A stretch of 33,120 nt of DNA from Bacteroidales bacterium. GTDB lineage: Bacteria; Bacteroidota; Bacteroidia; Bacteroidales; Paludibacteraceae. A model generated the notes under the pieces. It was not told the origin of the DNA. It saw only the letters and a list, made by a program, of their open reading frames with translations, and did not search any database. The position numbers and the translations under genes were made by a program. How positions within the stretch are numbered: position 1 is the stretch's first letter; each line of letters opens with the position of its first letter. Location of the stretch: the NCBI GenBank assembly GCA_021371875.1, contig JAJFVH010000190.1, positions 1-33,120 on the forward strand, written 5' to 3'. Positions 1-33,120 of the stretch are shown piece by piece.

Positions 1-787
1 CGATCATGGCTTATTGCGAAAAAACGAGTTCGAAAACGTGATTAAGGATTACGAACACCTCGGACTGAATGTGATAGGCGTAAATGCCAAAGAATATTTT
101 TATAAAATGCTCGAAGGCGTTTCCGACCCTGAGAAGAAACGAAAAATAATTGGCGCAGGGTTTATTGATGTTTTCGACAAGGAAGCTCATAAAATTGAAG
201 ATGTGAAATGGTTGGCGCAGGGCACAATTTATCCCGACATTATCGAATCGCTCTCCATCACCGGCACTATTATTAAATCGCACCACAATGTAGGCGGCCT
301 TCCCGACAAAATGAAACTGAAACTTTGCGAGCCGCTTCGTCTGCTTTTCAAAGATGAAGTGCGTAAAGTGGGCACCGAATTAGGCATGATGCATCATCTC
401 ATCAAACGTCAGCCGTTCCCAGGGCCGGGACTGGCTGTACGCATCCTTGGCGATATCACTGCCGAAAAAGTGCGCATTCTACAGGAAGCCGATGACATTT
501 TTATCAACGGACTCCGCGAATGGAACCTCTACGACAAAGTTTGGCAGGCAGGCGTCATTTTACTCCCTATTCAGTCGGTCGGCGTTATGGGCGATGAACG
601 CACTTATGAAAATGCCGTTGCCTTACGTGCCGTTACTTCCACCGATGCCATGACGGCCGATTGGGCACAACTGCCTTATGAGTTTTTAGCAAAAATGTCG
701 AACGAAATTATCAATAAGGTTAAAGGGGTAAACCGTGTGGTGTACGACATCAGCTCCAAGCCGCCTGCAACCATTGAATGGGAATAG
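1..787 (+). CDS. guaA: GMP synthase (glutamine-hydrolysing), C-terminal part, 5' truncated by window edge
   Basis: GuaA aminates XMP to GMP in purine synthesis, in the cytoplasm. The reading frame is open from base 2 and its first residues, DHGLLRKNE, are the ATP-pyrophosphatase segment normally found in the middle of GuaA, so the glutaminase domain and the N-terminal half of the ATPPase domain lie outside the window. The visible 261 residues hold the end of the ATPPase domain and the C-terminal dimerisation domain. The signature [12 protein letters not shown] is present, and so is the very conserved tail ending KPPATIEWE, so the 3' end is intact. An in-frame ATG at 14 is internal and is not the start. 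A palindromic repeat lies between its stop and tatD. Confidence 0.97.
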
Positions 788-844
788 AGCCCCAAAGGAG
801 ACATTAAGATGAAGTTCTATATCATGATTATATTAAACAAAAGT

Positions 845-884
845 ATTAAAGAAGTCCCCTGTCAGGGGATTTAGGGGAGCTTCT
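845..884. repeat. Palindromic intergenic repeat, copy A
   Basis: A perfect 6-bp stem (855-860 with 864-869, loop GTC) is followed by the arm TTTAGGGGAGCTTC. The same layout, a C-run/G-run palindrome followed by an A/T-rich trimer and a second G-rich arm, recurs at about 6206-6243, 6279-6316, 7347-7382 and 7423-7460. The copy ends exactly at the tatD start codon, so its purine-rich arm GGGGAG sits at Shine-Dalgarno distance. Confidence 0.7.
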
Positions 885-1655
885 ATGATAGATACTCATT
901 CACATATTTATTCCGAAGAATTTGACGACGATCGAGCTGAAGTCATTCAAAGAGCAAAGGACACCGGCATAAAGCGGATCATACTCCCTAACGTCGATAG
1001 CGAATCTTTGCCACGCATGTTGTCGTTAGAAACAGCATATCCGGGTTACTGTTCTGCTACTATCGGATTACACCCCACGAGTGTCAATGGGAATTATCTT
1101 TCGGAATTAAACACAATAAAATCAGAACTTGAACGCAGAGATTATATCGCTATTGGTGAAATCGGCATCGATTTATACTGGGACAATCACTTTTTGAACG
1201 AACAAATAACAGCTCTTCGGCAACAACTTGACTGGGCATTGGAATACAAACTTCCGATAATTATTCATGTCCGCGATTCGTTCAGGGAAACAATGAATGT
1301 GCTTGAGTCATACCGGGGAAAAGGGTTGACAGGAGTTTTTCACAGTTTTACGGGTTCAATTGATGATGCAATAGAAATCATAAACTTTGGTGGTTTTTTA
1401 TTGGGAATAAACGGAATAGTGACTTTTAAGAATTCAGGACTTTCATCGACAATTGAAAAAATAGAGCCGAAACATATCCTGTTGGAAACAGACGCACCTT
1501 ATCTTACCCCCGCTCCATTTCGTGGCAAGCGAAACGAAAGTGCGTACCTGAATCTTGTGTGTGAAAAATTAGCTTCCGTTTATACGATGGAGAAGGACGA
1601 AATAATTGAAATAACAACACAAAATGCTTACAATTTGTTTAAAAAGCTGCATTAA
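885..1655 (+). CDS. tatD: TatD-family metal-dependent deoxyribonuclease
   Basis: TatD-family proteins are cytoplasmic TIM-barrel metal hydrolases with DNase (3'-5' exonuclease) activity, implicated in DNA repair and turnover. The 256-residue length is typical. Metal-site motifs are all present: THSH near the N terminus (H5, H7), GEIGID with E92, IIHVRD with H128, FHSFTG with H153, and LLETDAPYL with D203. The ATG at 885 directly follows repeat copy A and places the first motif at residue 3, as usual in the family. guaA lies 97 bp upstream, so co-transcription is possible but the repeat interrupts the gap. The exact substrate is not determinable from sequence. Confidence 0.93.
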   Translation: MIDTHSHIYSEEFDDDRAEVIQRAKDTGIKRIILPNVDSESLPRMLSLETAYPGYCSATIGLHPTSVNGNYLSELNTIKSELERRDYIAIGEIGIDLYWDNHFLNEQITALRQQLDWALEYKLPIIIHVRDSFRETMNVLESYRGKGLTGVFHSFTGSIDDAIEIINFGGFLLGINGIVTFKNSGLSSTIEKIEPKHILLETDAPYLTPAPFRGKRNESAYLNLVCEKLASVYTMEKDEIIEITTQNAYNLFKKLH

Positions 1656-1721
1656 TGGCTAAAAAGTTGGTATAAAAAAGCAAAAAAAGAAATTTGTTGT
1701 ACACAATTTTGAATAAATATA

Positions 1722-1750
1722 TTGTAATTCATAATTTTTTCTTAACTTCG
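1722..1750 (+). promoter_or_regulatory. Putative promoter of tRNA-Ser
   Basis: TTG at 1722-1724, an 18-bp spacer, then TAACTTCG at 1743-1750 fits the Bacteroidota pattern TTG / TAnnTTTG with one mismatch. The mature tRNA begins 10 bp after the -7 element. Confidence 0.5.
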
Positions 1751-1759
1751 CCCCGATTT

Positions 1760-1849
1760 GGAGAGGTGCTCGAGTGGTTGAAGAGGTACGCCTGGAAAGC
1801 GTATATACGGTGTGGAATCGTATCGAGAGTTCGAATCTCTTCCTCTCCG
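1760..1849 (+). tRNA. tRNA-Ser (anticodon GGA)
   Basis: The acceptor arms GGAGAGG (1760-1766) and CCTCTCC (1842-1848) pair perfectly, with G1849 as discriminator. The anticodon stem TACGC/GCGTA encloses the loop CTGGAAA, so the anticodon is GGA at 1794-1796 and reads UCC/UCU. A long variable arm between the anticodon and T arms is the class II hallmark of tRNA-Ser. The T arm is GAGAG-TTCGAAT-CTCTT. The 3' CCA is not encoded. Confidence 0.97.
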
Positions 1850-1923
1850 CATATTTCTGATATCAAGGGAATTAAAATAAATAAAATAAAAACAAAAATT
1901 AGAAATCTTTAAAAAAAAGTAAA

Positions 1924-2733
1924 ATGAAAAAGGTATTTGCAATCTTATCAATCGTAGCGATCTTCAATTTTGGAAGCACTTTGAATGTAGTAGCGCAAGA
2001 TTCTACTGCAACCGCTCAAGTAGCAGCAACTGATTCAGCTGCCGCAGTAACAGATTCAACACAGGTTACAGACGAAACAGCAGCCGCTCCTGCTGAAGGA
2101 GGTGGTATGCACAAAGCGCTGAAACAAAAATTTATTGAAGGGGGCGCCGGCTGGATGGCTCCAATCGCATTCTGTTTGATCGTAGGTTTGGCGCTTTGTA
2201 TCGAACGTATTCTGTATTTAAGTCTTTCCTCAACAAACACAAAGAAATTGTTGACAAACATCGACGAAGCTTGGGAAAAAGGCGGCGTAAATGCTGCTTT
2301 GGAAGTTTGCCGCAACACACGCGGTCCTGTTGCTTCTATTTTCTACCAGGGACTATCTCGTTTCGATGAAGGTATCGATGTAGTAGAAAAATCGGTAGCT
2401 TCTTATGGTGGCGTTCAACTTGGATTGTTAGAAAAGAATCTTACATGGATTTCTCTTTTCATTACACTTTCTCCAAGTTTAGGATTCTTGGGAACTGTAG
2501 TAGGTATGATCCAGGCATTCGATAAAATCCAACAAGTTGGCGATATTTCTGCAACAATTGTAGCCGGCGGTATGAAAGTAGCCCTTTTAACAACTGTATT
2601 CGGTCTTATCGTTGCCATGATTCTTCAGGTATTCTTTAATTACATCCTTACATTGATTGAATCGATGACAAACGACATGGAAGATGCTTCTATCTCTTTG
2701 CTTGATATCATTGTAAAACATTCGAAAAAATAA
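1924..2733 (+). CDS. exbB: MotA/TolQ/ExbB-family proton channel subunit with cleavable signal peptide
   Basis: ExbB-type proteins form the inner-membrane proton channel that, with ExbD, energises TonB or Tol systems. The 269-residue protein has a signal peptide ending near VVAQ (residue 25), then a low-complexity Ala/Thr/Asp stretch (about 26-60). Three membrane segments follow at about 78-99, 173-197 and 212-244. The family signature LGFLGTVVGMIQAF opens the second half. A signal peptide plus Ala-rich linker is common in Bacteroidota ExbB and unlike the short enterobacterial form. The ATG lies 74 bp after the tRNA with no obvious separate promoter between. It heads an operon with a membrane protein and two ExbD proteins. 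SusC-type transporters, such as the one at 18.1 kb, need such a motor. Confidence 0.93.
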   Translation: MKKVFAILSIVAIFNFGSTLNVVAQDSTATAQVAATDSAAAVTDSTQVTDETAAAPAEGGGMHKALKQKFIEGGAGWMAPIAFCLIVGLALCIERILYLSLSSTNTKKLLTNIDEAWEKGGVNAALEVCRNTRGPVASIFYQGLSRFDEGIDVVEKSVASYGGVQLGLLEKNLTWISLFITLSPSLGFLGTVVGMIQAFDKIQQVGDISATIVAGGMKVALLTTVFGLIVAMILQVFFNYILTLIESMTNDMEDASISLLDIIVKHSKK

Positions 2734-2751
2734 TCTGAAAAAAATCTTGAT

Positions 2752-3228
2752 ATGTCAAAATTAATTGAAAAAATTTCCAGAATAACAATTTTGCTACTGG
2801 GCCTGGTATCAGCTTTATTGGTTGTGCTGATATACGTCGGGGGAAATGCAGAATCGATAACCGTCGGTGGGGACGCTTTAACCGTTCCCAAATTTACCGA
2901 ACCACTCTTATATTGGTGTTACTTTTTAATAGCGCTTACAATTGGAATTACTTTAATACTCACTCTTGTGGGTTTTGTAAAAAAACTGGTTGAAAATCCT
3001 GCTGCGGGTTTAAAATCACTGATTCCAATGGCAATATTCGTCGTTATTTTTGTAATAGCCTGGTTCTTGGGGAGTCCCGACAAAATCTCTATTATCGGAT
3101 ACGAAGGGACAGAAAACCAAGGAGCTTGGGCTCAATTCACCGATATGATTATATATGCGATATATGCCTTATTTATCGGTATTATTGGTACCATTGCAGG
3201 AGCAGGGATTTATACAAAAATGAAATAA
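2752..3228 (+). CDS. Four-helix inner-membrane protein of the exbB-exbD operon, function unknown
   Basis: The protein has 158 residues with four predicted membrane helices at about 10-30, 51-76, 89-106 and 131-155. The third is preceded by the Gly/Ala/Pro-containing segment ENPAAGLKSL. I do not recognise an enzyme motif. It begins 18 bp after exbB and ends 36 bp before exbD, all on the same strand, so it is very likely co-transcribed. From memory, Bacteroidota exb operons often carry a small multi-helix protein here, which suggests an accessory or assembly subunit of the motor. That role is inferred only from position. Confidence 0.8.
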   Translation: MSKLIEKISRITILLLGLVSALLVVLIYVGGNAESITVGGDALTVPKFTEPLLYWCYFLIALTIGITLILTLVGFVKKLVENPAAGLKSLIPMAIFVVIFVIAWFLGSPDKISIIGYEGTENQGAWAQFTDMIIYAIYALFIGIIGTIAGAGIYTKMK

Positions 3229-3264
3229 AACGAGCAATAAAACTCAGTTAGAATTATTTTTATC

Positions 3265-3855
3265 ATGGGAAAGAAAAAAAGAAAAACCAGCGAGATTAAC
3301 TCAAGCTCGATGGCTGACATCGCGTTTTTGCTCTTGATTTTCTTCCTTGTAACCACATCAATGGGTTCAACCACGGGTTTGTCGAGAAGGCTGCCGCCTC
3401 CTCTTCCGAAAGACCAGGTTGTACCTCCTGTTGACATTAACAAACGAAATCTTTTTATTGTTAAGGTGAACAGCCAGAACCAATTGATGGTACAAGGAGA
3501 ATTAATGGATATACGTGGGTTACGCGAAAAAGCGAAAGAGTTTATCAAAAACGACGCTAATCAGGATAATTTACCGGTAAAAACTTTGGTAGATATACCA
3601 TTAATCGGTCCAATGGAAATTACAAAAGATCATGTTATCTCGCTTCAAAATGATGTCGATACACAATATCAGGTATATATCGATGTGCAAAATGAATTAG
3701 TGGCAGCATACAATGAGCTTCGTAACGAATTATCGCGAGAAAAATTCGGTAAAATTTATGATGATCTTGATGAAGAACAGCAAAAAGCTGTTCAGACTGC
3801 ATATCCGCAAAAAATTTCGGAAGCTGAACCAAAAAATTATGGAGGAGTAAAGTAA
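3265..3855 (+). CDS. exbD: ExbD/TolR-family biopolymer transport protein (first copy)
   Basis: ExbD proteins have one N-terminal membrane helix with an essential Asp that carries protons, and a periplasmic domain. Here the basic N terminus (MGKKKRKTSE) is followed by the helix at about 17-34, MADIAFLLLIFFLVTT, with the conserved Asp at residue 18. A Pro-rich stretch (PPPLP) follows. At 196 residues it is longer than usual; the extra length is a charged, probably helical region at about 115-190. The stop codon overlaps the start of the next exbD by one base (TAATG), which implies translational coupling. Confidence 0.9.
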   Translation: MGKKKRKTSEINSSSMADIAFLLLIFFLVTTSMGSTTGLSRRLPPPLPKDQVVPPVDINKRNLFIVKVNSQNQLMVQGELMDIRGLREKAKEFIKNDANQDNLPVKTLVDIPLIGPMEITKDHVISLQNDVDTQYQVYIDVQNELVAAYNELRNELSREKFGKIYDDLDEEQQKAVQTAYPQKISEAEPKNYGGVK

Positions 3856-4325
3856 TGGCACAAATCAGAAAAGATAAAGACAGAGAAACGCCGGCGTTAG
3901 CTACCTCTTCATTACCCGATATTATTTTCATGTTCCTGTTCTTTTTTATGGCAGTTACTACCATGAAAGAAGTTACATTTAAAGTAAGGGTATCACCTCC
4001 TATGGCGACTGAAGTAACGAAGTTGGAAAACAAATCGTTAACACGTTACGTATATGTTGGGAAACCAATGGATCAATACAAAAAAGCCTTTGGGTCTGAA
4101 ACTCGTATTCAGCTTGGCGATGCCTTTGCTGATGTTAACGAACTGGAAGAGTTTATTGTAAGCGAACGTAGTGCAATGAACGAAAACGATCAAAATTTAA
4201 TGACCGTTTCGATTAAAGCAGATAAAGACACTAAAATGGGCGTAATAAACGATATTAAACAATCGTTGCGTAGAGCTTATGCCCTAAAAATTGTTTATTC
4301 TGCAAATAAGCGTACAGCCCTTTAA
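3855..4325 (+). CDS. exbD: ExbD/TolR-family biopolymer transport protein (second copy)
   Basis: This 156-residue ExbD-like protein has a basic N terminus, one membrane helix at about 21-37 with the conserved Asp at residue 22 (LPDIIFMF), and a soluble periplasmic domain. It differs from the first copy in lacking the long charged C-terminal extension, so the two are divergent paralogues that may form a mixed ExbD assembly. Its ATG uses the last base of the preceding stop codon. It is the last gene of the operon; a strong terminator starts 20 bp downstream. Confidence 0.9.
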   Translation: MAQIRKDKDRETPALATSSLPDIIFMFLFFFMAVTTMKEVTFKVRVSPPMATEVTKLENKSLTRYVYVGKPMDQYKKAFGSETRIQLGDAFADVNELEEFIVSERSAMNENDQNLMTVSIKADKDTKMGVINDIKQSLRRAYALKIVYSANKRTAL

Positions 4326-4345
4326 TTAAAAAGTACATTTTCAAT

Positions 4346-4378
4346 AAAAAAGCCCTGAAAATTTTCACGGGCTTTTTT
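4346..4378. terminator. Bidirectional intrinsic terminator
   Basis: Six A residues, GCCC, the palindrome TGAAAATTTTCA, a single bulged C, GGGC and six T residues form a stem-loop with A- and T-tracts on its two sides. It lies between the convergent exb operon and acyl-CoA dehydrogenase gene and could serve both. Confidence 0.85.
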
Positions 4379-4419
4379 ATTATTCCCCCTCCTGGCTATC
4401 TTCTCAATTCCTTTTTCCT

Positions 4420-4475
4420 TCACCTCAAGGAGAAGGCAACTGACTCCAAAGGGCGGTTGGAGGTCGAGAGAAGTA
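4420..4475. repeat. Degenerate G/C-run intergenic repeat (uncertain)
   Basis: The segment holds CACCTCAAGGAGAAGG and CTCCAAAGGGCGGTTGGAGG, which look like eroded arms of the palindromic repeats found elsewhere in the window. The match is loose and may be a different family. Confidence 0.3.
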
Positions 4476-4484
4476 AGAATATCT

Positions 4485-6197
4485 CTACTGCACCTTATAC
4501 ACGTCCACGCTTTCTACCTCGAAAGTTTTGATGTAAGTAGCATGTTTACGCACTTCCACTTCGGCAAATTTAAGATATATCTCAGCCGATTTGCGGAACA
4601 AATCTTCTTTATCGCGTGTCGCATCGAGAATCAACAGGTAGCTCATGATGATATGTCCTGCCATTTCCACTAAACGGCGTGCCTGAAAATCGAGGTATTC
4701 CTGATTTTTTGTTTCAGTAACGCGCGTCACCGAATTCTCGTACAAGGTAGTCATGCTCATCAGGCGTTTGCGTAACGAATCAAATTCGGGATTAATAGGT
4801 TGTGTTTCGTAATGACGGATTTGTTTCAGATACGAACCGGTCGTTACGTGGCGGATGGCTGCCACAACCTGCAATTGGGATGTTCCTTCGTAAATAGTCA
4901 GGATACGTGCATCGCGGTAAATTCGTTCGCAGGCATAATCTTTCATAAAGCCCGAACCGCCGTGTACCTGAATGGAATCATAGGCATTCTGATTGGCAAA
5001 TTCGCTCGAAAACATTTTCAGCATTGGCGTAAATGCATCGGCAAGTCGTTGGAATTCCTTATAATCCGCTTTTTCTTCGGGAGTCAGTTTACGCGTAGCT
5101 TCAAGGCTTTCGTAAGCTTTATAAACATCCACAAAGCGGGTTGTTTCGTAAAGCAAAGCGCGTGTTGCATCGAGTTTGGCTTTCATCATCGACACCATTT
5201 CGTAAACGGCAGGAAATTCGATAATGGCTTTACCGAACTGACGGCGGTCGCGGGCATAAGCAATGGCTTCGTCGTAAGCCGCTTGCGAAACACCTACCGA
5301 TTGAGCGCCAACGCCTAAACGTGCACCGTTCATCAGCGACATCACGTATTTGATCAGGCCCATGCGGCGTACACCCACTAATTTGGCAGGGGTGTTGGTG
5401 AAAACAAGTTCGCAGGTCGGCGAACCTTTGATGCCGAGTTTATTTTCGATACGACGCACTTTAACTGTATCGTCGTGTTTGTTGTCGGCTATGAAATACG
5501 ATAATCCGCGTCCATCGTTTGTTCCTTCTTCCGAACGCGCCAATACGAGTTTAATTTGAGCATCGCCGTTTGTGATAAAACGTTTTACGCCGTTCAGATA
5601 CCAGATACCATCTTTTTCGCTGTAAGTGGCTTTCAACTGAACAGCTTGTAAATCCGAACCTGCATCAGGCTCAGTCAAGTCCATCGAGCAGGTTTGTCCT
5701 TCGCAAACGCGTGGCAGGAATTCTGCTTTGATTTCTTCATCGGCAAACTCGGCAATGGTTTCGGCGCAGTCCTGCAATCCCCAAATATTGGCAAAACCGG
5801 CATCGGCACGCGACACCATTTCACCCCCCATCACGTAAGGAATCATCGAAAAATTCAAACCGCCATACTGGCGGGGCAATGCCATACCATAAAGTCCCGC
5901 CTGAGCCAGTGCGTCATGATTCTCCTGCGTTCCGCGGGCATATTGAACGCGGTTATTCAATACCAGCGGACCGTCGTGGTCAACGCTTTCGGCATTGGGA
6001 GCAATCACTTCGGCACAAATCTCACCGATAATTTCCAATACTTTTTCGTAATTATCAATTGCATCCTCGAAATCACGTGATGCATAATCATATTTATCTT
6101 TGTCGGCAAAGTTCTGCTCTTTAAGCGTTACGATTTTTTGCATCAACGGATGCGATAACTGGAACTTTAACGCCGGATTGTTACTGAAGTAGTTCAT
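4485..6197 (-). CDS. Acyl-CoA dehydrogenase family flavoprotein with C-terminal extension
   Basis: These FAD enzymes oxidise acyl-CoA thioesters at the alpha-beta bond and pass electrons to ETF. Counting from ATG 6197 there are 570 residues, longer than the ~380 of short-chain enzymes. Family motifs are clear: TEPDAGSDL at 175-183, GVKRFITNGD at 203-212, ARDRRQFGK at 315-323, and IYEGTSQLQ with the likely catalytic base Glu437. Residues after about 455 form a helical C-terminal domain seen in long family members. I chose the ATG at 6197 because the upstream extension is encoded by a palindromic repeat. The gene is third after etfB and etfA on the same strand, so its electrons very probably go to that ETF. 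The acyl-chain specificity cannot be told. Confidence 0.93.
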   Translation of the reverse strand: MNYFSNNPALKFQLSHPLMQKIVTLKEQNFADKDKYDYASRDFEDAIDNYEKVLEIIGEICAEVIAPNAESVDHDGPLVLNNRVQYARGTQENHDALAQAGLYGMALPRQYGGLNFSMIPYVMGGEMVSRADAGFANIWGLQDCAETIAEFADEEIKAEFLPRVCEGQTCSMDLTEPDAGSDLQAVQLKATYSEKDGIWYLNGVKRFITNGDAQIKLVLARSEEGTNDGRGLSYFIADNKHDDTVKVRRIENKLGIKGSPTCELVFTNTPAKLVGVRRMGLIKYVMSLMNGARLGVGAQSVGVSQAAYDEAIAYARDRRQFGKAIIEFPAVYEMVSMMKAKLDATRALLYETTRFVDVYKAYESLEATRKLTPEEKADYKEFQRLADAFTPMLKMFSSEFANQNAYDSIQVHGGSGFMKDYACERIYRDARILTIYEGTSQLQVVAAIRHVTTGSYLKQIRHYETQPINPEFDSLRKRLMSMTTLYENSVTRVTETKNQEYLDFQARRLVEMAGHIIMSYLLILDATRDKEDLFRKSAEIYLKFAEVEVRKHATYIKTFEVESVDVYKVQ

Positions 6198-6205
6198 AAT
6201 ATTTG

Positions 6206-6243
6206 TTAGCTCCCTTAGTCCCCCAAAAGGGGAATTCAGAAGC
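6206..6243. repeat. Palindromic intergenic repeat, copy B
   Basis: AGCTCCCTTAGTCCCCC-AAAA-GGGG core with flanking TTCAGAAGC. It is the inverted relative of copy C 36 bp away, so the gap between etfA and the dehydrogenase gene carries a head-to-head pair. Confidence 0.65.
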
Positions 6244-6278
6244 ACTTTTTAAATGGTTACACTAAAAAAATGAGCATT

Positions 6279-6316
6279 CTTAAAGTCTCCCTTCGGGGAG
6301 ATTTAGAGGGGCTTTA
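6279..6316. repeat. Palindromic intergenic repeat, copy C
   Basis: The core CTCCC-TTC-GGGGAG is followed by ATTTAGAGGGGC. The copy touches the stop codon of etfA (TAA read on the minus strand at 6316-6314). Confidence 0.7.
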
Positions 6317-7333
6317 CTTACTGTTTTTCTTATAATATTGAATCATTTTCGGAATCACATCCTCAACCGTACCGGTGATTACATAGTCGGCAATATGGTT
6401 GATAGGAGCATGAGGATCGTTGTTGATGGCAATGATCATGGCACTTTCCTGCATACCGGCAATGTGTTGAATCTGACCTGAAATACCGCAGGCGATGTAC
6501 AGTTTGGGGCGAACCGTGGTTCCGGTTTGTCCGATTTGACGTTCGTGCTCGGCCATGCCTGAGTCGACAGCTGCACGTGAGGCGCCAACTTCACCACCGA
6601 GTACGGCAGCCAGATCGTAAAGCATTTTAAAGTTTTCAGCGCTTCCCATTCCATAACCGCCTGACACAATAATCGGCGCGGCTTTCAGGTTTACTTTCGA
6701 TTTTTCGATATGACGTTCGATGACTTCAAGCACAAAATCGGTATCTGAAACGTATTTAGCAACTTCCAGTTTTTTTGTTTTCCCAACGAATTTAGCGTCG
6801 CGGATTTCTTTTTTCATCACCCCTTCGCGAACGGTTGCCATTTGCGGGCGGCAATCGGGATTCACAATAGTTGCAACGATGTTTCCGCCAAAAGCAGGAC
6901 GAATCTGATACAGCAGATTTTCATAAACTTTACCTTGTTTTTTGTCCTCGTAAGTTCCAATTTCGAGCGAAGTACAATCGGCAGTCAAACCGCTGAACAA
7001 AGCCGAAGAAACGCGCGGACCTAAATCACGACCAATGGAAGTAGCTCCCATTAAAGCAATTTGTGGTTTTTCTTCTTTAAAAAGAGTGACCAGCAACGAG
7101 GTATGCGGTAATGTGGTGTAAGGAGCCAGCCGTTTGTCGTCGGCTAAGTAGAGCGTATCAACGCCGTAAGGAAAAACCTGCCCGCCGATCCTGTCGAGCT
7201 GATAGCCGGCAGCTACCGCTTCGAGTTTGCATTTGAGCTGATCGGCCAAAGTGCGACCTTTGGTGAGCAGTTCGAGACTAACATCGCCCACGATGCCGTC
7301 TTCTATTTCGAGATATACAATTATGTTATTCAT
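6314..7333 (-). CDS. etfA: Electron transfer flavoprotein, alpha subunit
   Basis: EtfA binds FAD and, with EtfB, carries electrons between acyl-CoA dehydrogenases and the respiratory chain or other acceptors. The protein has 339 residues from ATG 7333. The C-terminal FAD domain is intact: VSGGYGMGS at 223-231, ASRAAVDSGM at 251-260, QIGQTGTTVRP, ACGISGQIQHIAGM at 281-294 and NNDPHAPI at 304-311. A TTG start five codons upstream is possible but has no support and abuts a repeat. It is flanked by etfB upstream and the acyl-CoA dehydrogenase gene downstream, with about 110 bp of paired repeats on each side. Sequence reading alone does not tell a classical from a bifurcating ETF. Confidence 0.96.
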   Translation of the reverse strand: MNNIIVYLEIEDGIVGDVSLELLTKGRTLADQLKCKLEAVAAGYQLDRIGGQVFPYGVDTLYLADDKRLAPYTTLPHTSLLVTLFKEEKPQIALMGATSIGRDLGPRVSSALFSGLTADCTSLEIGTYEDKKQGKVYENLLYQIRPAFGGNIVATIVNPDCRPQMATVREGVMKKEIRDAKFVGKTKKLEVAKYVSDTDFVLEVIERHIEKSKVNLKAAPIIVSGGYGMGSAENFKMLYDLAAVLGGEVGASRAAVDSGMAEHERQIGQTGTTVRPKLYIACGISGQIQHIAGMQESAMIIAINNDPHAPINHIADYVITGTVEDVIPKMIQYYKKNSK

Positions 7334-7346
7334 ATAATTAATTACC

Positions 7347-7382
7347 AAGCCCCCTCAGTCCCCCAAAGGGAGAAGTCAGAAA
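7347..7382. repeat. Palindromic intergenic repeat, copy D
   Basis: AGCCCCCTCAGTCCCCC-AAA-GGGAGAAGTCAGAA, a close relative of copy B in the same orientation, placed just upstream of the etfA start. Confidence 0.65.
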
Positions 7383-7422
7383 TGCTGTTTTTGAATTTTT
7401 AGTTATAAAATTACGGTCTTAG

Positions 7423-7460
7423 TAAAGTCTCCCCCTTCGGGGAGATTTAGAGAGGAGTTA
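7423..7460. repeat. Palindromic intergenic repeat, copy E
   Basis: TAAAGTCTCCCCC-TTC-GGGGAGATTTAGAGAGGAG, a close relative of copy C in the same orientation, ending at the etfB stop codon. Copies D and E reproduce the B/C pair in the next gap of the same operon. Confidence 0.7.
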
Positions 7461-8330
7461 CCCAATAGTGTGGTTCGCGATTAATTCTTTCATTAAATTT
7501 TCTATTTCCACATCAGAAGCGTTCATACGCTTACTTTCTTTGGCAGTAAATACCACACTTTCAATTTGTTTCACTTTGGTTGGTGAACCTGAAAGTCCGA
7601 GCCATTGAATATCATGTTCGATATCGTTTACGCCCCATTCGGTAATATTTAAATAAGGATGTGAGCTGTACAAATCGGTATAATCCGAACCTGATTCCTG
7701 TTTTTCGGTAGGAGTGGCGGCATGTTTGTATTTGAGGGTAAGTTTGGCGTGACGCGGACGGCAGGGAGCAGCCGAACCATTCACTGTAACGACCATGGGT
7801 AGTGAACCTTTCACCACTTCAACACCACGTTCGAGGCGACGTTTTACAATGATTTTGTTATCGGAGCAATCAATAATTTCCTCGGCATAAGTAATTTGAG
7901 GTAAACCTAATTTTTCGGCAACCTGTGGACCTACTTGTGCTGTATCGCCATCAATTGCCTGACGACCGCAAATAATGATATCCACTTTGCCCATTTTGCG
8001 GATGGCACATGCCAGCGCATAAGAAGTAGCGAGGGTGTCCGAACCGGCGAATTCGCGACCGCTCAGCAGGTAACCGCCATCGGCGCCACGATACATGCTT
8101 TCACGGATAATTTCGGCTGCACGGGCTGGACCCATAGTCAGCACATAAACAGTTGCACCTTCGATTTTTGATTTCAAGCGTAATGCCTGTTCGAGCGCGT
8201 TGAGGTCTTCGGGATTGTAAATGGCGGGAAGCGCGGCACGGTTTACCGTTCCATCGGCTTTCATGGCATCTTTTCCCACATTGCGCGTGTCGGGCACTTG
8301 CTTGGCAAGCACTACAATATTAAAACTCAT
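7458..8330 (-). CDS. etfB: Electron transfer flavoprotein, beta subunit
   Basis: EtfB is the AMP-binding partner of EtfA and the docking face for dehydrogenases. The 290-residue protein starts MSFNIVVLAKQVPDT, the usual N terminus. It has NPEDLNALEQALRLK at 39-53, the nucleotide-binding stretch GRQAIDGDTAQVGP at 122-135, and KRRLERGVEVV at 164-173. It is the first gene of the minus-strand operon etfB-etfA-acyl-CoA dehydrogenase. A good -7 element lies about 120 bp upstream. Length and motifs are complete, with no sign of decay. Confidence 0.96.
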   Translation of the reverse strand: MSFNIVVLAKQVPDTRNVGKDAMKADGTVNRAALPAIYNPEDLNALEQALRLKSKIEGATVYVLTMGPARAAEIIRESMYRGADGGYLLSGREFAGSDTLATSYALACAIRKMGKVDIIICGRQAIDGDTAQVGPQVAEKLGLPQITYAEEIIDCSDNKIIVKRRLERGVEVVKGSLPMVVTVNGSAAPCRPRHAKLTLKYKHAATPTEKQESGSDYTDLYSSHPYLNITEWGVNDIEHDIQWLGLSGSPTKVKQIESVVFTAKESKRMNASDVEIENLMKELIANHTIG

Positions 8331-8449
8331 TTATATATTATTTATGGTTAATAATTTTATCCTGATTCTTTCTTCCGATCGTCTCCTTGTTTTTGAGTAA
8401 AACCTCGCAAAATTAGCAGTTTTTATCGAAACCACAACCTTTTTATGCA

Positions 8450-8457
8450 CAAATATA
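8450..8457 (-). promoter_or_regulatory. Putative -7 element of the etfB operon
   Basis: Read on the minus strand this is TATATTTG, a perfect TAnnTTTG match, placed about 120 bp before the etfB start and downstream of the hairpin terminator. A clear -33 TTTG is not visible. Confidence 0.45.
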
Positions 8458-8490
8458 AAAATTTGAGCAATAAATATTAGGTAGGAATAT

Positions 8491-8525
8491 AAAAAACGCG
8501 AGACTTTTCACAAAGTCTCGCGTTT
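8491..8525 (-). terminator. Intrinsic terminator hairpin reading leftward
   Basis: A 14-bp perfect stem (AAACGCGAGACTTT, 8494-8507, with 8512-8525) has a four-base loop TCAC. On the minus strand it runs into six T residues, a textbook intrinsic terminator. No minus-strand gene precedes it, so what it terminates is unclear. Confidence 0.75.
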
Positions 8526-8702
8526 CAATAGGTATTAGTTTTTTAAGGTATAAAAAAGATTGTGTTGTTTAGTTAACGGTTGCAAAGAAACATCGAAATA
8601 TTGAAGCAAACAAGTCAAAAAATATGTTTTACAACCTGTTTTTTGTTGTTTTTTTATTTTAACTTCTTATGAATGATTGAAGAAATAAGTTCAAACGCCT
8701 GC

Positions 8703-8738
8703 AAATCAACGAATATATAATTATTGTTCGTTGATTTT
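8703..8738. repeat. 11-bp inverted repeat / stem-loop
   Basis: AAATCAACGAA (8703-8713) and TTCGTTGATTT (8728-8738) pair perfectly around an AT-only-rich loop. On the plus strand the stem runs into five T residues, so it might be a weak plus-strand terminator, although no plus-strand gene precedes it. Confidence 0.5.
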
Positions 8739-8807
8739 TAAAAATTATTAAATTTAGATTTTTTATTTTTTTTCTTGGAAACAAAAAATAAGTTTAAGTT
8801 TGGTCTG

Positions 8808-8815
8808 CAAAGATA
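8808..8815 (-). promoter_or_regulatory. Putative minus-strand -7 element in the intergenic region
   Basis: Read on the minus strand it is TATCTTTG, a perfect TAnnTTTG match, about 285 bp upstream of the leftward terminator at 8491-8525. There is no clear -33 box. Confidence 0.3.
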
Positions 8816-8928
8816 AAAGATTTTGCTAAAAAAGCAGAATTATAATCTCATTTATACTGATTTGATTTGAAAAAGTCTTTTAATTACGAGAATCGGTTAA
8901 AATTCATCAAATCAAAAGTAATTATTCA

Positions 8929-8936
8929 TATCTTTG
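8929..8936 (+). promoter_or_regulatory. Putative -7 element of the M28 peptidase gene
   Basis: TATCTTTG is a perfect TAnnTTTG match ending 18 bp before the ATG at 8955, implying a leader of only about a dozen bases. No strong -33 box is seen. Confidence 0.5.
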
Positions 8937-8954
8937 TTGTTCATTTGATTAAAT

Positions 8955-9926
8955 ATGAAAAAAATATACATTCTATTATTTTCGGTTATTGTGTTATGCG
9001 GATGTAAACAGGCAGTAAAAACCCAGGAAACTGCCGAAGTGTTGAAGATACCTTCTTTTAATGCCGACTCTGCCTATCAGTATGTAAAAACACAGGTTGC
9101 GTTCGGGCCCAGGGTTCCCAATACTTCCGGACATAAGCTTTGTGCCGGATACTTGTCGGCTACTTTAAAGCAATTTGGTGCGACAGTTGTTGAACAGCGT
9201 ACCGACTTAGAAGCCTTTGATGGGAAAATACTGCATGCAGTGAATATTATAGCTTCTTTCAATCCTGAGAACGAAACACGTATTTTGCTTTTTGCGCATT
9301 GGGATACGCGTCCGTGGAGCGACCATGACCCGAATCCGGCAAACCATGACAAGCCCGTTCCGGGAGCGAATGATGGTGCGAGCGGCGTGGGTATATTATT
9401 GGAAATGGCCAGACAGTTGGGGCTAAATAAGCCGAAAGTAGGAGTAGATATTATTTTTTTCGATGCAGAAGATTACGGAGCTCCCGAAAGTTTTACGGGA
9501 AATTCAGAGGATTCGTGGTGCCTGGGGACGCAATATTGGGCAAAAAACCAGCATGTACCGGATTATAAAGCAAAGTATGGCATTTTGTTAGATATGGTTG
9601 GCGCTCCGGGTGCAACGTTTTATAAAGAACAAATTTCGATGTATTATGCTTCGCATGTGGTAAATAAAGTTTGGACAACGGCGTCTAAACTTGGCTTTGG
9701 GCAATATTTTGTCGATAAACAAGGAGGTGGAATTACTGACGATCATTTATATGTAAACAAAGTTGCAGATATTCCAAGCATAGATATTATTCAGTACAAT
9801 CCGAATTCGGAGCATGGTTTCGGCGACTATTGGCATACAACAAACGACACCATGGAGAATATTGATAAAAATACGCTGTTTGCAGTTGGGACGACTCTTT
9901 TAAACGTAATTTATAACGAGAAATAA
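8955..9926 (+). CDS. M28-family zinc lipoprotein, glutaminyl-cyclase-like
   Basis: The protein has 323 residues. A lipoprotein signal ends in LCGC (Cys17), so it is exported and lipid-anchored. The M28 fold metal ligands are recognisable: FAHWDTRPW (His115), GANDGASG (Asp140), FFDAEDYG (Glu172), and YWHTTNDT (His294). The layout DTRPWSD, then ANDGA, then AEDYG, then a WCLGTQYWAK stretch is that of the bacterial M28 branch close to glutaminyl-peptide cyclotransferases, which convert N-terminal Gln to pyroglutamate. An aminopeptidase activity cannot be excluded. It has its own -7 element and sits 63 bp before proB on the same strand, so some read-through into the proline genes is possible. Confidence 0.88.
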   Translation: MKKIYILLFSVIVLCGCKQAVKTQETAEVLKIPSFNADSAYQYVKTQVAFGPRVPNTSGHKLCAGYLSATLKQFGATVVEQRTDLEAFDGKILHAVNIIASFNPENETRILLFAHWDTRPWSDHDPNPANHDKPVPGANDGASGVGILLEMARQLGLNKPKVGVDIIFFDAEDYGAPESFTGNSEDSWCLGTQYWAKNQHVPDYKAKYGILLDMVGAPGATFYKEQISMYYASHVVNKVWTTASKLGFGQYFVDKQGGGITDDHLYVNKVADIPSIDIIQYNPNSEHGFGDYWHTTNDTMENIDKNTLFAVGTTLLNVIYNEK

Positions 9927-9989
9927 GAGTTTGGATGTTTTTTGAGAGCCCTGTGTTTTGGATTATTTTAAATAAAAAAGCGAAAAGAG

Positions 9990-11072
9990 ATGTCTTTAAG
10001 ATTTAAAAAAATAGCAGTGAAAATCGGCAGCAACGTATTAACCCGTCAGGACGGTACGCTGGATATTACACGCATGTCGGCATTAGTCGATCAGATAGCC
10101 GTTTTGCATAAAAAAGGGGTTGAAATTGTTATGATTTCGTCGGGCGCAGTGGCTTCGGGTCGTAGTATTATGGGCATTAACAAAAAAATGGATGTAGTGG
10201 ATCAGCGCCAGCTTTTTTCGGCAGTCGGACAAGCTAAATTGATTAACCATTACTGGGATTTGTTTCGCGACCACGGTATTACGGTCGGCCAGGTACTTAC
10301 GATGAAAGAAAATTTCGGTAGCCGGCGGCATTATCTCAACCAACGGAATTGCATGCAGGTAATGCTCGACAACAAAGTAATTCCCATTGTCAATGAGAAT
10401 GATACAGTTTCCGTTTCGGAGTTGATGTTTACGGACAATGATGAACTTTCGGGTTTAATTGCCTCGATGATGGACATGGAAGCTTTGGTTATTTTGAGTA
10501 ATATTGATGGAATTTTCAATGGCTCGCCTTTAAATCCTGAGTCGAAAGTGATTCGTCAAATAGAAAAAGGACAGAATATTTCGGATTTTATCCAGACCAC
10601 TAAATCCACTTTCGGCCGTGGAGGGATGAGTACAAAAACAGCCATTGCCCGAAAGATTGCTGATGAGGGCATCGATGTTTTTATTGCCAATGGCAAGATT
10701 GACAATATATTAGTACGCTTACTCGATAAAAAAGACGATGTGGTTTGCACCCGTTTTGTGGCTTCGACCGAAGAAGTTTCGAGTGTTAAAAAATGGATAG
10801 CACACAGCGAAGGCTTTGCCAAGGGCGAAATTCATGTGAACGAAAACGCTGCATTGGCTTTGACCGGCGAAAAAGCGGTAAGTCTTTTGCCGGTTGGCGT
10901 TACCGGAATTACGGGTGAATTTGAGAAAGATGATATTGTAAAAATTATTGATCATGCCGGCCGTGCTCTCGGAGTAGGCAAAGCGCAATACGACAGCAAT
11001 AAAGCCCGGGAAATTGCAGGTAAAAAAAATCAAAAGCCATTGATCCATTGCGATTATTTATATCTTGAATAA
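9990..11072 (+). CDS. proB: Glutamate 5-kinase with C-terminal PUA domain
   Basis: ProB phosphorylates glutamate, the first step of proline synthesis, and is usually feedback-inhibited by proline. The 360 residues comprise an amino-acid-kinase domain (1-255) with VKIGSNVLT at 10-18, MISSGAVASGR at 48-58, NENDTVSVSE at 135-144 and FGRGGMSTKTAIA at 208-220, then a PUA domain at about 278-360. This is full length for the PUA-containing form. The ATG at 9990 gives the standard N terminus just before the first motif. It is separated from its partner proA by two unknown genes on the same strand. No proC is seen in the window. Confidence 0.96.
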   Translation: MSLRFKKIAVKIGSNVLTRQDGTLDITRMSALVDQIAVLHKKGVEIVMISSGAVASGRSIMGINKKMDVVDQRQLFSAVGQAKLINHYWDLFRDHGITVGQVLTMKENFGSRRHYLNQRNCMQVMLDNKVIPIVNENDTVSVSELMFTDNDELSGLIASMMDMEALVILSNIDGIFNGSPLNPESKVIRQIEKGQNISDFIQTTKSTFGRGGMSTKTAIARKIADEGIDVFIANGKIDNILVRLLDKKDDVVCTRFVASTEEVSSVKKWIAHSEGFAKGEIHVNENAALALTGEKAVSLLPVGVTGITGEFEKDDIVKIIDHAGRALGVGKAQYDSNKAREIAGKKNQKPLIHCDYLYLE

Positions 11073-11113
11073 ATATTTTACCATAAAGTAAACCGTTTAA
11101 AACTAACGAAAAA

Positions 11114-11794
11114 ATGTTGTTCAAATCACCTAAACAATTTGGTTTTGTTTTTATATTGGTTTTGTTTTTTTCGGGTTGTATGTCCACTAAACAATTAACA
11201 AAAATTGTAAAAAGTAAAATCGAAAGTGGAATACCTGAAACAAAATTTTATAATACCAGCTATCTGACCCTGAAGATGGATTCGTTGGCGGAATCGGATT
11301 CGTTGGTAAATGTAAAAAAGGGTAAATCTTTTTTTATCCCTGCCGTTATTTTTTGGGTTTGGAAAAATTCGATGAGTTGCGAGATAAAAAACCAGTATTT
11401 TGCCAATGTATTTGCCGGCATTCTACAGGAAACAGCAGTCGAATTCCAATTGCAAAAACATTTGGGCGACAAAAGGATCGAAATCAGTCTCGAAAAAGTT
11501 CCTTCACGTTTTGTGTATTCAAACAGCGGGAATGTAATTTATGGCCTGGTATTTTATACATACAATTTTTCCGAAACGGTTTACCCTGACGGACAAACAC
11601 TTTCAATGTCGTACCGGATAATGAAGGATAATATTGAACTGAAAAAAGAAAAGTACATTTATAATTTTGAATCGCCCTATAGAAATTTCAAGGTTTCTTC
11701 TTCTCAATTCGTGGAAATGTATCTGGAGCAACTTCAACTTGATTTTGAGAACAAAAGCAGTGAATTTATCGAAAGAATTATTGAAGAACTGTAA
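11114..11794 (+). CDS. Predicted lipoprotein of unknown function in the pro operon
   Basis: The 226-residue product has a lipoprotein signal with the box FSGC (Cys22), so it is probably anchored in the envelope. The rest has no motif I recognise; it alternates aromatic and polar residues in a way that suggests beta strands (about 110-165), and ends in an acidic helical tail. It starts 41 bp after proB and ends 15 bp before the next gene, consistent with co-transcription between proB and proA. A link to proline metabolism is not implied by the protein itself. Confidence 0.75.
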   Translation: MLFKSPKQFGFVFILVLFFSGCMSTKQLTKIVKSKIESGIPETKFYNTSYLTLKMDSLAESDSLVNVKKGKSFFIPAVIFWVWKNSMSCEIKNQYFANVFAGILQETAVEFQLQKHLGDKRIEISLEKVPSRFVYSNSGNVIYGLVFYTYNFSETVYPDGQTLSMSYRIMKDNIELKKEKYIYNFESPYRNFKVSSSQFVEMYLEQLQLDFENKSSEFIERIIEEL

Positions 11795-11809
11795 AAACAA
11801 CGCTAAACA

Positions 11810-12460
11810 TTGAAGAATTTAAGAACATATATTGTTATAACAACATTAACATTGTCCGGCTTTTTGACGGCAGGCAATGTGCCGGGTTATATCATAAAAA
11901 ATAATGCCGACACCGTTTGGGGCACAATAAAAGTCAGCTCTTTCGGTAAAATATCCGGAGCATACAACCTAACGGGAATCGAAGCCGAAACTTATTATTT
12001 CGGAGTAACTTTTAAAGCCGATGACGAAACGAAGTTTGCTATTTACTATCCCGAATCGCTTCAGGGGTTTGCATTTCATTATAAATCGACTCAATATATT
12101 TTTAACCGGTTCACGCTGAATTTCAAAAGTATAGTTACAAGCGAAAAACAACGTAATCAATTCCTGTGCCTGATATATCGCGACAACAATTATCAACTTT
12201 ATCGCAATGTGCTTATCGATCCTAACAACGGATTGATAAGTATCCCTGACAAGTGGCTGAAATTCGCAGTTTATTATTTGTACAGCGAATCGAAAGGTAT
12301 TGTGAAAGTTGAAAAAAGCAAGAAATACAGAAACCTGCAAAATTTACTTGCCGACTATGATTTCGATTCGCGCTTTATTGAACAATTAGACAAGAAAACT
12401 GATTTTATTGATATAAAGGATGTTTTGAAACAATATATTAACTGGCTGAAAAATAATTAA
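11810..12460 (+). CDS. Exported protein of unknown function, TTG start
   Basis: The product has 216 residues. Translation must begin at TTG 11810, since no in-frame ATG precedes or lies close to the hydrophobic signal (KNLRTYIVITTLTLSGFLTAG); the signal peptide fits well with this start. The mature part begins around NVPGYIIKNNADTVWG, a phrase I associate with exported Bacteroidota proteins of unknown role. It then shows a beta-rich centre and a charged helical C terminus. It lies 15 bp after the lipoprotein gene and 18 bp before proA, so it belongs to the same transcript. The rare start codon may keep expression low. Confidence 0.7.
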   Translation: MKNLRTYIVITTLTLSGFLTAGNVPGYIIKNNADTVWGTIKVSSFGKISGAYNLTGIEAETYYFGVTFKADDETKFAIYYPESLQGFAFHYKSTQYIFNRFTLNFKSIVTSEKQRNQFLCLIYRDNNYQLYRNVLIDPNNGLISIPDKWLKFAVYYLYSESKGIVKVEKSKKYRNLQNLLADYDFDSRFIEQLDKKTDFIDIKDVLKQYINWLKNN

Positions 12461-12478
12461 TACCACATAGTTTTTACG

Positions 12479-13738
12479 ATGAACTTACAATCAACGACCG
12501 GCAACTGGAAACAGGCTGCACTTGCCGCCTCACGAACGCTCCATCTCGTTAGCGACGACACAATCGACCAGGTTTTATTGGCATTGGCCAGTGAAGCGGT
12601 CTTCAAATCGGACGAAATTATAGCGGAAAATGCTAAAGATCTGGCTACCTTGGATAAGTCGAATCCGGTGTACGACAGGCTTTTGCTGAGCCGTGAACGT
12701 ATTGAGGGAATTGCCGCCGACATCCGCAATGTTGCCTCCTTGCCTTCGCCACTTGGAAAAAAACTGATGGAGATGAAGCGACCCAATGGGTTGCGGATAT
12801 CAAAAATCACTGTCCCTTTTGGCGTGGTGGGAATTGTTTACGAAGCCCGCCCGAACGTGAGTTTCGATGTTTTTTCACTTTGCCTGAAATCGGGCAATAC
12901 CTGTGTGCTGAAAGGTGGAACCGATGCGTATAAATCGAATGTTGCTATCGTGAAAGTGATTCAATCGGTGTTGGATAAATTCGGATTGGATAAAAACATA
13001 GTAACCCTGCTTCCTGCCGGACGTGAAGCTACAGCCGAGTTGATGAACGCCGTTGGTTTTGTCGATGTGATAATTCCGCGCGGGGGCAAAGGGCTGATTG
13101 AATTTGTGCGCGACAATTCACGCATTCCCGTTATCGAAACCGGAGCCGGTATTTGCCATACTTATTTTGATGAATATGGAGACTTGGATAAGGGAAAGAA
13201 TATTATTTTCAATGCCAAAACCCGGCGCGTAAGCGTGTGTAATGCGCTGGATTGCTTGGTGATAAACGAGAAAAGGTTGGCGGATTTACCTTTTTTATGC
13301 GAAAAGCTGGCAACAAAAAATGTAATTATTTATGCCGACGATAAAGCTTATGCCGCATTAACAGGCAAATATCCCGAAGCGTTGTTACAAAAGGCTACCG
13401 ACGAAAGCTTCGGCATAGAGTTTCTGGATTATAAAATGTCGGTTAAAACCGTTTCAACCATTCAGGAAGCCATTGATCACATTTCAATTCATAGCTCGAA
13501 ACACAGCGAATGTATCGTGAGTGAAGATGAACGGAACATAAGCTTATTCGACAGAATGGTAGATGCCGCCTGTGTTTACACCAACGTGTCGACAGCCTTT
13601 ACCGATGGGGCGCAATTTGGACTGGGCGCCGAAATCGGTATCAGCACGCAAAAACTTCATGCCCGCGGGCCGATGGCATTGGCCGAACTTTGTTCGTACA
13701 AATGGATGGTAAAGGGCGAAGGGCAAGTAAGGGCTTAA
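12479..13738 (+). CDS. proA: Gamma-glutamyl phosphate reductase
   Basis: ProA reduces glutamyl 5-phosphate to glutamate semialdehyde with NADPH, directly after ProB. The 419-residue length is normal. Family features include [15 protein letters not shown] at 113-127, the nucleotide-binding region VLKGGTDA at 143-150, [12 protein letters not shown] at 199-210 and the catalytic Cys254 in [10 protein letters not shown]. The ATG at 12479 follows 18 bp after the preceding gene. It is the last gene of the proB cluster; only a weak hairpin follows. Confidence 0.96.
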
Positions 13739-13805
13739 CGTTTCGTTCCATATTTATTGCGATAGCTGCCTGACCGCTTGAAGAGTCCGGACGGTTTTAT
13801 CCTTC

Positions 13806-13830
13806 AAACGCATATTAAATATTTGCGTTT
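13806..13830. terminator. Weak hairpin downstream of proA
   Basis: AAACGCA (13806-13812) pairs with TGCGTTT (13824-13830) around an AT loop. The T-tract is short and interrupted, so a terminator role is tentative. Confidence 0.3.
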
Positions 13831-13967
13831 ATTATCCAATCATAATCAAGTTATTATTTCGATTACCCAATTAACTATCAATCGAATTGTAATAACTTCT
13901 TCTTAATCGGGCGGAAAATTGCTAAAAAATGAACATATTTTATTATTATTCAAATATTTTTACACTT

Positions 13968-14002
13968 TTTGTTGTGCAATCAAAAATAATTGACTTCCTT
14001 TG
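13968..14002 (+). promoter_or_regulatory. Putative promoter of the RRM protein gene
   Basis: TTTG at 13968-13971, a 23-bp spacer, and TTCCTTTG at 13995-14002 (one mismatch to TAnnTTTG). It implies a leader of about 125 nt before the ATG at 14135. Confidence 0.4.
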
Positions 14003-14134
14003 TAGCCGTTAAGATACTGTATTTCTTTCGCATGGTTATTCCTATCTCTTCTTCCCTTGAACAGATTCCTTTTAACCCTCGTTTGTTTATGCTGTTCTTG
14101 AAACAATAATTTATTCATTTTTTTATTTTATTTT

Positions 14135-14380
14135 ATGAACATTTACGTAGGTAACTTAAGTTACAAAGTTCGCGAAAACGACCTTCAAGGGGTTATGGAA
14201 GAGTATGGAAAAGTAGACTCTTGCAAAATTATCAAAGACCGCGAAACCGGAAAATCAAAAGGATTTGCATTTGTTGAAATGGCTGATGATACAGCTGCAG
14301 CAAAAGTAATCGAAGAATTGAACGGCGCAGAATTCGATGGTCGCACCATGGTAGTAAAAGAAGCAAGACCAAGAGCTTAA
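14135..14380 (+). CDS. Single-RRM RNA-binding protein
   Basis: The 81-residue protein is one complete RNA recognition motif: RNP2 IYVGNL at residues 3-8 and RNP1 KGFAFVEM at 42-49, whose aromatic residues contact RNA. The short basic tail ends KEARPRA. Such stand-alone RRM proteins are common in Bacteroidota, which lack Hfq in many lineages, and a Bacteroides member (RbpB) has been linked to post-transcriptional control of polysaccharide-utilisation genes. The gene is monocistronic here, with its own long leader and a strong terminator. Whether it acts on the nearby PUL is unknown. Confidence 0.95.
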   Translation: MNIYVGNLSYKVRENDLQGVMEEYGKVDSCKIIKDRETGKSKGFAFVEMADDTAAAKVIEELNGAEFDGRTMVVKEARPRA

Positions 14381-14401
14381 TTCCTTTAAAATCAAACAAA
14401 G

Positions 14402-14441
14402 AAAAACTTCTGTTGTCATAAAGACAATAGGAGTTTTTTTT
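14402..14441 (+). terminator. Intrinsic terminator of the RRM protein gene
   Basis: AAACTTCTGTTGTC pairs with GACAATAGGAGTTT (two G-U pairs) around the loop ATAAA, followed by eight T residues. Confidence 0.85.
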
Positions 14442-14475
14442 GCTAAATGCCATCACAAAATATTTTTACAATGAA

Positions 14476-15348
14476 ATGATAAAAGGAATTTTTAAAGAAT
14501 CGGGAGCTTTTTCGAAGATATTGCAATTGATTGTTGTTCTTATTTTCGTTTTACTTTTTACCCTGTTGATTGTCGGTTTAGCCACAAACAACGACATGAG
14601 TGACATACGAAACCTGAAAATTATGCAGTTGATCCAGTCGGTCGGAATGTTTGTCGTTCCGCCTTTGACGCTGGCTTTTTTGTGGAGCGAAAAGCCATTG
14701 CATTACCTCCAATTGACAACAAAACTCAAGCTGTCGTCAATTTTGCTTGTTGTGGTTTTAATGATTGTGGCTATTCCGTTTATCAATCTGATCACATTGC
14801 TGAACCAACAAATGGCTTTGCCTGATTTTTTAGCGCCTGTCGAAACCTGGATGAAAAATTCGGAAGCGCAAGCAGCTGCTCTGACCGAAAAAATGTTGAA
14901 TATTCACTCCATCGATGGGTTGCTGTTTAATATTCTTTTAATCGCCATGATTCCGGCTTTGGGCGAAGAGCTGTTTTTTCGGGGCACAATTCAAAAACTG
15001 CTGACAGAATGGCGCAGTGCAATCGCCGGGATATGGATAGCGGCATTTGTGTTTAGCGCTATACATTTACAATTTTACGGATTTTTTCCACGCATGTTGC
15101 TCGGCGCTTTTTTCGGCTATTTACTTGTCTGGAGCGGCAGTTTATGGTTGCCAATAATTGCACATTTTACAAACAATGCCATTGCGGTAATTTTTTATTA
15201 TTTGAAATACAATGACTATCAGGTTGTCGACATCGATGTAATCGGCTCGGGCGAAACTCTTTGGTTGGGAATTGTCGGCGGAGTTCTGACTGTTGGCGGA
15301 ATTATTTTGATAAAAAAGAATCTGAAATCACAAGAAAAGGGTTTATAG
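14476..15348 (+). CDS. CPBP-family intramembrane metalloprotease
   Basis: CPBP (Abi, CAAX-protease-like) proteins are multi-helix membrane proteases with a glutamate/histidine metal site. The 290-residue protein has the motif 1 GEELFFRG (Glu164, Glu165, Arg169), motif 2 FSAIH (His197) followed by FYGFFPRMLLGAFFGYL, and motif 3 PIIAHFTNN (His230, Asn234). About eight membrane helices are apparent, including 15-35, 52-70, 88-108 and 262-280. I take ATG 14476 as the start. A TTG at 14440 in the same frame falls inside the terminator T-tract of the preceding gene. The substrate is unknown; relatives process prenylated peptides or bacteriocins, but this one stands alone. Confidence 0.9.
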   Translation: MIKGIFKESGAFSKILQLIVVLIFVLLFTLLIVGLATNNDMSDIRNLKIMQLIQSVGMFVVPPLTLAFLWSEKPLHYLQLTTKLKLSSILLVVVLMIVAIPFINLITLLNQQMALPDFLAPVETWMKNSEAQAAALTEKMLNIHSIDGLLFNILLIAMIPALGEELFFRGTIQKLLTEWRSAIAGIWIAAFVFSAIHLQFYGFFPRMLLGAFFGYLLVWSGSLWLPIIAHFTNNAIAVIFYYLKYNDYQVVDIDVIGSGETLWLGIVGGVLTVGGIILIKKNLKSQEKGL

Positions 15349-15400
15349 CCCTCTCCTTTCGCTCACAACCAACAATGCCTGCTGTATGTTTCTGTTTTTC

Positions 15401-16924
15401 CTATCGTTGTGTTTTTTGCTCTAAAACGGCACTTAAAGAAATATTTTTTATTTTTGCTTCAATCCACGCCGTAAAATCAAATATCCGAAGTAGTTGTAAT
15501 TCAAACTTATTGTTGTGGAATTCGATTAGTTTAGGTTCTATCTTCCCCCAAAGTAAATCCCTGTCTTTTTTCGACATATTTTCAATAGGCTTATTAATGA
15601 GTTTAAGCATCATTAATTCAATTTGATACGTTCTTTCTTTGTTTTGAATTTCACGCTTCACCGATCTGACCTCGAAATCAATGTAGTCGAATTCATTCAA
15701 TTCATATAGTATCATTAAATTAATTAATCTGACCGTTCTGAATAATGGCATTGAAAATAAGTTTTTTTCACCTGCAAATATTTGACTGATAGATTTTCTG
15801 GCTTTCGTAAATTCCTTCGTGCCTAAATATACGATTGCGGCATATAATGATAACTGAACTTGCCTTGCAGCAATCAATAAATTCATTTTATCGTAAAGTT
15901 CTTCTTTGTAACTATCGATTATGATTTTTGCCTGGGCGAATTTCCCTGTGTCGATAAGCGGAAAAAGAGTATAAAGGAATACAACACTTCGAACCTGAAT
16001 CTTAAAATGTAATGAAGATGTTTCAATGTTGTTCAGCTGGATAATGAAGTAAGACATTCCTTCATAGTCTTTTATAGTACGCAAACTTTCCAGCACTCCT
16101 TCGATCGTACTGAGATAATAGATTGGCGGATCACTCAACAAATGTTTATTTTTCTCAAAAGTATTATTCAGTTCGTAAAATGAATTGAGTGCTGATTTGT
16201 AGTCACCAACGTTTATCAAATAATTGGATTGAAAAAGTTTGTGGTTTTTTTGTATTTCAAAATTTTCAAACCCCGAACTTGAAACGATGCTCATTTCACT
16301 AACAACCAAATCGTTTAACTCTTGCTTCTGCTTATTTGAACGTGCAGTACCTTTATGTAGAATCCGGTGCCTGAGAAGCTCGTACAATGAAGCGTGTTCG
16401 TTTATTTTACGGATTTTTTTCAGCGTGTCGTTTATCTTGAATTGTTTGCTGAGTAGTTCTTGCTCTGATATTTCAGGAAAATCCAGAATAAGCAAATAGT
16501 CAAGTTCCATTTTTTGAGCTATGAGTAAAAGTGAGAAATTTTCATATTTAACAGCTTCATTTTGTATCTTTGTAAGAAGTTGAAAACATTCATGATAAAT
16601 TGATTTTTCGTAAAGTACTTTTGCATTCATCAGCATACTGAATAAGCTGAAATAACTATCTTGATCTGTCCGTAGTTGGCTTAAAACAGTCAGCAACATA
16701 TCGGATAAATAATTGACTGCAGTGTTGAACGCCGCAGTTGGTCTTTTTTTAAAAAACAGCTCTTTTATATTTTGTTGCTTCTCAAACGGGTTTTTATCAA
16801 TCAGTTTATAAAGAACAACATAATCTGCTTCATTGTCCTTGACACTTAGAGTAGATGCTATTTTTTTGCGTTCTGCCTTACTTAGAGAGTTTACAAGCAG
16901 GATAAGAGATGAAAATTTAGACAT
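15401..16924 (-). CDS. Large helical (TPR-like) cytoplasmic protein, function unknown
   Basis: The 507-residue protein has no signal peptide or membrane helix. It is rich in Leu, Lys, Glu, Ile and Tyr with repeated amphipathic helices of TPR spacing, for example in the regions about 85-150, 225-300 and 330-400. The N terminus (LVNSLSKAERKKIAS) resembles a family of Bacteroidota proteins of about 500 residues that begin with an SLSK-(S/A)-E-(K/R) motif; I know of no assigned function. No helix-turn-helix is evident by eye. It is transcribed divergently from the ribokinase-headed PUL with a 252-bp gap holding promoters for both sides, so a role in controlling that locus is possible but unproven. 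Confidence 0.8.
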   Translation of the reverse strand: MSKFSSLILLVNSLSKAERKKIASTLSVKDNEADYVVLYKLIDKNPFEKQQNIKELFFKKRPTAAFNTAVNYLSDMLLTVLSQLRTDQDSYFSLFSMLMNAKVLYEKSIYHECFQLLTKIQNEAVKYENFSLLLIAQKMELDYLLILDFPEISEQELLSKQFKINDTLKKIRKINEHASLYELLRHRILHKGTARSNKQKQELNDLVVSEMSIVSSSGFENFEIQKNHKLFQSNYLINVGDYKSALNSFYELNNTFEKNKHLLSDPPIYYLSTIEGVLESLRTIKDYEGMSYFIIQLNNIETSSLHFKIQVRSVVFLYTLFPLIDTGKFAQAKIIIDSYKEELYDKMNLLIAARQVQLSLYAAIVYLGTKEFTKARKSISQIFAGEKNLFSMPLFRTVRLINLMILYELNEFDYIDFEVRSVKREIQNKERTYQIELMMLKLINKPIENMSKKDRDLLWGKIEPKLIEFHNNKFELQLLRIFDFTAWIEAKIKNISLSAVLEQKTQR

Positions 16925-16964
16925 AAAGTTATTGGGATTTTGTTATTGTATTTTTGACATGTCA

Positions 16965-16972
16965 CAAAAGTA
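16965..16972 (-). promoter_or_regulatory. Putative -7 element of the 507-residue protein gene
   Basis: Read on the minus strand this is TACTTTTG, a perfect TAnnTTTG match 41 bp before the start codon. Confidence 0.45.
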
Positions 16973-17095
16973 GAAAAAATATAGTTATAATTATAATAAT
17001 TGAGCTATTTTTATGTTATATACAGTCTTGTAAAATAGATGTATAAACTTTTTTTTATTTTTTAATATCTATTTTGAAATTATTATTTTATACTT

Positions 17096-17134
17096 TTTGT
17101 TGTTTTTTTTAGCTGCATATAGGAATTATATTTG
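17096..17134 (+). promoter_or_regulatory. Putative promoter of the ribokinase/SusCD locus
   Basis: TATATTTG (17127-17134) is a perfect TAnnTTTG match, with TTTGTTG (17096-17102) upstream; the second TTG of that run leaves a 24-bp spacer. The ATG follows 42 bp after the -7 box. The region between this and the divergent promoter is almost pure A/T. Confidence 0.6.
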
Positions 17135-17176
17135 CATTCGAGAAATGAGAAAACAAAATCAAACTAATTTAATTTT

Positions 17177-18088
17177 ATGAATTCAAAAAAAATAGTTGTT
17201 ATCGGAAGTTGTAATACGGACATGGTGGTAAAATCAGACAGGTTACCGGTTCCAGGAGAAACCGTTCTGGGTGGAGCATTTATGATGAATCCCGGAGGAA
17301 AAGGAGCCAATCAGGCGGTAGCAGTAGCACGACTGGGAGGCAATGTGACTTTTATTTCAAAAACAGGTAACGATTTATTCGGACGCCAATCCATCGAAAT
17401 GTATAGTGACGAAAGCATTAATACCGATTATATTTTTTCAGATCCTCATTTGCCTTCGGGAGTTGCCCTGATTATGGTTGATACGAACGGCGAAAACTGC
17501 ATAGTCGTGGCTTCTGGTGCAAACGGCAGCCTAAGCCCTCAGGACATTGATAAAGCAAAACACATCATTGAAGGTGCCGACATTTTACTCATGCAGCTTG
17601 AAATTCCGATGGACACCGTGGAATATGCTGCAAAACTTGCCCATAGGAAAGGCATCAAAGTAATACTGAATCCTGCACCGGCAGCTTTCCTATCCAATGG
17701 ATTGCTTGAATGTTTGTATGCTATCATTCCGAATAAAACTGAAGCAGAAATGTTATCTGGAATTAAAGTGACAGATTGGGATTCCGCTAAACAGGCTGCC
17801 AAGATTATTAGTGCAAAGGGTGTTGATATTGTTGTAATTACTTTAGGCTCGAAAGGAGCCTTAATTAAAGAAAATAAATCTTATTATGAGGTTCCTGTTG
17901 AAAAAATCAACGCAATCGATACGACTGCTGCAGGCGATACTTTTTGTGGAGCTTTATGTGTTGGCCTCTCTGAAGGACTATCAATAATCGAAGCCGTAAA
18001 AATGGCTAATCGGGCATCAGGGATTACAGTAACCCGTGAAGGAGCACAAACAGCCATCCCCTATCGGAAAGAAATTCATCTTTCATAG
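17177..18088 (+). CDS. rbsK: Ribokinase (PfkB family)
   Basis: Ribokinase phosphorylates D-ribose to ribose 5-phosphate in the cytoplasm. The 303-residue protein has the sugar-binding N terminus (GSCNTDMV, Asp15), the PfkB motif NPGGKGANQA at 38-47, NPAPA at 165-169, and DTTAAGDTF at 248-256 with the catalytic base Asp254. Motif detail (GGKGANQA, NPAPA) favours ribokinase over fructokinase or adenosine kinase. It is the first gene of the ten-gene locus and has a good promoter. Its presence points to ribose as the sugar that the locus delivers. SusC begins 48 bp downstream. Confidence 0.92.
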   Translation: MNSKKIVVIGSCNTDMVVKSDRLPVPGETVLGGAFMMNPGGKGANQAVAVARLGGNVTFISKTGNDLFGRQSIEMYSDESINTDYIFSDPHLPSGVALIMVDTNGENCIVVASGANGSLSPQDIDKAKHIIEGADILLMQLEIPMDTVEYAAKLAHRKGIKVILNPAPAAFLSNGLLECLYAIIPNKTEAEMLSGIKVTDWDSAKQAAKIISAKGVDIVVITLGSKGALIKENKSYYEVPVEKINAIDTTAAGDTFCGALCVGLSEGLSIIEAVKMANRASGITVTREGAQTAIPYRKEIHLS

Positions 18089-18136
18089 CTTGGATTTCAA
18101 TTTTATTTAAATAAACACCTTAAATTGTATGTAAAC

Positions 18137-21091
18137 ATGAAACATCTCATTTGGACAAAAAAAGTTTCTTTATTCAAAAGTATACTTTGCTGTACATTAT
18201 TATTCTTGGCAATAAATACTGTATGGGCTAATAATCCTGTAAATGTACGGGGAACTGTAACAGATGAATCCGGGCAAGCTTTACCTGGGGTAAACATCAG
18301 AGTTAAGAGTAATGATGCCGGCGTAATAACTGGTATAGATGGCAAATACCGGATTGACCTTCCTTCAGAATCTGAAACTTTAATCTTTTCATACATAGGA
18401 TATGCTTCTCAGGAAATAAGTACCAATAAACAAAAAGTTATCGATGTTACTTTATCGGAAGATGTAAAAACAATAGATGAAGTAGTTGTAATCGGTTACG
18501 GTAAAACCACAAAGAAAGAAATCACCGGTTCAATTTCGACTTTGAAATCGGAAAATTTCAATCAGGGTTCATTTTCAAACGCAGCCGGACTTTTACAAGG
18601 GAAAATTGCCGGTTTATCGGTTGTAAATCCCAGTGGTGCTGATCCGCAGGCCGGATACGAAATTATTTTGCGCGGAACCAATACGTTAACATCCGGTCAG
18701 GGACCGCTTATCATCATCGATGGAGTGGCAGGAGCCGACATGAAAAATATCAACTTTCAGGAGGTTGAAACCATCGACGTGTTAAAAGATGGATCTGCAG
18801 CAGCTATTTACGGGACAAGAGGTACGAACGGTGTCGTTATCATAACCACCAAACAAGCCCGAAAAAGTAAAACTACAGTTGAATATCAAGGAGTGGCCAC
18901 TATTCAGGTGGCTCCGCGTATGGTCGAAAATCTGACTGCCGATGAATTCAGAAACGCTATCAAAACCTACGTTCCAACAAGAATCTCCAGTATTTACAGT
19001 GGAAATACCGATTGGTTTAACGAAGTAACCCGTAACGTCCCGTTCAGCCACAAACATAATCTGGCTATTTCTGGCGGAAACGAAGAGTTTTCGCACCGTA
19101 CAACCATCAATGTGGAACAAAACCAGGGATTGCTTAAAAACAACAATCTCAGTAAAATTCTTGCCAAATCGAACATTTCACAAAAGGCACTAAACGGGTT
19201 GCTAAATATCAATTACAATTCGTTTTATTCCATGCGGAAATATAACCCTGCTAATTACGATATTTTTTATCAGGCCTTCATCCACAATCCTACCGAGCCG
19301 GTTTACGATCCTTCGAATGAGTTATCGGGCGGTTACAACCGAGTAGATGGCATCAGTTATTACAATCCGGTGGCTATGCTTAATGAAAAAACTAAAGAGG
19401 GTGAAACCGATGATTTTGGTGGGAATGTACGCGCTTCGTTGAATATTCCTTTTGTTGAAGGTCTGAAATGGGACAATTTTGTTTCGTATGAAAAATCATG
19501 CTGGGAAAACAATAGTTACCTCTCCCGGTATTATCCGAGTGCTATCGGGAGTGATGGCGTAGCCAGTATCGAAAACGGGAGCAATAGCAACATCCAGTAC
19601 GAAAGCACTTTAAATTACATTCACTCATGGAACAATCACACTTTGCAGGCTTTAGCCGGTTATACCTATCAGGAAGAAAACATGCATTATTCGGGCATGT
19701 CGAATAAAGGTTTCGATACTGATTTATATGGGACAAATAATATCGAAGCAGGCACGGCATTAAAGTTGGGAACTGCAGAAATGTATTCGTACAGGGAAAT
19801 GAGTAAACTGATTTCATTTTTCGGACGTGTGATGTATAATTTTGATGAGAAATACCTGCTGTCGGCTTCTATGCGTCGCGAAGGTTCCTCACGTTTCGGC
19901 GATAACCACAAATGGGGTTGGTTTCCGGCGGTAAGCATTGGTTGGCGCATGAATCAGGAATCGTTTATGCAGGATGTGAAATGGATAAACGAACTTAAAA
20001 TTAGAGTAGGATATGGAGCAACAGGAAATCAGGAGTTTTCGAATTACAAATCACTTGTTATGATGGGGCTCGCCGGAAAGTTTTTTTACAATGGAGAATG
20101 GATCAACACTTATCAGCCTGTAAGCAACCCGAACCCCGACCTGCGTTGGGAAAAGAAACATGAGGTGAATGCCGGCATTGATTTCTCGATGTTTGATAAT
20201 AGGATCGGAGGAACAATTGATTATTACTATAGAAAAAGCACTGACTTGCTATACAATTACAATGTGTCGGTTCCACCTTATTTGTACACCGAAATGTTTA
20301 CCAATGTAGGAATTATCAGAAACAGCGGTATCGAAATATCACTGAATGGCTCCCCTGTAAAAACAAAAGATTTTCAGTGGAATACATTTGTGACTTTTAG
20401 CAAGAACCAGAATGCGCTGGAGAAGTTTACCAACGATGAATTTACCAACGGAACTTATAAAACCGGCTGGTTGTCTGGCGATATAGCAGTTTACAGCCAA
20501 CGTATGGAAGAAGGCAAGAGTCTCGGAACTTTTTACGGTCCGGTGTGGATCGGGGTGGATGAATATGGTAATGACAAATTCAAAAACCAAATGCCTGATG
20601 GAAAGGTTCCCGAATCAAAATGGGAAGAAATAGGAAATGCTTATCCAGATTTCACTCTCGGCTGGAGCAATACATTTAACTGGAAAAAATGGAATATGGG
20701 ATTCTCGTTGCGGGCATCGATAGGCGGAGATGTTTTGAATTCATACCGTCTGTATTACGAAAATCTGGGTACTATAGGTTTAAAAAATATTCTGAAATCA
20801 CAGATTGAAAATCCTGAGTTTACGGGCGATGCTCTTTACTCTTCGAAATACATTGAAGATGGTTCATTCCTGAAAATGGATAATATCTCAATCGGATATA
20901 ACATGAAAGTGAATTCGAAATACATTTCAAAATTCAGGATATATGGAGCCGCCCAGGATGTTTTCTGTCTCACCGCCTATCAGGGAGTAAACCCCGAAGT
21001 GTCATTGAGCGGACTGGAACCCGGAATTGAATCAAGAAGTTATTACCCTGTAACTACGAGCATAACTTTAGGAATAAACATTACATTCTAA
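18137..21091 (+). CDS. susC: SusC/RagA-family TonB-dependent outer-membrane transporter
   Basis: SusC-type proteins are 22-strand outer-membrane barrels that import bulky ligands captured by the SusD lid, driven by TonB-ExbBD. From ATG 18137 there are 984 residues. A signal peptide ends near VWA-NN (residue 31). A carboxypeptidase-regulatory-like domain is at about 37-108, the TonB box region DEVVVIGYG at 114-122, a plug domain at about 123-242 with LRGTNTL, IIIDGVAGAD and AAIYGTRGTNGVVIITTK, and the barrel to the terminal aromatic residue (LGINITF). It has no N-terminal secretin/STN domain, so ECF-sigma/anti-sigma signalling is unlikely. A TTG four codons upstream is a less likely start. SusD follows 25 bp downstream. 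Confidence 0.97.
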   Translation: MKHLIWTKKVSLFKSILCCTLLFLAINTVWANNPVNVRGTVTDESGQALPGVNIRVKSNDAGVITGIDGKYRIDLPSESETLIFSYIGYASQEISTNKQKVIDVTLSEDVKTIDEVVVIGYGKTTKKEITGSISTLKSENFNQGSFSNAAGLLQGKIAGLSVVNPSGADPQAGYEIILRGTNTLTSGQGPLIIIDGVAGADMKNINFQEVETIDVLKDGSAAAIYGTRGTNGVVIITTKQARKSKTTVEYQGVATIQVAPRMVENLTADEFRNAIKTYVPTRISSIYSGNTDWFNEVTRNVPFSHKHNLAISGGNEEFSHRTTINVEQNQGLLKNNNLSKILAKSNISQKALNGLLNINYNSFYSMRKYNPANYDIFYQAFIHNPTEPVYDPSNELSGGYNRVDGISYYNPVAMLNEKTKEGETDDFGGNVRASLNIPFVEGLKWDNFVSYEKSCWENNSYLSRYYPSAIGSDGVASIENGSNSNIQYESTLNYIHSWNNHTLQALAGYTYQEENMHYSGMSNKGFDTDLYGTNNIEAGTALKLGTAEMYSYREMSKLISFFGRVMYNFDEKYLLSASMRREGSSRFGDNHKWGWFPAVSIGWRMNQESFMQDVKWINELKIRVGYGATGNQEFSNYKSLVMMGLAGKFFYNGEWINTYQPVSNPNPDLRWEKKHEVNAGIDFSMFDNRIGGTIDYYYRKSTDLLYNYNVSVPPYLYTEMFTNVGIIRNSGIEISLNGSPVKTKDFQWNTFVTFSKNQNALEKFTNDEFTNGTYKTGWLSGDIAVYSQRMEEGKSLGTFYGPVWIGVDEYGNDKFKNQMPDGKVPESKWEEIGNAYPDFTLGWSNTFNWKKWNMGFSLRASIGGDVLNSYRLYYENLGTIGLKNILKSQIENPEFTGDALYSSKYIEDGSFLKMDNISIGYNMKVNSKYISKFRIYGAAQDVFCLTAYQGVNPEVSLSGLEPGIESRSYYPVTTSITLGINITF

Positions 21092-21116
21092 TCAATTGAA
21101 AATTATCAATATCATC

Positions 21117-22640
21117 ATGAAAAAAAGCATATTTCTATCCATCATATTATCGGGACTTTTATTTGTAAGTTGTACCGATCTGACAGAAACGGTTTATTCA
21201 GATATACCAATGGATCAGTTTTTCACAAGTGAGAAAGCGTTGTTGATGAATGCCGGAAGAGCATATACCAAACTGCAACCTTACCCTGAAGAACAGAAAT
21301 TATGGTCGCTTATGACCGTAAGCTCGGACGAATGTGTGATTCCCGCCCGTGAAGATGGCGAATGGTGGGACAACGGGCGCTGGGACGAAATACAAATGCA
21401 TAATGTATCCTCAGCCAATAAAATCAACCGTCAGGCATGGGAATTTGTCTTTGGTGGAATTACAGCTTGTAACGAAGTTCTTTACGAAACCGAAAGTTCA
21501 CCTTACGATTTCCCCGGGAAAAACAAAATTATGGCTGAAATTAAAGTGCTGCGTGCCTTGTTTTATTATTGGGGGATGGATGCCTGGGGCGATATTCCTT
21601 TTGCAACCGACTTTACCGACAAAACATTACCTCCAAAGAAATCACGCGCATTTATTTACGATTTCGTAGAAAAAGAAGTTAAAGACAATATCAGTTACCT
21701 TGACGAAGTTCCTACCTCCGAAAATTATGGTCGCGTAACCAAAGGCATGGCTTTCACCCTGCTTGCAAAATTGTACCTGAATGCCAATGTATGGAAAGGA
21801 ACTCCACACTGGGATGATGCCGAAAAAATGTGCGACAGTGTAATAAACAAAAATCATTATCAGTTGGAAAACAACTATTTCGACAACTTCAAGATCAATA
21901 ATGAAAGTTCAAAGGAAAATATTTTTGTAATCGTATATAATTCCACAATGACTACAGAATATTTTTACTGGTACGACCTTACATTGAATTCAATGAGCCG
22001 TTACACCTACAATCTGAATGATACACCTTGGGACGGTTTTATGACTACACCCGATTTCTTCAAATCTTATTCCGACACCGACAAGCGAAAGAAATCATGG
22101 CTCTACGGTCAGCAATATGATGCAACCGGTAAAAAACTTTTCGAAATTGCAGGGACGGGAGATACTCTCTGGTTTGCTTATAATCCTGATTTTCCAGAGT
22201 CAAAATATAAATCGCGCCACAAATGGGATGGAGCACGCTGCGCTAAATACGAATTTCAAACGAGCGGGCTGCAATACGATGTGGTGGATATGGAAAACGA
22301 TTTTGTGCTTTTCAGGTATGCCGATGTCGTGATGATGAAAGTCGAATGTATGATGCGTCAAAACCGTACTGCCGAGGCTGTTGAATTACCTGATTTTAAA
22401 ACATTAAGAACCCGTGTGGGTCTTGCGCCTTACACTGTTTCTGAACTTACATTAAATGAGTTGCTCTCAGAACGCGGACGTGAGTTTGCTTGGGAAGGAC
22501 ATCGCCGGCAGGATTTACTCCGTTTCGAAAAATGGAACGACAAATGGTGGGGAAAACCTTATACCACCACGCAAAGGGTGTTCCCGATACCGCAAACAGC
22601 TGTTGACACCAATCCGAACCTGGCAGGAAATGCTCAGTAA
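21117..22640 (+). CDS. susD: SusD/RagB-family outer-membrane ligand-binding lipoprotein
   Basis: SusD-like proteins cap the SusC barrel and bind the imported ligand outside the cell. From ATG 21117 the protein has 507 residues and a lipoprotein signal with Cys19 (FVSCTD); the acidic residues after Cys suit surface export. The family's helical TPR core is seen in IKVLRALFYYWGMDAWGDIP, ready for the conserved WGDIP phrase. The C-terminal SusD signature is in LLSERGREFAWEGHRRQDLLRF, split here by the usual 20-residue span. An upstream TTG in frame is ignored because the signal peptide starts at the ATG. Trp-rich segments near residues 75-90 may be part of the ligand site. Confidence 0.96.
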   Translation: MKKSIFLSIILSGLLFVSCTDLTETVYSDIPMDQFFTSEKALLMNAGRAYTKLQPYPEEQKLWSLMTVSSDECVIPAREDGEWWDNGRWDEIQMHNVSSANKINRQAWEFVFGGITACNEVLYETESSPYDFPGKNKIMAEIKVLRALFYYWGMDAWGDIPFATDFTDKTLPPKKSRAFIYDFVEKEVKDNISYLDEVPTSENYGRVTKGMAFTLLAKLYLNANVWKGTPHWDDAEKMCDSVINKNHYQLENNYFDNFKINNESSKENIFVIVYNSTMTTEYFYWYDLTLNSMSRYTYNLNDTPWDGFMTTPDFFKSYSDTDKRKKSWLYGQQYDATGKKLFEIAGTGDTLWFAYNPDFPESKYKSRHKWDGARCAKYEFQTSGLQYDVVDMENDFVLFRYADVVMMKVECMMRQNRTAEAVELPDFKTLRTRVGLAPYTVSELTLNELLSERGREFAWEGHRRQDLLRFEKWNDKWWGKPYTTTQRVFPIPQTAVDTNPNLAGNAQ

Positions 22641-22684
22641 ATAAGAAAACGATAAATAAATCTTTCACAATCAAATTTTCAGAT

Positions 22685-24661
22685 ATGAAACGAAGTACAA
22701 TCTTATTTTTAGCAATGATTCCTTTATTCGTATGTGCTCAAAACACAAAAACAATATCGAAAGAAGAATTGCATGATAAAATTGCCGGTGCCTGGCTTGG
22801 GCAAATGATAGGTAACTTTTACGGGTTACCGTTCGAAAATAAATTTATCGACCAGCCTGGAGATGATGATAAATGGCCATACGGATATACAAAAAATCTG
22901 GATAAACTAGCCCGTACCGGCGGAGCATTTTCAGATGACGATACCGATTTTGAGTATATCTACTTACTCCAAATGGAAAAATATGGTTGTGAACCTACTT
23001 ATGCGCAATTGCGCGAAGCTTGGATGTATCACGTTCGCGACAGGGTTTGGTTGGCGAACCGGGCGGCACTTGGACTTATGTATCATGGCTTTACACCACC
23101 GTTTACCGGAATGAAGTCGCTCAATCCGCACTGGTATCAGATCGATCCTCAACTTATCAACGAGATTTGGTCTTATACAGCACCGGGAATGATTACTTAT
23201 GCTGCACAAAAATCGGACTGGGCAGCACGCATTACCAGTGACGACTGGGCGGCTGATCCAACTGTACATTACGGAGCCATGTATGCCAACGCTTTTTTTG
23301 AAAAAGATATTGAAAAACTCGTATTGAATGCATTGCAACAGCTTCCCGCTGAAAGTAGATATGCCCAAACCGTAAAAGAAATGGTGGCTTTATATAAAAA
23401 GTATCCCAACGACTGGAAAAAATCCCGTCAGGAAATGGCAAAAAAATACTATTTAAACGAAAATCCCATGACAAAAACCATCTGGAATGCCAACCTGAAT
23501 GGTGCTTGTGGTGTTTTGTCGTTACTTTATGGTAAAGGCAATTTTCAGCTGACTATGGATCTGGCTTGTGCTATGGGCTTTGATGCTGATAACCAAACGG
23601 CAACTGTCGGAGGTTTACTCGGCATTATGTATGGAGCCAAAGCTCTGCCTAAAGATTTGCTGTGTCCGATTGAAGGATGGACAGAACCATTTAATGATAA
23701 ATACATCAACGTTACCCGATATGACATGCCTGATGCCCATATTTCGGATATGATTAACAGAACTGTAAAACAAGCAGAAGATGTGATTTTGAAAAACGGC
23801 GGGAAAAAAACAGGAAAAAAAGGGAAAGAATATCTGGCAATCAATACTAAAGCTTCATTCAATGTGCCGCTGGAGTTTTATATCGGTCCCAATCCTGTTA
23901 TGATGGTGGGTAAGCCTGTTGAATATACATTTTATACAGCAGCCAATCAAAACTACAACTGGGAACTAAAATCGGGACAAATGCCCGAAGGTATTGTTTT
24001 TGAAAAAGGAAAAATTAGCGGAACACCTCGCAAAGCCGGAAAATATAATATTGAGTTGAGTCTGGACAACAGAAAAACAACTTTGCTGAAATCTTTTGAA
24101 TTGTTAGTGCGCACTAATAATATCGCACCAAAAGCCGACACCATCTTCACTAATGTTCGCGTATTAAATACCGAGGTGTTGGATTCCACCTGGTACACTT
24201 TCGGAAAACCCATGTATGCAAAATCGGTTGACGTAATCAATGATGGTATTCTCTTGGGCGAAGGTTCGGTATTTTACAGTCTGGCAGCCAAATCAAATCT
24301 TCCGAAAGTAGATTATTTTGGTTATGGATGGAAAGAAGAAAAAGAAATCAACATGATAGCTCTGCATCTGGGCAGTATGGAAGAATTCGGTGGCTGGTGG
24401 AGCTCATTCAATATCCAGTATCAGGATAAGAACGGTAAGTGGGTGGCTGTTCCTAAGTTTAAGAGCACTCCCGAGTTACCCGAAACTGATATTGTATTTT
24501 TCCAACCTCATTTTGTGGAATATATTTTTGAATTCAAACCGGTAAAAACAAAAGCAATACGTATTATCGGAGACACCAAAGTTCAGGCGCATTGGCACAA
24601 ATACACCAAAAATGTTTCAGCATTCAGTTCAATAACCGAATTAAGTGTTTTCGAAAAATAA
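22685..24661 (+). CDS. Exported ADP-ribosylglycohydrolase-fold protein with Ig-like and C-terminal beta-sandwich domains
   Basis: ARH/DraG-family enzymes cleave ADP-ribose or related ribosyl N- or O-glycosidic links with two Mg ions. This 658-residue protein has a signal peptide (cut near VCAQ, residue 19). The ARH domain covers about 28-375: the N-terminal acidic motif is FSDDDTD (Asp84-Asp88) and the C-terminal one is GFDADNQTATVGG (Asp300, Asp302). An Ig-like domain at about 402-476 (YNWELKSGQMPEG...ISGTPRKAGKY) and a discoidin-like beta-sandwich at about 505-658 follow; both could bind glycans. Cytoplasmic ARH proteins lack such parts. It is the first and most divergent of three in the locus, 44 bp after susD. 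The substrate is inferred only, as ribosylated material. Confidence 0.85.
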   Translation: MKRSTILFLAMIPLFVCAQNTKTISKEELHDKIAGAWLGQMIGNFYGLPFENKFIDQPGDDDKWPYGYTKNLDKLARTGGAFSDDDTDFEYIYLLQMEKYGCEPTYAQLREAWMYHVRDRVWLANRAALGLMYHGFTPPFTGMKSLNPHWYQIDPQLINEIWSYTAPGMITYAAQKSDWAARITSDDWAADPTVHYGAMYANAFFEKDIEKLVLNALQQLPAESRYAQTVKEMVALYKKYPNDWKKSRQEMAKKYYLNENPMTKTIWNANLNGACGVLSLLYGKGNFQLTMDLACAMGFDADNQTATVGGLLGIMYGAKALPKDLLCPIEGWTEPFNDKYINVTRYDMPDAHISDMINRTVKQAEDVILKNGGKKTGKKGKEYLAINTKASFNVPLEFYIGPNPVMMVGKPVEYTFYTAANQNYNWELKSGQMPEGIVFEKGKISGTPRKAGKYNIELSLDNRKTTLLKSFELLVRTNNIAPKADTIFTNVRVLNTEVLDSTWYTFGKPMYAKSVDVINDGILLGEGSVFYSLAAKSNLPKVDYFGYGWKEEKEINMIALHLGSMEEFGGWWSSFNIQYQDKNGKWVAVPKFKSTPELPETDIVFFQPHFVEYIFEFKPVKTKAIRIIGDTKVQAHWHKYTKNVSAFSSITELSVFEK

Positions 24662-24678
24662 TATAGAATCAAGATATT

Positions 24679-26298
24679 ATGACAAAAAAAATCATTATTC
24701 CACTTTTGTGCCTGTTGACTTTAAGCTCTTACGGCAAAAGTAAGAAAGAAAGTTTTCCAGAGACAGTAAGCTTGACCAAAGAGGTTTTAATAGACAAAAT
24801 AAAGGGAGGTTGGGCAGCACAGACCATTGGTGTAGTATATGGAGCTCCTACAGAATTTAAATTTACCGGAACAACCATTCAGAATTACCAACCAATACCA
24901 TGGTCAGATGGCTATGTAAAATACTGGTGGGATAAAAAACCCGGATTGTTTGACGATATCTATAACGATCTTACTTTTGTTGAAACATTTGAAATAGAAG
25001 GGCTCAATTGTCCGATTGATACACTGGCACAACGTTTTGCTTGGGCAGAATATCATTTGGCGCATGCCAACCAGGCAGGACGTTACAATATCCGCAACGG
25101 CATAATGCCACCGGAATCCGGACATTGGTTGAATAATCCGCATGCCGATGATCTTGATTTTCAGATTGAAGCGGATTTTATCGGTTTAATGGCTCCAGGT
25201 ATGGTTAACCAAGCCATGGACATAGCCAACCGAGTGGGACATATTATGAACAGTGGTGATGGTTTTTATGGAGGTGCTTTTGTTTCAGCTCTGTATTCAA
25301 ATGCATTTATTTCGTCGGATGTTGAAGCTGTTTTAAATAATTCTCTTTCTGTAATTCCTGTCGAAAGTCAATTCCATCAATGTATTGCCGATGTCATCAG
25401 CGTATATAAAATATACCCCGATGACTGGGAACAATGCTGGTTTGAGTTGCATAAAAAATGGAACAAAGACGTGGGTTGCCCCAAAGGAGTTTTCCTGAGT
25501 TTCAATATCGATGCGAAAATAAATTCGGCTTACATCGCATTGGCTTTGCTTTACGGCAAAGGTGATTTTTCAAAATCAATGGAAATAGCTGTGCGCTGTG
25601 GACAGGATTCTGATTGCAATCCAGCATCAGTAGGAGGGATTCTTGGTGTGATGTGTGGTTATTCCAACATCCCGAAATTCTGGCTTAATCCTCTTAAAGA
25701 AATCGAACAGTTAAATTTTGAAGGAACAACTGTTTCGCTCAACAGAGCTTACAATTTAAGTTTTAAACATGCGCTTACACTGATCGAAAAGAACGGAGGT
25801 GAAATTTCGGAAAAGGATGTGACCATAAAAACTCAAAAAACGAAAATTCTTCCACTGGAACAGAATTTTAAAAAAACTATTCCGATCTTCCGCGAACGTA
25901 AAGACTGCTTTTTCACCGACGAATATACTTTTGATTTCAATGGAAACGGTTTTGTGGTTTATGGAAACCTGGTATCCACAAAAAGTGTTACAGCCGATTA
26001 TATTCACCGTGTCTCCATCCGTCACATTGGGTCAGAAGTATTCGGGATGGCAGAACCCAACGATAATTATGTCGCTGAAATGGAAATTTGGATCGATGGA
26101 GAATTGGATAAAACAATCAAGTTACCCATGAAAAACACTTCACGCCGACTTGAGCCCGCATGGAAATACCTGTTGGCTGAAGGAAAGCATCAAGTGAAAT
26201 TGAAATGGTTAAACCGGGCTAAAGATTATCTGATCAGGGTAAATGATATTATTTATTATTCCGAAAACAAACTGCCGAGTAACTATTATCATAATTAA
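24679..26298 (+). CDS. Exported ADP-ribosylglycohydrolase-fold protein, second copy
   Basis: The 539-residue protein has a signal peptide ending near SSYG (residue 19). The ARH domain (about 33-370) starts IKGGWAAQTIGVVYG. Its acidic metal motifs are FDDIYNDLTFVE (Asp92, Asp93, Asp97) and GQDSDCNPAS (Asp310, Asp312). In DraG-type enzymes the second motif is usually GGDTDTN, so a Cys replaces Thr here. The shared stretch NNPHADDLDFQIEADF adds more acidic residues. The C-terminal ~170 residues look like a beta-sandwich (FNGNGFVVYG, MEIWIDGELDKTIKLP). It is a close paralogue of the next gene and lies 17 bp after the first copy. Confidence 0.85.
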   Translation: MTKKIIIPLLCLLTLSSYGKSKKESFPETVSLTKEVLIDKIKGGWAAQTIGVVYGAPTEFKFTGTTIQNYQPIPWSDGYVKYWWDKKPGLFDDIYNDLTFVETFEIEGLNCPIDTLAQRFAWAEYHLAHANQAGRYNIRNGIMPPESGHWLNNPHADDLDFQIEADFIGLMAPGMVNQAMDIANRVGHIMNSGDGFYGGAFVSALYSNAFISSDVEAVLNNSLSVIPVESQFHQCIADVISVYKIYPDDWEQCWFELHKKWNKDVGCPKGVFLSFNIDAKINSAYIALALLYGKGDFSKSMEIAVRCGQDSDCNPASVGGILGVMCGYSNIPKFWLNPLKEIEQLNFEGTTVSLNRAYNLSFKHALTLIEKNGGEISEKDVTIKTQKTKILPLEQNFKKTIPIFRERKDCFFTDEYTFDFNGNGFVVYGNLVSTKSVTADYIHRVSIRHIGSEVFGMAEPNDNYVAEMEIWIDGELDKTIKLPMKNTSRRLEPAWKYLLAEGKHQVKLKWLNRAKDYLIRVNDIIYYSENKLPSNYYHN

Positions 26299-26308
26299 AA
26301 GAAAACTT

Positions 26309-27865
26309 ATGAGAAACACAATTATATATACATTTATCGTACTGGTTTTTGTAGCTTGTACGGGGAAATCCCTAACAAAGGAAATTGATTACAACGCTTC
26401 AGTTACCATCCCGATCGATGTATTGAAAGATAAAATTAAAGGCGGTTGGGCAGGCCAAACCATAGGTTGTACTTATGGCGGACCAACAGAATTTAAATAC
26501 CGCGGAGCAATGATTCACGACCAAACTCCGATTATCTGGTACGACGACTATGCCAAAGAAACATTCGAAATTGACCCAGGATTGTACGACGATGTTTATA
26601 TGGATCTGACTTTTGTTGAAGTAATTGAAAAATACGGACTTGATGCTCACGTTGATTCGTTTGCACAGGCATTTGCCAATGCAGAATATAAATTATGGCA
26701 CGCCAATCAAGCTGCCCGTTATAATATTCTGAACGGCATTATGCCTCCGGCTTCGGGGCACTGGATTAACAATCCACATGCTAATGATATAGATTTTCAG
26801 ATCGAAGCTGACTTTGCAGGAATGTTGACCCCGGGAATGATCAATATCGGCTCTGAAATTTCGGACAAAATCGGACATATCATGAATTATGGTGATGGTT
26901 GGTATGGTGGCGTTTATATGTCAGCTCTTTACAGTCTCGCTTTTGTGTCCGAGGACATTCCCTTTATTGTAAGCGAAGCCCTGAAGACCATTCCTGCTCG
27001 AAGCAAATTTCGTTTGTGTATTGAAGATGTCATCCGTTTACACAAACAATATCCCGACGACTGGAAAAAAAGCTGGCTTGAAATAGAAAATAACCACGCT
27101 TTCGAAATCGGTTGTCCCGAAGGTGTTTTTAATGCTTTCAATATCGATGCAACTATCAATTCGGCTTATGTGATACTTGGGTTACTTTATGGTGAAGGTG
27201 ATTTCTACAAAACCATGGACATTGCAACAAGAGCTGGGCAAGATTCGGATTGTAATCCGGCATCTGCTGCAGGAATTCTGGGTGTGATGTACGGTTACAG
27301 CCGGATACCCCATTATTGGAAACCTGCTATGGAAAAAGTTGAAAATCTTGATTTTCCCTATACCAAAATTTCGCTAAGCAGAATATACGATATTAATCTG
27401 AAAAATATCAAAGAACTGGTGCTGCGAAATGGAGGAAAAGTAAACGACACTTCAGTGACCGTAAAACTACAGGAACCGAAAGAAGTCCGCTGGGAAGAAT
27501 CGTTCACTGGTCATTTCCCTACCGAACGTAGGATGATTAATAAAGAATTTCACGAAAACCCTGTTGAAATAAGCTTTAATGGGAATGGTATAGTTTTGAT
27601 GGGAAGCATAAAACAGCTTCAGCCTGACACCAGTAATTATATTGCTCAGCTGGAGGCCTGTATCGATAGCAAAACAGTTGAAAATTTCAAAATGCCTTTC
27701 GATTATGTTAAGCGCAAATACGATATTTTTCATAAATATCAACTGGAAAACAGAAGTCATAAGTTGGAAATTAAATGGCTGAATCCGCATCCGAAATATG
27801 CTATTCAGACTAAAGATGTGGTGATCTATTCGAATAAAAACCCCGAAAGTAAGCGGCCGTATTAA
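26309..27865 (+). CDS. ADP-ribosylglycohydrolase-fold lipoprotein, third copy
   Basis: From ATG 26309 the protein has 518 residues with a lipoprotein signal (FVAC, Cys17). The frame is open upstream into the preceding gene, but the signal peptide and a 10-bp spacing favour this start. The ARH domain begins IKGGWAGQTIGCTYGG and carries YDDVYMDLTFVE (Asp94, Asp95, Asp99) and GQDSDCNPAS (Asp312, Asp314). It shares with the second copy NNPHA-(N/D)D-(I/L)DFQIEADF and IMN-GDG-YGG, so the two arose by tandem duplication. The beta-rich C terminus (FNGNGIVLMG...KLEIKWLN) matches too. One copy lipid-anchored and one soluble suggests work at different places in the envelope. Confidence 0.85.
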   Translation: MRNTIIYTFIVLVFVACTGKSLTKEIDYNASVTIPIDVLKDKIKGGWAGQTIGCTYGGPTEFKYRGAMIHDQTPIIWYDDYAKETFEIDPGLYDDVYMDLTFVEVIEKYGLDAHVDSFAQAFANAEYKLWHANQAARYNILNGIMPPASGHWINNPHANDIDFQIEADFAGMLTPGMINIGSEISDKIGHIMNYGDGWYGGVYMSALYSLAFVSEDIPFIVSEALKTIPARSKFRLCIEDVIRLHKQYPDDWKKSWLEIENNHAFEIGCPEGVFNAFNIDATINSAYVILGLLYGEGDFYKTMDIATRAGQDSDCNPASAAGILGVMYGYSRIPHYWKPAMEKVENLDFPYTKISLSRIYDINLKNIKELVLRNGGKVNDTSVTVKLQEPKEVRWEESFTGHFPTERRMINKEFHENPVEISFNGNGIVLMGSIKQLQPDTSNYIAQLEACIDSKTVENFKMPFDYVKRKYDIFHKYQLENRSHKLEIKWLNPHPKYAIQTKDVVIYSNKNPESKRPY

Positions 27866-27873
27866 AAACTGAC

Positions 27874-29463
27874 ATGAAATTTAAAATTTCCCATATTCAT
27901 TATTTTGTGCTGTTGTTAACAATAACTGCAGGCATCTTCTTTACGGCCTGTAAATCCACAGAGCCTGAACATGAAGTGCCTGTAGTTAAACGCTATGCTG
28001 AAAGTATAAACTTCCAGAGTAAAATATTGAAACGGCCGGTTCGTTATTCAATTTATCTGCCGGCCGATTACGGAAAAAGTCCCCGCGAATATGCTACGGT
28101 TTATTTACTACACGGGTATGGAGATGATGAAACGGCCTGGGTGAAAGATGGTCAAATTGATAAAATAATTGATGAACTGGAGAAAAACGGGACGATAGCC
28201 CCCATGATTTATGTCATTCCGCAAGGTTACAACAGTTACTATGTAAACCGTTTTAACGGCACTTTGGACTATATGAAAATGTTTACTGAAGAATTTGTGC
28301 CAATGGTCGATTCACTTTATCGCACAAAAAAAGATGCTGCCCAACGGGCCGTGGTTGGTTATTCGATGGGCGGCTACGGAGCATTGATTTTACCTGCGAA
28401 GAATCCGGATATTTTCTCGGTTTCGGTACCTCTGAGTATGTCGTTTCGAACTGACGAACAATATATGCTTGAAACTCAATCGGTCTTCGATACCCAGTGG
28501 GGACCAATATTCGGAGCAACAGGAAGTACTGGAAATGCCCGGTTGACAGATTATTATCTGGCACACAGTCCGTTTCACTTTTTTGAAAAAGAAAATGCCA
28601 GTTCTTTTTCTTCGTTGCGGTTTTTTATCGATTGCGGCGATGACGAGGAATCTTTATCGGTAACTAATAATGCCATGCACGCTTTGTTACGCAACAAAAA
28701 TATAACACATGAATACCGTATGAAAAATGGAGCCCACACATGGGATTACTGGCGTGCAGCCATGCGTGAAGCATTACCCTATATTCAATCCTGTTTTTCG
28801 GGCAATACATATCCGACTGAACCGGTTTTTGCTGTATCGGAAGCTTTTGCAGGAAGCCTGGAGCAAAAAACATACTCAGGGCTGACCCTGAATGTCGATT
28901 TGCCGGTAGATTATAACTCTTCTAAAACAGCCTATCCTGTGCTGTATTTTTATCATAAATCGGAAGGAAGCCGCCTGACCGAGACAAAAAATGTGATGGC
29001 AGTGCTTGATTCGCTTCAAAATGAAAAACCATTTATTCTGATTGAAATTGACACAGATCAAATCACTCATTATCAGATTGATTTCGATGTATTAGTAAGC
29101 TTTATAGATACACAATATCGTACCAAAACCAAAGCACACAACCGAATAGGATTAGGAAATCTGTCGGGAGGAAAGACTATTTACGATGCTTCGGTTCTAT
29201 ATCCCGGTTTGTTGTCCTCGGTCTTTTTGTTCGATGCTTCATTGGAAACAGACTTTGATCTTCCTCAAGCTAAATTTATTTATCTCGATTGCACAGATCA
29301 GGCAGTGAATTTTGAAGCCATACAACAATTGTATGTACAATGCCGAAACAGAGACATCGATCATCAATTCAGGGTGCTCAATGGTAAAAATTCTTTTAAT
29401 TCATTTTTAAATGGACTTGAAAATAGCATTGTGTACATAGGTTTAATGCTCAATAAATTATAA
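27874..29463 (+). CDS. Esterase-D/feruloyl-esterase-like lipoprotein, second domain degenerate
   Basis: The product is a 529-residue lipoprotein (box FTAC, Cys26). Residues about 43-310 are an alpha/beta-hydrolase of the putative esterase (esterase D) family: oxyanion-loop HGYGDDETAW at 80-89, nucleophile Ser164 in GYSMGG, Asp256 in DCGDDEES, and His288 in GAHTWDYWR. Residues about 330-525 repeat the same fold, but the nucleophile position is Leu430 (GNLSGG) and the His position is Asn506 (NGKNSF), so this half is probably inactive. Relatives remove acetyl or feruloyl groups from sugars. It begins 8 bp after the last ARH gene and is paralogous to the next gene. Confidence 0.88.
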   Translation: MKFKISHIHYFVLLLTITAGIFFTACKSTEPEHEVPVVKRYAESINFQSKILKRPVRYSIYLPADYGKSPREYATVYLLHGYGDDETAWVKDGQIDKIIDELEKNGTIAPMIYVIPQGYNSYYVNRFNGTLDYMKMFTEEFVPMVDSLYRTKKDAAQRAVVGYSMGGYGALILPAKNPDIFSVSVPLSMSFRTDEQYMLETQSVFDTQWGPIFGATGSTGNARLTDYYLAHSPFHFFEKENASSFSSLRFFIDCGDDEESLSVTNNAMHALLRNKNITHEYRMKNGAHTWDYWRAAMREALPYIQSCFSGNTYPTEPVFAVSEAFAGSLEQKTYSGLTLNVDLPVDYNSSKTAYPVLYFYHKSEGSRLTETKNVMAVLDSLQNEKPFILIEIDTDQITHYQIDFDVLVSFIDTQYRTKTKAHNRIGLGNLSGGKTIYDASVLYPGLLSSVFLFDASLETDFDLPQAKFIYLDCTDQAVNFEAIQQLYVQCRNRDIDHQFRVLNGKNSFNSFLNGLENSIVYIGLMLNKL

Positions 29464-29465
29464 AA

Positions 29466-31037
29466 ATGAAAACAAAACGATTCATACTTCTGATTTCTTT
29501 TCTGTCTGTTCTATTCAGCCATCAGGCTCAACAGTTTAGAGTACAGGAAAGTCTGAGCTTCGAAAGTAAAATCCTGAATCAGGCAATTAAATACGCAACC
29601 GTACTTCCAGAGGGTTATTTTGAATCGAAAAAATCATATCCGGTGTTGTATCTACTACATGGGTTGGGTGATAATGAAATATCGTGGCTCGAATACGGTC
29701 GTGTGGTACAATATCTCGACTACATGGTGAAAAAGAAGTCCATCGAACCGTTTATTTGTATTATGCCGCAGGGATTCCGCAGTTATTATTCCGATTTTTA
29801 CGATGGCAGTTTTTCGTATCAACAGATGTTTGTCAAAGAACTTGTTCCGTTTATCGATTCGCAATACAGAACACTTCCTTCATCTGGTAAAAGGGCGGTT
29901 ATAGGTTATTCCATGGGTGGATTCGGAGCATTGATGTTGCCGTTAAAACATCCTGATATTTTCAGTGTGAGTATTGCATTAAGTGCTTCTATCCGAACCG
30001 ATGTGCAATATATCAGCGAGGATCAGAACGGCTGGAACGAACAATGGGGTAAAATTTTTGGAGGAGCGAACGAAGTTGGGAAAAGCAGAATTACGGATTA
30101 TTATATGCAGAATTCGCCTTTTTATCTTATCAAAAACAAAAGTTCCGAGGAGTTGAAGAAAATCGCTTTTTTCATCGAGAACGGAGACAAAGAAAACACT
30201 TTATGCCGCAGTAATGAAGAATTACACATGTTGTTGCTCGAAAAGCAAGTGCCGCATATTTATAACATAAAAGCTGGCGGACACGAGTTTAGGTTCTGGC
30301 GCGACGCTTTGCCCGAAGCTTTCCGCTTTGCCGATGCTCAATTCAGAGGAAAGATATACACTCTGGAAACGAAGACGGAAAAACAGGTTTATTCTTTCCC
30401 GAAAACACTTGTGACAGAACAAAAAAGTATTGGCGACAAGACATTTCGGATCATTTATCCTGAAAAACAACAAACAGTTTCCCGTAGTTATCCGACCATT
30501 TATTTTATATCTGATTTAAACGAAAAAAAACAAAACACATTGATAAACAAATATGAAAAAGAGTTTTCCAATGGGGAATTGCCTGCTGTATTATTTTGTT
30601 TTGTCCCTGTAAAATACGGTAGTAGCTTGCTGAATGAAATTATTCCATATATGGAAAAAGGCGGAAAAGCAAGATCGGGACGACGGTTCAGGGCTATTTG
30701 GGGCTATGAAAACGGAGGTGCAGATGTTCTGAAACAGGCTTTTGAAATGGATAGATTTACTGCATGTGCTTTGACTGCAGCCAACTTATCTGCTTCACAG
30801 ACCGAAATTGAGAATCTGATAACAGAAAAAAAGTCACTCCGCAATCAAATTTGGTTGTATGTGGATACGCAGCCGGCAAGCGATGCGTATATTGGGAACG
30901 GATTTTTGCATATCAATCTGAAGGAGCAAGGATTTACACACGAATATCGGGTCAGGACCGATGTTAGTAATTACAACTTTTTACTGTCGGGCTTTATGCC
31001 GGCACTCACATACATTTGTCAGAAATTTCATTATTAA
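29466..31037 (+). CDS. Secreted esterase-D/feruloyl-esterase-like protein, second domain degenerate
   Basis: The 523-residue protein has a signal peptide (cleavage near SHQAQQ, residues 18-23) without a lipobox Cys. The first alpha/beta-hydrolase domain (about 25-295) has HGLGDNEISW at 65-74, nucleophile Ser149 in GYSMGG, Asp241 in ENGDKEN and His273 in GGHEFRFWR. The second (about 300-520) keeps the fold pattern but has GYENGG at 413-418, so Glu415 replaces the nucleophile and Ser501 the His. It starts 2 bp after the previous stop and shares its two-domain plan, so the pair is a tandem duplication of an already fused, half-inactive protein. It is probably soluble in the periplasm, while its sister is membrane-anchored. 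Confidence 0.88.
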   Translation: MKTKRFILLISFLSVLFSHQAQQFRVQESLSFESKILNQAIKYATVLPEGYFESKKSYPVLYLLHGLGDNEISWLEYGRVVQYLDYMVKKKSIEPFICIMPQGFRSYYSDFYDGSFSYQQMFVKELVPFIDSQYRTLPSSGKRAVIGYSMGGFGALMLPLKHPDIFSVSIALSASIRTDVQYISEDQNGWNEQWGKIFGGANEVGKSRITDYYMQNSPFYLIKNKSSEELKKIAFFIENGDKENTLCRSNEELHMLLLEKQVPHIYNIKAGGHEFRFWRDALPEAFRFADAQFRGKIYTLETKTEKQVYSFPKTLVTEQKSIGDKTFRIIYPEKQQTVSRSYPTIYFISDLNEKKQNTLINKYEKEFSNGELPAVLFCFVPVKYGSSLLNEIIPYMEKGGKARSGRRFRAIWGYENGGADVLKQAFEMDRFTACALTAANLSASQTEIENLITEKKSLRNQIWLYVDTQPASDAYIGNGFLHINLKEQGFTHEYRVRTDVSNYNFLLSGFMPALTYICQKFHY

Positions 31038-31062
31038 ATATTCACCATAAAAACACAAAATT

Positions 31063-32070
31063 ATGTTCATAGTAGACAGTTATTTTTTAGCAGTTATTTT
31101 CTGCATGGTTACCATGTTTTGTTGGGGTTCGTGGGGTAATACCCAAAAGCTTGCTGCAAAAACATGGCGTTACGAATTATTTTACTGGGATTATGTAATC
31201 GGTATTTTATTCTTCAGCGTCCTGCTCGGATTTACCATGGGAAGCATAGGTGACGAGGGACGTCCGTTTGTTGAAGATTTGAAACAGGCACGTATGTCCA
31301 ATATCGGTAGTGCCATTTTTGGTGGTATTGTTTTCAATGCGGCTAACATTCTGCTTTCGGCATCTATCTCGTTAGCAGGACTGTCCGTAGCTTTCCCGCT
31401 TGGCGTCGGTATTGCACTCGTACTCGGAGTTTTTGTTAATTATTTCAGTACTCCCAAGGGCGATCCATTCCTTTTGTTTCTGGGTGTGGCTCTTGTTATG
31501 CTTGCCGTTATCTTCAATGGAGTGGCTGCAGGTAAAATGAAAAAAGGTGATAAAGCCAAATCGAATAAAAAAGGCATATCATTAGCTGTTCTTGCCGGCA
31601 TTTTAATGGCGTTTTTCTACCGTTTTGTAGCTGCGGCCATGGATTTGAATAATTTCGAAACCCCTGCCACTGGTATGCTTACACCTTATTCAGCATTCTT
31701 TGTTTTTGCAATCGGTGTTTTTCTGAGTAATTTCATTTTCAATACATTGGTTATGAAAAAACCATTCGATGGAGTACCTGTATCTTACAAAGAATACTTT
31801 AATGGTAATTTCAAAACCCACATGGTGGGCATATTGGGAGGTGTGATATGGGCTTTGGGAACATCCCTGAGTTATATTGCCGCCGGAAAAGCCGGAGCAG
31901 CCATTTCGTATGCACTTGGTCAGGGAGCTCCAATGATCGCAGCTATTTGGGGTGTTTTCGTTTGGAAGGAGTTTAAAGGATCTACTAAACAAACCAATCT
32001 TTTGCTGGGACTCATGTTCCTGTTGTTCTTTAGTGGGTTGGCATTGATTGTTATTTCAGGTGGTAATTAA
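31063..32070 (+). CDS. GRP/RhaT-like sugar permease (DMT superfamily)
   Basis: The 335-residue protein has about ten membrane helices with a charged break at about 164-178 (KMKKGDKAKSNKK) between the two five-helix halves, the plan of the drug/metabolite transporter superfamily. The N terminus contains MVTMFCWGSWGNTQKLA, and the second half GVIWALGTSLSYIAAGKAGAAISYALGQG. These are the phrases of the glucose/ribose porter and rhamnose-proton symporter branches. In a locus headed by ribokinase the most economical substrate is D-ribose, taken from periplasm to cytoplasm. It is 25 bp after the second esterase gene. Confidence 0.88.
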   Translation: MFIVDSYFLAVIFCMVTMFCWGSWGNTQKLAAKTWRYELFYWDYVIGILFFSVLLGFTMGSIGDEGRPFVEDLKQARMSNIGSAIFGGIVFNAANILLSASISLAGLSVAFPLGVGIALVLGVFVNYFSTPKGDPFLLFLGVALVMLAVIFNGVAAGKMKKGDKAKSNKKGISLAVLAGILMAFFYRFVAAAMDLNNFETPATGMLTPYSAFFVFAIGVFLSNFIFNTLVMKKPFDGVPVSYKEYFNGNFKTHMVGILGGVIWALGTSLSYIAAGKAGAAISYALGQGAPMIAAIWGVFVWKEFKGSTKQTNLLLGLMFLLFFSGLALIVISGGN

Positions 32071-32125
32071 AATTACAAACAACATAATTAAATTTTCTAA
32101 TGTAACACTTTAAATTAAAAAAATC

Positions 32126-32893
32126 ATGAAAAAGAATTATTTTTGGGCATTATTTGCCTTTATCGGATTGATTAGTTTCACTTCGTGCGATCCAAAAGAA
32201 GACCCGACAGATGGAGATGAAACAAAAGAAGTACTACGTATAAAAACAATGACCTTTGAGTACGACTGGGGATCAGGTCCTGCAGCAACAAGCTACACTT
32301 ACACTTACGACACTGAAGGCAGGGTTACGAAAGTAGTTGAAGCCGGAGAAGACTGGACAGACGAATTCATACTAGACTGGAGCGAAGCCGGAAAAGTGAA
32401 ATTAGTAAGAGCTGAGTCCGAAAAAAACCGTACATGGATTTTGAATGCAGCCGGTTATGTCTCGAAAATTGAAAATATTTGGGGCGATGGTGGTAACGTT
32501 ACTTTTGATTATGATGCCAATGGATTGATGTCAAAAGCCTACGAAGATTATGGTACGCCGGAATTAAAATCAACTTTCACCCTGCTGAACGGTAATATTA
32601 CAGCTTTCACCCGTGGCGACAGAGTGAAAAACTTTACGTTCTCGAGTGGTGAAAATATCGGTGGTATTTATCAGGTTTTCAATGATAGTTTCATAAGTGA
32701 CTGGCAAGCACACACCGGACTTTTCGGTAAACCTTGTAAAAATCTAAACACGAAAGTGCAATGGTCTGATAAAGAAGATTTCTCTGCTATTTCGTTTGAA
32801 TTTTATGATGATGGAAGTGTAAAGAAAGTAATTCGTTCGGGTTCCGATTGGTACGAGAACTATGTTTATACTTACGAAACGGTAACAAAATAA
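32126..32893 (+). CDS. DUF4595-like surface lipoprotein
   Basis: The 255-residue lipoprotein has the box FTSC (Cys21) followed by the acidic DPKEDPTDGDE, which resembles the Bacteroidota surface-export signal. The body is a run of short beta-hairpin units with YD-repeat character: YTYDTEGRVTKVVE near 59-72, FDYDANGLMSKAYE near 127-140, and FEFYDDGSVKKVI near the C terminus. This pattern is typical of DUF4595 proteins. It has no catalytic motif that I can see. As the last gene of the locus, 55 bp after the permease, it may be a surface ligand-binding accessory (SusE/F-like position), which is inference. Confidence 0.75.
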   Translation: MKKNYFWALFAFIGLISFTSCDPKEDPTDGDETKEVLRIKTMTFEYDWGSGPAATSYTYTYDTEGRVTKVVEAGEDWTDEFILDWSEAGKVKLVRAESEKNRTWILNAAGYVSKIENIWGDGGNVTFDYDANGLMSKAYEDYGTPELKSTFTLLNGNITAFTRGDRVKNFTFSSGENIGGIYQVFNDSFISDWQAHTGLFGKPCKNLNTKVQWSDKEDFSAISFEFYDDGSVKKVIRSGSDWYENYVYTYETVTK

Positions 32894-32922
32894 ATAGTTT
32901 GATTCTGTTTTGTTGCAATTTA

Positions 32923-32968
32923 GTTCAGTTCTGCTTTTAAGCATTTTAGTTTAAGAACGGAACTGAAC
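32923..32968. repeat. Inverted repeat / hairpin after the PUL
   Basis: GTTCAGTTC (32923-32931) pairs perfectly with GAACTGAAC (32960-32968); the loop has its own small stem (TGCT/AGCA). There is no T-tract, so it is not a standard intrinsic terminator, but it lies 30 bp after the last PUL gene. Confidence 0.6.
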
Positions 32969-33010
32969 ATGTATATTTAAATGACTATCCGCAAAGCGAC
33001 CTGAACAGTT

Positions 33011-33120
33011 ATGCCGTAGGCATGTAATACCGGTAGAAAGACATTTCCACACACGTATAGCACCCCGTATGGGGTGCTATAAACGAAGGTGGGCGAATAA
33101 TTCTACCGATATTAAATCCT
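33011..33120. repeat. Nested palindromic intergenic repeat, cut by the right window edge
   Basis: The segment contains ATGCC-GTA-GGCAT (33011-33023), an 11-bp perfect hairpin TATAGCACCCC-GTAT-GGGGTGCTATA (33056-33081), and outer arms ATACCGGTAGAA (33027-33038) and TTCTACCGATAT (33101-33112) that pair with one mismatch around the hairpin. The final AAATCCT looks like the start of another palindrome. From memory, similar ACCGGTAGAA / CTACCGATATT elements are abundant in Bacteroidota intergenic DNA. Confidence 0.7.

Follow-up and report, generated by a model that had tools for sequence, protein, structure and literature searches.

The window, by which we mean the whole analyzed stretch of 33,120 nucleotides, is an entire contig and carries a run of ten co-directional genes (17177-32893), tightly packed and spaced 2 to 55 bases apart (Table 1). 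The run had been proposed in an original prediction, and all of its genes were found in place and in the same direction. Adjacent susC and susD genes are present together with co-directional genes for degradative enzymes predicted to be exported, both of them features of a PUL. Export was called by inspecting the N-termini and applying a simple lipobox rule. The reading frames of ARH2 and ARH3 would overlap by 56 bases if ARH3 started at 26243; the start at 26309 is more likely. Since the contig stops in a dispersed repeat, the window shows nothing 3' of the last lipoprotein gene, the slot of which is filled by other proteins in relatives.

Table 1. Features of the locus and of its upstream region in the window.
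Feature	Position	Strand	Basis
Divergent 507-aa all-helical repeat protein, candidate regulator	15401..16924	-	No Pfam family
Bacteroidota-type promoter-like pattern TTTG-N27-TATATTTG	17096..17134	+	Sequence pattern
Ribokinase	17177..18088	+	TIGR02152 376.6 bits, cut-off 299.65
SusC/RagA TonB-dependent outer-membrane transporter	18125..21091	+	TIGR04056 740.9 bits, cut-off 368.25
SusD-type substrate-binding lipoprotein	21096..22640	+	PF07980, PF14322
ARH1, exported ADP-ribosylglycohydrolase-fold protein, C-terminal extension weakly F5/8 type C-like	22685..24661	+	PF03747 100 bits
ARH2, exported ARH-fold protein	24679..26298	+	PF03747 129.1 bits
ARH3, ARH-fold lipoprotein with C-terminal beta-sandwich	26309..27865 (listed ORF from 26243)	+	PF03747 125.5 bits
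EST1, CE1-type lipoprotein resembling feruloyl esterases; first half intact, second half degenerate	27874..29463	+	PF00756 117.2 bits
EST2, second esterase, built as EST1; presence tracks citrate genes	29466..31037	+	PF00756 123.2 bits
RhaT/ureide-permease superfamily permease, probable ribose importer	31063..32070	+	PF07168 97.9 bits, PF06800 42.8 bits
DUF4595-like lipoprotein; slot variable between loci	32126..32893	+	PF15283 35.9 bits, cut-off 34.2

The ribokinase exceeded a second equivalog cut-off besides that of TIGR02152 (PRK11142, 357.8 against 341 bits), and it aligned over nearly its full length with solved ribokinases, including that of E. coli. The permease scored above the PF07168 cut-off of 27 bits and far below that of TIGR00776. 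In relatives, a ribokinase and the same permease recur next to ARH genes. These facts suggest that ribose is one product of the locus, as had been predicted. The run had also been described as promoter-led. The pattern in Table 1, which we take to resemble the Bacteroidota promoter consensus, the usual spacer of which is shorter, does lie in the correct intergenic spot; the pattern itself, however, is at chance level, with 6 occurrences in the window against 4.1 expected from shuffles.

The three ARH proteins, all above the PF03747 cut-off of 26.2 bits, are the only matches to this family in the 2.97-Mb assembly. The Glu, DD and DxD columns are invariant across all three groups of aligned proteins: E51, D84-D86, D300 and D302 of ARH1 in 30/30, E59, D92, D93, D310 and D312 of ARH2 in 34/34, and E61, D94, D95, D312 and D314 of ARH3 in 53/53. 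From the known ARH metal ligands, we presume that these columns form a two-metal site, and the alignments suggest that the acidic site is intact; the neighboring Thr ligands of known ARH proteins are not Thr in ARH2 and ARH3. The predicted structure of ARH3 (mean pLDDT 92.5) was closest to DraG and the known ARH3 in the PDB. Of its 44 PDB matches with E≤0.001, all but two, which are FtsHi motor complexes, were of the DraG/ARH kind or titled simply as hydrolase or glycohydrolase. While many solved ARH relatives were thus found by fold, the sequence search with ARH3 found a single, weak one and that with ARH1 found none. ARH3-like genes elsewhere adjoin genes for a sulfatase, a phosphoesterase, GH3 and GHL10 (one representative of each was scanned). 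Since the neighbors vary in this way, the fold by itself does not set the substrate. The original prediction had named ADP-ribose and NAD-like compounds as examples of the substrate. This candidate was rejected, because the ten genes include no pyrophosphate or nicotinamide function to support it, and just the family name points there.

Both esterases scored far above the PF00756 cut-off of 22 bits. The catalytic triads in their first halves are invariant among the aligned proteins (S164/D256/H288 of EST1 in 32/32 and S149/D241/H273 of EST2 in 23/23), which argues for an acylated substrate, in agreement with the prediction. In each protein, the second half is another alpha/beta-hydrolase domain in degenerate form; comparing its profile with that of its own first half gave 99.3% and 99.7%, against 0.16% for one unrelated control. 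In the second halves of the window's proteins, the Ser is replaced by Leu or Glu and the His by Asn or Ser. Judging from these residues, the second halves look catalytically dead, and the description of the pair as half-inactive esterases seems to be apt.

The gene order, a search for which across Bacteroidota had been suggested, recurs in many genomes of this phylum, usually with the divergent gene upstream. A search for relatives kept the best 80 of at least 226. We fetched 92 loci (L031-L122), of which 88 make up the association table, the window not being a row; left out were L111, which seems to duplicate the contig of L031, and three loci with no ARH3-type match under the rule applied (L119, L121 and L122). 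The 88 loci comprise 25 two-esterase loci, 12 one-esterase loci, two of which (L038 and L057) end inside EST1 and may possess a second esterase, and 51 no-esterase loci, four of which (L074, L075, L077 and L078) contain weak, uncounted esterase matches of 61-87 bits. As to the extent of the locus, the ten predicted genes stand, but the divergent gene had been left out. Among loci with at least 250 bases upstream of the ribokinase gene, it was found there in 12/14 two-esterase, 0/5 one-esterase and 5/23 no-esterase loci, and it is probably part of the system. The protein gave only itself as a match in its own assembly. Its model is a helical solenoid (mean pLDDT 83, pTM 0.66), the best PDB matches of which were TPR proteins, none at E≤0.001. 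We regard it as a candidate regulator of the locus; neither SusR, HTCS nor ECF sigma/anti-sigma proteins were found among the 20 window proteins scanned, which cover the ORFs from 4485 onward.

Analysis of the flanking regions revealed citrate genes beside two-esterase loci, a link that is new relative to the original prediction. The genes encode a carrier, which is either a citrate:H+ symporter (CitMHS) or a DASS carrier, a CitE-CitD fusion and CitF. It should be noted that DASS carriers also transport other di- and tricarboxylates. Citrate genes were linked to 17/25 two-esterase loci, as opposed to 0/12 one-esterase and 0/51 no-esterase loci; with at least 1 kb of downstream sequence required, the counts were 16/19, 0/8 and 0/47, respectively. 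L052 would be an eighteenth linked locus if contig L144 continues it. At nine of the 17 linked loci, the carrier was the only gene of the set seen in the available sequence, with no lyase.

The arrangement of the citrate genes varies. They lie directly 3' of the locus in a same-genus relative, and the downstream order is DASS-CitDE-CitF in L123 and CitDE-CitF-CitMHS in L032 and L048. In L144 they are convergent with the locus, and in L146 they lie upstream, between the divergent gene and the ribokinase gene. In L032, CitF (531.6 bits, cut-off 501.45) and CitMHS (538.9 bits, cut-off 259.7) exceeded their cut-offs, and the CitE-CitD fusion was below its equivalog cut-offs. The genome of L046 has an oxaloacetate decarboxylase beta gene followed by CitDE-CitF, as in citrate fermentation.

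A close CitF (61-81% identity) was found in 19/21 two-esterase, 0/12 one-esterase and 0/10 no-esterase genomes searched, which represent 43 of the 88 loci (21/25, 12/12 and 10/51, respectively). The two genomes without it, those of L035 and L056, have both esterases. Among the four two-esterase loci beyond this search, L033, with CitF at the locus itself, and L113 (G172) possess CitF, and L031 (G170) and L112 (G055) do not. The Fisher p value of the association was 2.6e-10, or 7.1e-6 if a distant CitF relative (39-44% identity) in five one-esterase genomes, scored as absent, is counted as present; both values overstate the association, since the independent evolutionary events are few. On the ARH3 tree, the two-esterase state accounts for three changes and CitF for four, leaving only three independent pairs, on which no test can be significant. 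L057, the class of which is uncertain, groups with two-esterase loci in this tree, and its genome has no CitF.

In the window, the citrate genes of the relatives are either off the contig or absent, and they were hence outside the original prediction. The window's own genome, which is 87.9% complete, gave no match to CitF, DASS or CitMHS; the citF model detected just a 27.5-bit fragment there. The sister genomes G170 (89% complete) and G055 (99%) gave no match to CitF or DASS; a CitMHS-type carrier is encoded on another contig in G170 and was not found in G055. Citrate use is therefore unsupported in this clade; either the species represented by the window has apparently lost the citrate half, or that half falls within the portion that the assembly lacks.

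We tentatively favor the view that the locus is a PUL-type system for a ribosyl conjugate to which citrate, or a tricarboxylic acid much like it, is attached through an ester or glycosidic bond, a view that in our judgment falls just short of an even chance. We infer the enzyme activities, the substrate and the compartment of each step as follows. SusC/SusD would bind the conjugate and bring it in. The lipoprotein EST1 and a periplasmic EST2 would cleave ester bonds, and the ARH-fold enzymes would hydrolyze ribofuranosidic bonds by means of the acidic metal site, with citrate and ribose being released outside the cytoplasm. The permease would take up the free ribose, which the ribokinase would convert to ribose 5-phosphate for entry into metabolism. 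In many relatives, the neighboring DASS or CitMHS carrier would import the freed citrate, and the CitE-CitD fusion and CitF would split it. It is rather unlikely, taken jointly, that the ARH fold, otherwise known for the removal of ADP-ribose from proteins, serves as secreted ribofuranosidases in the uptake of a ribose-citrate conjugate (a ribocitrin-like compound or an undescribed polymer), that EST2 is a citryl esterase, and that such conjugates are common enough to sustain a widespread locus. We know of no ribose-citrate polymer, and among the papers listed by searches of the open literature, none described such a polymer or this locus type.

It is worth considering that the substrate may instead be a pentofuranosyl glycan of plant or microbial origin, acylated with acetyl, feruloyl or succinyl groups that the esterases take off, the citrate genes being a separate neighboring trait of related lineages. 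This explanation appears somewhat unlikely, and several observations are nevertheless in its favor. Among solved structures, EST1 is nearest to ferulic acid esterases (7xrt, E 7.4e-65 in a profile search). The one-esterase loci are without citrate genes, and among the matches listed, 5/12 have the ruminant stomach in the record title; one of the one-esterase loci, L070, has a GH127 gene 3' of the lipoprotein gene. The small number of independent evolutionary events also fits a neighboring trait. On the other hand, the citrate genes occur in several physical arrangements and are confined to two-esterase loci, the sole CitF, DASS and CitMHS-type matches of the G172 genome all adjoin its locus, and the ten proteins include no classical glycoside hydrolase.

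Scavenging of nucleosides, NAD or ADP-ribose by a variant of rus seems improbable. A ribokinase, SusC/D and a permease are indeed also present in B. thetaiotaomicron rus according to two reports (PMC12596196, PMC10434189), and the ARH fold is nearest to DraG/ARH3. As predicted, however, nucleoside hydrolases, a criterion of rus, as well as nucleases and phosphatases, are absent from the ten proteins, as are pyrophosphatases. Relatives of nucleoside hydrolases were found in 0/37 esterase-bearing loci and in 11/51 esterase-free loci, two of the 11 being weak, with two queries that other kinds could have escaped. Nucleic-acid or nucleoside scavenging was for this reason rejected as the best reading, in accordance with the prediction that this is not a nucleoside rus locus, and it would leave the esterases and the citrate genes unexplained. 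The predicted division between rus with nucleoside hydrolases and the present locus with ARH proteins is too sharp, since the simpler loci L059 and L106-L108 contain a ribokinase, an ARH protein, a permease and a nucleoside hydrolase together, a point in favor of the rus-variant view. A siderophore or metal-chelate locus, with which the cell would take up a ribosylated chelator resembling iron citrate, break it down with enzymes akin to enterochelin esterase and use the carbon, is highly improbable and was rejected, because the matches of EST1 and EST2 to the enterochelin esterase model (49.5 and 36.9 bits) are far below the cut-off of 222, both proteins being nearer to CE1 esterases, and no metal-transport gene is among the ten, even though citrate is a common chelating group.

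If the ribosyl-citrate reading is true, there would be an unrecognized natural food source joining ribose and citrate, and exported ARH-fold proteins would gain a testable role beyond ADP-ribose signaling. The vague notion of a ribose PUL would give way to a defined prediction that names enzymes and substrates as well as an isolate for tests, Ferruginibacter sp. HRS2-29 (L044), the record of which has both the locus and citrate genes. Should the citrate part be wrong, what is left is a ribose-type locus that is widely conserved, with paired half-degenerate esterases and no nucleoside hydrolases.

The nearest known compound to the proposed substrate is ribocitrin, a Streptomyces metabolite and dextransucrase inhibitor, the name and structure of which join ribose and citrate; it is, however, a small molecule with no known link to the locus. 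Ribocitrin was tentatively identified by LC-MS in freshwater-sediment Streptomyces, according to one report (PMC13136089). The ARH proteins share the fold and the conserved acidic columns with the DraG, ARH1 and ARH3 family (PF03747), but differ in being exported, in their C-terminal extensions and in their place in a sugar-uptake locus, and the ARH3 model is 11-15% identical to solved members (structural alignments, E≤0.001). The esterases share PF00756 and the triad with CE1 ferulic acid esterases, of which 7xrt and 7xrv are nearest, and add a further alpha/beta-hydrolase half that lacks the catalytic Ser and His. Of the citrate fermentation module, which consists of a CitMHS or DASS carrier and CitDEF, at least one gene lies beside 17/25 two-esterase loci, whereas none was found in the window's own genome. 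With regard to rus-like loci, ARH-type proteins were reportedly noted in them by Glowacki et al. in 2020. DUF4969, a domain of a rus protein, was matched in 15/247 genomes, above the cut-off in one of them; a single such stretch was scanned for ARH proteins and gave none. The rus locus of Bacteroides thetaiotaomicron (BT2803-2809) has in common with the present locus the ribokinase, SusC/SusD and a permease, which is of the DMT type in the gene list of PMC10434189. While rus has a nucleoside hydrolase and the regulator RusR, the locus described here has three ARH-fold proteins and two duplicated esterases, with citrate genes beside its relatives.

The ten genes of the locus were found as in the original prediction, running in the same strand direction and tightly packed, and profile matches confirmed the families that had been named. 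The window is a whole contig of a 2.97 Mb assembly (233 contigs, estimated to be 87.9% complete), in which nothing but the three ARH genes matches PF03747. The contig probably breaks right after the lipoprotein gene because of the dispersed repeat at its end, for which 39 matches were listed in the genome; 25 of these, the window's included, exceeded 130 bits, and several lie at contig ends. By its SusC/SusD pair and exported enzymes, the locus is a PUL. The interpretation that it releases ribose from an acylated ribosyl conjugate, such as ADP-ribosylated material, was partly supported, as regards ribose and an acylated substrate, and is extended here by a proposed citrate part.

Coordinates of the features discussed, in the window and in one related stretch
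Sequence	Positions	Strand	Feature
Window	4485-8330	minus	Acyl-CoA dehydrogenase and two electron-transfer flavoprotein genes
Window	9990-13738		Two ORFs (226 and 216 aa, no Pfam match) flanked by a ProB-like AA-kinase/PUA gene and a ProA-like gene of the aldehyde-dehydrogenase family (weak Pfam score for the latter)
Window	15401-16924		Divergent 507-aa gene
Window	17177-32893		Ten-gene locus
Window	32971-33120		Dispersed, partly palindromic repeat, about 150 b
L147 (genome of locus L046)	5856-10043		Oxaloacetate decarboxylase beta gene, then directly CitE-CitD and CitF; the stretch is without that genome's ARH locus

The loci compared were the best 80 of 226 relatives in the genome collection and 12 stretches from family members (92, of which 88 were tabulated). 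The closest named relative at the locus among those best 80 of 226 was a Paludibacter MAG (82% identity in ARH3), so the window probably comes from a genome of Bacteroidales, the order to which Paludibacteraceae belong. Since an ARH3 relative was present in 13 of 200 genomes drawn from the window's family, the trait is patchy there. The order RK-SusC-SusD-ARH1-ARH2-ARH3-EST1-EST2-PERM-lipoprotein recurs widely, with a different protein in the last place between relatives; the locus of a same-genus relative (genome G172) is without ARH1. Simpler loci contain ribokinase, one ARH and permease, with or without nucleoside hydrolase. Outside Bacteroidota, one locus of a candidate division KSB1 MAG holds five ARH3-like genes, a permease, a ribokinase and a weak esterase match.

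The ribokinase exceeds two equivalog cut-offs and aligns over nearly its full length with solved ribokinases. At the ribose contacts of the E. coli enzyme (Asn14, Asp16, the GGKGAN loop, Glu143 and Asp255), the aligned residues are identical. Ribokinase was seen in 19/25 loci with two esterase genes, 11/12 with one and 23/51 with none, and the permease in 23/25, 9/12 and 19/51, respectively, where the denominators take in loci cut by contig ends.

ARH1 is the outlier of the three ARH proteins (28% identity to ARH3, versus 48% for ARH2). The ARH3 model (mean pLDDT 92.5) matches DraG and ARH3 structures and ends C-terminally in a beta-sandwich, and within each of the three ARH groups the acidic residues expected at the metal site never vary. 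These facts suggest that ARH1-3 would be active hydrolases of the ARH kind; they do not point to ADP-ribose as the substrate. By sequence, the esterases look half-inactive as predicted, each with invariant triad columns in the first domain and a degenerate second alpha/beta-hydrolase domain. A simple lipobox rule for lipoproteins was passed by 38/53 ARH3, 20/34 ARH2, 7/30 ARH1, 22/32 EST1 and 3/23 EST2 proteins. In the window, ARH3 and EST1 pass and ARH2 and EST2 fail, while the match in ARH1 is doubtful because Val stands before Cys. From this outcome, EST1 and ARH3 are probably membrane-attached and EST2 free in the periplasm.

The divergent 507-aa gene is conserved, without a second match in its own assembly, and its protein matched no Pfam family. 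It lies upstream in 12 of the 14 two-esterase loci reaching far enough, and also by some esterase-free ribokinase-ARH loci. Its model is a helical solenoid (mean pLDDT 83, pTM 0.66), whose best PDB matches, all weak, include TPR regulators of Rap type and MalT domain III. Position and fold suggest a possible regulatory role.

In relatives, the variable last place is followed by genes for a carrier (DASS or CitMHS), for a fusion of CitE with CitD (CitDE) and for CitF. At least one such gene was found in 17/25 two-esterase loci, or 16 of the 19 whose sequence extends 1 kb or more downstream; none was found at the 51 no-esterase loci or at the 12 one-esterase loci, two of which are of uncertain class because the sequence stops inside EST1. 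CitF or CitDE itself lay within the compared stretch in 7/25 two-esterase loci. In G172, both were seen further downstream in a longer stretch, in the order lipoprotein, DASS, CitDE, CitF (gaps of 87, 22 and 23 b); no CitF, DASS or CitMHS-type match turned up elsewhere in that genome. Contig L144 starts inside an EST2 gene and comes from the same genome as locus L052; if it continues L052, this would be the eighteenth citrate-linked locus. In a Lutibacter locus, DASS-CitDE-CitF share the strand of ribokinase and stand upstream of it, with the divergent 507-aa gene on their other side; a gap of 648 b precedes ribokinase. Anywhere in the genome, a close CitF was found in 19/21 two-esterase genomes searched and in 0/22 others.

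Against the citrate reading, genome searches found neither CitF nor DASS in the window's own genome or in those of relatives G170 and G055; a CitMHS-type carrier is present in G170, away from the locus, and absent from the other two. Loci L035 and L056 have both esterases, yet no close CitF in the genome. In a quick ARH3 tree (47 rows), two-esterase loci fall in few clades; the second esterase changes state 3 times on it and CitF 4 times, and the independent pairs number 3. Fisher values for the esterase-CitF association are not to be taken at face value, since related loci were counted as independent. The physical argument, that citrate genes adjoin the locus in several different arrangements, is the stronger one.

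In ribocitrin, ribose is joined to citrate. The compound is on record from Streptomyces and was tentatively identified in freshwater-sediment Streptomyces (PMC13136089). A ribose-citrate substrate is therefore chemically thinkable, and no more. The citrate extension makes of the earlier interpretation a specific, testable substrate hypothesis.

In Aquirufa and kin (L106-L108), ribokinase, nucleoside hydrolase, ARH and permease stand in series with a sulfatase downstream; this is a rus-like locus combining both enzyme types. The window's locus, unlike rus of B. thetaiotaomicron, lacks the nucleoside-hydrolase feature and is therefore not classed as rus, with which it shares ribokinase, SusC/D and the permease.
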